Assembly: GCF_017916325.1 (NCBI RefSeq)
Contig: NC_090164.1
Coordinates: 283,001 to 347,000, forward strand
Direction of reading: 5' to 3'
Source: Leishmania martiniquensis
Taxonomy: Eukaryota > Euglenozoa > Kinetoplastea > Trypanosomatida > Trypanosomatidae
DNA length: 64,000 nt
Positions 1 through 64,000 of this stretch are shown one piece after another. The first letter of the stretch is position 1; each line of letters starts with the position of its first letter. A program made the position numbers and the translations under genes. Below the pieces are notes generated by a model. The model worked only from the letters and a program-made list of their open reading frames with translations. It was not told where the DNA came from and made no database searches.

Positions 1-2201
1 GCACCTCCCGTCATCACTGCAGAGAGGGTGCTCGAGTTGGATAGCTGCCGAAGCTGCTCCTGCACCTGCTGCTTCAGCCGCCGCTGGTCACGGATAATAC
101 CCTGGACCATCTCCTTCAGGGAACGGTACGACGAGACACACAGGGCCCAAGGACTCCCGTCCATCACGTGGAGCTCCTCCATCTGGCCACGCGCCGTTTG
201 GTCAAAGCGGCCGCAGCCGCCAGCCGTGCCGTCAGTGGAGCCGCTGGCAAACAACTTCGTCCCCAGCTCTGACAAGTACAGGATTTCCTCCTGCGTGAAG
301 GCGTGCCGGTCCCGCCGGGCCTTCTCCTCAAGAACGGACAAGACATCGCTCACCACAGATGTGTAAAGGTCCTCACTACCACAGTTCTCCAGCAGCGGCA
401 GCACGTGACGCACCACCACCTGGAGGCTCATCGAGGACCTGTTCACGAGGCCGCTCCTCTCCAGTGCGAGCAGCGCCTCTGTTACACTGCGGTCCACAAG
501 GCGCTTGAAATGAATTTCGCACGCCGCGCTCGTCACCATCTCTCGTAGCAGCCATGTTGTCAGCTCCGGTAGCTGCGGGCTTGCCGCCCCGATTAGTGAT
601 CGCTCGGCCAGCCCGTACACGTGCCTCAGCACCTCGTCGCACAAAGTGAGAAGGGCTTCGTGAACGGGGGAGGGAGGCGTGGGTGAGTGGTTCGATTCAC
701 GAGATGTAGTCTGGTCGCCCTCTCGCGGCGCCGCGAGGCGCCTGCGCAGCTGAATTATCTTACTTGCCGCCTCGAAGGCGGCCATGGGCAGCAGCGGCTT
801 CGCATTGGCAGGGTCCAGAGTGGAAGAGGCGGTCGAAGACGACGCCCGCGCCGAGAGTGACGGTGCCGTGGGTGCAGGCGGCACCTCTGTATTTGCCATT
901 AACGTGTAGCGCAGAAGCAGCGAAAGAAGAAGGACGTGCCGCAAGGCAAGCGAATCACCGCACGGCGCTCCGCCGTCAGGGGCGGGCAGACACGGTGTGG
1001 ATGCGCTGGTCGCCAGCGCCTGCGCGAGCTGTTGCGGCTGCAGCTGACGCGCGAGAGCCCCCCAAAACTCGCCAGAGGGAACCGACTCTCCTGCGCCAGC
1101 CGAAGCTGCACCGATAGCAGCGATAGCGGCAATGTCAGCCATCGCCACGTCGATGTGTCGCTCCTCCATACGCGCGAGGATGTGCTGAATGTCTTCCATT
1201 GTCGGAGGAGGTACAAGAGGCTTCGGCGTTCGCGCCGCGCCCGACGTGCTGAGGGGTGCATCGGCGTTGGCAACGTCACCCTGAGAGAAACCATCAGCGG
1301 CAGCACCGCCCAGCGCGGCAGCTTGCATGCGCAGCTGTTGCTGCTGTACCGACCACATGACAAACAAAGCACGCAGTGATGGCGCACGCGCGTAGCAGTC
1401 GCGGTGCTCCATCGCCGCCGACTCCTCCTGCAGCCACTTGATTCGGTTATCCTCATCTGCGCTCAGCAGCAGGCGTGCCACATACGCGGTCGCAGCGGGG
1501 AGGGGTGTGCCTGAGGCAGCCAAAGCTGCCTCTTCACTGCAGTCCTCCGCGTGCTCTTGTACCACGGCCTGTAAGTCGTCGCATGTCAAAACCACCCTTG
1601 GCGTGGTGGCCGTGCCGCCCAGGATTCGTTCATACAGATCCTCGCCAATGGTGGCGCACAGCAGCCGCTCAACGCTGGCGAGCTTCAGCGACCACAGAAA
1701 GTCATCTCGCGCCCGCCACACGCCCTCCTCCGCGGAAGACGACGAGGCAAACGTAGGGAGCGGTGCAGTGGACGAAGGAGCGCGAGAAGGCACTGCTGGG
1801 TAGAAGAGTGCACTGCAGCAGCACAAACGGTTTTCACACGCGTCCAGTCTGTGATTCCTGCCGCGGTCGCACTGCGCCGCCTCAGTATTGTACGAGGAAG
1901 GGAACACCCCCGAAGCGCACCGGCCCACACGACACTGCCGGCTCCGCAGTACCGAAAATGGCGATCGACGATGACTGCGGTACTCAGCGCTGCTTCTAGT
2001 GCTTCGCGGAGTCTCCGAGGACTCAGCCGGTGAGTGCGAAGGATCATGCCCTCTCTCCTCACTGCCATCCTCCTGCGGTGGAGGCCATGTGAAGGAGGAA
2101 GGGTAATCGTACGCCCCCAGGCCTTTGAAGCGAACAGAGATGGATGCGCCAACGGTGACGGCGGGGCCTTGTGCAAGTCGAGTGCGATGGAGCATACTCA
2201 T
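1..2201 (-). CDS. Large hypothetical protein, partial (C-terminus off the left edge)
   Basis: Translating the minus strand from the ATG at 2201 (a second in-frame ATG is at 2195) gives an uninterrupted frame of 733 codons that leaves the window without a stop. I checked the whole frame by hand and saw no stop codon. The protein starts MSMLHRTRLAQG. It has a low-complexity middle and a more ordered C-terminal part with several leucine-rich amphipathic stretches (for example VRHVLPLLENC) and a charged, coiled-coil-like segment near the edge (IIRDQRRLKQQVQEQL). I do not recognise a family. It is the last gene seen of the minus-strand array, downstream of the FG-nucleoporin gene. The existence of a coding region is well supported by the open frame; the function is unknown. 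Confidence 0.8.
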   Translation of the reverse strand, partial: MSMLHRTRLAQGPAVTVGASISVRFKGLGAYDYPSSFTWPPPQEDGSEERGHDPSHSPAESSETPRSTRSSAEYRSHRRSPFSVLRSRQCRVGRCASGVFPSSYNTEAAQCDRGRNHRLDACENRLCCCSALFYPAVPSRAPSSTAPLPTFASSSSAEEGVWRARDDFLWSLKLASVERLLCATIGEDLYERILGGTATTPRVVLTCDDLQAVVQEHAEDCSEEAALAASGTPLPAATAYVARLLLSADEDNRIKWLQEESAAMEHRDCYARAPSLRALFVMWSVQQQQLRMQAAALGGAAADGFSQGDVANADAPLSTSGAARTPKPLVPPPTMEDIQHILARMEERHIDVAMADIAAIAAIGAASAGAGESVPSGEFWGALARQLQPQQLAQALATSASTPCLPAPDGGAPCGDSLALRHVLLLSLLLRYTLMANTEVPPAPTAPSLSARASSSTASSTLDPANAKPLLPMAAFEAASKIIQLRRRLAAPREGDQTTSRESNHSPTPPSPVHEALLTLCDEVLRHVYGLAERSLIGAASPQLPELTTWLLREMVTSAACEIHFKRLVDRSVTEALLALERSGLVNRSSMSLQVVVRHVLPLLENCGSEDLYTSVVSDVLSVLEEKARRDRHAFTQEEILYLSELGTKLFASGSTDGTAGGCGRFDQTARGQMEELHVMDGSPWALCVSSYRSLKEMVQGIIRDQRRLKQQVQEQLRQLSNSSTLSAVMTGG

Positions 2202-3093
2202 CTCGACGATGTCCGTTCCCGCTACAATGCGGGTCTGTGTCTGTGCGTGCGTGCTTGTTGCCGTTATTTTTCGTCGGAGACATGCGTGAGGGGTGTACGC
2301 CGTGTGAAAGGGTTCAGAGAGGAGAGGAAGGGGTTCTACGATGTACGTGCGTCCAAGCGCGAGATGGACAAGAGCGTGATGCGCAGAAGCAGATGTTTCA
2401 GTGGATGGGTAGAGCACACATACACATAAACATACCACCAGCACACGATGGTAGTGGCGGTTGCAGATCTGTGTGTGTGTGTGCGTGCGTGTGTCCGAGG
2501 CGCTCCCTCGTCTCTACCCCTCGGGAGATCCCCACTGAAGCTATGTGCACACGTGGTGTATGTGTAAGAGAGGCAAGAGAAGCCCATAGGTGGAAGAAAT
2601 GACATGAAAAAGGGGGCGAGGCGGGAGAGGTACACCAGAGAAACAAAAGAGCTGTGGCCCTGAGGAGACACACACTCGGAGATGGGGACTACAACGACCC
2701 TGAACGACACCTCCACGCACCCCCCGTCTTCGCGGAGTCGCCCGTGCACCTGCGCAAAGCCACTTGCCACTGCACCAGCTTGCCTGCTCGACTTCGAGTG
2801 AGGGGCTTTGCTCTATAGAGACGTTGCGTCTCGACCGCACATCACTGCGGCTGTGTGGCGGGGCGTCGAGTGATCGAGCGTTGCCGCCCCGAAGATGTGC
2901 GGATCTGCACACGGTCTTCCCTTCAGCTCTGGCCTTCCGTCCTTCCTTAACACTGCCGCTCTCTCGCGACATATTGCAGTTACCGGCCTCCCATTTCCAC
3001 CCTCTCCCCGTCTGGCCTCACACCTCCCAACAAAGGCGCAGACGAGGGAGGGACGATGCGCTGGAAGACGCCATTGCACGCACGATTCGGCTT
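2202..3093. other. Intergenic region with TG microsatellite
   Basis: This stretch lies between the nucleoporin stop and the start of the partial left-edge gene. It holds a TG-rich microsatellite at about 2471-2494 and purine-rich runs on the plus strand around 2300-2340 and 2570-2645. On the transcribed minus strand these are pyrimidine tracts that could serve trans-splicing of the downstream gene. No credible gene was seen. Confidence 0.6.
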
Positions 3094-4980
3094 TCAACGG
3101 GCCCGCCGAGATGGGCGATCGTCGCTGCCACCAGTTCCAGACTTGCCAGGTGCCATCCCAAACCCCGCGCCTGTAGCTGCAGCACCGCCACCCAAGTTGA
3201 AGGCAGTTGGTGCACCCCCAGCAACCGCAGGGCCCATGGCTGGTGCGGAGGGGGGTGCTCCAGTAGCAGCAGGGGCCGAGGCAGTCCCAAAGCCCCCAGC
3301 GGCTGGTGCAGCCCCAAAGCCCGTGGCCGCTGGTGCAGCCGCACCGAAGCTAAAGCCACCTCCCGCACCACCACCCGCCGGTGCTACAGCAGCTGTCGCA
3401 GGAGCACCGAATCCACCAGCGGTCGCCGCTCCAGTTGTGCCAGCGGTAGAGGCTGCCCCGAAGACAGCACCACCGGAAGCCATGCCGAAGCCTCCGCCCA
3501 GCGCAGAGGTGGCGCTTCCCCCAAGCCCGGTAGTCGGGGCAGCACCGCCCATGGTGGTGTTCGCAGCCGATGCCACGGCAGGCGGCTGCTGTGGAATCGA
3601 AGGAATGTCAAAGTACGCCGACGACGATGCCCGACGGAACAGAGCCACCCCGTTGCGCTGTTGCTCGGTATCTGCGAAGAGTACGTCCGCCTCCGCCTGC
3701 CCGTACTGACGCGTGAAGAGCTCGCGGGCGACGTTGGCGCGACTGTGCAGATGCGCCGCCACACATGAGGAATCCCGTAGCTGGTTAAACTCGTACACAA
3801 GGGCGGCGTTGATTTGTGCAATGGCATCGTTTGGGATGACGCTGCTGCTGTGATGGCCGTGACCGCCACTCACGCCGGCGCCGTGCAGTCGACGACCAGG
3901 AGGCACGAGCGTTGCCTTCAGTTCAGCGAGAGCGCTGCTAACGTAGTCCATGCGACGGCTCAGCTCCTCGACCAGTGCCACAAAGGGAGAGGCAGCGCCG
4001 TTGCTCACAGCTGGGCGATACGCGCAGCCACGGGAGCTCCTTCCACTGTCCGCCAGCAAAGACGGCAGTCCTCGCTCCAGCAGCGGCTCCCACACGTGCC
4101 GCTCGTAGTCGCGAATGTTCGACTCCAACTTCTCGAGACGCTGTAGCTGACGGCCCGCCTGTTCTTCATGTTGGTTGCAGTGCACCGCGACAAGTTCGAC
4201 GGCATGGTTGCCGTCTCCCTTCAGCGCTGCCATCTGGGTAAGGAGCTGCCGATAGCTAGAGGAAGGTGCCGTGACAGAAGAGCTTCCGGCAATGCTGGTG
4301 GCAGCCGCGCCGGCCGCTGAGTCGGCATCATCGGACTCGTTGAAGTACAGATACACCTTCTTAGCTGCGTCCCGCTCCGCATGCATGAAACTGCGCAGCT
4401 CCATCAGGTGCTGCTGCAGCGGCTGCGGCAGCGTCTCGAAGCGGACCTGCTCCGTCACCCGAGAGAAGTCGATGTCGCGTCCCCAGCTGGTGGCATAGCC
4501 GGGGCCCTTGATTCCTGGGTATGGGTACAGCTGAGCCGTCGGTGCAGCAAGGGCAGCAGGAGCGGATACACTCCCAAAGCCGCTCGTCATGCCAAAGCCG
4601 CCACCGCGGCCGACGCCGAAGCCAGAGGTTGCCGTGGAGCTGAACCCTCCGCCCGTGCCAAAGCCACCAGCAGAGGCAGGTGCGGTGCCAAATCCTGTGG
4701 CTGCGGCGGCCCCGAGGCCACCAGTGGAGGCAGGTGTGGTACCGAACCCACCAGCGAAGGCAGGTGCGGTACCAAATCCTGTGGCTGCGGCGGCCCCGAG
4801 GCCACCAGTGGAGGCAGGTGTGGTACCGAAGCCGCCAGTCGTCGCGGTGGTTGCGGTCGCTGAACCGCTGGTGCCAAAGCCTCCGAAGCCACGACCGTTA
4901 CTCGCTGGAGGTGGTGCGCCAGCTCCAGTACCCATCGATGGGGTCGCGCCAGCCCCCGTCCCAAAGCCGCCAAACGACAT
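3094..4980 (-). CDS. FG-repeat nucleoporin, Nup58-like layout
   Basis: This 628-residue protein starts at MSFGGFGTG. An upstream extension in the same frame is possible, but the FG array begins at this ATG. The N-terminal 160 or so residues are glycine/alanine-rich with many GFG and FGG repeats. A non-repetitive centre of about 300 residues contains charged, helix-forming segments (for example MELRSFMHAERDAAKKV and the QLQRLEKLESNIRDYERHV region). The C-terminus returns to FG repeats. FG arrays on both sides of a coiled-coil centre is the layout of Nup58/p45 of the central Nup62 complex in other eukaryotes. FG repeats bind transport receptors in the pore channel. The FG-nucleoporin call is solid; the Nup58 assignment is inference from layout. 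A tandem duplication is visible in the N-terminal repeats (4670-4830). Confidence 0.8.
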   Translation of the reverse strand: MSFGGFGTGAGATPSMGTGAGAPPPASNGRGFGGFGTSGSATATTATTGGFGTTPASTGGLGAAAATGFGTAPAFAGGFGTTPASTGGLGAAAATGFGTAPASAGGFGTGGGFSSTATSGFGVGRGGGFGMTSGFGSVSAPAALAAPTAQLYPYPGIKGPGYATSWGRDIDFSRVTEQVRFETLPQPLQQHLMELRSFMHAERDAAKKVYLYFNESDDADSAAGAAATSIAGSSSVTAPSSSYRQLLTQMAALKGDGNHAVELVAVHCNQHEEQAGRQLQRLEKLESNIRDYERHVWEPLLERGLPSLLADSGRSSRGCAYRPAVSNGAASPFVALVEELSRRMDYVSSALAELKATLVPPGRRLHGAGVSGGHGHHSSSVIPNDAIAQINAALVYEFNQLRDSSCVAAHLHSRANVARELFTRQYGQAEADVLFADTEQQRNGVALFRRASSSAYFDIPSIPQQPPAVASAANTTMGGAAPTTGLGGSATSALGGGFGMASGGAVFGAASTAGTTGAATAGGFGAPATAAVAPAGGGAGGGFSFGAAAPAATGFGAAPAAGGFGTASAPAATGAPPSAPAMGPAVAGGAPTAFNLGGGAAATGAGFGMAPGKSGTGGSDDRPSRRAR

Positions 4981-6552
4981 TGTGAAGATCTGTCGCAGTG
5001 AAGAGGCAGCAGCTCCCCCTAGGGACCCGGCCAGTTCGCGCGCACTTGACTCGACTGCCAAAAGGGTCGCGGACGGCTCAAAGCAAACCTGTGCGACCTA
5101 TAGCTTCCTCTGTTGTGACTTGACAGCGCCCACGCACTGGCACTAGTCCCCTTCTTGCGAGTCTCCACGAAGCGCCCAATTCGATTGGAGTTTTCGTGGC
5201 CACCTCTCTTTGTCACCGCAGACTATCGCCGCAGCCCGGTGTCGCCACGAGAGAGCAAGCCGGCGTGGCTGTATCTGCGTATGTGCGCCGGAGCTTTTGC
5301 GTGTACGTGGAGGTTCCGCGATGATGCTGCGGAGCGTGCGCGGGGTCTGCCGGAAGAGGGAGGTAGAGGTTTGTGCACAGAATGCGCTGCAGGGTCACAC
5401 GCAAGCCTCAGCTCTTCCTTGCCAGCAAACGCGGTTTGCTTTCGTTCTGACGAGCCCAAAGACAATCACGCGCGCGCGCTCCCCGATGAATATCGCCCCT
5501 GGCGAGAGTAGAAGCAAGGAGCTACTGTGTGCCGACGTGAGCAGCCGCGCCGCAGTCGTGGTGATGCGCACATGAGCGAAAGAAGAGGGACAGAAGCACC
5601 AGCACGAGGAGGAGGAGGGAGAGAGGGTGCACGAATCCACGGAGGCGAAGGCAGAATGTGGGATTGGAGGAAGGGATCGTCCATTCGCTGGCTTGCAGGA
5701 GGTGAAGCAATACAACTGTCCGCGTCGCGCCGCAGGAGGTGAAGCAATACAACTGTCCGCGTCGCGCCGCAGGAGGTTACAGGAAGCGTCGCAGCGCGAG
5801 AGGGAGCGCTCGGCACATGCCAGTGATAGGGAAAGCAGCAGAGCGTGTCGCTGAATGCGAGATGAACGTCCGCTGCTCACAAATGCACTAAGGATGGGGT
5901 GGCGGGCGAAGGCGCTTTGTTGACCCGAACGCTTGCGAGTTTCTTGTCTCCGTGGCTGCTGTTGTGGTATGTGAGCGGGGGGAGGTGGCAGGCTTACGAG
6001 AAAGGCCACACACGTCGCCCTGTGCACAAACGTTGACTCAGGCGCGCAAGCGCATGTTTCTATGATCACAGCGGGCAAAGAGCGAAGGAACGCGCATGCG
6101 AAGGGATAAATATGCCCAGCCTTCCCTAAGAGAGAATGTGATGCGCATAGCGAAGCGAAACTCACACTCGCGGGCACCGCTGTGATGTTGGCGCCGGTGT
6201 CTCCGCACCGACGCACGCAGGCAAGCCAGCGGCCGATTAGCTTCAAAGAGTCCCCACCCTTCACACCTATGCTTCCCTCTTCACCAGAATGGGGGGTCAG
6301 TTGATGCCTACGTGTACGGAAGGGAAAGCGACAAGGAATAAAGATCGGCCACTTCTATTGGTTGTGTCTATTGTTTTGGGGGAGGGAGGAAGGGAGGGGG
6401 GGCCATGTGTGAATTAGGCAAAGGGGCGGAGTAATATGTCCCTTCCAGCCCTCTGCAGATGACGGCTAGTGATGGCGCCCCCCCACACACACACATACAC
6501 ACACTCGCAAATCCCAAGCAGCACGTTGGTCGCTAACGCGAAGGAAGTGTGC
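4981..6552. other. Intergenic region with short tandem duplication and G-run
   Basis: About 1.6 kb between the HYLS1-like stop and the nucleoporin start. It contains a 37 bp direct tandem duplication at 5695-5768, a G-quadruplex-capable run on the plus strand at 6376-6402, and a CA microsatellite at 6483-6505. No supported gene was seen; the overlapping open frames are low-complexity or run against the array. Confidence 0.6.
5695..5777. repeat. 37 bp tandem duplication
   Basis: Two exact copies of a 37 bp unit (5695-5731 and 5732-5768) are followed by a 9 bp partial third copy (gcaggaggt). The unit begins gcaggaggtgaagcaataca. It lies in the untranslated region between two minus-strand genes, probably in the 3' UTR of the HYLS1-like mRNA or the 5' side of the nucleoporin mRNA. 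Confidence 0.9.
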
Positions 6553-8319
6553 CTACCCGGTCCAGCCTGCGCAACTCAGCAGTGCGTTTCGCACATCCCA
6601 TGCGGCACTTCTCGCTGAAGTGCTACGGCGGCGTTCCTGCAGCTCCCACTGATCCCGGTAGTACTGCGCCAATCGTACCCGATCGGCTTTGGCCTTGGCC
6701 GGCAGCGTGCTCATCTGTCTCTCACTTGCCAGCCCGGCTCTCGGTCGCACGAGTGTGCCGATCAGAGGGTGCATAGCAGGAACACCCCGGTCACTCGTGG
6801 GCCGCGCCCGCGCCGTCTGCTGGACTTGCCGAGCCGCATCGAGCTGGCGGGCTTGACAGCACGACCGGGCAATCGCACGGCGGTCGTACTTGTCATTGCT
6901 ATTCGCGGCCACTCGAGACGCGCCTACGATACGAAGATCCTGCGCTTCTCGATGCGGGTGCCGGCACTGTGCAGCGTTGAAATTGCAGCGGATGCAGCCA
7001 ACGGCTCCACGAGGTGCGAAGATGCCACACGTTGGAACGAATGCGGGCGATTTCGATCTAGGGAAGGCGCGTCGCATGGTTGAGGATGTTGCCGCGCGAG
7101 TCGCGTGATAGGGCGGTCGATCTCCTGAGCGATTGATGCGCTCAGAAAGCCCTCTTGAGCGTTCCCCTTGAGCCTGCGCCGCAGCACCAGTGCCCCTCTC
7201 ACGGAGCAGCTTGCAGGAGGAGGTTGGGTGCTCACCATCTGTGCGGATGAAGGCGGAGCAGCTGGAAGATGTCGCTCCATCGCTGCTTGAGATGAAAGAC
7301 TCGCTGTCTTCTGCCTTTCTTGGCACGCGAGAGGCGCCTTCGCTCTGCGCCAACTGTGGCTGTGCGGTGATATCATCGCACAATGCTGCACGTGCAGCTT
7401 CGCAGTCGTCGTCCACGGCGCGCACGCTGCCCGTAGCCGAGTGCGGAAAAGCGTGGCCTTCGCCGACGGGCAGCCCTGGCGGCAGCAGCAGCGGCGCCGC
7501 CGAAGATGGAGCCTTGGTGCGTGAGTTCGGCGTCCGCCGCTGGAGTACTGAGGATAGGATGAATGCACGGTACTCGCGCATCCACTGCGCCAGAATGGCG
7601 CGCTCGGCGGCAGGGAGCTCAGCACGCCCAGCAGCCGACGTTGCCGCGGCCCTAGAGGGTGTGGGCGAAGATGCGCCTGAGGCAAAAACAACCGCACTGT
7701 CCCCCGTGGCTGCCTCTGGGACGGTGTCTGCGACTATTGTTCGCGGAGGCGCAGACGACGAGGAAGTGGAGGAAGAGAAAGAAGAGGACGGCGGAGCGGC
7801 ACCGGCGGCAGCAGCAGTGACAGGAGACGACTTGCATGGATGGCTGGCGTCAGCGTTGCTGTGCTTGCTCTCATGAAGGTCTGAGCGCGTATCTGGGGTA
7901 ATCGGATCGGCGGTCGCAGGAGCAGCGGTGGGGGTGTGAACAGCAGATTCAGCAGGCGTGCTGGCGACGAGGCGGAACTGTCCTATCTCGGCCATCTCTG
8001 ATGGGGCCGAAGAAGCCGAGGTGGCGGCGGAGGGACCGGACGCGCGGCTTGGCTTCTTGACTGAGGAGATGGACGTGGGCGCGGTGGAGGAGGCACTGCT
8101 GCTCGTTGAGAATGGCAAACAGTAGACGCTCATATCCCCCATCATAGCCGCCACCGTTCGTTCATCAAAGCCCATCTGCTGCAGCGTCGCGCGCACGATG
8201 TCGGCATCTACGCCGTCTGTGACTACCCGGCGCTCCAGGTAGTCGGTGTAGGCCTCCTCAGTCGACGTCAGCATTGTCAAGACGAGAAACAGTGCGGAGG
8301 ATGTACCAGGTGCACGCAT
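6553..8319 (-). CDS. HYLS1-like centriole/cilium protein (putative)
   Basis: A 588-residue protein. The long middle is serine/alanine-rich and disordered. The informative part is the last 40 residues: KADRVRLAQYYRDQW, then after a short gap SAAWDVRNALL. This matches the two halves of the conserved C-terminal box of HYLS1 as I know it from animals (a KTDRV...Y...W block followed by LRWGVR). HYLS1 is a centriolar protein needed to build the ciliary transition zone, which suits a flagellate. The N-terminal part (YLERRVVTDGVDADIVRATLQQMGF) is predicted helical. Two starts are possible: ATG 8319 (used) or ATG 8274. The gene is well supported. The HYLS1 identity rests on a short motif and would need a profile search. 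Confidence 0.6.
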   Translation of the reverse strand: MRAPGTSSALFLVLTMLTSTEEAYTDYLERRVVTDGVDADIVRATLQQMGFDERTVAAMMGDMSVYCLPFSTSSSASSTAPTSISSVKKPSRASGPSAATSASSAPSEMAEIGQFRLVASTPAESAVHTPTAAPATADPITPDTRSDLHESKHSNADASHPCKSSPVTAAAAGAAPPSSSFSSSTSSSSAPPRTIVADTVPEAATGDSAVVFASGASSPTPSRAAATSAAGRAELPAAERAILAQWMREYRAFILSSVLQRRTPNSRTKAPSSAAPLLLPPGLPVGEGHAFPHSATGSVRAVDDDCEAARAALCDDITAQPQLAQSEGASRVPRKAEDSESFISSSDGATSSSCSAFIRTDGEHPTSSCKLLRERGTGAAAQAQGERSRGLSERINRSGDRPPYHATRAATSSTMRRAFPRSKSPAFVPTCGIFAPRGAVGCIRCNFNAAQCRHPHREAQDLRIVGASRVAANSNDKYDRRAIARSCCQARQLDAARQVQQTARARPTSDRGVPAMHPLIGTLVRPRAGLASERQMSTLPAKAKADRVRLAQYYRDQWELQERRRSTSARSAAWDVRNALLSCAGWTG

Positions 8320-9256
8320 TCGAGCAGCGCGCAGTGTCCTTCGTGCTTAGAATCTATGCGCCCGAGCGCCACTCGGCGAGTGAAAGCGGCAGCGACGCTA
8401 ATGTGTGCGTGGGCTGTATGTATGTGGCTGTGTGCGTCTGCGTGTGGGAAGGTCCTTTACACGCCGACCTGTAGAGGGGTGGGGAGGGAGGGGGGAAAGG
8501 TTCTCTGCGCCGAGGCACACGCCTCGATACTACGAAATTCAGCCTCTTCAAGGGGTGCTGCCCCGCGCAGCGCTGAAGCAGAGAAGCACAGCCCCCCCTT
8601 TTATTGCGCAGCCGCCTGATCAAGTGTTTTTCTCGTCTGGTGCGCTGTCAGGAGAGTGTGCGCAAGACGAGGCAAAAGGGAGGAAGTGAGGCAGACGGCA
8701 AAGGTCCGCGGCCGCGCCTGTTCGTGGCAAGCATGCATCCGCATGGACAGGAATAAAGACAGCGTGAGATATGTGCAGTGATGAGGAAACGTTGTGAGAC
8801 ACTTAACTTGATGCATCATGAGAGCCGTCGCCTTTTTTTTAGACACCGGGCCCTCTCGTGCGCCTTCTCTTCAGCGATCACGCGTAAAGCTCATGTGGTG
8901 GGGAGGAGGAGGGAGGGGGGTCAAATGAAAAGGGAGGCGCTGATGCCGTACTCATCCCGCACGCGTGCTCCCGTGCGGCGGTGCTCACGCTGCCCCATCT
9001 CCCACCTCAGCTTCACCCAGAGCCTCCTGCTACGCTGCACATGGCACAGGGCCGGTCTCTCACTCGTAGTTGCGTATTGTGCTTCAAACGCTCGCCTTCC
9101 CTTTGAGGAGGAGGGGGGAGAAAGCATTAGGAAAGATGTGAGCGCGCCGCTTTTCACGTTGGTTAGCGTCGACGGAGATCGCAAAAGGAAAGAGGGGAAG
9201 GCGGTGGGCGGTGGAGCCTTTGTCGCATTGGGGCCGCTGTGGCACCAATCGCACCG
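8320..9256. other. Intergenic region
   Basis: About 0.9 kb between the acidic unknown protein and the HYLS1-like gene. It contains G-rich runs on the plus strand (8474-8498 and about 8899-8921), which are C-rich pyrimidine tracts on the transcribed strand, and TG-rich sequence near 8401-8450. No gene was recognised. Confidence 0.55.
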
Positions 9257-11080
9257 CTACACATCTTCCCAGTCGGCCTCGTCTTCACACTCCTCAACGC
9301 CCTCCGCGAGGTCGCCCGCCGCGGCGGCAGGAGGAGGGTCGGTAGCGTCCTTCGCACTAGACGGAAAGCCCTTCTGTCGCCTCTGCTTCCGTGCCGCCTG
9401 CTTCCGGGCATCCTCCTCTGACACCTCCCGCTCTGCCATAGCGTCTGTAAGCGCGAAGCTCTTGGCCAAGTGACGGATGCGCGCGAACAGCTCCCTCTCG
9501 AAGCAACGCTTCTCGCGGCGGCTCCACAGCGTGGCGGCGGCGAGATCATCCTCCTCATCGGCCTCAGTATTGTCCCCCTCTTCCGTACCCGCCATGTTCT
9601 CATCGTCCATCTCGTCCTCCCACTCACTCTCTGCATCGCCCTCGCCGAAAGCACTGTTATCCATCCCGACAATGCGGATGTCGCTCGCTGGATCACGCCT
9701 GGCGCGACGCATTTCTTCACGTGAGTAGAAATGCAGAGCGTTGTCCGCTTGCTGCAGGTATGCCATGAGCTCGGCTTCCTCGTCGTCGTCCTCGGCCTCC
9801 CATCCGTCCTCCATCATGTCGGCATGATCGGCCCGCAGGGGGGCATACCCGTTATGCGCAGTGCCGAGCATGGCAGTATTCAGTCGAGTCATGGTACCCT
9901 CGCCGAGAATGCGATCCAGGACTGAGTCATTGATGTTCAGCCGGTCCTTCGACGGCATCTTCACCTTTGATGAGGATAGCAGCATGGACTGGAAGCTCTG
10001 TGCCTTCTGCTGCATGGCGCTTGGGTAGTCGTCCTCATCGCCCACACCGTCGTCCCCCTCGTTCATGGGCCCCGCCATCCCGTGATGGGCGGCGGCGCCG
10101 TGAACAGCGAATCGGTACTGCATGAAGTCCGCTGCGTCATCTCCGCCTCCAACGTGCTCACCGGCATCCTCCTCCTCCTCGGCTGCATCGATGGAGGAGA
10201 CTGGGGTGGCGCGGCCGGCCTCGCGGTGCATGGCGATGCGGCGGCTTCGCAGCTTTTCGCGCTCATTCGACATGTCCAGATACTCGAGGGCCTTGATCAT
10301 GATGTTCAGCTGCAAGTTTGTTGCACTCCCGTCACCGACATCCCGAGCGGCGTTGTCATAAATGGTGCCGTCGCCGCTGGTGGAGCACGCCATCAGTAGT
10401 TCATCTCGCGCGTTCCCCTCCATCGCGGTGGCTAGGTGATAGTTCAACGACACATCTGTGGAGTCGGAGCTGGTAGAGCTCTGATCGCTGTCATCGTAGG
10501 TGACGCCCCCCTCACGCTGTAGAAGTGCGCGCAGCAGCTTAATGTAATGCTCTCGTTCCTGAACCTCCTCTGCACTGCCTAGAACTGTGTACACCTCCTT
10601 TGCTTCCGAGACCGATGGTGCTGAGCCCCCAGGTTTAAGAGCAGTCGCTAAATTCTTCGCAGTGGCGGTGGCACTGGTCGCTGCCTGAGTACGTGCCGAG
10701 CCTTTAGCCTTGCCGCGCGAGAGCGTCTGCCGCGCCTTGACCTTCTCTTCGTCGAACAAGTTTTCTGCGCCTCTGCCGCTGGCGAAGGCATCGTCGTCGT
10801 CGCAGCTACAACTGCTGGTCCACAGGCATCGAGCCACGCTCAACCACCACGGGGGGCTGGCGCTCTCCACAGGTGCTGCAGTCTCTGAGCGCTGCCGTGA
10901 CTGAAGAAGAGAGCCGCCAACGGCTGCAGAGATGCCGAGGGCCACTGCGGCCGCACCGAAAAGAGCTGTGCGGCTGACGGCGTGGCTGGAAGCGCCGATG
11001 GCTGGGGTGTGCTGCACCGCTGCAGCGTAACTGTGTCTCAGCGTAACTGGTGTTGCTGAAGTGGAAGACGCGCCAAACAT
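9257..11080 (-). CDS. Acidic hypothetical protein with N-terminal hydrophobic segment
   Basis: A 607-residue protein from the ATG at 11080 (MFGASSTSATPV). The frame stays open further upstream, but only through a GTG codon. Residues of about 40-60 form an alanine/glycine-rich hydrophobic stretch (TALFGAAAVALGISAAVGG) that could be a single membrane segment or part of a targeting region. A short cysteine/aspartate patch (CSCDDDDAF) follows. The C-terminal half is very rich in Asp and Glu with several acidic runs, ending EDEADWEDV. A lysine/arginine patch (RKQAARKQRRQKG) lies near the C-terminus. I recognise no domain. It sits between CPC and the HYLS1-like gene in the same transcription unit. 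The coding call is strong because of the length and codon use; the function is unknown. Confidence 0.8.
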   Translation of the reverse strand: MFGASSTSATPVTLRHSYAAAVQHTPAIGASSHAVSRTALFGAAAVALGISAAVGGSLLQSRQRSETAAPVESASPPWWLSVARCLWTSSCSCDDDDAFASGRGAENLFDEEKVKARQTLSRGKAKGSARTQAATSATATAKNLATALKPGGSAPSVSEAKEVYTVLGSAEEVQEREHYIKLLRALLQREGGVTYDDSDQSSTSSDSTDVSLNYHLATAMEGNARDELLMACSTSGDGTIYDNAARDVGDGSATNLQLNIMIKALEYLDMSNEREKLRSRRIAMHREAGRATPVSSIDAAEEEEDAGEHVGGGDDAADFMQYRFAVHGAAAHHGMAGPMNEGDDGVGDEDDYPSAMQQKAQSFQSMLLSSSKVKMPSKDRLNINDSVLDRILGEGTMTRLNTAMLGTAHNGYAPLRADHADMMEDGWEAEDDDEEAELMAYLQQADNALHFYSREEMRRARRDPASDIRIVGMDNSAFGEGDAESEWEDEMDDENMAGTEEGDNTEADEEDDLAAATLWSRREKRCFERELFARIRHLAKSFALTDAMAEREVSEEDARKQAARKQRRQKGFPSSAKDATDPPPAAAAGDLAEGVEECEDEADWEDV

Positions 11081-12734
11081 GATGGTGGCGCGCGCAAGCC
11101 CCGGTGATGAGTTTCCGCCACTGTGTTTCCCCTTCTCTGACAACACGCTTTGTCAAACGCCTTCACTTTCGCTCGGCGCTCTCCACAGGGAAAGGCACTC
11201 TGTGTGTATGCGCCGATTCTCCTCGGTACACTAGAGCGCCTCTCAGGACAAATCTGTGTGCAGCACAAACGGCACGGAAGCGCTCGCTTGCCTTGGCTGG
11301 CTTAAGGTGGTGGCCCTTAGGTGGTAGGCCGACTGCTCTTGTGCTGGTTAGCGTGTCGGCTTTCAATAATGTATTCCAAGGAACGTTCGGGTGGGCCAGC
11401 GCCCTTACATGAATTCGGCTTGCAAGGTCGACGATGTCGGTGTCTCGCTCCTGTTGTGAGAGAGGGTGGGGGGAGTGGGCGCAGTGTTGCAGTACCAGCG
11501 CTGAGTAGCCTGTACGGATGTGCGGAGGGAGGGAGGGAGGGGATCGCCTCAATGGATGGGTTATGACTCACTTAGACCCGATAAGCAGAGCGGAAGAAGA
11601 AGAGGGCAAAGCCAAAAATAGCAAAAGAAAGGCAAAAACAGAAGAGACTCCCACGTCATACAACTCCAGTCGGCGATCGTCGTCGCGCTGCTCTATGGTG
11701 TACCTTCTCTGGTTGCTCAGGTACACGGCAATGGTGATCGCGCGCACGGAGAGCCGATGGGCGCTTTTTTATCGGCAAGACCAGCACGAGAGCGATAGCG
11801 GGCGACAGCGAAGAAAGTTTCAGAAGGCTCCGTGAGGGGGACGGAGCCCAACGTCATCAATGCGCCCCCACCCGCCCAAACGAAAAGGCAGAGAACTGCT
11901 TCGATGACCAAAAAGGCGTCCCTTGACCAACAAAATCACTCTCGTCCGCCGGTCGCCCTCTTCGGCAAGACCGCAAGCAGTGGGGAGAACGAGAAGGGGG
12001 GCACATCCAGCGAGCACAGGCAGCCTCTTCGCTTCAGCATCGTTCTACGCACTTCGCGGTGCAAAGCTCGCGAGAGCGGGGGTTCTTTTACTCTTGAGCC
12101 AAGGCACCGTCTACCTGCGCACGTTCCTGCATGTCAGTGCATGCTTGACAAGTATGTGTGTGGATGATAGAAAGAAAGACAGCGGCGCTTCTTTCGCAGA
12201 AATCGGGAGAGAGCCGGAGAGGCGCACAGTCGCTTCACCTTCTTATCCGCCCCCTTTTTTCCGCTCTGTCCCTGTCTGTCTGTCTCCCCTCACCCCTTTC
12301 CCCTTCTTCTCAGCGAATCACGTAGGCGGCTGGGGACAAGAAGAAACACGCGTTCGTTCTCCCCGCCTCCCCTGCGTCATCGTCCAATGACCCTCTCCTG
12401 TGTGCGCAAGACGTTCTACCTATCCGCGCTCCGCTTGACGCGCCTTCTCCTCTGCACCGCCGCAGCCTCGAGTCCCATCATCGCCGGTACCCCCCTGCGC
12501 TCTAAGCCCAAGCGCCGCGTCCGTATCGCACTTGCGCTGGTGCAGAACGCGGAGTCTGACGTAGAGCGCTCCCTCGCGTGCACTTTCCCCCTTCTCCTCC
12601 CGCCCCCCCCCCACTCCACACACGCACACACACAGACAGCTCTGTGAGAGCGAGTCTACTGAGGTTAGCAGATCGCTGATGCGGAAAGACGCTGAAGGGC
12701 TGCCCCTCCTCCTGGCCAAAGGATTCGCTCGCCT

Positions 12735-13840
12735 CTTTGAGCAACCCGCTTCAGAGGCAGTGCCTCGCTGCCGATGCCTCCTCGAGCCGCAGAGCCTCCT
12801 GGGGGAGGCCGTGCCCCCCCCCGCAGGACCTCGCCTTCCGTCAACGGATCGGCGACTGTGGAGGGCAAGTTGATGGAAGTTCGTCCGAGTGTGTCTCCCC
12901 TGTCAGGCCCTGGAGAAGGGCTGAGGCACCGTCCGGGATGAACCTGCCTTCTGAAGCTAGACGCCAAAGGGTTGAGGCCTCTGCAAGGGGGGGACTCGGC
13001 CTCTCCCTGTTGGTCAGACCCATGGGGTCCGCTGCCGGCACTTTGGCTCTGCATCATCACGCCACGTACGCTGAGGCCCCTGATGTCTACCCCCGCAGTC
13101 TGGCCAGCAAAGGAGTTCACCAGCGGCAGAAACGGGTGTACTCACGGGCTACCTCTCTTAGTGCATGGCGGCGAATTCGAAGCCTCGCTGCACGCTAGTT
13201 GGTGTCATCCGCCTCCCCGCTGTTGACGGACGCAGCGATCGCGTAAGGCTGATATGCGTCGTCGGACCTGCATCCAACGGCAGGCTTACCAGCGCACTGT
13301 GCATCACTGCGTGCATGGGCACGACGAGTAACGTCCTCCAGTTCCGCCCCCTCGGCCTTACCGGTCGATCCATTGCACCGCTGTTGCGGCCACGTCCAGA
13401 GCCGCTGGGCCGATGCGCCACCACTTGGCAAGTCCCCGAGTGCCTCAATAGACTGATTTTGGATACGCGCCGAGGCCGTGTCCCAGAGGATAGACACAAG
13501 CCACCGATGCGCAAAGGCGGCGTCCCAAATTTTGAACTGAAGGGCCACGCGCATGTGTGCGTGACTTGAGTTGTTCAAGTTCGTTGAGAAGAGCTGACGC
13601 GGTCCCGGCATCCCTGCGATGGGGGTCGAACGGTCCCCTGCCAAGCGAGGCTGGCGAGCTGCGGGCGTTGCCGCGCTGCTGCTCACGTACTCCCAAACGT
13701 GCTCCAGGCTTGATCAGGTCCTGCATTCACTGGCACCGCTTCCACTGGTGCGCGCGCATGCGTCCCATGGCGGCCAGGTGTGTTGCGGCTTCACCGTCAT
13801 GCCTCCTTTGACTGCCTCGACGCTGAGAGGACCCCTGCCC
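12735..13840 (-). repeat. Candidate degenerate retroposon (SIDER/DIRE-like)
   Basis: This 1.1 kb stretch differs from its surroundings. It lacks simple repeats, is evenly GC-rich, and carries several interrupted minus-strand frames that look like decayed coding sequence (13195-13686 and 13445-13726). Trypanosomatid intergenic regions carry many truncated relatives of ingi/L1Tc retroposons. I could not match it to the 473 bp repeat pair elsewhere in this window, so the assignment rests on general character only. Confidence 0.3.
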
Positions 13841-13901
13841 AGGGGCCCCTTCCCTCTTCGGTCCCAAGTCCTTCTACGGTGTTCGTGTCTTCTTGCGGCC
13901 C

Positions 13902-13950
13902 CCTCTGCATTCCTCCTCCTCTTGCCCTCCCAAGAGAGGAGGAATGCAGG
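13902..13950. repeat. Long imperfect stem-loop
   Basis: The arm gcattcctcctcctcttg (13907-13924) pairs with caagagaggaggaatgc (13931-13947) around a 6-base loop, with one bulged base. The pairing extends outward through a small bulge to the ccct/aggg flanks. It lies in the untranslated region between CPC and the gene downstream of it. Confidence 0.75.
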
Positions 13951-15992
13951 GCGGTGCTTGCATGTCACCTGTCGTCGACTCTGCTTGTATGTGTGTGTGT
14001 GTAAGAGTGCGTCCCCCGATGTATTTAGCTGTGATTGCCCTTTCTGCTGTTGAGGTGATCGCCGGTGACGAGAGAGAGATGGAAGCAAAGCCCTCTGTCA
14101 CTCAGTCGGCTTATCGCCTGTAAGGGGGGTGAGGGGGGAAGAGGGCCACTGCACCGGGCGAAGCAGCCGTATGCTTTGCCGCTCAAGTGCTCGCTCAGTG
14201 CAGGGGATAAGAGGGAGAGACGCGAGGGTTCCAGCAGGTAGAAGCGAAATTGGCGGTGGCGGGGGGGTCATACGAATGCGCTTCACTGCCCTGCCTCGCA
14301 ACTCTTCAAAGGGCCATCTTTTTCCTCTAGGAAAATGCCGTGTGCCACCCAGTAAGCGCCCACCGGCGTGTTCGTGTTCGCCGATTCGCCTACCGCTCTC
14401 GCGCAAATGTGCATGGGAGGGAGAAGTGCGGATGAAGCCTGATCACCGTCCCCCTCCCTCCCACCTCAACAAGCATGTGCCATGAGATGCGCAGTGGCCC
14501 TGTATACTCGGATCCAGCAACAGCAACTGCGCAGAGAATCAATAGCAAAAAGCTGCCGAACAAGGGGGAAAAACACGTGTCCTGTGCCCGCAAGCACACT
14601 GAGGAATAGGGGGAGAGCGATCGTGCACGCATGCACAGGCATAGTGAGCCAGAAGGGTAGAGAAAGGAGCTGTGGTGATCGTATCTGTGTTGTTGTATAG
14701 GCTTTTGCAGGGCGGGCCAGCGACTCGAGTGCTTACGGTATTGAGATCAAAAAAGTGGCACCGAGAGACGGAGAAGAGCGAAGCGTCACGCACAATCCAG
14801 CGCACGAGGAAACAAAAAGGCATGAAAACAGACGATCTCCACACACCACTGTCCAGCGGTTTCTTTCCTCTGTTTTTTTTGTATTTTGTGTAAGCGCGCA
14901 TGTGTGTGTGTGTGTCTTCACTCCGTGAAATTCTATGCGGCTGCACCTGCCACAGACTTTGTCTTGCACTGCCCCATTCCTTTTTTTTTTGTTTTTTCCG
15001 TTCTGCTGCGTCTGCCTCTCGGCGTGTCGCACAGACACGCTCACACAGACACAGACAAGCGCAGCCGTCCACCCGGCCCTCAAGTACCTGTGTGTGTACG
15101 TATTTAGGAGGGCGGTTGTGCCAGTGTACTTCTGTATGTATCGGCCTCGCCACAAACCCTTCGCCGAATCAGCTCTCGCAGGGGTCGTGAGGGGAAAAAG
15201 ACGGAAGTAAAGAAGAAGCAAGCGTTAGCTCAGGAGCGAAGGCCGAGAGGGAGGGAGAGAGACGAGATGGCGGGGAAAAAGGCGAAAGCTCCACAGTGTG
15301 AGTGCTCTTGGACTACAACACACATATATGTATATACACCTACCCACCTAATGGTCCTTGTGAATGCCTGTGTGTGATGGGTAATGGTTGAGGCGTGTGA
15401 AGGGGAGGGGGCGCACGTTTGCAGAAGCACACGTAAAGCTGAGTATGTAGCGGCAGCGATGATGGATAGTGGACAGAGCAGGAGGAGGTGGAAGAAGGAA
15501 AGCGATAAGCAGACCGAGTCGTGTGTCCCTCTTCGCCCTTGGCTGCCCTCCTTCGCATACTCAGTGATCGATCTCCATCCAAACGCAGCGGCACGCCTAT
15601 ACGTCCCTGCAGCCCACATGTGCTCGCGCCTTTCCCGTTGTTTGCCGTCCTCGAGCGTTCTCCTTTGCAGTCCTCTCGCGATAAAACTAAAAGAGGGAGG
15701 GCGGAGGGAGGAATAGGAAAAGATGAAGAAGGGGAAGGGTGCGCTTGCCCACGAGGAGAGACGAGAGAGCGCCGCTGATGCAGACAGATCTGGAAGCAAA
15801 ACGAAAAAAAAAGAGGGGTGTAGTGAGTAAAAGAGAGACAGGGCAAAAGAAAGCAAGCATTTTTTTCTTCGGTAGAAACAGAACAGAAGGCAGACATGTA
15901 TGCCGAGAGAGATGGAAAGGGAAAGAGAAGCACACGCCTGGATGTCCGCCTGCAACGGGCCCTGCGGAAGGAGGGCTCGATCGTCCTGACGG

Positions 15993-17015
15993 CTAATTTT
16001 CCGCGGGAAGGCCAGCCGTACCGGCTTCCTCGATACCACACTCGTTGGTGCCGCGCCTGATCAGGAAAAAGCCCTTGTCACCCCAGTCGGTATTCCAACT
16101 GTTGGCCACCTTCCAGTACGGGATGCCGTCCCGGACTCCCCAGCCGACCAGCTTCACGGCGTGTCCTCCGAGTTGGTCACCAGAGATGTGACTGTACACG
16201 CCACTCTTGTAGGCGACGAAGTCGGCGTACACAGTGAAGGCCACTTCGAAGGGGCCATTCTTCATGAGCTCGCGCATGTAAGCATCCTCGCCTTTGAGGG
16301 AGTAGGTCTTGGAGCCCTTGTACTTGACCAGAGCTGCATTGGGGTCATCGCAGGTGGTGTTGCACTTGGGGGTATCGTAGATGGTGCTTGGGCATGGCGG
16401 GTACTTTCCGTCACCCGAGTGATGGCCACAGGGAGGAAAGGGGTAGGGCTGGCACACCTCCGTCGCGAGGCCCACCAACTTCCACCACAACCACGCCATC
16501 GACGGGATGCCGCCGTTGCAGCCGAAGCCGCACACGAAGCAGCAGGAGAGGAGGTTGCCGGTCGATATGCGACGCTCTGGAAAGCCGGAGACGGTGCAAT
16601 AGCGGTCCGATATCGCCTCCACGGCAGCAAAGGCCCAGCACGAGCCGCAGTTCGACTGGTCACGAATCTCGCCAATCGTCACACAGTGGGGCCAGTGCTC
16701 AGCCGCGTCGAACGACTCTGGCAGCTCTTGTTGCTGCTCCTCATCAGAGAAGACGCGGGGAGGGACATCATCGGTGCTCATGCTGATCACACCCATCAGC
16801 TTGCGCAGCTCCTCGAGGCTCTTGCCAGTGACTAGATAGCCATTCTCGGCCGAGGCAGTCCACTGGCCCTTCGCCTTAGCGTTGACCTCGGCCACAAACC
16901 TCTTGCCCAGAAGCGGGGTGTTCCTCGGCTCCACGTATAGCCCGATCCCAGCGGTGACCAGCATCACGGTGAGTACGGCCACCACCAGTAGCACGGGCTT
17001 GATGTAAAGTATCAT
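15993..17015 (-). CDS. CPC: Cathepsin B-like cysteine protease (family C1A)
   Basis: A 340-residue preproenzyme, the size I expect for Leishmania CPC. An N-terminal hydrophobic segment (residues 7-27) is a signal peptide or anchor. The propeptide runs to about residue 97, and the mature domain begins near LPESFDAAEHWP. The catalytic triad is intact: Cys126 in QSNCGSCWAF, His285 in LGGHAVKLVGWG and Asn305 in NSWNTDWG. The occluding loop keeps the paired histidines (CGHHSGDG, His198-His199), which give cathepsin B its dipeptidyl carboxypeptidase activity. The cysteine pattern fits the family's disulphides. It acts in the lysosome-like compartment. I chose the ATG at 17015 because upstream sequence in the frame is pyrimidine-rich untranslated sequence encoding low-complexity residues. 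Confidence 0.96.
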   Translation of the reverse strand: MILYIKPVLLVVAVLTVMLVTAGIGLYVEPRNTPLLGKRFVAEVNAKAKGQWTASAENGYLVTGKSLEELRKLMGVISMSTDDVPPRVFSDEEQQQELPESFDAAEHWPHCVTIGEIRDQSNCGSCWAFAAVEAISDRYCTVSGFPERRISTGNLLSCCFVCGFGCNGGIPSMAWLWWKLVGLATEVCQPYPFPPCGHHSGDGKYPPCPSTIYDTPKCNTTCDDPNAALVKYKGSKTYSLKGEDAYMRELMKNGPFEVAFTVYADFVAYKSGVYSHISGDQLGGHAVKLVGWGVRDGIPYWKVANSWNTDWGDKGFFLIRRGTNECGIEEAGTAGLPAEN

Positions 17016-18369
17016 GATGTGGTGCCGCACACGGTTAGGCGGAGAAGCGAGGGAAGGGCAATGAGAGAGAGGGAGTGAGAGAGGTGTGTGCCAAGACCTC
17101 AGACGAGAGAAGGAGTCCGTAAAGTAGTCGGTAAAGGCACCGCGAGGAGAAGCGACAAGACGGCGGAACGATCCGAAGGGAATGCAAATGGCTGATAACA
17201 GCGAGAGTGAAGTTCGAGGGTTGAGATACAAGACAGGAGAGAGGAAGACGGGTTCTGGGGTGAGGGGGTGAGGGGGTGAGGGGGTAATCGAGCTAATAGG
17301 CCGGGGCACTGCGGCCGCATCAGTAAGAAAGGGAAAAGATGAGGCCGAAGCGAAGGGCCATGATGGACAAAAGAGGTACGTGTTGTGGTGGAAGCACGCC
17401 ACCAATGCAAAGCGTGCTCGGCATGCATGTAGCAAGGCAGGTGAGGGAGAAGAGAAGAGAGCGAAAGTCTGGGAAAAAGGGGGGTGGCGGGGGCAGGTGG
17501 GCCTGCCCATCCGCCTCTGCCATCCGCGCAGACGTCCGCGGCTCCGTAAGATGGGTGGCTGGAGAAAGCGTAAAGAGCACTACCGATACGACACTCGAGC
17601 CCCGTGAGCCTCCCCCGCTGACCCCGCGCGCCTCGCCTTGCAACGCCCGCCTGCAACGGGTGAGGAGCAAATCAGAGCACAGCAGCGGACGCGCTGCGAG
17701 GCGAGCTCACTCTTCAGGAGTCGCGGTGGCCACTCACTCTACAGCCTTCGCTCGTTGAGAGGGTTCTCGCGGAAGGGGGAGCACCTGGCGATATGGTCAT
17801 AGCACTCTTTCCACTCGCGCAAGCAACGCAGGTGTCCGCGCCGGTGGGCAGTGGCGTCCTCAGCTGCCGCCCCCGACAGCAGCGCCTCTCCAGCCTTCTT
17901 TGGTGCTTTCACGCCTGAGAGCCTTGCAAAGAATCGCCCACGGGGACACACACACGCACAGAGCAGGAAGCGAATTAAGGTAGCAAAGGGAAAAGACGTC
18001 AATGCTCAGCGCGACACACCTCCGCCTTTACTGCCGCATTGCCACTACCCTCTCACTGGCGGCAGGTCGCCTACTCGGACAGCCAACAGAAAGAAAGGAA
18101 TGTGCAGGTGGCGAAGTGTTGCACCGCAAGCGGAAACGAGAAGAATTGAGCGGCCCGTGTGCACACGAGCATATGAAGGCGCGTGTATGCATTGTCCGGG
18201 GGGGGGCACAACCGTCGGGACTCCAGCGCCGACGTCGCCTGCCTTAGCCGTTACGATTAAGCAACTGAAAATAATTCTTACATGGCCACATGCGTGTCAT
18301 CACCTGCACACAACCCGCCCATGCGCACGGTGCATAGACGCGCGCCAGTCCCTCACAACGACCCCTGCA
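17016..18369. other. Intergenic region upstream of CPC
   Basis: About 1.35 kb containing the 5' untranslated and splice region of CPC. Purine runs on the plus strand (17041-17095 and 17430-17490) are pyrimidine tracts in the precursor RNA. A threefold GTGAGGGG-type repeat with G-quadruplex potential lies at 17257-17284. No gene was recognised. Confidence 0.6.
17257..17284 (+). repeat. GTGAGGGG tandem repeat, G-quadruplex-capable
   Basis: Four guanine runs of 4-5 bases are separated by TGA triplets, in effect three copies of a nonamer plus a leading G4. It lies about 240 bp upstream of the CPC start codon, on the strand opposite the transcript, so the RNA carries the C-rich complement, which is also a good pyrimidine tract. 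Confidence 0.85.
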
Positions 18370-19809
18370 TCACGGCGCAGCGGCGGCGGGCTCACTATTA
18401 CGGCGCAGCGAGATAGCGAGCAGGAAGCTGGAGACCCCTAGCAGCACAATCAGCACGTTGAGCAGCCAGCCATCGATGGCGCTGCCCCGGTTCTCGTCGT
18501 TGGTCATCCAGCACGCCTCGGCTACCGCATCAGGAGGAAGCTTCGTGTGCTGTGCAACACCACTCCCCTCGGTTGTCGCTGACATCGCTCGCGGGGCGCT
18601 AGCCTGGAACGGTGCGAGATGGCCCGGCTGGAAGGCTCTGGGGAGCGGAATCGCTGCCGCCCCACGGCCGCCACGTCCGTGGCCACGATAGCTTCCGCGA
18701 CCACGGCAGCTTCCCTGCCCGCGGCCGCCACGGCCACGGCCACCACACCCACGACCGCGGCCGCGTTTTCTCGAGTCCGTCGCCTGTGGAGGGCGGCTTG
18801 GCGTGAGATCGGGAATCGCGGCCAGCGGCCGGTGCGGTGGAGTGGGCCTCTCGGTATAGTTATCCCCTCGGTTGTAGTGCAGGTACCGGCACGTGGTGAC
18901 CACGTGCGAACGCGTTCCACGGCACCACGTCCCGCACTGAGTCTCCCACGGCTCCTCTTTCAGTTTGGTGAAGGCAAGGTTGTGGCGCAGCTCAGCCTCG
19001 AAGTAGGCTGTCCTCAATCCGGGAATACCAATGAAGACAATGTCCGGGAGAAGGTGCAGGAAGGAGCAGGTGACCGGGCTGTGCGTCTCGCCCTTCTGTG
19101 GCTCCACATCTTTACGGCAGATGCGCATTTTCAGCGACTTTCCCGGGTTGCGCAGGAGTGCCTCCTTGCCAGGGTTGTCGACAAGCATGTTCAGTCGGAT
19201 GAACCGGTCGCCTACGAGGACGCCACGGTTGCTAAGGTGAAGTTTCTGGCAGTCAAGGATGCTGTGTGGGGCGTTAGTGACACAGGCCTCCAAAGTGGAC
19301 TTCGGGTTGGACTTAAGCTTCCCTGGAACATAGGAGAGGCCCCGATTCTTTACAAAGGCAGAGAGCTTGTACTGCCGAGTGCCTATGGTGATCATAACAG
19401 GCTTGAGTGGGGCGGAGGAGGAAGTGCCAGTAGCAGCCGCAACGGTCACCGCGGGCTCGTACTCGTACTCTTCGTCCGCATCCTCCCCCACGATCTCGCT
19501 ACCTTCTTGCTCCTCTTCTTCCGGAATATCCTCGTCTTCGCTCCCTATGGCATCCGTGTCGGCGTCACTCTCGTCGTCACTCGTCGCTGCGCCACCGCCT
19601 GCCCCTTTGCCCGCAATGAAGACGTCGGCAAGGCATGCTCCGGCTTCGCCATTCTGGAGCGTCCCCCATGCTGCCAGCGTTGAGTCAGGCGCGCTGTGAG
19701 CATCATCGCCATCAGCTGCAGCTTTTAGAGGCTGTGCTTCAGCCGGGTATGCAGCACCTGTGGAGCTGCCGATACCCGCCAAGGTGGCGCCTGCATCCTT
19801 GCTGTCCAT
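18370..19809 (-). CDS. Tail-anchored RGG-box protein with CCCH-like motifs
   Basis: A 479-residue protein from the ATG at 19809 (MDSKDAGATL); the longer frame upstream has only a TTG. An acidic stretch (EDEDIPEEEEQEGSEIVGEDADEE broken up) precedes a conserved-looking central part. There, two segments share the ending Thr-Cys-[Ser/Arg]-[Phe/Tyr]-Leu-His, preceded by other cysteines (CRKDVEP..., and QCGTWCRGTRSHVVTTCRYLH), which resembles CCCH zinc fingers with unusual spacing. An RGG/RG-rich region occupies about residues 347-383. A 21-residue hydrophobic segment at about 448-468 is followed by two arginines and 9 more residues, which is a tail anchor. RGG and CCCH features point to RNA binding; the tail suggests attachment to the ER or mitochondrial surface. 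The function is otherwise unknown. Confidence 0.8.
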   Translation of the reverse strand: MDSKDAGATLAGIGSSTGAAYPAEAQPLKAAADGDDAHSAPDSTLAAWGTLQNGEAGACLADVFIAGKGAGGGAATSDDESDADTDAIGSEDEDIPEEEEQEGSEIVGEDADEEYEYEPAVTVAAATGTSSSAPLKPVMITIGTRQYKLSAFVKNRGLSYVPGKLKSNPKSTLEACVTNAPHSILDCQKLHLSNRGVLVGDRFIRLNMLVDNPGKEALLRNPGKSLKMRICRKDVEPQKGETHSPVTCSFLHLLPDIVFIGIPGLRTAYFEAELRHNLAFTKLKEEPWETQCGTWCRGTRSHVVTTCRYLHYNRGDNYTERPTPPHRPLAAIPDLTPSRPPQATDSRKRGRGRGCGGRGRGGRGQGSCRGRGSYRGHGRGGRGAAAIPLPRAFQPGHLAPFQASAPRAMSATTEGSGVAQHTKLPPDAVAEACWMTNDENRGSAIDGWLLNVLIVLLGVSSFLLAISLRRNSEPAAAAP

Positions 19810-21085
19810 TAGGTATGTTGGTAGATGAAAGGCACCGCTATACGAGGTGCCCAAGAACGAAAAAACAAAGCCAAACGAAAGAGGGGCTGAGCGCTCACAC
19901 AATTGCCTGCCTGAGTGCCTGCACGTTTTTCCGCTCGCTGAGCGCTTCGCTTCGCCTCCCCTATGCCTTGTCTGGTTGCAGCTGCGGCACGTGGCTCCAG
20001 TCAGTCTTGTTGCGTCCTCGTTGGATTCCAGAGAAAGGCTTACGCTGGCATGTATGAGTGTACGTCGGTAGGCGCTCCCCGGCTAGCGCGCGTGTGGGGG
20101 GGGAGGGGAGGGGGGCGAGGAATGTGTCGAGGGGAGAGAGGGCGATCCATCGCCGTTAAGCCGTTCAAGGTTCCAACGGCGCGAAGGCAACAATGGGAAA
20201 CGACAGATGACCGAGGAGAGTGCGGATGGAGGCGCATTGACGAAATATCGGCACTTCTCTAAAATCAGATAGCCGTGCGCGAAGAGAAATACCCGGAGAC
20301 CGGGGAGACGCGCAGCTGGAGTAGCCGTCGCTCAGTCGAGTACGTGTGCAATGGCCTCACGCGATGGCGCATGCAGCCATGTCCCACGCAAATTATCACA
20401 CCGACAAGAAAGCCCACGAGTCCGCAAGGAAGAGAGAGGGGAAACACGGCTTGCTGCCCGGCGAGATGTCGTCCCACCTCATGCATCTCCGTGTCGTTGC
20501 CCATCCACGCGCAAAGCACCACCGCCGGTGTGCATGCACCCTCAGAGCCCTTTGGTTGTTTATTGGTGAGGTTGCGTTAGCGACTGGCTGGACTGAGCCT
20601 CTAGAGAGAGAGAAAGAGTTCTTTGCTCTTCGTCTACTGTTTCACGATGTTGCTGTTACTGCCCGTCGAGTGTCCCCAAGGGTGGGACACATACGTCTTT
20701 GCGCGCACACGCACATACAGACGAGCGCACACCAGGAATTTGCCTTCACCTCCTCTGCCTTTCTTAGCTTAACCAGTCGCCCAGCATGGCAGGGGAAGCA
20801 AGCGGGAGAGGGATGCGTGAAGGGCACGCGTTACCGAGGAAGGGAGGGCCGAGAGAGTGGGAAGAGGAGGAGGAAAGAAGGGGCGACCACATGCGCGCGG
20901 CAGCAGGCCTGACAGCCACGCACGAGCACAAGCACACAATTCTCTTGGTCCTCAACCCACACACACCACCACCACTACCCCGCCCTCCCCCTCTTTGTGC
21001 GGTCCAATACCGCACCGAATCCCCTTCACGCCCTGTCTCCCCCTCTATAGGTAGCAACCGAGGCACGTTCGCGCACCACCGAGCC
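19810..21085. other. Intergenic region
   Basis: About 1.3 kb between the multi-pass membrane protein stop and the RGG protein start. A G-rich run on the plus strand at about 20094-20120 is a C-rich tract on the transcript and G-quadruplex-capable on the template strand. No gene was recognised. Confidence 0.55.
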
Positions 21086-22261
21086 CTACGCCAGAAACCC
21101 GTTCCACAAAAGCGAAAAGGCCACGGCGCAAAGGCCAGCGATATGAGGCATGTACGTCAGCCCATCATTCACGCGCCACAGTGCAACGGCGCTACCGACC
21201 GTTCCCACCAGCGTGAGGCCCCAAAGTGTCGGGTCCGTTGGGAGCGCAAATAAGAAAGCCCCCAACACGAAGTCTACCACAGGCTTTGCGAGGAGGATGA
21301 AGATGTGGACAAGTGCCATGGACACCGTGGCAAGAAAGAGCGACACGCATGAATGAGGGTCCTGTAGCACCAGGGGGAGCTGGCGCTGCTGCCACGAAGG
21401 GGCCACGTCCCTCAAGACTTGCCGGTAGATTTCTTTGGCCACCGTAAGGCACAGGCCTGCGGCGCCGGCCGGATCGGATTGCACCGCAGACCAATGTAGC
21501 GCCTCCGCCACAGGAGTTGGACTGCCATCCGCTCTGAGAAAGAGCGGTATACTCTTCTGCACCACCATCCACCACACGATCCCTGCGAGACCCACCGCGA
21601 CGGGAATCGTCACCAACGGCAGTGGTGGATGCCATACACGGCCCCAGAAGCGGCTCCGCCAAAAAGCGACGGTGTAGCCAGCCAGGAGAAATCCCTGCAA
21701 GCACAAGCAGCGGCGCACAAAGATGTCTCGGAGAAGGATGACAGCAACATCTGCGGGGTGCCAGGACACAATCAGCTCTGTTACAGGGGGCACTGTCGTC
21801 ACGAACGGCGGATAATGCAAGCGGCTTCCACCAAAAGAGGCGATGGCGATATTCACGAGCGTGAGAAAGGCGAGCGTGACGACGGAGTGCCAACGGCGCG
21901 GCTCCTCAAAGAAGCCCACAAACGGTGCGATCACGATGCACGGGATGACGAACAGAAGCAAGAGCACGATAGCGGACACCATTCCAGTAGGCAATACCGA
22001 AAGTGGCACAGACGACCTCATCGACGGTTCCATGAAGAGGCCTATACCCTCTTCGCCGAACATCGCGAGGTGATAGTAGAGAATACCGAATAAGGCAAAA
22101 GGGGCGAGAAACCATGTGAGGTAAAAGCGCTCCTTGTACTCGACGTGACGCACATAGGATTTGAACGTGGCACTGTGTGCCAACTCCTCTAGGCAGTTAA
22201 GCGTGTACTGGTTTGCGGCAGGACTGTGGAAGTCCCTCGGGTCGATGCGCTCGCAGGGCAT
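21086..22261 (-). CDS. Multi-pass membrane protein of unknown function
   Basis: A 391-residue protein if translation begins at the ATG at 22261 (MPCERIDPRDFH). The frame is open for another 95 codons upstream, but that part is basic and low in hydrophobic residues, like untranslated sequence. I see about eight hydrophobic segments, including FYLTWFLAPFALFGILYYHL, MVSAIVLLLLFVIPCIVIAP, VVTLAFLTLVNIAIASFG, LPLVTIPVAVGLAGIVWWMV, CVSLFLATVSMALVHIFILL and a C-terminal pair. The soluble N-terminus is about 45 residues. I recognise no signature motif, so neither transporter nor enzyme can be claimed. It lies in the minus array between the HMG protein and the RGG protein. Confidence 0.8.
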   Translation of the reverse strand: MPCERIDPRDFHSPAANQYTLNCLEELAHSATFKSYVRHVEYKERFYLTWFLAPFALFGILYYHLAMFGEEGIGLFMEPSMRSSVPLSVLPTGMVSAIVLLLLFVIPCIVIAPFVGFFEEPRRWHSVVTLAFLTLVNIAIASFGGSRLHYPPFVTTVPPVTELIVSWHPADVAVILLRDIFVRRCLCLQGFLLAGYTVAFWRSRFWGRVWHPPLPLVTIPVAVGLAGIVWWMVVQKSIPLFLRADGSPTPVAEALHWSAVQSDPAGAAGLCLTVAKEIYRQVLRDVAPSWQQRQLPLVLQDPHSCVSLFLATVSMALVHIFILLAKPVVDFVLGAFLFALPTDPTLWGLTLVGTVGSAVALWRVNDGLTYMPHIAGLCAVAFSLLWNGFLA

Positions 22262-24498
22262 GGCGGGTCTCTCTAGAGGCGATCCAAGCTGCCAAGAACA
22301 ATATGGAGCCCTCCGCAGAGTCCAGCTTGTCGGCAACAGGCATGCACACTCGCACACGCCTGCTGGAGGACGTCGGCGATGTGCGATGCCGACAGAGTCA
22401 GTCGACTTTGTCAAAATACAGACGCACTGTCTATGAAGAACCAAGGGGAGTACTGCTTTGGTGAGTGGGTTCACTCGAGCAGTCACCCCACTCGGTCTCC
22501 TCTGTCGCCGGAGGTGCCGTCTCGAGGGCGCGTCGTTGTCCCCCAAGGCAACTCGGTGAAGCTAAGAAAACCGAGTTGGATACCGCACGCTCGACGGCAC
22601 TTGCCCACACTTCGTTTACGCAACTTTTGCGTGTGCTGTGAATCAAAGGAAGTAGAAGAAGGGGCGCTTGTGTGCGACGTTGGCGCAGCAGCCCTCTTGA
22701 CAACAAGGGAGAGAGGAGAAGCGCACCGTATCAGAAACGGTAGAGTGGGCGAGCGGACAGGCGGTAGTAGTAAACCGCAACTTCCTTTGCTCACCGGTGG
22801 AAGTGCGAGGAGGCTCGAGCACTCGCCACCCAGGCCCTTCTTGCTGATGCCTCGCTGGCGAGGCCAGACACGCGGAGAAGAGGCGAGGCGGCAAGTGGCA
22901 CACAGGAAAGGAAGGAGAATCTACCCTCGCCTGCAGTGCCCACTGCCCCACGCCCACTCCCTCGTAGCACCGTCTGACGGCCCTTGCTCACTACAATCGC
23001 ATTGCTTTTCCGAAGAAGGCGCGCGCGGTAAATAGCCTTAACCTCACCCACCACCGCCAATGCGGCGCGTGACGAGTGAAAGGCGCCCACCCCCTTGACA
23101 GAGTCTCGCTCACCTTCGTCCTCTCGTGTCTGTGTGTGTATGTGAGTGCGGCCGAAAACGTGAGGCGCAGCGCAAGTCCCACCCTACGCTGCCGCTGAGG
23201 GGTTTGTTGACGTTTTTTGGTACTGTTTCTTTCTATCAGAGTCCGCCGCCGCCCTTTTCCTTCGCCTCTGCGTTCCTCGCTGTGCTGGTGTGCGCTTTCC
23301 GTTTGAAGCGCGGAAATCCCTGGACAGGTCGCGAAGAGAGAAGCGAAAGGGAACGGGAAAAGAAAAAGTGATGCTCCTCTCCTTTCCCTCAGTGAGAGCA
23401 GCCCTTCCGTCTCCCGCTGACGACTGAGCGGCGGTTGCGCACTCAATTCCGAGCATAATGCGCTCATGTGATGCCCGTGATTTCCCTCTCCATTTTCTGC
23501 CATGTCTCCATGCCGTCGTCGCCAACGCCGGCCGCGCGCGTCGTAGCCCACCAAGCAACTTTTGCAGAGCTGGAGAATAAGGCGAAGGAACAGCGAACAC
23601 GCCTGGGCCTGGCCAGGGCGGGAGAAGTGCTAAAGGAGTGACTCTTTTTAACCCGGTCCGCCGCGATATGAGGAGAGGGAAACATGCCGCGAGAAGGGCC
23701 TGAGGCAGTCGACTTCATCCCTGCCATCCACTTATCGACCGAAAGCTCTGCCCTAGTGCAGCATGAGGCACAGGTGTCTCTACGGACGGCTCCAACGACG
23801 GTCAACGAAGAAAGTGGTGATAGGGAAGTCGGCGAACGGTTAACAAAGTAAAAAAAAAGGGCACTCTTGAAGCGTAAGTGAGGGGGAGGCGTGGAGGGAG
23901 GGAGAGAGGGGGGGCCTGCTCCGAGGCTGACGGTTACGCCTGCCACGTAGCGTACACAAAGAAAGGACAAACTTAGAGGGAAGGCTGCGTGTCGGTCGAC
24001 CACACACACGAAGGCGAGAGAAGTCTCAGAAGGATAAAAAGAAGAGGAAAAAATAAGAGGACACCGCGTAAGGCAAAAGGTGAAAGAGTTTGCTGGGCGG
24101 CGCTCACGTTCTCCATCGCACATTTTCCTCCACGTCAAACAGCGAAAAATAAGAACGCGGCTAAACCTCATCACAATGCAGGCGGGAGTGCGTGTGAGAC
24201 TGGGTGCGCGCTCCGTCGCATTATAATGTAAGCCGAACATGCTTCAGCTGCTTTACCTACCGCGCACCCACCCATCACATCCTCTCTGTACCTCGAAAGC
24301 TACGTAGTCTCCCTCCCCTTCACCTGGGACGTGCTGTCTATGCGTTGGTATCACCATCTGCGATAATGTCTGAAAGAAAGGTAGCGCCACTTGGGGCGCG
24401 CGGCGAAGGCAGCAGAAAGACGAGGGGAAGCCTAGAGGAACAGAGTAACGGAGAGAGAGCGAGTCGTCGACATCCTTACTGTCAGACACCATACCCGC
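22262..24498. other. Intergenic region
   Basis: About 2.2 kb between the HMG gene stop and the membrane-protein start. Purine-rich plus-strand tracts at 22840-22925, 23330-23400 and 23870-23915 correspond to pyrimidine tracts on the transcript. The open frames here, including a 258-codon one at 23464-24240, are serine/proline-rich and low-complexity. I do not support a gene. Confidence 0.5.
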
Positions 24499-25413
24499 CT
24501 AGTCGCTCTCATCGGAGTCACTGCTGCTCGAGTCCGCCGAGGACGACGAGGACGACGACGCGGAGTCGGCGGCCTTCGAGTGAGACGACTTCGAGCCGCG
24601 AGCTGCGCACTCCGTCTCATACCGCTTCCTGTCCTTGGCAGCCAACTCCTCGTACGGCTTCTTCTCATCTGCGGACATCTTACCCCACGCCACGCCGGCC
24701 TCGCTCATCTGCTGCTTCGCTGGGAGGTTTGCGTGCTTGGCACGGTAGTCGCTGGCAAAGAAGAAGTAGGCGGTCAGAGGGCGCTTTGGTGCCTTGGGGT
24801 CCTTCTCCTTCGTCGCCTTCTTCGCCTTCTTGCCGCCACGCTTCAAGACAGCACCGCCACGAGCGACGTAAGCCGCCATTTCGCGATCGTAGCGCAGCTT
24901 GTCCTCATCAGCAAGCTTTTGATAGCGACTCTTTTCCGCCTCGGAGATCTGCTTCCACAGGTTGCCCATCTCTGAGAGGAGTTCGGTGTTCTTCATCTCC
25001 GGATTTTTCGCCTTGACCTTCTCTCGATTTTCGTTCACAAAGATAATGTACGGAGAGAGGGCACCTTTCGGGTAGTCATCCGGCTTCTTCTCTTTCTTCT
25101 CGCGCTTCACCTCCTTCCCCTTCGACTTCTTGGCGCTGCCAGGGCTGCGCTCGCGCTTCGAGCGGCGGGCGCTGACATCCTCCTTCTCCCTCTGTATCTT
25201 GGCGAGCTCCCGCTGTATCTCAGGGGTCGTCATCAGCTTCCCCACTAGCCGGTCTAGCTCCGTCGTATGCTGTGTAAAGTCCATCTTGTACTTTACTTCC
25301 AGACGCCGGCGCAGAGTATTCTTGCTCAGTGTGCTGAGGCCAACATCGCGCATGATCTCCAGCATGGACTTCTCCAAGTCTGCTGGGATTGGGCCACTGG
25401 GAAAAGCGGACAT
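24499..25413 (-). CDS. TDP1: HMG-box chromatin protein, TDP1 type, with DEK-C domain
   Basis: A 304-residue protein from the ATG at 25413 (MSAFPSGPIPAD). Residues of about 10-65 form a helical domain (LEKSMLEIMRDVGLSTLSKN...) like the DEK C-terminal domain. A lysine-rich linker follows. Two HMG boxes lie at about 114-183 (YPKGALSPYIIFVNENR...) and 206-272 (DPKAPKRPLTAYFFFASDYR...), then a serine/aspartate tail at 283-304. This order matches the trypanosomatid HMG protein called TDP1, an abundant nuclear chromatin protein in T. brucei that promotes open chromatin at Pol I-transcribed loci. It is the first gene downstream (in transcription order) of the duplicated GC-rich element. The 31 codons upstream of the chosen start look like untranslated sequence. 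Confidence 0.92.
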   Translation of the reverse strand: MSAFPSGPIPADLEKSMLEIMRDVGLSTLSKNTLRRRLEVKYKMDFTQHTTELDRLVGKLMTTPEIQRELAKIQREKEDVSARRSKRERSPGSAKKSKGKEVKREKKEKKPDDYPKGALSPYIIFVNENREKVKAKNPEMKNTELLSEMGNLWKQISEAEKSRYQKLADEDKLRYDREMAAYVARGGAVLKRGGKKAKKATKEKDPKAPKRPLTAYFFFASDYRAKHANLPAKQQMSEAGVAWGKMSADEKKPYEELAAKDRKRYETECAARGSKSSHSKAADSASSSSSSSADSSSSDSDESD

Positions 25414-25993
25414 GGCGCCCACCGTTAACGCTTTAGTGCGCTGTGTTGGAGACGGAGGCAGAAGAGACGAGTGGCCGAAACGCAGCAGAGGCGTAAGAAG
25501 AGACAAAACAACAGCTCTTCCGAGTGCGGCCGTGTGTCGAACTACTCTTATTCCTCCCGAAAAAAAAAAACGGAAATGAAAGCGCCCCTCAGAAAACGCA
25601 GCACCGACAAATGGCGCACTTAAGTGTCACAAGAGGCGAAGAACAAAGAACAAAGGCGGAAGAAAAAACGAATCAGTCGCCTAAACCCCCTTCTCTTGAG
25701 GTGATGGTGGACGCTCGTGCACGTGTCTGTGGGTAGGTGTGTGTATGCGCGCCCGCGGGAGGGAGCGAGAGAGAGGAACGTGCCGCGGCGCAGGACAACA
25801 TCAGGCAAAGCGGCAAGGAAAAAGAGGAGGACGGCGGAAAGCGCGTGACGCAGGTTGCAGAGAAAGAAAGCGGCAGAGAGCCAAACGTATGCGTGACTGC
25901 TCATCGGAGAGGCCACGCATTGCCACAGACGAGCCTCTCATCCACTGCTCTGCAATGCAGCCTCATAGTGAAAAAGTCTTGATCACCTGCACA
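25414..25993. other. Untranslated region upstream of the HMG gene
   Basis: This 580 bp stretch contains purine-rich plus-strand sequence (25440-25510 and 25625-25680) that would supply the pyrimidine tract and splice acceptor for the HMG mRNA. It ends abruptly at 25993, where the duplicated GC-rich element begins. Confidence 0.6.
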
Positions 25994-28479
25994 GCCACAG
26001 ACACTCCCAGATGGCAACTCAATTTTGCTATCATTTCGGAAAAGTTGAGGCGATGGAGAGAAGGAAAACGGTTTACCCCCGCCTCAAAGCGGGACGCGAA
26101 CCACCTAACAGACCTTCAGATCAAAGAGCAGCAGTGTGTTAGGAAATCGAGATGCGCCCCAAAGCACCTCACCTTCCCCACCCCTGCCCACCCACAGACA
26201 CCCCGGCAAGGAGGCGCAGATCGCCACACCCCTCTTGTCCACGTGGCGCCGCGACTGCGCCATGGCACCAAAAGCCGAACCGCCGCCAGACCAACCGAGC
26301 CGTGCACCCAGCGGGCCGCTTTCCTTCCCACCCACCCCCGCCTCATCCTCGCACGCGCGCTGCGCGCTCAGAGCCGGACGGGTCTCGGCGAAACGCGTGC
26401 CTCGGTCCAAGTGCACAGCACACATGGCGCCGCACGAGGGCAAAGGCGGCCGCACCCGTTAGGCAGCGAACGGCAACGACCCACGAGCGGGAAAGATAAA
26501 CCCCAGCGAGGCTGCTGCCAGGCCCCCGCCAAGACGCTCGCAGCCTCGCAGCCTTTCCGGCGCACCATGCTTTCCCACGCTGCCCGTAGCCGCGGCGTCC
26601 CACAATGTTGTGCGCCGGCCCCCCAAAGGGCGGTTTGGCGGAGACGATCGTGAAAGCCGCGGCGTTCTCGCCACGCTTCCGGCGCCGGCGCCGCGTTCGC
26701 TCGCCCGGCAGGGGGCGAGACCCCACACCCCGCACACGCGCACTTTCGGGCAGTTTCGCGAGCCTATGCACGCCCCTTTCCACCACCACCGCAACCCCCC
26801 TGCTCTCCGCCGGCTGCCCTGTTCGGATGCGATGCGCCGTTTCGGCTGCGCTTCAAGGTGCGTGCGCGCGGCGCCCGCACTTGCAAACCACGGCGGAGCC
26901 GCTTCCGCCTCCACGCGGTCGCTGGCGTAGGTGGCGCCCTCCGCCTTCGCCCCGCCCCCCCCCCCTTTGGCAGCCGTCGCGGTGGCGCGCCTGGGCGTCT
27001 TGCCGCGGCCGCCTTGTGGCGCCCTGTCCGCCGCAGCGCCCACGGGCAACAGGAAGCACGAGCCACGCACCCTTAGCCCACACGCCACCGGCGCCCTGCG
27101 CTTCCCCCGGGGGCCGCGCGACGCAAGCGGCAGCCCAAGGCATCGGCGATCGCATGCTCGGCTCGGAGGAAACATGGTGTATCCGGCGACCGCGCCCCCC
27201 TGGCATTGGGCAACGCCAGCCCAGACGCGCCCGGCGCAGCCTGCTGTAGACCCCCGCGTGGTGCACGGCGGGGCTCGGGATGTCGGCCTGGCGCCGGCAA
27301 GGGCAGCCGTGTCTGCGAGTCATGCGGCTCGCGCCCGCTTTGCCAGCGCGTCACCCCCACCAAGGGCCTTGTGGACAACCACCGATTGCAAAGTCGGTGG
27401 CAGACGCGCGCGTCAGCATCAGGGCGGCGGGGCTTGCGCTGCGCGCCTAGAAGGGGGGGCGCCAATGCCGGCGCGCCGTCTGCGTTCCCTTGGCGGGGGC
27501 ACTCCGCCGGCCGCCGCCCATCGGGTGGCGTGCGCGCAAAGAGCCCCCAGGTGGCAAGCCCCATCGCGCCCGCACGGGGTCCCCAAACGCGCCCTGGCGG
27601 CGCCATCGTCCCGCGTGTACGTGCGGTGGCACCTTTCGGCTGGCTCCCCCCCGGGGCGCACGGCAGCAGGGCCCGTATGACGCCGCCTGCGGTGGGTGCT
27701 GCGGGTGTGAGGCCAGCGGTGCGGATGGCGTGGCGCGGCCGGGGTGTCTTGCTGGGGTCCGTGCGGGGCGGTGCGCCACAACGGCGGGGTGGGCGCCCGG
27801 CGGGTCTGTGTGGGGCTCTGGGCGTGGGCCGCGCCTTCCCGGGCTTCCTGAAAAAGCGGGTGCGGGCGCGACGGGCGTCTGGTAAATCCGTCGCCCAGCG
27901 AGTGGGAGAGCCGCCCGCCTTCGGCCTCTCTAGTGCGGGGCCTTCTGCCTACCCGGGGCGCGTCGACCCCCCCGGCAGGCGCTGCTGCCACCGTTCTGCC
28001 TGGCCGGCGCTGGGCTTCCGCATGGGGAAGGAAGTCGGCGGCCTCCAAAGCGGGGCGTTGGCGGTGGGGCTATGCGGCTGTGGCGGGCACGTGCTTTCCA
28101 CATCGTCGCGCAGCGGGTGCGAGGCCCTTCGCCCGAGCAGCATGCAAAGGTGGCTTGGCAGCATCGCCGGGCGGGGGCGGGCGCCAAATGACTTGTCGAC
28201 TGCTGCCCGCGCCTCGCTGCCAATGCGCCGGCCTTCTTTCTCCGCCTTGGGGGCGGCGGCCGCCCTGTCCCGTTTCCTGCGCGCGTGGTCTGCGGTATTG
28301 GGGGCGGGCCGGGGGGTGTTTCGGGGCCGTGCCCTTTTCTCAGGGCCTGCTCTTCGGATAGCTGGCGTGAACCGACCCGGGAGGGAGGGCGGTGATCAGG
28401 CGATGCGGAGGGTACTTTTCCAGGAACTGCCGCCCGTCGGGTATCTGAAATGGATCGCGTAGGCGGTTAGTAAATGAAA
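25994..28479 (+). repeat. 2.49 kb GC-rich element, left copy of inverted repeat
   Basis: These 2486 bp are the near-exact reverse complement of 48560-51042. Base-by-base comparison puts the boundaries at gccacagacactcccag (25994) and ...ttagtaaatgaaa (28479); the flanks diverge immediately outside. I noticed two substitutions (T26322 versus G in the same sense; G27820 versus A) and an 11 versus 8 C-run at 26955-26965. Within the element the plus strand is C-rich to about 27.2 kb and G-rich after about 27.6 kb. Long open frames occur on both strands (one of 418 codons at 27206-28462), but they encode Arg/Gly/Pro/Ala-rich low-complexity sequence expected from composition alone. I read it as non-coding. 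It interrupts the minus-strand array between two genes. Confidence 0.95.
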
Positions 28480-29765
28480 AGCTTTCCCTGCTACCACCGC
28501 TGTTAGTTGTGAATTCCTACCGCATGCGTGAAAGAAACTTTGCAGCTGTGCATAGGTGGTGGGCCGGGACCACTGTGGGTACATGGGCAATTTGTCTTCC
28601 CATCCAGTACGTTTAGGCCGCCGTGAGGGCCAGGGTCGGCGTGGAACTCTGAGCCTAGCGTCTCTGCGCCTTTCTGTCGCTGTGGTAGGCACTATCTTGG
28701 CGCATCGATTTCGGCGATTAAGGCGCAACGCAGTTTCGCGTTTGCTCTGGGGAAAGAGGTTCGTAAAGCGTCACCCATCACCGAAGATACTGGTTCAGAT
28801 CTGTCCTCAGCGTGCTCAATAGGCTAAATCGCCCAGCGGTCACTTGGCACCGTGGTGAGGGTAGCTCTCTTAAGCATAACGCAGTCCAGTACCGGTATAA
28901 AGATTCTGCGACGCCGCCCGCGTGGTGCCATGTTGAGGTGTCTTGATTGCATGGCTGCTTCAGGTAGTTTTCATGGAGAAAAATCCCCCAGAATTGCTCC
29001 AGAGCCGTTGGGTCGTCCTTTCCTTTGTTGGGCATCAAAGGAACGATGCCAGTTGGTGGCCAGCCCCATAACCTGAGGGCTGGGCGCAGAGCCGTTCGGC
29101 ATCTCATGGAGAACTTCTCGTGTCATTCTTTCGGTCGTATGTATGGAGCCAGGCATGAATTGGATATGCCTGGCGAGGTCATCGCGGCGAAGTCGGACTG
29201 TCCCTGCCTCGGCATCGTCTTTGCGAGGTGGAGGGCCCATGCGCCTATACGTGTAGCCCGCTGTGTTAGCACAGATACGCCGCCGCCGTACTTCTCTTCC
29301 CTCCTTACACCGGAGCGCTGAAACCTGAAGGGCCGCACTCTCTTAGAGGCATGCAACAAGCATCTCGTAAAAACTACAGCGCCGCGTTGAGGAGTCGCCC
29401 ACGTGCTGAAACAGCCGACACTCTTTGGCGCCCTACAGACCGCTACAGTTCGACGGCGTGCACCGCAGGCGACAAGCCAGGATGCCACTTCCTACCACCG
29501 CAGCCCAACAAGGGCAGAAACTCGGTTGGTGCGCATATTTGCTGAATCTTCGACACGACACGCGGTGAGTGGGTTCGAACCTGATCATGGCAGCTGGCCT
29601 CCTCAGCACAGCGCCAGCCGAGGACCGTCTGCCGAAACCAAAGAGTGCGCATCTGTACGCGAGTACCGGCTGCATGCTCTCCGTTTCCCCACAGAGTTGG
29701 TACTGGGCCCGGCACTCCGGTGAGGTGGCAGACACCATCAGGGCGTTGAGAAAACAACGCAGAAA
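28480..29765 (-). pseudogene. Degenerate ingi/L1Tc-type reverse transcriptase remnant (DIRE-like)
   Basis: Two adjacent minus-strand segments in different frames read like consecutive parts of a non-LTR reverse transcriptase. At 29073-29135 TTERMTREVLHEMPNGSAPS resembles the NGSAPGPD block before the RT fingers. Directly after a frameshift, 28945-29068 gives WPPTGIVPLMPNKGKDDP followed by TALEQFWGIFL, resembling the W...VPL.KPGKDP...QFRPISL motif. Both are typical of trypanosomatid ingi-clade elements. The rest of the stretch has many stops and shifts, as expected of DIREs, the decayed copies left in Leishmania genomes. It abuts the left GC-rich element exactly at its boundary. Outer limits are approximate. 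No intact gene remains. Confidence 0.6.
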
Positions 29766-30389
29766 TAAATAAATAAAAACGATGAAATTTGCACCTTCAC
29801 GTGCAACACTACCGATTATGCCGCAGCAGTCGACCTCTCTTTCCTTTCTTCCATCCCTTCCGCAGGCCCTCTCTCTCTCTCCGGTGACAAAACTCACCAG
29901 CCCACTGCGGCTGAAGCAGCAGCGAAGGCGTTGAAGGTGCTATGGGCAGAAAGTACGCGCAGTGTCTAAAAAAGGGGAGGAAAAAACGATAAAACGAGAG
30001 AGGAAATAAAAACAGACGCACTCATCTTCCCCTCTATTCATCGCCCTCCTTTGCTTCTCCGCAGAGCTCCCGCCAGCTTGCATGCCCTACCCGGCAGACC
30101 GGTGCGTGGGAAGAAGAGGGAGGTGAGCGTGGGCAGGATAAGCCCCATGGAGCCAGGGGGGAGACAGACGAAGCAGAAAGGGATACGAAAGGCGCTTAGT
30201 CGTGCGTGAGGGATAAGGACGAGGTCAGTCTACCAGATTGCAGTTGGTCAAGGCCTGCGCTGCCTGGCAGAACCAAAGAGGAGTGCTTCAACTTTAGCAA
30301 TCCCCATGGTAAGAGGCGGCGTCCGCAAGGCTGTGCTCTTTTGAGGGCCCAGCCCTAACAGAATCGATAGTTGGACTGCTCAGCGTACA
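29766..30389. other. Intergenic region
   Basis: About 620 bp between the retroposon remnant and the stop of the next minus-strand gene, starting with an A-rich stretch (aataaataaataaaaacg near 29764-29780). It is probably the 3' UTR of the unknown gene at 30390-32303. Nothing else was recognised. Confidence 0.5.
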
Positions 30390-32303
30390 CTACTGCGGGT
30401 GTGCCTCGTGAACGGAGACAGAGACAAGTGCCCCAACCCTACTGTAGCAGGGCTCTGTCTGACTGCTGTAGTCACGAGGGCGATCCTTCTTGAAGGATCG
30501 TACTCCTGGCTTGTTCACGGGAACCTCAGAAAGGGAGCCGCTGTGGCTGGCGGGGCACCGCGAGCGCGGGCGCTGCGCAACACTCTGGGACGGCGACGAG
30601 ATTGCGCCCGCTGCCAAATGCTGAATGGCAAGCAGCGTCGCGGTTGGCGAGAGGTTGCTCGTCGCTAAGAAGTTGTCCCACAGAGCGCACCGAGCTACTG
30701 GGAGCAACAAAGATGGCCCCGAAGGTGCCAGTTGGCCACCAGTAGACTCGATGGATACGCGACTCTCGGACACTGCGGCGTGTGTCATGGAGCTGGAGGC
30801 ATCCTCTGCCACGACCGCTGCCCGCTCCTCACTGAAAGTCAGTCCTCTGGAAGGAAGCGCCGGCTCCTGCTGCAGATCATATGGGCGCTCGCTCTTTCGC
30901 TGCGTTGCAGCAACGCACGGAGGTGTTGTGCTCCCGCCGATCGAGTGGGGCCGCTCACTTTCAAGGTCGACAGCAGGTACACGTGACGGCGTCGCGACGT
31001 GTGCAGCGACCTGCTGCAGACTGTCGCTTCGGGGCACCGTAGGCGTCGGGCTTCGAGCCGACTCGACAAAAAAGCGAGCCCGCTCGAGAACCTCCCACGC
31101 AGCAGTGTGCGCTGGAAAGCGCTGAGACAGTAGCTCCTGGGCAATCCATAGCTGTTGAGCGGCGAGCTTAGCCGCGTAGCCGGCGCCGACAACACCGAGG
31201 CATCCGTTGATCCGGCTCGGATCGCCTGCCACCGCCTGAGGAGAGGCGCCATGCAGCAGTACACCTGCGTCAGCAGAGACACGCGTCCCGGATGAGTCAG
31301 ACTGCCACGAGGTGAACGGCGGCGGACTCCGGCGCGCCGTTCCGCTTCCAGAAACCTCAAACACTTGCAGCTGCGGGGAGAGCGAGGGGTGCCGAAGTGC
31401 CTGTGCAGCCTGCCCAAGTCGATCCAGCACCACAGACGCCTCTCCAACAGCCTCGACAGATGCGGCGCATACCGGGCCCTCGCGCCACCGCTGCTGGAGG
31501 TGCGTGACGGATTGCACAATTGCGTCGAGAAACAGCCATTGCACCCGCGCAGCGCGTGAAGGGGTCAAAACGCCGCAGCCTCCGCCATCTTCCTCGGTAA
31601 GAAACACGTTGCCGGTGTCGAGTTGGCATATACACCAAAGCATGCTCTGCTGCAGCCCCAACGTCAGCTCCGCGTGGTAGCGGACGAGATTGCACACCAC
31701 CTCGCCTTCGGCGGGCGAGGAGCTTGTGGACCTCCTTGCGGGCAGAAGGTCGACGGACTGCGCGGAGGACCGAAGAGGAAGGGATGTCCCCGGGACTGTG
31801 TAGCGCCGTCCTCGGCGGCGGATAGTGCTTGTGTCAGTATATCGCTTTCCCATATCGGAGCTGCTACTCGTCGCCGATGCTTGAGCCTCGCGTAATGGCA
31901 GAGCTGCTTCGCTGTTCATGGAATGGTGCATCTCTTGTTGCAGCCCGTCTAAAACTCGCCTCTCTAGCACGTGAGTGAGGCGGAGAAGGTACAGCCCGGC
32001 TTCTATCACGCTGTCACCACGCGGGCCGCAGTCAGGCGGTGCAGCCGCGCTCAAAGCACTCTCCAGTGAGCGTGCTATACGTACCCGGCTCACGAGTGTC
32101 CTGCTGCGGCACCGGGTCGGAGTATTGCCTGTCAAACGGTTACTGAGATGTCCATCGGCTGCGTGACTGTCATAGGATAAGGAGGTGGCTGCCTGCCATA
32201 TAAATTGTTCCAGCGCCTGTACGAAGCGCTCGACTGGATCTGCTACAGAGAAATCATGCTCTTGGCTACACCGCAGGTGCGCCGGCGAGCCACGAGAGCC
32301 CAT
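30390..32303 (-). CDS. Hypothetical protein
   Basis: A 637-residue protein from the ATG at 32303 (MGSRGSPAHLRC). A 28-codon upstream extension would need a GTG start. Ordered-looking parts include an N-terminal helical segment (VERFVQALEQFIWQAATSL), a leucine-rich segment (EAGLYLLRLTHVLERRVLDGL) and a region around LVRYHAELTLGLQQSMLWCI. These are joined by serine/proline/arginine-rich linkers. I recognise no domain, signal peptide or membrane segment. It is the gene immediately upstream, in transcription order, of the inserted GC-rich element and retroposon remnant, so its 3' UTR and polyadenylation region face that insertion. Confidence 0.75.
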   Translation of the reverse strand: MGSRGSPAHLRCSQEHDFSVADPVERFVQALEQFIWQAATSLSYDSHAADGHLSNRLTGNTPTRCRSRTLVSRVRIARSLESALSAAAPPDCGPRGDSVIEAGLYLLRLTHVLERRVLDGLQQEMHHSMNSEAALPLREAQASATSSSSDMGKRYTDTSTIRRRGRRYTVPGTSLPLRSSAQSVDLLPARRSTSSSPAEGEVVCNLVRYHAELTLGLQQSMLWCICQLDTGNVFLTEEDGGGCGVLTPSRAARVQWLFLDAIVQSVTHLQQRWREGPVCAASVEAVGEASVVLDRLGQAAQALRHPSLSPQLQVFEVSGSGTARRSPPPFTSWQSDSSGTRVSADAGVLLHGASPQAVAGDPSRINGCLGVVGAGYAAKLAAQQLWIAQELLSQRFPAHTAAWEVLERARFFVESARSPTPTVPRSDSLQQVAAHVATPSRVPAVDLESERPHSIGGSTTPPCVAATQRKSERPYDLQQEPALPSRGLTFSEERAAVVAEDASSSMTHAAVSESRVSIESTGGQLAPSGPSLLLPVARCALWDNFLATSNLSPTATLLAIQHLAAGAISSPSQSVAQRPRSRCPASHSGSLSEVPVNKPGVRSFKKDRPRDYSSQTEPCYSRVGALVSVSVHEAHPQ

Positions 32304-32857
32304 TCCGCGAGGTGAAAAACAAGTCACCACAAGTGCACCGCACTCGCCTTGAAGCGGGGGGAGAATTCTAGTCGATGCACCAAGCACCCTTTCCTCAACG
32401 TACGAGTCGAAGGTGAAGGAAAAATGTTACACCAAAAGAAGTTGAACGGAAGATACGGAAAGAAAAGGACAGTAAATGCGCCTCTGTAGGCGAAGAGCGG
32501 CAGAGGGAGGCCTGAAAAGGGGACAGTCTGCTCAGCAAGTAGACTGTGTTGCGCCTCGAAGCGCGGGAGAGCCAGCTTGCATGCACCGCGACACGCGCTT
32601 TTTAGTGGCGTGCGTGGGGAAGTCGCGTGATTCTTAGCCTATTCGACTCTCAGAGACCCTCACAGATGCTGGTCAGAATGCACTTTTTTTTCTCATCAGC
32701 TCAGTGGCAACGGCATAGATTGGGCAACTCAACAGTGGCGGTGGGTCACATTCTTCACCCACACCGGCACGCCAGCAAACGAGAGACGCCCCACGAGCAC
32801 GAGCCGCGGCACCCCTCTTGCCCTCAAAGAGACACATGTGCTCTCCCAGGTGGGTCC
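32304..32857. other. Intergenic region
   Basis: 550 bp between the U2B''-like gene stop and the start of the unknown protein. Purine-rich plus-strand sequence (32405-32520) is the probable pyrimidine tract for the downstream gene. No gene was seen. Confidence 0.6.
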
Positions 32858-33202
32858 TTATCCTTTCTTCTGCAACGCGCGCAAGCGCTTCTTCTCGCGC
32901 GCCAGATCGCGGCGGCGACGCTCGCCAGGTGTGACGCAGAATGCCTGGCTGTGTGCATAGAAGGCCTGGATTTGGCGGCCGTAGAACATTCGATCGTGCA
33001 GCGATCGGCGAGCCGTCGTGGCCGTGCCGACGTCTGTGAACACTACAAATGCCTGGCCGTAAAATTCCTTCGACTTCCTGTAAAGCACCGCCTTCACAGG
33101 TCCAAACTGAGTGCAGTACAGATACAAAGCGCGACGCACTTCATTGGCCGACGACTTGTCCGGCAGTCCTCGAATGTAGAGCGTCTGCTTCGGCTCTTCC
33201 AT
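32858..33202 (-). CDS. Single-RRM RNA-binding protein, U1A/U2B'' type
   Basis: A 114-residue protein with one RNA-recognition motif (about residues 6-80) and a short basic tail ([21 protein letters not shown]). RNP2 is LYIRGL near residue 8. RNP1 is the GQAFVVF block in [15 protein letters not shown], in the style of U1A and U2B''. The sequence order ([11 protein letters not shown], then [16 protein letters not shown], then [18 protein letters not shown]) closely follows the first RRM of U1A/U2B'', whose role is binding U snRNA loops. Trypanosomatid U2B'' has a single RRM, as here, and acts in the U2 snRNP needed for trans-splicing. The RRM call is firm; the U2B'' identity is likely. Confidence 0.88.
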
Positions 33203-34187
33203 GACTAAATACGAGTGAGGTCACCGGCGATCTCTTTGTCGGGTGTGTTTGCATGCGCGGCAACGCGCAGGGCGTAAAAGGAGAGAGAGAGAGAGAGAAA
33301 GGAGGGGATACAACGATGCAGAGACTAAAGGAGGAGATGCGATAGGTGGTGCTGATCCTTTTTTCAAGAAATGAGAAAAAATCTGCCGGCGCGACCGAAG
33401 CCACCCGAGGCTGCCACGAGCGACATGATGGCAAACCTCAGTCACAATACAAGAGCAGTACAACACGATAGGGGGGGACTGGAGACGAAATGCGTTCCGC
33501 CGCTCTGTACACACGCATCCTGGTACGCCCAGTCCAGTGCGTGGAAATGGCATGCGTCCCCGTTCTTTTTTTTCTTGCGCACAAGCGCCTTCAACACGTT
33601 ACGGCGCCTCGAGACCGCGTAGCATAAGAGAGGTCGGGGGGGCGTAAGAAAAACAATAATAAAAAACAAAGCCGAATCGCTGGCCCAGGAACCTCAACTA
33701 GTCACCAGAGGTAGAATGCAAAGTGCTCCGAGGAGAGACGTCAGAGACGCGCACGCACGGCAAAGGAGATGGGATCGTGCCATCGAACTCCTGCTTCATA
33801 TCCTCCACCTGGCCGTGCTGATCGACAAGTTCAAAATAGACTTGAATAAGAGGAAATTTTCTTTGCAAAGAGCAAGAGAAAAAGATAATGAGGAGAGAGG
33901 GTCAGGGCAGGTGCAAAGTCAAGCTTGGCCACAAGTATCAGCATTGCCCCCTCCCCCTTCCTTCCTCTTTCCTCTCCCCCTGCTCGCTGCCAGAACAAAA
34001 AACAGCACTGGTTTACCTTTACAACGAAAAAAAAAGAAATCCAAATATGTGCCTCATCGGCCACTCGCGGTGGCCAATTCGTTTGTCTGATATGTTCTAC
34101 TGCTCCTCACTGAGCTGATTTCCTCGCGGTGTTACGCCCATCGCGCGCAACGACAAGCTGCGCCGTTTGGTGTCGCCAACACCTGCT
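33203..34187. other. Intergenic region with GA microsatellite
   Basis: About 1 kb. A GA repeat at 33281-33298 is a CT pyrimidine tract on the transcript and probably directs splicing of the U2B''-like mRNA, whose start lies 80 bp downstream. No gene was seen. Confidence 0.6.
33281..33298 (-). promoter_or_regulatory. CT-repeat pyrimidine tract upstream of the U2B''-like gene
   Basis: Nine GA units on the plus strand give an uninterrupted CT tract in the precursor RNA about 80 nt upstream of the start codon at 33202. Trypanosomatid trans-splicing uses such tracts followed by the first suitable AG. The exact acceptor was not assigned. Confidence 0.5.
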
Positions 34188-35552
34188 TCACCGTTGCGAG
34201 ACCAAACGCCCATTCACGTACGTTTGCACGACGTTGTGCGGTGCCGCGTTGTAGACGATCTTTTGGAAGACGTCCTCCAGGGTGTCGATGCCCTCAAAGA
34301 CCACCAGGCTGCTGTTTGGAAGCGTCGTGTCGATCACCAGTGCATCGAACTTGTAGCCTGGAGCGATGCGGCCGATCTTGAGGTCGAGTGAAATACCGCC
34401 ATTGGTGGTAGCCACGAAGAACACCTCTACGCTGCTCACGCGGGCGCCGCGGTGCTGACTGCGCTCTGTTGCACTCAGACACGGATCGGTGCCACTATCC
34501 AGCGCGCGGCCTGCCACGAGCGCATAGCGGCACACATCGAACAGAGAGGCACTCGGACCTCCAGAGATGTCAGTCCCCATGCCCACATGCACGCCGATGT
34601 CCAAAGCCTTTTGCAGTGGGAAGACGGCGCCGGAAAAGTAAAAGTTAGACAGCGGGCAATGAGCCACAGCTGCCCCGCGCTCCTTCACCAGTAGCATATC
34701 CTCCGTGGAGAGGTAGTTGGAGTGCGCCAGGATGGTCCGACGAGTCACGAGTCCGAAGTCATCAAGGGAGCAGGCGTCGTGCTTGCCGTGACGCTGGATC
34801 ACGTAGTTGTGCTCCCAATCACTCTCAGAGCAGTGTGTCTGCACGTGGCAGCGGTACTTCTTCGCCAGCTCGCCCAATCCACGCAGCGTCTCATCAGTGC
34901 AACTCGGAATGAAACGCGGAATAACAGCCGGGAGCACGAGACCGTCGGCGTTTCCTTTTAGAGCACGCACCTGTTCCACAAAGGCCTCTGACTGCGCTAC
35001 AGACTCCTCCGGCGATGCGTCGCGGTAGTACTCCGGACACTGATCAGCCTTGTCCATCGAAACGCGGCCGACCACTGCGCGTTGTCCCTTCGCCAAGCAG
35101 ATGCGTGCAAGAAGAAGGCTGGATTCTAGGTGAATTGACGCAAAGTACGCCACAGTCGTCGTACCATTCGCCAGCAACGTGGACACGAGCGAGTTGTACG
35201 ACTTCTCCGCAAACTCAAGATCCTTGTAACGCGCCTCCAACGGGAATGTGTACTGCTGCAGCCACTCCTCCAAATTTCGATCAAGTGCCATGCCAAGCTG
35301 TGGCCACTGCGGCGCATGCACGTGCAGATCAATAAGTCCAGGGATCAGGTATTGTCCCTTCTTGAGACAAGTGAGGTGGCCAGCGGCCGACGCTGCATCG
35401 AGAGCGCTTGCGTAGGCTTCTGCATCGGTCGCCGGATTGATCACCTGTTCAATCGTGCCATCACGCACCAAGACTAGGGCGTCCTGAATAATGTTCAGCG
35501 TGTGCCGCTCCGGCGCCTCGAAGAGAGTTCCCACAAAGGCTTGCGTAAGCAT
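34188..35552 (-). CDS. Guanine deaminase (amidohydrolase family)
   Basis: A 454-residue metal-dependent hydrolase that converts guanine to xanthine and ammonia, part of purine salvage in organisms that cannot make purines. The metal site is complete: HVH in LIDLHVHAPQW (His77, His79), His in CHVQTHCSESDWEH, His in ILAHSNYLS, and Asp in GMGTDISGGPS. The family-specific HAPQW block identifies guanine rather than adenine deaminase. The length matches known guanine deaminases. The ATG at 35552 is preferred over a GTG two codons upstream. A pyrimidine tract and AG end only a few bases before it. It lies in the inverted-repeat-bracketed 20 kb block. Confidence 0.95.
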   Translation of the reverse strand: MLTQAFVGTLFEAPERHTLNIIQDALVLVRDGTIEQVINPATDAEAYASALDAASAAGHLTCLKKGQYLIPGLIDLHVHAPQWPQLGMALDRNLEEWLQQYTFPLEARYKDLEFAEKSYNSLVSTLLANGTTTVAYFASIHLESSLLLARICLAKGQRAVVGRVSMDKADQCPEYYRDASPEESVAQSEAFVEQVRALKGNADGLVLPAVIPRFIPSCTDETLRGLGELAKKYRCHVQTHCSESDWEHNYVIQRHGKHDACSLDDFGLVTRRTILAHSNYLSTEDMLLVKERGAAVAHCPLSNFYFSGAVFPLQKALDIGVHVGMGTDISGGPSASLFDVCRYALVAGRALDSGTDPCLSATERSQHRGARVSSVEVFFVATTNGGISLDLKIGRIAPGYKFDALVIDTTLPNSSLVVFEGIDTLEDVFQKIVYNAAPHNVVQTYVNGRLVSQR

Positions 35553-35558
35553 CCTCAC

Positions 35559-35577
35559 CTGCGTGGGAGAAAGGGGT
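35559..35577 (-). promoter_or_regulatory. Predicted trans-splice acceptor of the guanine deaminase gene
   Basis: On the minus strand the sequence ccccTTTCTCCCACGCAG ends with AG at 35560-35559, six bases before the ATG at 35552. If used, the 5' UTR after the spliced leader would be only six bases. The position is predicted from sequence alone. Confidence 0.4.
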
Positions 35578-37824
35578 GAATTAGAGACACCTTTGTTTAT
35601 CCCTCCGTGTGGATGGATGGCGCTCTCGTGCTATCTGGGCAGTGCTTGTCAAAAAACGAGAAACGTGTCGATCGCGCTAAAGTCTTCAGATACATGCCCA
35701 GAGGGGGACGACGAGAGCACCAGCGGTGGAGAGAGAGCCAAAACGACAAGGAGCAGGCACGAGAGAAGAGGTAGACGTCACAGCTGAAGCCGGTGACGCC
35801 GGTGCGCTTCAAACCCAGCAGAGCGCAAGTGGGGAGACCCTGCTACCTTGCGGCGAGAAGAGCTCTGGGGCTGTGCAACTCGAGACCTTTTCAGGCAAGC
35901 GAGACTCAAAAGTCAACTCTCACCATTTGCTCCTCACCTTCCCAGTGACGTCCCGAGAGCGAAGAAAAAGACGACTGGTCATCTCCTCTGACCTCTGCTG
36001 CTGCCTCTTCTTCGCATTAAGCTCGCCTCTCAGGTTGCGTGGTTGGGTTCGTATTCTACCACGAACTTGGGACAGGAAACCTTCATACCGCTCACGCTAG
36101 TTGACAGGAAATACCCTTAGCTTTGAAGCCAAGAGAAGGAGAAAAACATGCTTATAAAAAAAAACATTTTTCGTCAGCGAGTCCATTCCGACGTACAGCA
36201 GAAGTCGAGCTCCACTCTCCTCCCGTCCTGTCACACGCCCCGACTCGTGTGATGCGCAGCACCGGTAGATACGCGTTGCAGCAACGCGCCGCCTCGAGCT
36301 CAGCCCACCCCCGATTCACACCTCACTTCAGTGTCACCAGCATTCCCGCAGCCACCACGTGGCGCATCCTCCTCGGGGCGGCTCAGGCTCCCTGGCGGTA
36401 CGCTGTGAAGGGTGGGTAACATGCCCAGCAGTGGCGTTGGCGCAGCGCATACCGTTCGGAGGGCACAGGCGCCCCCGCTGTCGCGGGTCGCTCCGACGCA
36501 GCGCCATCCAGAACCTCACCACCCACACCAGCAGTGATGTGTCCCTCTGACTTCGCCACGCCGTAGCCACCTGACCCTTTGTCACCGGTAGAGGCGGATC
36601 TGCATTGCGAGGAATGGGGTCTGCTTGGCCTCCCCACACGGAGCGTGGGGTGCTGGACCCCATGCGGTACCACGCACCGAGGCACTCCTTGTCATGATGC
36701 ACTCGGGAGAAAATCAAGAGCATAACGAAGGGGAAGCTGAAGTATAGTGGAAAGAGGCGAAAGTACACAAACACACACACGTAAAAAGAGGGGAGTGAAA
36801 GGAGAAAGATGGAAGAGCTCGGGAGGAGAGGGGGAGGGGGGAGGGGGGAAAGCACCTTTGAATAAGAGAGCAAGAGGGGAGATGCGAGTAAAACAACGGA
36901 AACGAGTGCGCAGAAGATGGACAAAAGGAGGAAAGAAGAGGAAACAGGTGTTGAGGTTAGTTGTCAGGTTGTGGCACTCATGTCAAGTTATGCGTCTGCA
37001 GCTTTTGTTTGCTTTTTTCTCTTCGTTTCTTCTGTCTATTATCAGAAGTGAAGAGAGAGAGAGATGCCGCCGCTCGCTCCTCTCTCCGCTGTCCGATTCT
37101 ATATTGCATTCATCGGCACCCACAGGGTGACAAAGACACATAAGGGTAGAGGGAGGAAAGTCGCGCGTGGAGAAGCAAGTCATAAAGAGAAAGAAAAGTT
37201 GAACACACGCGCGCAGATCCACACACACGCACATTCATATATGCTATGTGTGACTGAGAAAGCAAAAGAGTTGACAGGGTAGAAAACAAAAACAGAAGAC
37301 AAAGGTGAGTGGCCTACAGGGTGGGAAACAGAGGAGAAAACAGTGCGCTCATGCAGAATCAGTGAGGTGTGAAAACGGGCTAACGTTGCCTTATGAAACA
37401 CGCACGGACCGGCACTGCTCATTTGCTTTCAACGCAGCTTTTCTGGTCTCTCTCTCTCTTTCTCGACCCCAACGCAGAACACCGAAAAAAAAAGAGGAGC
37501 ACTGCCGCAGTTTTTTCCTTTGGGATGTTTGTGAGTGAGTTGAATGATACCCACAACCGCGCGCACACGCATAGACACAGAAAAGGTATTCAAGCATTTT
37601 CTTCCGTTGGCCGAATGCTACCAGAGGGGAAGAAGTGCAAAATGTGCTCGCTTGTGTACTCGCTTACCTTTCCGGTTCCTCTGCGTCACGACATGGACGC
37701 CTCAAGAGGCCTTGGTAGAAGGAACGTGAGAGCCACGTGTTAGAAACTGGTCGTGCAAAGCCTCGCGTCGTCGCTCAGCGTACTTGCAGACATTGGCGCA
37801 TGTACACACAAAAAACCAAGGTAA
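35578..37824. other. Intergenic region containing a SIDER-like repeat
   Basis: About 2.2 kb between the cytochrome b5 (copy 1) stop and the guanine deaminase start. Apart from the 473 bp repeat at 36197-36669 it holds purine-rich plus-strand tracts (36730-36960, with a strong G-run at 36828-36848) and A/T-richer sequence after 36.95 kb. No gene was seen. Confidence 0.6.
36197..36669 (-). repeat. 473 bp SIDER-like retroposon, copy A
   Basis: Nearly identical to 41880-42352 in the same orientation; I see differences at 36202 (A versus G) and 36270 (T versus C). Its length, position in a 3' untranslated region, and the sequence block reading ggggtccagcaccccac on the minus strand fit the SIDER family of short ingi-related retroposons in Leishmania. 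SIDER2 members in 3' UTRs are known to destabilise mRNAs. Here it would lie in the 3' UTR of cytochrome b5 copy 1. The repeat is certain; the family name is likely. Confidence 0.75.
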
Positions 37825-38331
37825 TTAGCGTACCCACTGTGGGCACGGTCCGAAATCGTAGCGGCAATACTGCTGGTCTGGTGTCGTTGTGGTGCTGGCG
37901 TATGTATCCACTGTGCGCGTGTGGCTCTGCTCGCCACCGTTAATGTGCGCCCGCGTGATACCCACAGGTGATGATCCTGCAGGACATGCTGTAACGGATC
38001 GGGTGTTCGCCTCGTGCGTCACGGTACGCGGCGGGAACAGTCTTAGGGCAACCTCGGGAGTGATTTCTCCCACCTTGCGATCGTCCCACTGCCGACGTGC
38101 GTAGTGACTGTGTAACGTGTAGTCGGCTTTACAGTCTTTCGACCCGCCCCCACGCCGCAGGATAGCCGCCTCACCGCCTGGGTGCGTTCCTAGCATCCCG
38201 GTAACATCGTACACTGAGTTCCCAGAGACGATCCACAAAGATCGCCGCGTGTTGTGCATGCGGATCTCTTCTTCACTCAGAACAGGCCAGCGCTTCTTAA
38301 GCCCGCTAAGGAAAAGCAAATCGCTTAGCAT
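37825..38331 (-). CDS. Cytochrome b5-domain protein, copy 1
   Basis: A 168-residue protein with a cytochrome b5 heme-binding domain at about residues 14-92 and an unrelated polar C-terminal tail. His50 in the HPGG motif (GMLGTHPGGEAAIL) is one heme ligand; the second is His74 or His76 in TLHSHYARR, followed by the usual VGEI ending. There is no membrane anchor, so it should be soluble, unlike ER cytochrome b5. It is a tandem paralogue of the gene at 40756-41277; the two share the same length of N-terminus and alignment through residue 90, then diverge completely. It probably carries electrons for a partner that cannot be named from the sequence. Confidence 0.9.
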   Translation of the reverse strand: MLSDLLFLSGLKKRWPVLSEEEIRMHNTRRSLWIVSGNSVYDVTGMLGTHPGGEAAILRRGGGSKDCKADYTLHSHYARRQWDDRKVGEITPEVALRLFPPRTVTHEANTRSVTACPAGSSPVGITRAHINGGEQSHTRTVDTYASTTTTPDQQYCRYDFGPCPQWVR

Positions 38332-40755
38332 ATTCGATGTGAGAGAAATGCGTAGGGCTTCTTGTATGAGTAAAGGTGCGCGCTACGATAGTATCGAACT
38401 GAAGAGTAAGAGGTCTACCCTGCTTCAGCTCTTCGCTAGGGCAGCAATACCGTACTTCGATAAAAGCGCTGGAGTGTGTGCTGTGCGCTTGTGAAATACG
38501 GAGGGAAAAGTCAGAGTGAAAACAAAAAAACTGACAAAGGGATGCGCGAGTGAAGAGAGGAAACAGCGAGACGCTGGAAAAGAGCGAATGAGCTGCCTCC
38601 CAACCGAAGCCCCAGCAGCGAGCAGCCCCGACGAGAGATTCAAAAGGGGAAAAAAAAGGGAGTGAAAAGGGGGGAGAGCGGAGGGGAGAGAGACAGTCGC
38701 ACGCCTTTTTCCCAGCTTCACCGCGTGCTGCTATGAGCAGGAAATAGGGAAAAAACGTCCGCAGCCGTGGTGCGTTTCTTTTACGTAGCTTCGCCCACTA
38801 CCTCGGCGTGAGCTGAGGATTCAATCGTAGTAAAAGCACTGCTTTACAAAACCTAAGAAATAAGAAGAGGGGCCCTGATGACCGAGCACGTTCAGATGTG
38901 GGATCGCCGACACTTCTCTTCCTTGATCTTGTGCAAGAGGTGGCACAGAGGCACGACGAAACGCAAAGTAATGATGAAAGAAGGTGGTATGGAGGAACGG
39001 TAATTGGACAAAGGCGTCCTATTCTCATAGAGAAAGAGCATTTTGGGCGAACCTCCCTTGCGTTGCTTCTTCGGTGAGACAGTAAGGCTCTTTTTTTTGG
39101 AGGAGTCTGCGCGTAATGAGCCTCTATTCATGATCAGGGATTGCTATGCCGTATGATAGAATCGATCTTGGTCAGTTTTTTATTGAATGTGAAAAGAAGC
39201 TACATGTATCCCTCTCTTTCGTTGGTGACGCTGAAACTCAGAGGACCGCCTCTGTAGTTGTACATGCAGGCAGATTAGCTTTTGTAAACAAAAAAGAGTC
39301 AAGCGCGAAGCAACACGAAAAAGTGACTTAAAAGGGAAAAGGAGAGGAACGGCTGATGATGGAAGAAGCACTCGGGTGAAGCGAGAAAACACAGTGAAAG
39401 AAGAGCAACAGACCAACGACGCACAAAAAAAAGTGGTCAAAGTACACTGACGGAAACAAGAAGGGGCAAGAGAAACGCTGCGACAAAGGCTACCCTGTAC
39501 CGATTCTCTCAAAGAGACAGCTGAACAAAAAAAATGGATCTTCTTCAAGGCATGCCTGTCTCGTTTCCATGCTTCCCTAGCACCGCCACCCCCAGAAGGC
39601 AAGCTGAGCTGTGTGGAGCTGAACATGAAAGAGCGTAGACCACCAATCCACCTCAAAGGAGAATTAGGATTCATTACCTCAGGGTGGGAGCAGCAAGGTC
39701 AACAGTCGGAGAAAAGAGCTGACGAGGTACTCCTAGCTTTACCGCAGGTAGTCCCCATGGGCATGTCCTATTCAAAAAGAATTCACGCCTTGGCCCTTTT
39801 CAACATCCGACGACTATAACGGAAGGAGAAGTAGAACCCATCACTTCCGTCAAGCCAATCATTTGCCGAAACCTCGAAAACAAGAAAACTTAATTTTACA
39901 AAACATAAACACGGGAAGCACCAAAAGGAAGCCAGAAGACAAAGCAATGAGCAGACATCAAGGAGAAAGAAATAGATCTAGAGAAGCATTATGTCGGTGC
40001 GCGCAGACACAGACACACATACGCACAGACATGCTGCTTTTCGAGTGAAGAAGGCATCGAAGAGGGGGAAAGGGAAATGTCGATTGCGCGCCCTCTCTTC
40101 CTTCCGTGCTAGGCGGTTTAGGGATGAGCGAAGCGCGTATATGCCTTTTTTGAAAGGAAGGTTTGTATGTGTATGTGTATGTGTATGGGTGTGGGTGCTC
40201 GACTACCCCCCCCCCGCATTCATTCATTTTCCCCTCTTTTGGCTGCTATTGTTGGTCGTGTGCCGCCGTTGGAATGGAATTCACAATAATGGACTACTGC
40301 ACACGTTTTTCCAAAGCTGTGATGACTACTAAACTACACCATCGATATCGCTTTTGGGCACGCCGGTTAGCAGGGATTTCATGTTGAATGACGCTTACAT
40401 TCTTCTTGGGTTGCATTTTTTCTCTTCTCCGCTGCCAAAGGGGACGTACAACAAGATAAGGCGTATTCTTTCAGGTAGAAGGAGAAAAAAAGAGGAGCGG
40501 AAGAAATCACACAAGTATCTTCAAGAAACATCAGCGTAACAGCCCGCGAGAGTCATTGACATTTTATACGGCAGACAGACTGAAGAAAGGCGAAAACGCA
40601 CTAGGCTCTCTGCTTACGCTTACACACACCTGGACGTGGACCATCGAGTGCACGAAAACGAAAACGAGGAAAACAGCTCTGACACAAGCTGATCTCAATG
40701 AAACATCGACTTATACGCCTTTTTCTAAGACAAGCGAATTGAAGAAGAAAGAAGA
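38332..40755. other. Intergenic region between the cytochrome b5 paralogues
   Basis: About 2.4 kb, lower in GC than the left part of the window, with A-rich and purine-rich plus-strand tracts (38560-38700, 39300-39460) and a TGTATG repeat at 40163-40196. Open frames (for example 39180-39674) are low-complexity and not supported. It is probably mainly the long 3' UTR of copy 2 and the splice region of copy 1. Confidence 0.55.
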
Positions 40756-41277
40756 TCAGATTACGGGAGTCGGCTGCACCTCACTAACACCCAATGCAGC
40801 AATGATATCCGTATCGCTTGATGACAACGGATTATTATGGGCCCCGTCATCCCACTGCTCGGAGTCGCTACAGTACAGGTGCCTTCCGTGAAGGTTGGTT
40901 GGGACACATACCTTCGCGCACGTCTCGGGTGAAGACTGCAGTGGCGGCACCGTCTTCGGAGGAGCGGTGGAAGGGCCAGGGGAGATTTTCTGAACATCGT
41001 GCGGTGATAGCTCCCCGATCTTGTACTTCTGCGCTTCGCGGCGTGTGGCCCTCCCGTGAAACATCAAGTCCTTCTCGCAGTCCTTCGCGCCACCACCTCG
41101 CTTCAACAACGCCCCATCCCCGCCGGGATGGTGCCCGAGGAGTGGCGTGATGTCCAGCACAGAGTTGCCGACGATGATCCATAACGACTCCCTCGTTTTA
41201 TGCTTGGCCACCTCCTCACGTGTAATCGTGGGCCATTTCTGAGCTAACCCGGCCAACTGCAGAAGGTGGGTGAGCAT
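40756..41277 (-). CDS. Cytochrome b5-domain protein, copy 2
   Basis: A 173-residue paralogue of the protein at 37825-38331. The cytochrome b5 domain covers about residues 14-92: WPTITREEVAKH, then LLGHHPGGDGALL (His50 ligand), then LMFHGRATRREAQKYKIGEL (His74 ligand). The C-terminal 80 residues are Pro/Ser-rich with two cysteines and no membrane segment, and do not resemble the tail of copy 1. Both heme ligands are present, so both copies should bind heme. It lies between the TPR-like gene and copy 1 in the same transcription unit, with the second SIDER-like repeat just upstream. Confidence 0.9.
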   Translation of the reverse strand: MLTHLLQLAGLAQKWPTITREEVAKHKTRESLWIIVGNSVLDITPLLGHHPGGDGALLKRGGGAKDCEKDLMFHGRATRREAQKYKIGELSPHDVQKISPGPSTAPPKTVPPLQSSPETCAKVCVPTNLHGRHLYCSDSEQWDDGAHNNPLSSSDTDIIAALGVSEVQPTPVI

Positions 41278-42557
41278 GCTGGCGTCTCACACCTCAATGA
41301 CTTACTTTCTCAGGGTTATCAAGGAAGAAAATAGTATATAGAGGGGGGAGGCGAAATCGCCGAAGTGTCGCTTCCACGCTTGGTAGAAGCTCTACGTTCA
41401 CCAATTGATATTGTTACAATCCGCAAACAGACGGCTAAGCTTGCTCGGTATGACTATGACAGCTAGACCCGCTAAGAGGTCAAGTGTGGGAAGGGGAGAA
41501 AAAGGAGAGCGCGAATGCGATGCGACCACCACCGTCTCCAGTGCGCCGCTCACTCGTCCTCCTTTTTTTCGCTGCAGACACTTGAGCAAGAGAAGAGAAA
41601 GATGAACACGAAAGAAGGGCAAGAAGGTTGAGTAGGATCTCTTTTTTGCCCAGATGGCAAAAACGACACGCGACAACAACGCCTTATCTTTCGTTTCACC
41701 CTATTGCATGCTTGAAGGCACACGCCAAGCGTAGCGTGTGTGCGCTCCTTGTGCCAGGTGCTGTTTCGCTTTGTTTCCCTCTCTTTGAGTCGCAAGTGGT
41801 CAGTCACCGTATGTACACCACACACAGTGGTCAAAAAAGCGGACATGCTCGTTTTCCCAATGTGTGCATTCCGCCATAAAGCAGGAGTCGAGCTCCACTC
41901 TCCTCCCGTCCTGTCACACGCCCCGACTCGTGTGATGCGCAGCACCGGTAGACACGCGTTGCAGCAACGCGCCGCCTCGAGCTCAGCCCACCCCCGATTC
42001 ACACCTCACTTCAGTGTCACCAGCATTCCCGCAGCCACCACGTGGCGCATCCTCCTCGGGGCGGCTCAGGCTCCCTGGCGGTACGCTGTGAAGGGTGGGT
42101 AACATGCCCAGCAGTGGCGTTGGCGCAGCGCATACCGTTCGGAGGGCACAGGCGCCCCCGCTGTCGCGGGTCGCTCCGACGCAGCGCCATCCAGAACCTC
42201 ACCACCCACACCAGCAGTGATGTGTCCCTCTGACTTCGCCACGCCGTAGCCACCTGACCCTTTGTCACCGGTAGAGGCGGATCTGCATTGCGAGGAATGG
42301 GGTCTGCTTGGCCTCCCCACACGGAGCGTGGGGTGCTGGACCCCATGCGGTATTAGACGCTGAGGTATCACCCGTCAAGGACGTGGTAATCCTACGCGAA
42401 AAAAAAAGAGGAAAAAGAGTACGAGAGTGGAGCGTCCAACACAAAAGTGAAGACAAGAGAAATTCTCGCTAGGTTTTTTTTAAGGAGACGAAAACACGCT
42501 AACGTTACTAAATGGTGAGTGCAAGTGCACATGCTTGTCGCAATCACTTCCCCATCT
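41278..42557. other. Intergenic region containing the second SIDER-like repeat
   Basis: About 1.3 kb between the TPR-like gene stop and the cytochrome b5 copy 2 start. It contains the 473 bp repeat at 41880-42352. Purine-rich plus-strand sequence at 41490-41520 and 41585-41620 could provide the splice tract for copy 2. No gene was seen. Confidence 0.6.
41880..42352 (-). repeat. 473 bp SIDER-like retroposon, copy B
   Basis: Same length and orientation as 36197-36669, with two visible substitutions. It lies downstream of the TPR-like gene, most likely in its 3' UTR, where related SIDER2 elements are known to promote mRNA decay. The flanking sequences of the two copies are unrelated, so the copies were inserted or converted separately rather than carried along by duplication of the cytochrome b5 gene. 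Confidence 0.75.
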
Positions 42558-44033
42558 CTATTTCTTCTCGTATGGCGTGCGCTTTGTGAGGCTCTGCTTG
42601 AGGCGGTCGAGCTCCTTCAGATCCTTGTCCGCCTTGGTGATGAGCCCAAGACCCTTGTAGGCACGACTACGAGCTAAGAGTGCGCGCCACATGTAGATGT
42701 ACTCGTTCGCATGGATCACCGGAGTGACAGCTTCCACAGCCTCCTGCAGGCGGTTCATCGCGGTCAATGCAACAGACTTCTGCACCTGTGTGCGGTAGAG
42801 CAGCTGCTTCGCTAGCGCCTTGGCGATCTCCTTTCCGCGCTTTGCGTAGTCCGTCGCTGCAGCCGTATCCGATGAAGCTACCGCCAGGTGCACGGACTCC
42901 ACCGCGTCAGCAACCGCCTGATCCGACGAGCTGATCGGTGTACTCGGGCCAGGCCCAAAGGTCTCACGAACGGAAGCAATGATACTCTTATCCTTCGGTG
43001 CCGACTTCAGAAGCGCATGTAGCTTCTCCTCCGAGTCGTAAAAAGCCTTGCTGGGCACAGAAGCACGGATTCGCTCTATCGCCTCCTGCTTGAGACCGGC
43101 GTTGTGGGGTGTCAACGCCTCCTGTATCAGCTGATGCGCCGACTGCGCGGCCTCTGACATCCAGCGATCGTAGTGGTCTTGGACTGTTGGGAAAAAATTG
43201 TGGAAATGATGGCGCACCTCAGCTTCTTGCAGCGTGATCGCCAGCTCTAAAGCCTCCTCGTCTGTCATCTGCACACCAAAGGCGTTTTTCGCCTGTTCAA
43301 GAGCCTTTGCGGCAGTAGGATCGGCCATCACGTTTGCTATCCCCTCAGCCACCACGGCACTGACGCCCTCCGGCCTTGCCCCAGGTCGTGCGCGTCGCAC
43401 ATGAAACCCGATCAAGGAGAACTCGTTCGTATTTTCGGTGGTCGCAACCAGCTCCGAGACGTTGATGGGGGCTTTGATGTACTCCTCGATCCTCTTCTCG
43501 ATCGAGGAAAAGTGCTTGTAAGCCCCCTCACTCGCACCTGTGTAAAGGGTGTACTCCGCTGCGCCGAGCTCAACGAGCCAGCAGCCGGGAGAGTTTGCAA
43601 CCAGTTCCTTGTAATCACCCTGTAGCTTGGAGCGTAGGTCCGACACCTCCGCCTCTGTAGCCCCGCCTGAAACGCTCAGTGCAGCCTCCTTCATGTCCAA
43701 CAGCTCGCTGTGTGAGCGCAGGCGGATGCCGATCGCGAAACGCTTTAGCGCTTCGTTTTGCACCTTTGGAAGAACAGAGTCGATCTCTGCAATGGCTTCG
43801 GTTGGATTCCGTGACAGTAGGTAAAGGTGAGCGCGCGCAACTACTGCCGTTGTCCCTGCTAGCCCCTCACCTTTTGTCTTTTCCGCAATGCTGTTGATAG
43901 CGCTCGCATTCACCCTACGTGCTGTCGTCACACCAATCATCCGTCGGATCGTGTTCTGCATTGCGATCGAGTCGGCGAGCACTGGCTTCAAAGTTGCGAG
44001 CGGCGCGCGCAGGTGCTTTACGGCGCAAAACAT
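42558..44033 (-). CDS. Mitochondrial TPR-like protein of unknown function
   Basis: A 491-residue protein. The N-terminus (MFCAVKHLRAPLATLK... with RRMIGVTTARRV) is rich in Arg, Ala and Ser and lacks acidic residues at first, as in a mitochondrial presequence. The body is mostly helical. The C-terminal part has repeats of TPR character (VALTAMNRLQEAVEAVTPVI, then WRALLARSRAYKGLGLITKA), and an N-terminal segment (HLYLLSRNPTEAIAEIDSVL) looks similar. I recognise no catalytic motif. It lies between ARL3 and cytochrome b5 copy 2. A structural role in a mitochondrial complex is plausible but inferred only from this layout. Confidence 0.8.
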   Translation of the reverse strand: MFCAVKHLRAPLATLKPVLADSIAMQNTIRRMIGVTTARRVNASAINSIAEKTKGEGLAGTTAVVARAHLYLLSRNPTEAIAEIDSVLPKVQNEALKRFAIGIRLRSHSELLDMKEAALSVSGGATEAEVSDLRSKLQGDYKELVANSPGCWLVELGAAEYTLYTGASEGAYKHFSSIEKRIEEYIKAPINVSELVATTENTNEFSLIGFHVRRARPGARPEGVSAVVAEGIANVMADPTAAKALEQAKNAFGVQMTDEEALELAITLQEAEVRHHFHNFFPTVQDHYDRWMSEAAQSAHQLIQEALTPHNAGLKQEAIERIRASVPSKAFYDSEEKLHALLKSAPKDKSIIASVRETFGPGPSTPISSSDQAVADAVESVHLAVASSDTAAATDYAKRGKEIAKALAKQLLYRTQVQKSVALTAMNRLQEAVEAVTPVIHANEYIYMWRALLARSRAYKGLGLITKADKDLKELDRLKQSLTKRTPYEKK

Positions 44034-44132
44034 TTTGCCTTCTATTTACAAAGTAGGTAAATTTCTTCAAATGAGCGAAGATGTGTTTTTCCTTCTTATT
44101 CCTCGCGTGCGAGTGAAAACTCAGCTGCTACA

Positions 44133-44498
44133 TCACGCGTGCAATGCGAAGTGTGAGTGAGGCAGTAAAGATAGAGGTAAGAGGATTGGTGTTGCGAGAT
44201 CGTGGAAATCATGCCCACCGCTCAGATAGATGAAGAAGAGTGCTAATACGCCGATTCTGCTTGCTGCACAAGTGATTCCCTGGGTAGCCACAGCGACCAA
44301 CTGGCCCTTTGGCATGCCTTGGATAGCATTACACGCGTTTAGCTTCGAGGATAGAGGTTCCAAGGGGCGAAAAGAAACGTCATCTTCGTGAGTAACCGTC
44401 TCTTTAGAAGCGTCGTCATTTACCTTTTGCGCTTTGTTTCTGCAACCGGCTCCCGTTGTATCCGCCGTTTTACATGGACAACTATAGAACAGGTACAT
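44133..44498 (-). CDS. Small candidate protein with one membrane segment
   Basis: A 121-codon ATG-initiated frame on the coding strand, filling the gap between ARL3 and the TPR-like gene. The N-terminal two thirds are polar (for example KVNDDASKETVTHEDDVSF). A hydrophobic segment follows (ASRIGVLALFFIYLSGG), then a short tail ending in leucine/proline/histidine-rich residues. The layout resembles a tail-anchored or single-pass small protein. I cannot assign a family, and such a frame could be chance sequence in a UTR. The orientation and the compact spacing support it. Confidence 0.4.
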   Translation of the reverse strand: MYLFYSCPCKTADTTGAGCRNKAQKVNDDASKETVTHEDDVSFRPLEPLSSKLNACNAIQGMPKGQLVAVATQGITCAASRIGVLALFFIYLSGGHDFHDLATPILLPLSLLPHSHFALHA

Positions 44499-44642
44499 AA
44501 GAGGAAAAAGGAGACTGCTTCTATCGTATTGTTACCTTTTGGAGAATTCTCCATATTCTTTTTTCTCAAAGACTGTCACGGACGCGCCGATCAGCGTCTG
44601 GGGACAGAAAAGCGAAAATAAAAAAGGGGCGCCATCAGCTGC

Positions 44643-45182
44643 TCACTTATGCTTCAGATTCTTCACCGCCCACTCCAGGCCTTCATGTAGACCCTCACCA
44701 GTTTTCGCGCTGCATCTTTGAATTGACCACGTGCGGTCCCGCAAGCTGTGTAAGTTAAGAGCTGTGCCCACGTCCTCCGGTGACAGCGCAGTGGCGAGGT
44801 CACACTTGTTGGAGAAAATAAGTACAGGCGCCTCTCGAAGCTTTTCTTCCTGGAGGAGCGCGTCCAGCTCTGTCGCCGTTTCCTCTAGGCGGCGCCGATC
44901 GGCAGCATCGACGACGTAAATCAGGCAATCTACTTCGTCGTAGTAGTTCGGCCAGTACGCACGGATAGCCTTTTGGCCACCAATGTCCCACATGTTCAGC
45001 TTAAACCCCTCGCAGTTGATGGATTTGATGTTAAACCCCTGTGTCGCCTGGGTGGTAGTAGGGTCCTCGTCGGAGAGCTTGCGGAGAATAGAAGTCTTGC
45101 CAGCATTATCAAGGCCCAGAATCAAAATCCGCGGCTCTGCCTCACTCCGCTTGAGCTTGCGAAGGAGAGTGAGAAGACCCAT
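44643..45182 (-). CDS. ARL3: ARF-like small GTPase ARL3
   Basis: A 179-residue protein starting MGLLTLLRKLKRSEAEPRIL, almost the same N-terminus as ARL3 of other eukaryotes. All GTPase motifs are intact: P-loop GLDNAGKT (23-30), switch I region with TQGFNIKSI, switch II WDIGGQ (65-70), NKCD (125-128, where most relatives have NKQD) and the SAKTGEGL block. ARL3 releases lipid-modified cargo from carriers for delivery to the cilium or flagellum; in Leishmania, ARL3A is known to affect flagellum length. The ATG at 45182 was chosen over an extension whose 33 residues are absent from the family. A clear pyrimidine tract lies just upstream (45240-45300). Confidence 0.95.
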   Translation of the reverse strand: MGLLTLLRKLKRSEAEPRILILGLDNAGKTSILRKLSDEDPTTTQATQGFNIKSINCEGFKLNMWDIGGQKAIRAYWPNYYDEVDCLIYVVDAADRRRLEETATELDALLQEEKLREAPVLIFSNKCDLATALSPEDVGTALNLHSLRDRTWSIQRCSAKTGEGLHEGLEWAVKNLKHK

Positions 45183-45604
45183 TTGGTAAAGTGCAGAAAA
45201 AAGGTTCGGGGAAATCTTGAGCATGAGGCGAGCGCGTGTGAAAGAGGAAAGCGAGGAGCAACAAAGAAAAAGAGGAAGCAAGAGAGTAGCATTTTCTTCA
45301 CTTCAAGCACCATCATAGCCATTAGTAGATGCCCAGTACATCGCATAGAGCTTGAGTCGAGTGGCCAACACCTTGCAGTACTTGACATTGAATGGAAGAA
45401 CGGAAAAGGCACCCCTTGTTCTTTCAGAGACGTATCCCCCCGTTTCTAGTAGTCGAATTCGATGCAAGCCCTGTAATAAGAAAACGTTGCCTTTTTTTTT
45501 GCGATATGAAGAAAGATCAAAAAGCAGTTTTCATCTGAAAGCTGAAAAAACTCAGAGGCATCTCTGCATGTCCGCTTCTTCTCTTCAACAGCAATGATTC
45601 TCCA
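45183..45604. other. Intergenic region with ARL3 splice tract
   Basis: 420 bp. Purines on the plus strand at 45240-45300 form the pyrimidine tract for ARL3 splicing on the minus strand. A T-run (45491-45500) lies further upstream. No gene was seen. Confidence 0.6.
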
Positions 45605-46657
45605 TTAATGGTGTTTCGAAACGCTGCTTCTCTCGCCATCGGATCGGCTCTTTTTCGTCATACGCTCCTCTCTGCTCTCTAACAGATTAGGATGCACGTC
45701 GAGGCGCCTCTTGTAGCGCCTCGCACTGAAGTTGTACGTGTCCTGGTACCAGCTTCTCGAAAACGTAACGTAGTAGCAAGGGCGAGGATCTGCTTTTGCG
45801 TTGCGCAAACCACGATGAACAACTCTATAGTCAAACAGGAGTGCATTGCCAAGAGGGACAGGCGGGGAAACTGATTTCCTGTGTGTTGGATTTCCGACCA
45901 TGTGAGACCCAGGAAAAAATTCTGTGCCGTTGCGGCTGTCAATACTAATCAAGGGTACAAAAATGTTAATGGCATAGGGAAAGAGGTTCACAATATTGCT
46001 GAGTGCTGGGCCATCGGTGTGCCTGTTTTGCGTTTCACTGCCCGTCAGCGACAGAAAGCAGCCGGAAGACATCACCTTCTTCTCGATTTGCAGGTGTTTG
46101 TTGCAAAGGAGTGCGTTGAGTGTCTCCTGAATCGCTTGTGCATTTTCGACCAGGGGAACTACTCGGGAGGTGATAAAGTCTGCTATAATCTCAAACCTCC
46201 CCGGGCATCGCTGACGAAAATTAGAATACCCACTTTCGAGCGTCGGAATTGCACCCCCTATCTCTGCCTGGCACTCGTACGTCTTGAGTAATGCTTTAAA
46301 GTAACGAAGAAGATCACCATTCCACGAGGAGAGGTCCTGTGTGATCCGATGAAGCTCCGTTTTCTTCTCAGTAAGCGGAACTACACAAAAGCCGTCTGCA
46401 AGAAAGCTTCTTGCGTACTTGTTCATGTGGTGTGGGTACTTCTTCCATTTCATGTCTATCGCTCCCGAGAGGCAGCAGGCGCAGCGGTCGCTTGTTGATG
46501 CCTTTTCCTCGATAATAACACCTGTGTCAGCCATGAAGCATGTTTGGTGGTACCATCTGTTACACTGGATGCAGTGCACAGATTTTTTGAGAGCAGCTTC
46601 CCGAAGCGTCTTACCGCAACGCGAGCATGTGTGGTCTAACGTAGCGAAGATCTTCAT
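45605..46657 (-). CDS. PHD finger fused to a PhyH-type 2-oxoglutarate dioxygenase
   Basis: A 350-residue protein. Residues 11-62 have the exact PHD zinc-finger pattern C4HC3: Cys11, Cys14, Cys29, Cys32, His37, Cys40, Cys59, Cys62, with the typical CNRWYHQTC core. Residues of about 80-305 are a PhyH-like Fe(II)/2-oxoglutarate oxygenase: His213 and Asp215 in RHTDGP, distal His281 in VVHRGLRN, Arg292 for 2-oxoglutarate, and the FFPGSHMVG block. The tail is basic. PHD fingers usually read histone tails, so the enzyme may act in the nucleus, but the substrate is unknown; phytanoyl-CoA itself is unlikely. It is the first gene on the leftward side of the strand switch. The mRNA has a G13 run directly before the start codon. 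Confidence 0.9.
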   Translation of the reverse strand: MKIFATLDHTCSRCGKTLREAALKKSVHCIQCNRWYHQTCFMADTGVIIEEKASTSDRCACCLSGAIDMKWKKYPHHMNKYARSFLADGFCVVPLTEKKTELHRITQDLSSWNGDLLRYFKALLKTYECQAEIGGAIPTLESGYSNFRQRCPGRFEIIADFITSRVVPLVENAQAIQETLNALLCNKHLQIEKKVMSSGCFLSLTGSETQNRHTDGPALSNIVNLFPYAINIFVPLISIDSRNGTEFFPGSHMVGNPTHRKSVSPPVPLGNALLFDYRVVHRGLRNAKADPRPCYYVTFSRSWYQDTYNFSARRYKRRLDVHPNLLESREERMTKKSRSDGERSSVSKHH

Positions 46658-46660
46658 CTT

Positions 46661-46673
46661 CCCCCCCCCCCCC
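46661..46673 (+). repeat. C13 run next to a start codon
   Basis: Thirteen cytosines on the plus strand give an uninterrupted G13 run in the mRNA, separated from the ATG of the PHD-dioxygenase gene only by AAG. Confidence 0.95.
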
Positions 46674-47011
46674 GATATCTACCAAAGAAAATGTGGGAAA
46701 AGAGCAAGAGTTTAGCAAGAAAAGAGTCAGTGAAGATGCTCCTAAAGCCTAAGTACATTTCGAAGCCGGTGCCTGAGCAGAAGTACTTTGTCAAGGTGGG
46801 AAACGCTTTTCTTTTGAGGGAGAGAATATGCAACTTCGATTTCTATTCGAATAGTAGAATTCTAACAGGGAAAACTCTCGACTGTACCCTAATTATAAGC
46901 ACATTCACCGTGCGCAGAATCATCAACGCATTCAGGGCGTGACGCAAGCAGCTTTGGAGTATCGGTGAACTTTTATGCACTAACGCAGTCCATATTTTTG
47001 AAAATACCCCG

Positions 47012-47254
47012 ATGGCACCACCTCGAGCAGCAAGTGTGCAGATGAATCTCCAAACACATCTGAGCAAGGGGCGCCATGAGCCCAAGGACGGTCATCTTGC
47101 TAATCGCATGCGCAATCTGCGGTTACTCAAGTGCCTGAAGATGGCCAGTTTCTCCATGCCAAACGGGCTTGGCTACCAGACTATTGATCTCACTACCAGA
47201 AGCGGTGGGTACCCTCCATCGATCCATGGCACACTCCGCTACAATCCCAACTAA
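47012..47254 (+). CDS. Small candidate frame on the plus strand in the switch region
   Basis: An ATG-initiated 80-codon frame (MAPPRAASVQMNLQTHLSKG...) with a varied, non-repetitive composition, unlike the low-complexity frames around it. Residues 32-45 are basic (RMRNLRLLKCLKMAS) and the C-terminus is SIHGTLRYNPN. I recognise no family. If real, it is the first plus-strand gene, but it lies on the left side of the skew switch, so it would be transcribed against the local direction. It may instead be a relic of a gene fragment. Confidence 0.25.
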   Translation: MAPPRAASVQMNLQTHLSKGRHEPKDGHLANRMRNLRLLKCLKMASFSMPNGLGYQTIDLTTRSGGYPPSIHGTLRYNPN

Positions 47255-48559
47255 CCCACCTACATATGTTCACCGCGCATCCTCTCGTTTTCGCGAGGAA
47301 AAGAATGCCTCATATTCTTCGCATCTCATGACAGCCTATGAAGATTAAAAGTTTCAGCTTATTTGTCAAAAGGGACGGAGTGTTTGCCGCGGCACGCAAA
47401 CATGTGCACTTTCGCAACGATGGCCTTGCTGAAAAACATCGCCTTAACACCAAGTGCTGCGGATCCAACACTTCGAATAAACTGCAAAATAATACGGAAA
47501 TCCTTTTGCGAAGCTCCAGGGTGCGTTGCTTTGGCAGTGCTTTCCACTTCGCTTGCTTTACGTCATTTCTGTCACGCATTATCACCGAATACTATTTTTT
47601 CACCTTTCGAAAAGTCTACGGGCACGGAAAGTCGGAACAACCTCGTCGTAGGCACTCACAAGAGCTGTCGGTTTGATTGAAGCCAAAGCAGAGGCAACCT
47701 GCAGGTTTTCGGATATTGCATGAGACGGATCCCTATCCTTTGCTGGTGAGCACACCTTTCACAACGCTTCAGAGACGCGTTCGCCACTAAGAAGACTGTG
47801 CTAAATCAAAAACGCATCGAAGTTTCGAACAGGAAGAAGCGGCAAGATTCACAAGATCAATTACAGTAGCCAACCAACATGCTTCCTCCCTCTTGCGACC
47901 CTTTCAAAAGCCTAGCCAACCTTCAGTCCGTTCCTAAAGCGCTAGAGCTTACCTCGTGCGAGAGCATGCGTGCCTTTGCCCCTCTACGCCTCGCAGTGAG
48001 CTTCCAGCAACAAGTGCAGCCACCGCTTTCCAAATATCCCCGCTGTTTCTAAGCTTACGGCACTCAACTTTCTTCCGCCAGAGAAGTCCCGCCCTGAAGC
48101 TGACGCCATCGCGCTCCCTCAGGCTTGGGCGGCGCCCCGCTACATCGCCATGGCTTGAGCACCCCCGCCCCTACCCACAAATAAAAGATGCCCCACAAAC
48201 ATGCTTCGCCCTACCCCTTTTTCCTCATCGCCTGCGAAAAACACTAATCCTCCCGCACCAAGTTAATTTCCGGCCCAAAGCGCAACCAAATCCGCGCCCA
48301 GCCCCCCTCCGTGACCCGAGCCCCTCAAAACACCCTGTGATACTCCTGGAAAATTGAAACAATTACCCCGCTCCTTTGATTCCCCGCCTAAACGCGCGCC
48401 GCCACCACTAACAGCCACGGGAGCAGCTGTCCGAAATCCGGCATCAGTACCTTTAAGCAGACCCTGACCCCCGATACCCCATGCAACCACACCTAAAAAA
48501 AAGATTTTAACGAAGCGCGACCACGCACCACCCTGCGTTTCCAAAACGCCAAAGTACCA

Positions 48560-51042
48560 TTTCATTTACTAACCGCCTACGCGATCCATTTCAGATACCC
48601 GACGGGCGGCAGTTCCTGGAAAAGTACCCTCCGCATCGCCTGATCACCGCCCTCCCTCCCGGGTCGGTTCACGCCAGCTATCCGAAGAGCAGGCCCTGAG
48701 AAAAGGGCACGGCCCCGAAACACCCCCCGGCCCGCCCCCAATACCGCAGACCACGCGCGCAGGAAACGGGACAGGGCGGCCGCCGCCCCCAAGGCGGAGA
48801 AAGAAGGCCGGCGCATTGGCAGCGAGGCGCGGGCAGCAGTCGACAAGTCATTTGGCGCCCGCCCCCGCCCGGCGATGCTGCCAAGCCACCTTTGCATGCT
48901 GCTCGGGCGAAGGGCCTCGCACCCGCTGCGCGACGATGTGGAAAGCACGTGCCCGCCACAGCCGCATAGCCCCACCGCCAACGCCCCGCTTTGGAGGCCG
49001 CCGACTTCCTTCCCCATGCGGAAGCCCAGCGCCGGCCAGGCAGAACGGTGGCAGCAGCGCCTGCCGGGGGGGTCGACGCGCCCCGGGTAGGCAGAAGGCC
49101 CCGCACTAGAGAGGCCGAAGGCGGGCGGCTCTCCCACTCGCTGGGCGACGGATTTACCAGACGCCCGTCGCGCCCGCACCCGCTTTTTCAGGAAGCCCGG
49201 GAAGGCGCGGCCCACGCCTAGAGCCCCACACAGACCCGCCGGGCGCCCACCCCGCCGTTGTGGCGCACCGCCCCGCACGGACCCCAGCAAGACACCCCGG
49301 CCGCGCCACGCCATCCGCACCGCTGGCCTCACACCCGCAGCACCCACCGCAGGCGGCGTCATACGGGCCCTGCTGCCGTGCGCCCCGGGGGGGAGCCAGC
49401 CGAAAGGTGCCACCGCACGTACACGCGGGACGATGGCGCCGCCAGGGCGCGTTTGGGGACCCCGTGCGGGCGCGATGGGGCTTGCCACCTGGGGGCTCTT
49501 TGCGCGCACGCCACCCGATGGGCGGCGGCCGGCGGAGTGCCCCCGCCAAGGGAACGCAGACGGCGCGCCGGCATTGGCGCCCCCCCTTCTAGGCGCGCAG
49601 CGCAAGCCCCGCCGCCCTGATGCTGACGCGCGCGTCTGCCACCGACTTTGCAATCGGTGGTTGTCCACAAGGCCCTTGGTGGGGGTGACGCGCTGGCAAA
49701 GCGGGCGCGAGCCGCATGACTCGCAGACACGGCTGCCCTTGCCGGCGCCAGGCCGACATCCCGAGCCCCGCCGTGCACCACGCGGGGGTCTACAGCAGGC
49801 TGCGCCGGGCGCGTCTGGGCTGGCGTTGCCCAATGCCAGGGGGGCGCGGTCGCCGGATACACCATGTTTCCTCCGAGCCGAGCATGCGATCGCCGATGCC
49901 TTGGGCTGCCGCTTGCGTCGCGCGGCCCCCGGGGGAAGCGCAGGGCGCCGGTGGCGTGTGGGCTAAGGGTGCGTGGCTCGTGCTTCCTGTTGCCCGTGGG
50001 CGCTGCGGCGGACAGGGCGCCACAAGGCGGCCGCGGCAAGACGCCCAGGCGCGCCACCGCGACGGCTGCCAAAGGGGGGGGCGGGGCGAAGGCGGAGGGC
50101 GCCACCTACGCCAGCGACCGCGTGGAGGCGGAAGCGGCTCCGCCGTGGTTTGCAAGTGCGGGCGCCGCGCGCACGCACCTTGAAGCGCAGCCGAAACGGC
50201 GCATCGCATCCGAACAGGGCAGCCGGCGGAGAGCAGGGGGGTTGCGGTGGTGGTGGAAAGGGGCGTGCATAGGCTCGCGAAACTGCCCGAAAGTGCGCGT
50301 GTGCGGGGTGTGGGGTCTCGCCCCCTGCCGGGCGAGCGAACGCGGCGCCGGCGCCGGAAGCGTGGCGAGAACGCCGCGGCTTTCACGATCGTCTCCGCCA
50401 AACCGCCCTTTGGGGGGCCGGCGCACAACATTGTGGGACGCCGCGGCTACGGGCAGCGTGGGAAAGCATGGTGCGCCGGAAAGGCTGCGAGGCTGCGAGC
50501 GTCTTGGCGGGGGCCTGGCAGCAGCCTCGCTGGGGTTTATCTTTCCCGCTCGTGGGTCGTTGCCGTTCGCTGCCTAACGGGTGCGGCCGCCTTTGCCCTC
50601 GTGCGGCGCCATGTGTGCTGTGCACTTGGACCGAGGCACGCGTTTCGCCGAGACCCGTCCGGCTCTGAGCGCGCAGCGCGCGTGCGAGGATGAGGCGGGG
50701 GTGGGTGGGAAGGCAAGCGGCCCGCTGGGTGCACGGCTCGGTTGGTCTGGCGGCGGTTCGGCTTTTGGTGCCATGGCGCAGTCGCGGCGCCACGTGGACA
50801 AGAGGGGTGTGGCGATCTGCGCCTCCTTGCCGGGGTGTCTGTGGGTGGGCAGGGGTGGGGAAGGTGAGGTGCTTTGGGGCGCATCTCGATTTCCTAACAC
50901 ACTGCTGCTCTTTGATCTGAAGGTCTGTTAGGTGGTTCGCGTCCCGCTTTGAGGCGGGGGTAAACCGTTTTCCTTCTCTCCATCGCCTCAACTTTTCCGA
51001 AATGATAGCAAAATTGAGTTGCCATCTGGGAGTGTCTGTGGC
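48560..51042 (-). repeat. 2.48 kb GC-rich element, right copy of inverted repeat (strand-switch core)
   Basis: These 2483 bp are the reverse complement of 25994-28479 apart from two noticed substitutions (50714, 49219) and a G8 run at 50074-50081 where the left copy has 11. This copy lies in the middle of the divergent strand-switch region, and its internal change from C-rich to G-rich continues smoothly into unique flanks (C/A-rich 47850-48560 and G/T-rich 51043-51950). That continuity suggests this is the original location and the left copy is derived. Open frames on both strands are composition artefacts. Confidence 0.95.
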
Positions 51043-51960
51043 AGGGCTTGCGGGGTGGGTCGTGGCTTTTTTGGTCATCATTCCGCGGGGCTGTTGGGCA
51101 TGGGGGCTTGGCGTCAGGGAGGAAACAGCGCATGGAGTGTAAGATGATTATCTTTTAGGTGCAAGTTTCAGAGATGCTTTTTTGGGCGCTTGTGTGGGTT
51201 TTTAATTGGGGTCGATGGTTTTGGTTTCGTGTGGTTCGGCGCGGCATGGAAAAAGGAAGGGCTGTGGTATTTCGTGGTTCTTGGTGGCCGAAAAAGGATT
51301 TTTTTCGGTAGTTTTTGGGTGCTGAGCGCATTTCCTGGAAATGCGCGGCCGCTTTTCTTCGTGCCTCAAGGGGGCGGCGGTATTCTTTGGGAGTGTTTTG
51401 GGAAATTTTGTCGCTCGTTTAGCTCTGGTGGGGGCGCGGTCCGGCTTGCTCAAATGCATTTGTTTCTGAGCAGCGTCATGTCTGTTTTTCAGCCGACGCA
51501 GGGTGAATTGGCGGGGTGCTTCTGGGTGGGTGGTGGTTTCCATAGGGATGCACACGAAGGTTTGGTGAAGGCTTTTCATGCAAGAGTGGTTTGCGGAATT
51601 CCTTGGTTGTGGAAAGGGGTTTTGCGCCGGGAAGGGGTTCCGGGCAGAGGGCTTTTCTTATTTTCCGTGTGGGATCTTGTGCGTCGTTGGGGTTGCCAAA
51701 ATGGCTTTTCTCTTCTCTTAAGATTGGTTTCTCACGGAACCGAGTGGCGTCCTGGGGAAAAAGGCCTGGGGTCTGCTACTGCGCGGGGGGGGGGCGGATC
51801 GTCTTGGTGTGTTCGGTGCTTTTTGGGCGGATGTGTTAAAGGGAACTGTCCCTGAGAAAAGGGCGGTGGTGTGTCTGGGGGTTTTGTGGGGCTTGCGTCT
51901 TTCTCAGGATGCTCCAGGTACCCCCCTGATGTGGGCCCCCTTTTTGTCTTAGTAGGAGGG
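51043..51960 (+). other. G/T-rich skewed segment right of the strand-switch core
   Basis: About 0.9 kb of strongly G- and T-rich plus strand with very little C or A, for example around 51190-51350. A 221-codon open frame (51190-51855) follows from the near absence of A and is rich in Gly, Phe, Trp and Val; I do not accept it as a gene. With transcription moving right, G is on the non-template strand, which favours R-loops. Confidence 0.7.
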
Positions 51961-52653
51961 TGCCTTCGGGCCGTTTAAAGGCGTTTTTTGGCGCGGCGCA
52001 AAAGCAGCTGGCAGTAGCGTTTTTTTTTGCAAAGGGCTAGAAAGACGAGAAGGGAGCGCGTGCTTGTTGGAAGAGCTCTCGCCGAAAGAAAAGGCGATAA
52101 TGGAAAGCAGGGAGGGCACCTCGAACTGGCGTAGGGTGGTTGCTGGAACATGCAAAACTTTGGGATAAGGAAGGAAAGTTCACGTGAGATGAGGAAAGCG
52201 CCTCCAAGTAGGCTACCGCAATGTCTGTGTTGCACTTCCTGTGTGATATGAGATCAATTCTTCGCGGAGCTGAGCGATGTTTGGCTCGAGGGAAACCTTG
52301 GGGGCGATCAGCTGACTCGTGTCAGATAAGCCGCTTTCCCAATTCTTTTACAAAGTACTACATAGGCTCTATTGCCAAGGAATGTCTTCATCCTTCTCTA
52401 AGAAGAGGGGAAAACAGTAACTCTTGACAGTTTCGTCCACAGGCAATATGGAGGCATGTAGCGGCAGCTCGCCTTGCTCTTTCTGCCGACGGATTCACTC
52501 CTGAGCCCTGATGCAACAGGCGCCCTATCTCCATCACTATGCCTCTTCTTAGACCCCTCATCTTTTCTCGTCTTAGCTCAGATAAGAGCTAGCGGAAGTG
52601 ACACATTGGGGCCAAGTGAGCGCGTACAGCACATTCTGAATCACGAAGTAAAA
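51961..52653 (+). other. 5' region of the first rightward gene
   Basis: About 690 bp between the skewed segment and the SLC35F-like start, with balanced composition. Pyrimidine-rich plus-strand sequence (52475-52580, for example ttcttagacccctcatcttt) precedes AG dinucleotides and is the likely trans-splice region. No gene was seen. Confidence 0.5.
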
Positions 52654-54012
52654 ATGGTGTCGCTCGCCAGCTGCAAGTTCGGCACAGTGGGGAAGATTCT
52701 CAAGAGGCTTTTTTTGGGCCAGGCACTAGCATTCCTCATTTCCCTCACTGGTGTCTCGACTACAAAGCTCTTGAACAGCAACGCAAGCTACCCTGTTCTC
52801 CAGTCTGTCACAGCATATGCTTTCATCGCTGCGTTTTATCTTCCCTCTTTTACCTTTATACTGTACAAATACCGCGGGCAACGATTCTCCGACTTCAAGT
52901 TTCTCAAGCGTTGGTGGAAGTATGCCATCCTAGCAGTGATTGATCTCGAGGCCAACTACGTGGTGGTCCTTGCCTATCAGTTTACAAACATGATGTCCGT
53001 GCAGCTTCTCAGTTGCTTCACTGTACCTTCTGTCATGGTGTTGAGTTTTGTTGTATTGCGAATGAAATTTGCTGTCACGCACGTTCTCGGTGGTGCGATT
53101 GCGATCGGTGGACTAGTATTTCTCATTGTGCTCGACGCCCATGGACAATCCCATAGCAAGGGTGGGGGTCAGGAAGTTCTTGGGGACATGTTGTGCTTGG
53201 TTTCGAGCTTTTTGTATGCGACAAGCAACGTGCTGACAGAGTGGTACGTGAAGCCATCAAAGCCACCGCTCATCTTCCATTGCTGTCGCCGAAATCAAGG
53301 CACTGGCGAGAGCGGCGAAGTGACATCGGGATTGACTCAGACCGACATACAGGAGCCCGCCAGCACGTTTTCAGAGGAAGGAGAATCCAACTCGTCGCAA
53401 GAACTCCTCAACGTTCCGGCTTTCATCCCAGTTGTGGAAAACCTGGCAATGATGTCATCGTTCGCCTTGGTTTTCGCCACGATACAGTTTTTTGCGGTAG
53501 AGTGGAAAACCTTCCAGCCGAATCGTAGCTCATGGACGGGGCAAGAGTGGCTGTTTCAGATGCTCTTTGGAGTTACAATGCTGCTTGTTTACACTGCTAT
53601 GCCGCTCATCTTCATCATTTCCAGCGCGGCTTTCGCAAATATATCTTTGCTGACTGTGAATGTTTATGGCATTATCTGGAACGTGACCGTTTTTAAGATA
53701 TCCCCGACAAAGCTTTTCTTTGTTTCTTATTTCATTATTGTCGTCGGCATCTTGGTGTACAACTTGACAGACATTGTGCGAATCCCGTTCTGCACCCGCT
53801 GGAACTACCCTTGCGGCGATCCATTCAAGCAACGCGGAAGCGAAATGGAAACAGATGCAGAGGAGCAGCTGCAGGAAACGCCCGAAAGCCACCCCCAGAA
53901 TGAGGCGGGGAGCCCGTCGAACGAGCCTGGTAGTGTCAAGAAAGAGGACGCTATTGCAAAGGTGGCAGTCGATGGTAACTGTCAACTTCATGAGCCGCAG
54001 CTTGAACGGTAA
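52654..54012 (+). CDS. SLC35F-like drug/metabolite-superfamily transporter
   Basis: A 452-residue protein from the ATG at 52654 (MVSLASCKFG); further upstream the frame starts only at a TTG. About ten membrane segments are visible, among them LGQALAFLISLTGVSTTKLL, SVTAYAFIAAFYLPSFTFIL, LLSCFTVPSVMVLSFVVL, HVLGGAIAIGGLVFLIVL and LFFVSYFIIVVGILVYNL. Segments such as DLEANYVVVLAYQFTNMMSV and the VLRMKF linker are typical of the SLC35F1/F2 (DUF914) branch of nucleotide-sugar-transporter relatives. A polar insertion lies between segments near the middle (residues 210-250), and the C-terminal 60 residues are acidic and soluble. The substrate is unknown. It is the first rightward gene after the strand switch. 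Confidence 0.85.
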   Translation: MVSLASCKFGTVGKILKRLFLGQALAFLISLTGVSTTKLLNSNASYPVLQSVTAYAFIAAFYLPSFTFILYKYRGQRFSDFKFLKRWWKYAILAVIDLEANYVVVLAYQFTNMMSVQLLSCFTVPSVMVLSFVVLRMKFAVTHVLGGAIAIGGLVFLIVLDAHGQSHSKGGGQEVLGDMLCLVSSFLYATSNVLTEWYVKPSKPPLIFHCCRRNQGTGESGEVTSGLTQTDIQEPASTFSEEGESNSSQELLNVPAFIPVVENLAMMSSFALVFATIQFFAVEWKTFQPNRSSWTGQEWLFQMLFGVTMLLVYTAMPLIFIISSAAFANISLLTVNVYGIIWNVTVFKISPTKLFFVSYFIIVVGILVYNLTDIVRIPFCTRWNYPCGDPFKQRGSEMETDAEEQLQETPESHPQNEAGSPSNEPGSVKKEDAIAKVAVDGNCQLHEPQLER

Positions 54013-54378
54013 TCTGCTTTAATTTTCACTTAGTAACAATAAAAATCACTGCGCTCAGGGAAATCTCCTCCTCGGGGAACCAATGAGGAAGAAATGGTAA
54101 AGTAAGAGCCTGGGAGCAATGTGCAACACCCACAGAGTGCGTATGGAGTTGGAGGAAGATCCACTCTTTTACCGGCGCTTCCTAAGGGAGATGCTCTGGT
54201 GACAACATGCGCGGCGACCAAAGGGCTGATAAGTGATAAGTCAATACTCAGCCATACCTCTAACCCTCTCATCAGCGTGATTCTCAACGGGGACCTACCC
54301 TCTTTTTCATTATTATTCGTATAAGGACGCGGATTCGACCGCTTGCGATCTCTTCTCCTTATCGCTCCTGGATCGGCG
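54013..54378. other. Intergenic region
   Basis: 365 bp. The tract ctctttttcattattattcg (54299-54318) is a plausible pyrimidine tract for the isopentenyltransferase mRNA. No gene was seen. Confidence 0.6.
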
Positions 54379-55728
54379 ATGCGGGCAGTCAACAGGCCCA
54401 TTTTTTTTGTTATTGGTTCGACTGGAAGTGGAAAGTCAAAGGTGGCGGTTCACCTCGCTCACGAATTGAGGCGTGCTTATCATTACAAGGATGTTGTTGT
54501 CATCAACTGTGATGTTTATCAGTGCTACACTGATCTTCCAATTTTGACTAATAAACCATCGGCTGCGGATCTCGGCGGAGTGACCCATGTTAGCTTAGGG
54601 TTTCTCAACAATGATGGTTCTGTTAACTGGGACAACTACAGCTCTGCAGAGCAACAGGCGTTTTGCCACGAGGCGGAAGTGCATTTGTCGGGCAATTCTA
54701 ATTTCAATGTTCACTCGTACGAACGCATCGTGACGTCTTTCATAGCTGACTTCTTTCAGCGGCACGAGGATGGAGCTGTAATTGTCTGCGGGGGAACCTG
54801 CTACTACGCTCAAGCACTAATTTTTGCTGACTCGCTAGTGAACGAAAGCGAGCCCTCCACTCTGTCTTATCTTGATTCAGACGAGAAGGGCGGCTTGTGG
54901 GAGCGCCTGAACGCGGTCGATGCTGAAGCAGCGTTGCGATATCACCCAAATGATTGCCGTCGCATCAAGCGGCTGCTTGAGATCTACGATGCCACTGGGC
55001 AGGCGCCATCGAGCATCTTCAACGCTCGATTACCAAAGTTGCGATTCGATAGCCACGCGCTTTTTATTGTGTGGGTCCGCATGGAGCGCAAGGCTTTGGA
55101 CACCCTTCTGAACAGGCGCGTTGACCTGATGCTTCAGCGCGGAATGCTGGATGAGGTCAGAGCGTTTTGGTTGAGCAGTAGCGGAAACCTTCCGCATAGC
55201 GGTCTCTCCGAGGCAATTGGATGCAAAGAGCTTTCCCAATATTTTTCTAACTGTAGTTCGCCACTAATAACCAGCAGTGATTTCGAACGTGCGATTACAC
55301 AAATCAAGTCGAATACTCGACGATACGCGCGTCAGCAGGAGCGATGGATTCAAAATCGGCTGCTTCCACTTTTGCACTCCTCCCCCTTAAAAGAATCACC
55401 GACACACTTTGTGCAACTGTGGACAGAAGAGGGTGTGGATACTTTGCTTTGCGTTCAAAGGACTTTGGATGCTCTTTTAATGGCATCGCCGGTGCAGCCT
55501 CTCGCGACGTCATTATTCCCATTAAAGCAGCAGCCGGCTCTTCGCATGCCAGTTAGCCAGGAGAAGTGCGAAGTTTGCAATGCTCTGATATATGGTCGCG
55601 GTCAGATGGAGGTGCACCTCAAGTCGAAGCGCCACCGATACTCTGTAAGACGCTTGGCACTGGAAAAGGAGCATAGAGAGAGGTACGGGCGCGAACTGCC
55701 TTCACCAAAGCGGAAGCGGAATAATTGA
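54379..55728 (+). CDS. tRNA dimethylallyltransferase (isopentenyltransferase)
   Basis: A 449-residue enzyme that transfers a dimethylallyl group to A37 of tRNAs reading codons beginning with U. P-loop GSTGSGKS at 13-20; the substrate-binding INCDVYQCYTDLPILTNKP block corresponds to the family's SSDSMQVYxxxDIxTAKP. The conserved VICGGTCYYAQALIF and the DCRRIKRLLEIYDATG region follow. The C-terminus carries a U1-type C2H2 zinc finger (CEVCNALIYGRGQMEVHLKS with a second His six residues on), as in yeast Mod5 and human TRIT1. Domain order and length fit the eukaryotic nuclear/mitochondrial enzyme. The start is the ATG at 54379; upstream the frame has only a TTG. Confidence 0.94.
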   Translation: MRAVNRPIFFVIGSTGSGKSKVAVHLAHELRRAYHYKDVVVINCDVYQCYTDLPILTNKPSAADLGGVTHVSLGFLNNDGSVNWDNYSSAEQQAFCHEAEVHLSGNSNFNVHSYERIVTSFIADFFQRHEDGAVIVCGGTCYYAQALIFADSLVNESEPSTLSYLDSDEKGGLWERLNAVDAEAALRYHPNDCRRIKRLLEIYDATGQAPSSIFNARLPKLRFDSHALFIVWVRMERKALDTLLNRRVDLMLQRGMLDEVRAFWLSSSGNLPHSGLSEAIGCKELSQYFSNCSSPLITSSDFERAITQIKSNTRRYARQQERWIQNRLLPLLHSSPLKESPTHFVQLWTEEGVDTLLCVQRTLDALLMASPVQPLATSLFPLKQQPALRMPVSQEKCEVCNALIYGRGQMEVHLKSKRHRYSVRRLALEKEHRERYGRELPSPKRKRNN

Positions 55729-56198
55729 GGCTCCTCATCGCCATACCGAGATAGGCAGTAAGGAAATCATACCACACACTGCTATGGCGCGAGGGCCACA
55801 GTAAGCTGAATAGACATGCGAAAACGAAACGAAAAAATTATAGAGAAAATCGGAGAAGTGGAGATTGCTATCTCGCTTTCACATCATGGACGTGCTAGCC
55901 ACAGGCGGTGTACATATCACCTCGAGTGCAGAGGGCGGGAAAGACTGGGGTGGGTTCTCAGTCCTCAAAAAAGGAACTGCCACCCTGGCCAGATGCCCCC
56001 CTGCCTTTGCCACACGCTACACAAGTCACCCATTCATACTTCAGCCTTAATTTTTCGATGACTTCTTTACGTCGTTTTCGCTTTCTCAGTATTTCCTGGC
56101 ACCCGTTTCCCTGCTATTTACTCAGCTCTCTTTATGTGGCGCTCTTCATACCGCGCTCTCCGCCTCACCTGGATTCCTTTTTTACTCGGGAAGCTGCA
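55729..56198. other. Intergenic region with signal peptide peptidase splice tracts
   Basis: 470 bp. Two pyrimidine tracts with AG are visible: gtcgttttcgctttctcag (AG at 56088-56089) and the ccttttttactcgggaag tract ending at 56193. If the first is used, an upstream ATG (56134) opens a frame that overlaps the main start out of phase. Confidence 0.5.
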
Positions 56199-57209
56199 AT
56201 GTCACAGATTTACATCGCTCTCACTTGTTTGACAGCATGCGCAATCTGCGCAGTGGCGTTGGGTGCACTACGGTGCAGGAAGACGCTAATGAAAGGGAGC
56301 AGTAGCACTGCAATCCGATCCGATGAGGCGCTACAAGTGCCTTTGAGCGGTTCACTCGTTCTGTTTTTGGTATACGTTTCCTTGCGCTTTGTTCCAAAGG
56401 AGTGCTTCAACATTCTAACTTCTTTATATCTTAGCGTGATGAGCATCTTCGCTCTGCACAGTTTCGTAAAAGGGTATATCAAGCCCAACATTCTTACTGG
56501 GCTGATATGCGTTGGAATCGGGTGCACCAGCTTTTTCGCTCAAAGCTGGATTGCAAGTAACGTGCTGGCCTTTGCGATCGCCGTCAGCGCACTTGAATGG
56601 ATACCTGTGAGTGGATTCACGACCTCTTTCATTTTGCTGATTGGCCTCTTCTTCTACGACATATTCTGGGTATTCGGGTCAGATGTCATGTTGACAGTTG
56701 CGACTAGCATTGAAGGGCCAATCAAGTTTGTGTTCCCTCAGACGATCTTTGGTGACCACTCCAAGAAGAGCCTCCTGGGGCTCGGCGACATCATCGTCCC
56801 TGGCTTTTTCATATGCCAAACTCTGGTGTTCTCGAAAGACTTCGTGAAAAGGGGAAGTATCTACTTTGTCACGTCAATGGTTGCGTATACCCTGAGTCTT
56901 GCAAACACTATGGCTGCGATGCTGATTTTCCAACATGGCCAGCCGGCGCTCCTCTTCATCGTACCATGGCTTCTCGTGACATTCGTTGCTGTCGCAGTGT
57001 ACAACGGAGACGTCAAGGCGGCATGGAGCTTTGATATTCTTAGTGTCTTCGCGTCTTCCGAGAAGTCGGTAGGGGATGAACCACACGAAGAGGAAGGATC
57101 CCTCTCCCAGTTTGTGTGCGAGGCTGTTTCGGATCTTTTCGGATTCGCAAGGGAGGAGGCAGTGGAGCCCGAAGCGGCGGCGGAGCATGAAAGAAAGAAG
57201 GAGGCGTAA
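56199..57209 (+). CDS. SPP: Signal peptide peptidase (intramembrane aspartyl protease, A22B)
   Basis: A 336-residue presenilin-like protease of the ER membrane that cleaves signal peptides and tail-anchored segments. The active-site motifs are present: YD in GLFFYDIFWVFG (Asp154), GxGD in LLGLGDIIVPG (Asp197) and the PAL motif in QPALLFIVPW (249-251). About nine membrane segments fit the family. I chose the ATG at 56199 (MSQIYIALTCLTACAIC), which puts the first membrane helix at the N-terminus. Two earlier in-frame ATGs would add up to 97 residues of pyrimidine-tract-encoded, unlikely sequence. The tail is acidic and ends EHERKKEA, resembling an ER-retention KKxx signal. Confidence 0.94.
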   Translation: MSQIYIALTCLTACAICAVALGALRCRKTLMKGSSSTAIRSDEALQVPLSGSLVLFLVYVSLRFVPKECFNILTSLYLSVMSIFALHSFVKGYIKPNILTGLICVGIGCTSFFAQSWIASNVLAFAIAVSALEWIPVSGFTTSFILLIGLFFYDIFWVFGSDVMLTVATSIEGPIKFVFPQTIFGDHSKKSLLGLGDIIVPGFFICQTLVFSKDFVKRGSIYFVTSMVAYTLSLANTMAAMLIFQHGQPALLFIVPWLLVTFVAVAVYNGDVKAAWSFDILSVFASSEKSVGDEPHEEEGSLSQFVCEAVSDLFGFAREEAVEPEAAAEHERKKEA

Positions 57210-57772
57210 AGATGAGGAGACAAGATTTCGACCGAACGCGGCGCACCTCCGCACGCGTGTTGCCTATTCCTCTATCTGTCATGTTTATATATGGGCGAAA
57301 CTAAAAAAGAACATTGCACCAATACCGAACTGGAGGCCGGCCGTCAGTTTCATTGATAAGCTGGGCAAAATTTGCTGTTTGATATGTGCACAAGAAAAGG
57401 ACGCATACAGCGAGGAACACACACAGGGTAGCAACGAGGCGGGTGCCTGCTTCAGCGACGTACAGGAGGGGGCGGAGCTGGTGAGCATGACTCGCATCTT
57501 CTGCCTTTTTCGCGCGTAGTCTTGATTAAGTCATCCTTTCCATTTAATGACACTTTTCGTGCTTGCCTATTGGTGCTACTTTGGTCGCGATAGCTAGAGA
57601 ACATACAGAGGAAAAGCACATCACACTCTCAAAATTCTGATCTTAGTGACATAGCCTCTCTTTTTTCCTTTACATCGTATTGGCGCCCATCGCGGTACCG
57701 CACCGTTGCTGCCCCATTAGCCTGGACTTTTCTCATCAGAGAAGCTTCTGCCGGACAGCTGGTGGTAGGCAA
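57210..57772. other. Intergenic region
   Basis: 560 bp. The tract cctctcttttttcctttaca (57656-57675) followed by later AGs is the probable splice region for the LETM1-like gene. Short frames here are not supported. Confidence 0.6.
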
Positions 57773-59284
57773 ATGCTGCGGAGTACCCTTGTGCGCCACG
57801 CTAATGCGCAGGTGGCGAAGTCGACAGCGAAGGCATCTGGCGCGGCCACCCAGCAAATCGCGAAGAAGCCGACATCAAAGGCGAAGTACTACATGAGTGT
57901 CGCCTACGAGGGCCTGCGCCACGTGTATCATGGATTTCGACTCTTCTTCATCAACACACACTTGGCCTGGAAGTACTCACGCCAGCTGAAGAAAGGTGTC
58001 GCTTTAACGAGACGCGAGCGACTCCTACTGGAAAGTTCAACTAAGGATCTGTTGCGGCTGGTGCCATTTAGCTTCTTCATTGTGGTTCCGTTTGCCGAGC
58101 TTCTTTTGCCGGTTGCGCTGAAGATGTTTCCTGGGCTTATTCCGTCGACTTTCGAGTCCGAGTCGCAGGGGCGCAACCGCTTGTACGGTGACGCGATGAA
58201 GACACTGCGTGCTCGTCAGCGCGCCATGGACTACCTGTCGGCCACGGCGTTGGCCACGTTTAACAAGGAGCAACAGGAGGTGATCCGACGTGCCGTTATG
58301 GGTGACTCGATCGCCCCCAAAGACATCCGTTTGGTGGCGCCATACTTTGGCCGCGATGGACCGTTTAGTGTATTCAAGGTCCCGGACAACATCGTAGTTG
58401 GCCTCGGTCGGTCTGTTGGAGTCTACAAGTGGTATCACTCCCTCCTTCCCACACGCGTGCTGTCGCCTATCATGCGGCGCTCGATCATTCGCCGCTACCA
58501 CGAGGCTCGCGAGGATGACCGGCTCATTCGCCTGGAGGGGCTTGACGGCATGAACAACGACGAGCTTGTCAAGGCCAACCAAACACGCGGCATGCGGTGG
58601 ACGGAGGGGACTGAAACACTCCGAGTGCAGCTGGAGTGGTGGAACTCTCTGGCACAAGACGGCAGTGTACCGTACAACACACTGTGGTGGATCAAGCCGA
58701 CTCGGTATAGTATTCGTAAGTCGATGAACAACTTGCCGGTCGAGCAGCGGCGACAGCTTTTAGGTATCCAGAATCTGCCCGAGGCGGTTCGTGCTAGTCT
58801 CGAAGCGCTTTGCGAGACGGTCGACACGATGTCCTCCATTAGCGATGAGCCAAATAGCGCAGATAAACTTGTGGAGAAGATTGAAAAGATCACCTCTTCT
58901 GCTGAGAAAAGTGACTCTGACATTGGCTTCGAGGGCCTTCAGGAAGCCGTCGGCGCTTACCTGACGGAAGAAAACGTTAAAAGGATGTTCGAAAAGCTGA
59001 GGAAGAAGAAGCTTCCGGAGGAGAGCGTGGTGGTGTCTGACGTAATCGAGTGCATTGGCCACGAGACGCACAACTCTAGCCACGTTGTGTCGACAGTGTT
59101 TGACGCGTTCGACTACGGCGCCGGCTCAAAACCAATTACAGAGAAGGCTCTTTTGGGTATCGGCGCACGTTGCCGAAAGGCAGCGAGGCCGCCGCCCGCG
59201 CCGAAGGTGGTGGAAGAAAAGCCAAAGAGTACATCCGCGAAGGAGGAGCAGTCCATAGAGATGGCGCCGTCTGGAAAGAGGTGA
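57773..59284 (+). CDS. LETM1: LETM1-like mitochondrial inner-membrane protein
   Basis: A 503-residue protein. The N-terminus (MLRSTLVRHANAQVAKSTAK) is a mitochondrial presequence. A charged segment (WKYSRQLKKGVALTRRERLLLE) leads into the single membrane helix LLRLVPFSFFIVVPFAELLLPVALKMFPGLIPSTF, split here as in all LETM1 proteins with the conserved PFAELLLP and FPGLIPSTF blocks. The ribosome-binding-like LETM domain follows (about residues 150-340). The C-terminus is coiled-coil and acidic, without a clear EF hand. LETM1 exchanges K+ or Ca2+ for H+ across the inner membrane and is essential for mitochondrial volume control. The ATG at 57773 was chosen because it starts the presequence. Confidence 0.93.
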   Translation: MLRSTLVRHANAQVAKSTAKASGAATQQIAKKPTSKAKYYMSVAYEGLRHVYHGFRLFFINTHLAWKYSRQLKKGVALTRRERLLLESSTKDLLRLVPFSFFIVVPFAELLLPVALKMFPGLIPSTFESESQGRNRLYGDAMKTLRARQRAMDYLSATALATFNKEQQEVIRRAVMGDSIAPKDIRLVAPYFGRDGPFSVFKVPDNIVVGLGRSVGVYKWYHSLLPTRVLSPIMRRSIIRRYHEAREDDRLIRLEGLDGMNNDELVKANQTRGMRWTEGTETLRVQLEWWNSLAQDGSVPYNTLWWIKPTRYSIRKSMNNLPVEQRRQLLGIQNLPEAVRASLEALCETVDTMSSISDEPNSADKLVEKIEKITSSAEKSDSDIGFEGLQEAVGAYLTEENVKRMFEKLRKKKLPEESVVVSDVIECIGHETHNSSHVVSTVFDAFDYGAGSKPITEKALLGIGARCRKAARPPPAPKVVEEKPKSTSAKEEQSIEMAPSGKR

Positions 59285-61281
59285 TGACGCACGTGCGCAC
59301 TATCCTCAATGGGATCGCCTGTCTTTGGCAAAAGAACAAGAACGAACAAAAGAAACGTCTGCTGCTTCTCTTCTTCGCTTTGTTGTCTTTTAGCACCTAT
59401 ATCAAATGGCTTCCACATCACACCAGCTCGACCCACGTAATCTCATGTGATAACATATTGGTGTGCTTTCTTTCTCGTCCTCTTTTTGTAGAGCCCCTTC
59501 CCCCTTCGCAGCCGCATAAAGATAAACGGGGGAAAGACCGAACATTGAGAACTCAAAAGAATCTGTTGCGTTGCTGTTTTTCTCGTTTGCCGCCCTTCTT
59601 TTTCGCTATTGCTCCTTTTTCGTCACTCACACCTTGCTTCCCCCCTTTTCCCGTTTCTTGTGCCGCCTGCAGCTGTGGGTGGCAAGGATGTGATTGCTAT
59701 GTTGATGTGTGCTTGTGTCTGTGCATACTTGGGAGAGCGTCATGTGTACACTCCGGCCTGCACATTTTTTCGTGGTGACGACGCAGCCCGAGCACGTTCC
59801 TGTGCGCACAGTAGCGCCGCTTGATCTTGTGCTCGTGCGTTCGTGACGCTTTACGATGAGTCTGGGAGTAGGAGACAGTGTGCCGGGTGGGAGCAATGAC
59901 CATTGGCGGTTGTAAAGGAGCACTGCGAGCGCTTGGTGTACGTTTAGCAGCCCTTCAGTTTTTCCGATGTGGCAGCAACGAGGGGGGTTTCACGTGTGCT
60001 GTCCCTAAAAAACATGCCTCGCTCCTTTTCCCCATCCAGAAAAAGAAGCATTTTGCCCACTGCAGCATTTTCACTCGCGTTTACCCCTTTTCCCTCTTCA
60101 AGCCGAAGCTTGGAGGAATGCGAGCGTTGTGCTTGCTGTCGCTGCGTTGTTGTTGCAAGCTGTGCGGCCCTCCCTTTTCGGCCCTCTTTTTGCGCCGATT
60201 CACCTCCCCCCCTTTGTGAAGGATGTCGAATGAGTGTGAGCAGCGGTGAACAGCAGTGCCGAAACGGAGACACGCGCGAACACTGTGCCGACAGTGAAGT
60301 GTCTTGACACGGAATGTGGTAGGTGCACGTGTGACTCCACCACTTCTTTGCCCTCCGTTTTTTTCTGTGCGTTGCTTCGTGCCTTAGTTTCACTACGCTG
60401 CACACCGCCACCATCAAGAAACGTTTTCTTTCCCCATCTTCAAGGAATAGATGCCGAGAAGTGAGGTATTCAAGACTGTGGCTCCTCTTTTCTACAGTCA
60501 CATCTCTTCAGGCGCCTTCGTTGAAGTGTTTGGCGAAGGCTACGGATCTTGCCCTCCCTCGACTCCTCCCCTAAGTCCCTTCCCTCCGTTTGGCGATAAG
60601 CAAAATATTTTGGGTTGCTCTGTTCTAAGGACCTTCCAGGGCAGGGCACGAAAGAAAAAGGAGCAGAAGCTGACTGTAGCGCCTCGCCTCAGCTCTCAAG
60701 AGTGTGCGTGTCTCTTTCTCCCTAATCCTTTGTTTTTGCTGCTGCTCTTTGTTACCGCGCCCTCATGAGCGACTGTCAAGCTGTCTTCTTACACCGTCTT
60801 GTGTAGCGTTTATCGAGGCGAAAGGGAGAACAAGAGAGGGACAGCGCATAAAGGATCGGAGAGTACTGCGCAGAGTGCGCGACAAGGAGCATCTTCTTTC
60901 CCTGGCGCTTTGCCGGGTGCGCGCCGTATTGCGCGTTTCACGTTAACGTATCTCTTTGTATTCACGAACAAGCGAGCTTGAATGAATGCACCACGTTATT
61001 GCATCAAACATGAGAGACGAGACGCTCACAGATGGAGCACATCAGAGATGAGGTGCGGCGAAAGGGGTGCGTTTCTCCATGGTACCACTTGACTGTACGA
61101 AAGCCACCGTGCGGATACTCCGGGGAATGAGGTGGGAGCCGTGAAAGCGACTTCCGTCGTAGTGTTCTTCCTACTTTCGGCTGCATGGAAGTGCTCCGCA
61201 GCGGTACAACACGTCCCCGATCTTCGAAAGCGTCCCTCCTTTTCCTCCGCTCTCCCCAGTCGAATCCGCCCATATTCATGG
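59285..61281. other. Long intergenic region
   Basis: About 2 kb between LETM1 and the ABCG-like gene, with several pyrimidine tracts on the coding strand (59571-59660, 60165-60215, 60345-60370, 60695-60760) that could splice the downstream gene. Open frames such as 59170-59778 and 59944-60501 are low-complexity and not supported. The last 190 bp are open in the ABCG frame but contain no ATG. Confidence 0.5.
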
Positions 61282-63444
61282 ATGATCGGCGAGGGCATGC
61301 CTTTAGTGGGCAACTCCACTGAGCACTCGTATACACCAACCGGCAGGCAATGGCTTGAGCGGCACCCCAATGCAAGCAGCTGCGGCGCTGAAGTGCAAAG
61401 GCAGCGCATGAGACAGTACTATCACTCTGTGTTTCACACCGAGGGAATGGACGTGGCCGTGCGGAACGTCGCCGTGGTGCAGCGACCGTGGCTGCAAAGC
61501 TGCTACGTCAATCGACGTCGTGGTCGTATTTGCTGCCAGGCTGTGTCTGCCCACTTTAGGCGAGGAGGGTTGCACGTGGTGGCCGACGTGGATGGTATCG
61601 CAGCGTCGTCGCTAATGACGGTAATAGCAGGGCGAGGCACACAAGCGTCAGGGGAAATATGGGTCGGTGATGCGAATGTCGACGAGCAAACTCGGCTGCG
61701 CCTGATTTCTTACGTGGGGGCCGAGTCCCTCTTCGTCCCTCTTCTGTCAGTGGAGGACAATTTGTGGTTTGTGGTGCACCTCCATCGAAAGGAACGGCGC
61801 AGTTGGACGCGAGAGTTAGTGTTGACCGCTGCCAACTTCGTCAGTCTCGGCCTCCGCAAGAAAGTGGCCGACCTCTCACAACGTGAGAAGTTCCGCTTGC
61901 GGGTGGCGCTTGAGCTCGTACTGGACCCACCGGTACTGTTCTTCTCGTACCCCTTCGAAGCCATGGGCCTGGTAGAGCAAAGCGAATGCACTCAGCTTCT
62001 CTCCCGACTCTGCGTAGACCTAATGAAAACAGTGGTGTTGAGCACGCGATCGATGCCCATGCCCCTGTACAGTGCTGCCGACACCCTCCTCCTCTTTGGC
62101 ACGGGAGGAGTGGTGCTGTTCTCGGGGAAGTGCCAAGACGCCATATCATACTTCAACTGCCTTTGCATACCCAAGCACGTACCGCAGCCGCTTTGGAAAG
62201 CATTGCTACGGCCTGAGATGGAAGCGCACATTGCCGAGGACGATCTACGAACTTCCCAGGCGCCATCACTCCCCCATTCTAATCGCAGCTCCGTGTCACA
62301 AAGGTGTGCCGGTAGGCCAGAGAGTCGCTTGCTCTCAGCTATGTGTACGCCACCGCGGCTTTCGTCGCGGCCTTTTCTGCTCGACGACCTGAGCCGCACT
62401 TCCCCGCCGCCGCTCTACCGCCGTGCGGCTGACGCAGGGTCAATACCAACTAGCGCGGTCGTCGAAGTGGCGACCAGTGGAGATCTGATGGACTTAGCGG
62501 TGGAGTGGGCCGAGAGCGAGTCCCAGACCATGTTCTACGCCGCCAAGTACTACGACTCATCGGTGCATGCAGCTCTCCTGTCATCACTAGACTTAGCTAC
62601 CACTCCAAGCAGCGCCTCAACGCGCACCCCGCCTTCACCCCGTGCGCTACCAACTTGCGCCTGGCGGTTTGGCGTGCTGCTCAGGTACACGCTAAAGCAG
62701 ATTGCAGCGGACGCGGAGCTGTTGTCAGGCGCAGCGCTTCTGTCCCTCGGGCTGATCGTTCTCACCTTCGCGGTGCATTTGCAGCCAGAGAGTCAAGGTG
62801 GCATGTACAACATTCGCGGGCTCATCTTCATGGCATTTGTCCTCGTCCTTCTTTCGAACCTCACCGCGATCGAGAGTATGCGCGACCAATTACATGTTGC
62901 TCTCGGCCACCGGAAGCGAGAGCTGTACGGGTCGCTGAGCTTTATCGTGTGTCTCAGCGTCCGCGTTGTGCTCATCCGCACTGTCTACCTGGCCCTCTTC
63001 CTGCCATTTGTACTGTTCGTGATGCGCTCATCTTACTCGCTCGCCATACTGGTTGGCCTTGTGAGCTGCGCCCACGCTGCATTTCAGTACCTGGTCGCCT
63101 TGCTTCCCTCGCGGCGGTGGGTGATGTGGGTGTCGTACGCATACTTTGGGTATAGCATCATTTTCTCGGGGTTTCTGCTGAACCTGCGGACACTTCCGCC
63201 TCCTCTCGGCGTTCTCAGCTTTCTGCGGTGGGGCTACGGTGCCGTGATCTACACGTGGCTGCACGGTAAAACATTCCAGTGCGACGGGGCTGGGAATACT
63301 TCCTACTGCTACACAGGCGACGGCTACCTTGAGGTAGAGGGGCTGCAGAACGAGTCTGTTGCGTCATCCGCTTTAATTCTCGCCGTTTCGGGGGTCTCCA
63401 TGATGGGGCTCCTACTTGTCTTATGGTCACTGAGGACTGCCTAG
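61282..63444 (+). CDS. ABCG-like half-transporter with degenerate ATPase domain
   Basis: A 720-residue protein from the ATG at 61282; the frame is open back to 61093, but only GTG or other codons occur there. The first 290 residues align with an ABCG ATPase domain in order: GGLHVVADVDGIAASSLMTV where the P-loop should be, QASGEIWVGD, the DLSQREKFRLRVALELV signature region and DPPVLFFSYPFEAMGL where Walker B should be. The P-loop lysine, the LSGGE motif, and the Walker B aspartate and catalytic glutamate are all lost. After a long serine/proline linker come about six membrane segments of the ABCG type. There is no frameshift or stop, so it is a maintained gene, presumably without ATP hydrolysis of its own. 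It may pair with an active partner. Confidence 0.85.
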   Translation: MIGEGMPLVGNSTEHSYTPTGRQWLERHPNASSCGAEVQRQRMRQYYHSVFHTEGMDVAVRNVAVVQRPWLQSCYVNRRRGRICCQAVSAHFRRGGLHVVADVDGIAASSLMTVIAGRGTQASGEIWVGDANVDEQTRLRLISYVGAESLFVPLLSVEDNLWFVVHLHRKERRSWTRELVLTAANFVSLGLRKKVADLSQREKFRLRVALELVLDPPVLFFSYPFEAMGLVEQSECTQLLSRLCVDLMKTVVLSTRSMPMPLYSAADTLLLFGTGGVVLFSGKCQDAISYFNCLCIPKHVPQPLWKALLRPEMEAHIAEDDLRTSQAPSLPHSNRSSVSQRCAGRPESRLLSAMCTPPRLSSRPFLLDDLSRTSPPPLYRRAADAGSIPTSAVVEVATSGDLMDLAVEWAESESQTMFYAAKYYDSSVHAALLSSLDLATTPSSASTRTPPSPRALPTCAWRFGVLLRYTLKQIAADAELLSGAALLSLGLIVLTFAVHLQPESQGGMYNIRGLIFMAFVLVLLSNLTAIESMRDQLHVALGHRKRELYGSLSFIVCLSVRVVLIRTVYLALFLPFVLFVMRSSYSLAILVGLVSCAHAAFQYLVALLPSRRWVMWVSYAYFGYSIIFSGFLLNLRTLPPPLGVLSFLRWGYGAVIYTWLHGKTFQCDGAGNTSYCYTGDGYLEVEGLQNESVASSALILAVSGVSMMGLLLVLWSLRTA

Positions 63445-64000
63445 CTTGCTTGTAACCGGTGCCGCTCCTCTGTACGTATCAAAACAGCCACAAAGGCACT
63501 CGTGTATACGCAAAGGGCTGAATGGACGACAAAGTGCTCGCTTGCTCAGTTTGAAAATTTGTGAAGCAAAATGATGCTCAAAGACGCTTCTGGCTCCCTC
63601 CTGCTGCTTACGCCAAACGACCCCTTGATGCCACCATGCATTTGAGCGCGAACGAAGGGGAGGTGATGATAAGTGTGCCATGATACCATTAGAACGGATG
63701 CATGGTATTTGTGAGTTTCTCACTCATCCACGTGTGCATCCTCTCCACAACCATTCGCTGGCGCGCACGCACTCGATTTCTTTCAAATCGACCTCCTATT
63801 CTACTCGGCTCACCTCCTTTCTTGATGGAGGTCACTGACACTTGCGCGCCGTCTGGGAACCGCACCGCTTCTGTAAAAGAGCGAGATTTCGTTGAAAAGA
63901 AGCGCCCGTTGCTGCCGAGGTGAGTCATATGCCACACCTCTGTGAGAGCACTGGCTTCCCGTTCGAAAAAGAAAAAGGGCGGACAATGCATCATGGACGC
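63445..64000. other. Intergenic region at the right edge
   Basis: This 555 bp stretch contains pyrimidine-rich plus-strand sequence (63706-63760) of the kind that precedes a splice site for the next rightward gene. No gene start could be assigned before the window ends. Confidence 0.5.

Follow-up and report, generated by a model that had tools for sequence, protein, structure and literature searches.

A nearly identical inverted copy of a strand-switch core within a one-direction gene array of a Leishmania chromosome

Gene organization around the two copies

The window is the whole stretch of DNA analysed, 64,000 nucleotides at C29:283001-347000, and its gene content matches L. major chromosome 29. 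It contains two copies of a GC-rich core, a left copy (L) and a right copy (R), among the following features.

24499..25413, minus strand: HMG-box/DEK_C gene of the TDP1 family (304 aa), the first gene on the far side of L
25414..25993, minus strand: spacer from L to the HMG start codon (580 bp), with several polypyrimidine tracts and AG dinucleotides
25994..28479, plus strand: L, complete ectopic copy of the core (2,486 bp), with 71% GC and a change of skew at ~27250
30390..32303, minus strand: 637-aa ORF upstream of L, without a Pfam family; the gap 3' of this ORF contains L
34188..35552, minus strand: guanine deaminase, which with the HMG gene and SLC35F fixes the order of the 20-kb block relative to related species
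44643..45224, minus strand: ARF-like GTPase gene, by name and place a candidate ortholog of LmjF.29.0880
46658..52653, no strand: divergent strand-switch region, extending over 5,996 bp from the limit of the last minus-strand ORF to that of the first plus-strand gene
48560..51042, minus strand: R, the core of the divergent strand-switch region (2,483 bp), reverse-complementary to L and probably the donor copy
52654..54012, plus strand: SLC35F-type transporter, the first gene of the plus-strand unit

Gene polarity was examined over a 250-kb stretch (C29:150001-400000) with a codon-usage score, for which ten ORFs from the window that match a Pfam family served as the training set. We kept ORFs that were 100 aa or longer and scored 0.10 or higher; lower-scoring ORFs, including some of the training ORFs, were dropped before polarity was counted, which left 27 ORFs. 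All 20 kept ORFs to the left of R were on the minus strand and all seven to its right were on the plus strand. Between 180 and 222 kb of C29 there was no kept ORF, and the longest ORFs at 202-210 kb are on the minus strand. R is the only strand switch seen in the 250 kb, which bears out the first-pass annotation of the right copy as the centre of a true divergent strand-switch region. The last minus-strand ORF before the switch has a weak match to PhyH, below the Pfam cut-off. L has minus-strand genes on both sides, the HMG gene and the 637-aa ORF, and does not sit at a boundary of transcription units; the same annotation had placed it between two minus-strand genes, 20 kb from the right copy, and the spacing between the two copies is 20,080 bp.

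The HMG protein shows 90% identity with its L. enriettii counterpart and 84-85% identity with those of L. major, L. donovani and L. panamensis (over 90-92% of its length), and these identities indicate that the host is a Leishmania close to the Mundinia group. The trans-splice signals of the HMG gene probably lie outside L, in the 580-bp spacer; since polypyrimidine tracts and AG dinucleotides are found there, between L and the gene, HMG processing is probably unaffected by L.

Copies of the core in the assembly

Alignment of L (25994-28479, plus strand) with R (48560-51042, minus strand) showed that they are inverted copies, 99.8% identical over 2,486 alignment columns, differing by two substitutions and one 3-bp difference in a C-run. 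Alignment outside the element ends showed that the flanks of L and R are unrelated beyond the copy limits, which are sharp. The left copy had been described beforehand as a duplicate of the right-hand strand-switch core, with limits that proved exact.

The core was then searched for in the whole assembly (32.31 Mb, 41 contigs; match counts are lower bounds). It was found in at least three places, L, R and a partial copy (T), those found all being on C29.

C29:201239-201986, same orientation as L and inverted relative to R: T, third copy, truncated and more diverged

T sits 107 kb further left than L, in the gap beside a minus-strand 603-aa ORF. It spans element positions 175-941 in the assembly search, and against R it shows 10 substitutions in 748 aligned bases and 19 gap columns. 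At the single L/R substitution that T covers, it carries the R base. Both ectopic copies, L and T, are inverted relative to R. The core is thus a low-copy inverted repeat, found in at least three places, all of those found on one chromosome. A duplicated strand-switch core is not described in the literature searched by title or start of abstract, a partial collection.

The very high identity of L and R might suggest that L is a false duplicate of R produced in assembly. Several Mundinia genomes were assembled from nanopore reads with short-read correction (PMC8421402), and the identity of L and R may be inflated by such correction, as used for Mundinia assemblies of this kind. However, L has its own flanks on both sides and sharp limits, two substitutions separate it from R, and the third copy, which differs from R at 10 of 748 bases, is evidence that copying of the core does occur. 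An artefact of assembly is therefore very unlikely.

Composition of the cores

Joint flips of G skew and T skew were scored at 4,952 positions over the 250 kb. R ranked first and L second, followed in third rank by a place ~300 bp beyond T. At distances above 3 kb from L and R, no position reached the flip strength of either. At R, both G skew and T skew change locally from negative to positive. The local G and T flip is also present at L, inherited with the copy. The identical internal C-to-G skew change that had been noticed in both copies therefore corresponds to the two strongest joint flips of the positions scored.

In 2-kb windows, both cores reach 73% GC, and the highest value elsewhere in the 250 kb is 66%. 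The GC content of the R core is 70-77%, and R is embedded in a GC-poor zone, with 0.50-0.54 in the four nearest 5-kb bins (core bin excluded) versus ~0.6 further out. Within the window, GC is ~0.50-0.54 at 37000-48500 and 52000-62000, over ~25 kb around the strand switch, and ~0.60 elsewhere; the divergent strand-switch region (dSSR) of chromosome 1 dips similarly.

Four G-quadruplexes (G4s) were predicted from motifs in the R region, two on the minus strand to the left and two on the plus strand to the right. Four were also predicted in the L region, two of them with no counterpart in the R list, a difference that probably comes from the C-run and one substitution.

L lacks the arms that flank R

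The G+T content was determined in 4,984 grid windows of 800 bp over the 250 kb, and two arms, one on either side of the R core, stood out.

47750..48559, minus strand: left arm of R, CA-rich on the plus strand (GT-rich on the coding strand); absent at L and with no second match in the assembly
51043..52050, plus strand: right arm of R, GT-rich on the coding strand; absent at L and with no second match in the assembly

The segment 51043-51842 contains 69.5% G+T (z = +6.0), above all 4,984 grid windows, and the segment 47760-48559 contains 36.5% G+T (z = -4.2), a value that only four grid windows equal or undercut; the grid window with the lowest G+T starts at 48001. The assembly search found no second match to either arm. 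At R, the composition bias and skew run past both copy limits into the arms, whereas at L they fade at the limits. The sequences flanking L are unremarkable (z = -0.9 and +1.6), but the inner ends of L are biased (z = -3.1 on the left and +2.9 on the right), values equalled or passed by 20 (left) and 44 (right) of the 4,984 windows, those of L and R included. L holds the second-lowest and the fourth-highest GT peaks of the 250-kb stretch. L is a core with its own bias and without the arms, and is not devoid of promoter-like bias.

R as the probable early origin and centromere region of chromosome 29

In L. major each chromosome is reported to replicate mainly from one strand-switch region, which on chromosome 29 is a region at ~0.4 Mb, and the qPCR markers of that study include LmjF.29.0810 and LmjF.29.0930 (PMC4612428). 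By number these two genes bracket the HMG/TDP1 gene, reported as LmjF.29.0850 (PMC5319819; PMC7920299), and the ARF-like gene, LmjF.29.0880, reported as an ADP-ribosylation factor-like protein (PMC9318571). R lies at 331.6-334.0 kb of C29, ~70 kb from the L. major origin figure, which is itself only 'about 0.4 Mb'. By gene identifiers, gene order and rough map position, R appears to be syntenic with the early-origin strand switch of L. major chromosome 29. A DNAscent study of 2025 also reports an early-replicating strand-switch region on L. major chromosome 29 and takes such regions as centromeres (PMC12890776).

Early-origin sites of L. major are reported to carry AcH3, base J and KKT1, with one early-replicating KKT1-binding site per chromosome, and to flip both G and T skew locally (PMC7511235). 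In the same report, AcH3 sites near chromosome ends show the same double flip in a weaker form, and chromosome-internal sites with AcH3 only flip T skew alone. The G4s of early-origin sites lie on the reverse strand to the left and on the forward strand to the right, and no sequence signature specific to replication initiation is reported to have been found in L. major (PMC7511235). The motifs predicted around R follow this strand layout. Origin-active strand-switch regions are reported to be longer (PMC4612428), and by ORF limits the region of R measures 5,996 bp versus 1,662 bp for the chromosome 1 dSSR.

Because the double G/T flip marks the early-replicating KKT1 sites of L. major, "origin/centromere-class core" is a better name for the copied piece than "promoter". 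We infer with moderate confidence, on the basis of its synteny and its class of skew, that R is the early replication origin/centromere region of chromosome 29. R resembles the early-replicating AcH3/base J/KKT1 regions of L. major in its apparent chromosome 29 synteny, its length, its G/T flip and its predicted G4 layout, but adds a core of 70-77% GC that was not seen at a chromosome 36 candidate described below. L differs from those regions in being a copy inside a transcription unit.

Two other loci were compared with R. Since the early site of L. major chromosome 1 is reported at a telomere (PMC7511235), the chromosome 1 dSSR can be used as a non-origin control; here it is without a GC core and without a G flip, and shows only an A-rich to T-rich change. 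A candidate on chromosome 36 (C36 ~1153700, near the position of the L. major chromosome 36 origin) has both the G and the T flip and no GC core in its readable part, 1,500 of its 7,000 bases being N; it came from sparse sampling of 60 short pieces and was picked after the values had been seen, and so lends weak support. A GC-rich core as a general origin mark was rejected, since it is lacking at the chromosome 1 dSSR and in the readable chromosome 36 candidate, and the very high GC of R is, with moderate confidence, a peculiarity of its locus. A pattern search for G/C runs in the whole assembly gave 1,696 forward matches and was uninformative.

Origin of the ectopic copies

R is the probable donor and L the copy, because the skew of R runs on into the arms and that of L fades at its limits, and because T shares the R base at one site. 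We favour, with a probability of about 0.58, the reading that L is a recent inverted copy of the R core; that R is an origin/centromere with Pol II starts in its arms; that the copy arose by template switching at a replication fork; and that L is mostly passive. According to this reading, as a fork moved out of the G4-bearing origin R, its nascent strand would have switched template, copied the 2.48-kb GC-rich core and rejoined 20 kb away, giving rise to L as an inverted, recent and one-way copy. Another template-switch event, probably an earlier one, would have left the truncated T 107 kb further on.

Template switching at forks, the most likely route, fits the finding that L and T are both inverted and lie on the same chromosome as R. 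Two inverted copies out of two would arise by chance in 1 in 4 cases and lend it weak support, and a single event may have produced both T and L. The nearest named process is origin-dependent inverted-repeat amplification (ODIRA), in which a whole segment is duplicated as an inverted repeat, unlike the present case, in which the core alone would have been pasted, 20 kb and 130 kb away. The likeness lies in template switching at forks, which is reported for ODIRA as the source of inverted copies (PMC10766183), and in that the copy here includes the presumed origin. Neither an adjoining target-site duplication nor a microhomology that would prove any route was found at L, R or T; a 5-mer is common to both ends of L within 20 bp, but does not adjoin the ends.

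We also considered an inversion of the 20-kb block by staggered breaks that duplicated the core. In Porcisia, the locus tags of the HMG gene (00591), guanine deaminase (00588) and SLC35F (00583) fit the order in the window, and so do those of the HMG gene (04141) and SLC35F (04150) in L. enriettii, which have one more number between them than in Porcisia. Since the tags of both species fit the present order, this inversion was rejected, with tags standing in for maps.

A coding role of the element was rejected as well, because none of the seven ORFs that lie in L or overlap it and reach 150 aa or more has a Pfam family. At a GC content this high, long ORFs are expected to arise by chance. The window contained no tRNA and, at gathering scores, no Rfam match.

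The core could instead be a mobile element, with R merely another of its insertions, as its three copies and the sharp difference in GC between R and its surroundings might suggest. Searches for the features of a transposable element (target-site duplication, terminal repeats and transposition genes) found none: no terminal inverted repeats were present among the 17 inverted pairs found, no target-site duplication adjoins the copies, and the seven long ORFs in or overlapping the core lack Pfam domains. Moreover, the copies found are confined to one chromosome, and the skew of R continues into arms that have no second match. We consider a mobile element extremely unlikely, and template switching from R remains the preferred origin of L.

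Transcription at L

According to the preferred reading, the main Pol II starts of R would be at the GT-rich arms that flank the core, and L would be read through from R as a gap or 3' UTR between two minus-strand genes. L alone would not initiate Pol II transcription as often as the promoter of a transcription unit does. Given its lack of arms and its position within actively transcribed DNA, L is most likely read through, with no starts at promoter rate, and is quite likely weak or silent as a start.

In T. brucei, GT-rich, direction-dependent elements on the coding strand are reported to drive Pol II and the deposition of H2A.Z, and the activity of inserted promoters is strongly site-dependent (PMC5579346). 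The R arms resemble these promoters in being GT-rich on the coding strand in both directions. L is unlike them in having no arms and retaining just the weaker bias found at the core ends; moreover, the T. brucei elements are synthetic and from another genus. PRO-seq of three prototype dSSRs of L. major showed one centre nearly free of polymerase, one in which the strands overlap and one with head-to-head starts (PMC11708010). In that study, antisense reads within polycistronic transcription units (PTUs) are very rare, and a centromere in a dSSR is without influence on polymerase density (PMC11708010).

The first-pass annotation had raised another possibility, that the core itself carries bidirectional Pol II initiation, so that L would boost transcription of the HMG gene and the genes beyond it and drive antisense RNA through the 20-kb block. 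L does contain the full core with its G and T flip, and its inner ends are strongly CA/GT-biased. Directional GT-rich elements inserted in T. brucei start Pol II and recruit H2A.Z (PMC5579346), and L. major is reported to have 38 internal AcH3 peaks without obvious features (PMC2679053). On the other hand, the most GT-rich arms were left behind, inserted promoters depend strongly on their site in T. brucei (PMC5579346), and in L. major PTU antisense is very rare and one of the three dSSR centres is nearly polymerase-free (PMC11708010). The region of L. mexicana chromosome 8 that is syntenic with the switch is reported as not origin-active (PMC4612428). Since the core is better placed in the origin class, the arms are excluded from the copy, the syntenic L. 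mexicana switch is not origin-active and promoter activity in T. brucei is site-dependent, L may act as an ectopic start but should not be presumed to do so, and initiation from the core with these consequences is unlikely, less likely than that annotation held. Its view of the locus as a natural test of whether sequence specifies initiation stands: the anatomy is as it described, and the experiment is a fair one.

Possible recombination between the copies and possible RNA from them

Leishmania repeats are reported to be generally low-copy and chromosome-specific; inverted repeats seed linear amplicons, and amplicon seeding by repeats occurs genome-wide (PMC4028189). L and R could be a working inverted-repeat pair of this kind, by which recombination flips the 20-kb block or seeds linear amplicons, so that L has been kept. 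The pair resembles the amplicon-seeding low-copy repeats (PMC4028189; PMC4256157) in having few copies on one chromosome and an inverted pair 20 kb apart, but the repeated DNA here is a strand-switch core, and amplicons from it would be putative. After a flip all genes would point away from a single core, an arrangement that would be coherent with polycistronic transcription. However, the present order fits the Porcisia and L. enriettii tags, with no fixed flip seen, the HMG side would be without a CA-rich arm after a flip, and the third copy is partial. A pair kept for recombination is therefore improbable.

It is equally improbable that the core alone suffices and that L is a second nucleus for replication, for a kinetochore or for bidirectional Pol II initiation, with the strand switch hopping by 20 kb when the block flips and with transcripts of L and R feeding small RNAs onto the core. 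Such hopping could occur because L and R are inverted repeats around a polarity-neutral block. When both are read from the minus strand, the transcripts of L and R are complementary.

Three frames of interest were found elsewhere in the assembly: one of 931 aa with PAZ and Piwi matches (C11:218297-220069), a second Piwi frame (C21:142092-143042) and one of 1,076 aa that matches RNase III (C20:336667-336936). These may hint that RNA interference is kept in this Leishmania, and since Piwi, PAZ and RNase III matches are present in the genome, double-stranded RNA from the L/R pair could matter.

It is still debated whether DNA sequence or inherited chromatin specifies the transcription starts, origins and centromeres of trypanosomatids. 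A single chromosome here carries the core three times: with arms at the switch (R), whole and armless in a gene array (L), and truncated in the array (T). Comparison of the three could, with no engineering, tell apart what the core, the arms and the location each contribute. The locus also suggests that dispersed copies can stem from the main-origin region of a Leishmania chromosome.

Other repeats in the window

The minus-strand block also contains a direct repeat of 489 bp (36181-36669 and 41864-42352), 98.8% identical, which was found in 20 places in the assembly; the other 18 are partial, at 68-88% identity, on C11, C20, C27, C28, C29, C30 and C36. This repeat may be a dispersed element. 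Two short overlapping duplications, one of 100 bp at 92% identity and one of 46 bp at 100%, were observed at 4655-4838 and 5695-5777 of the window.
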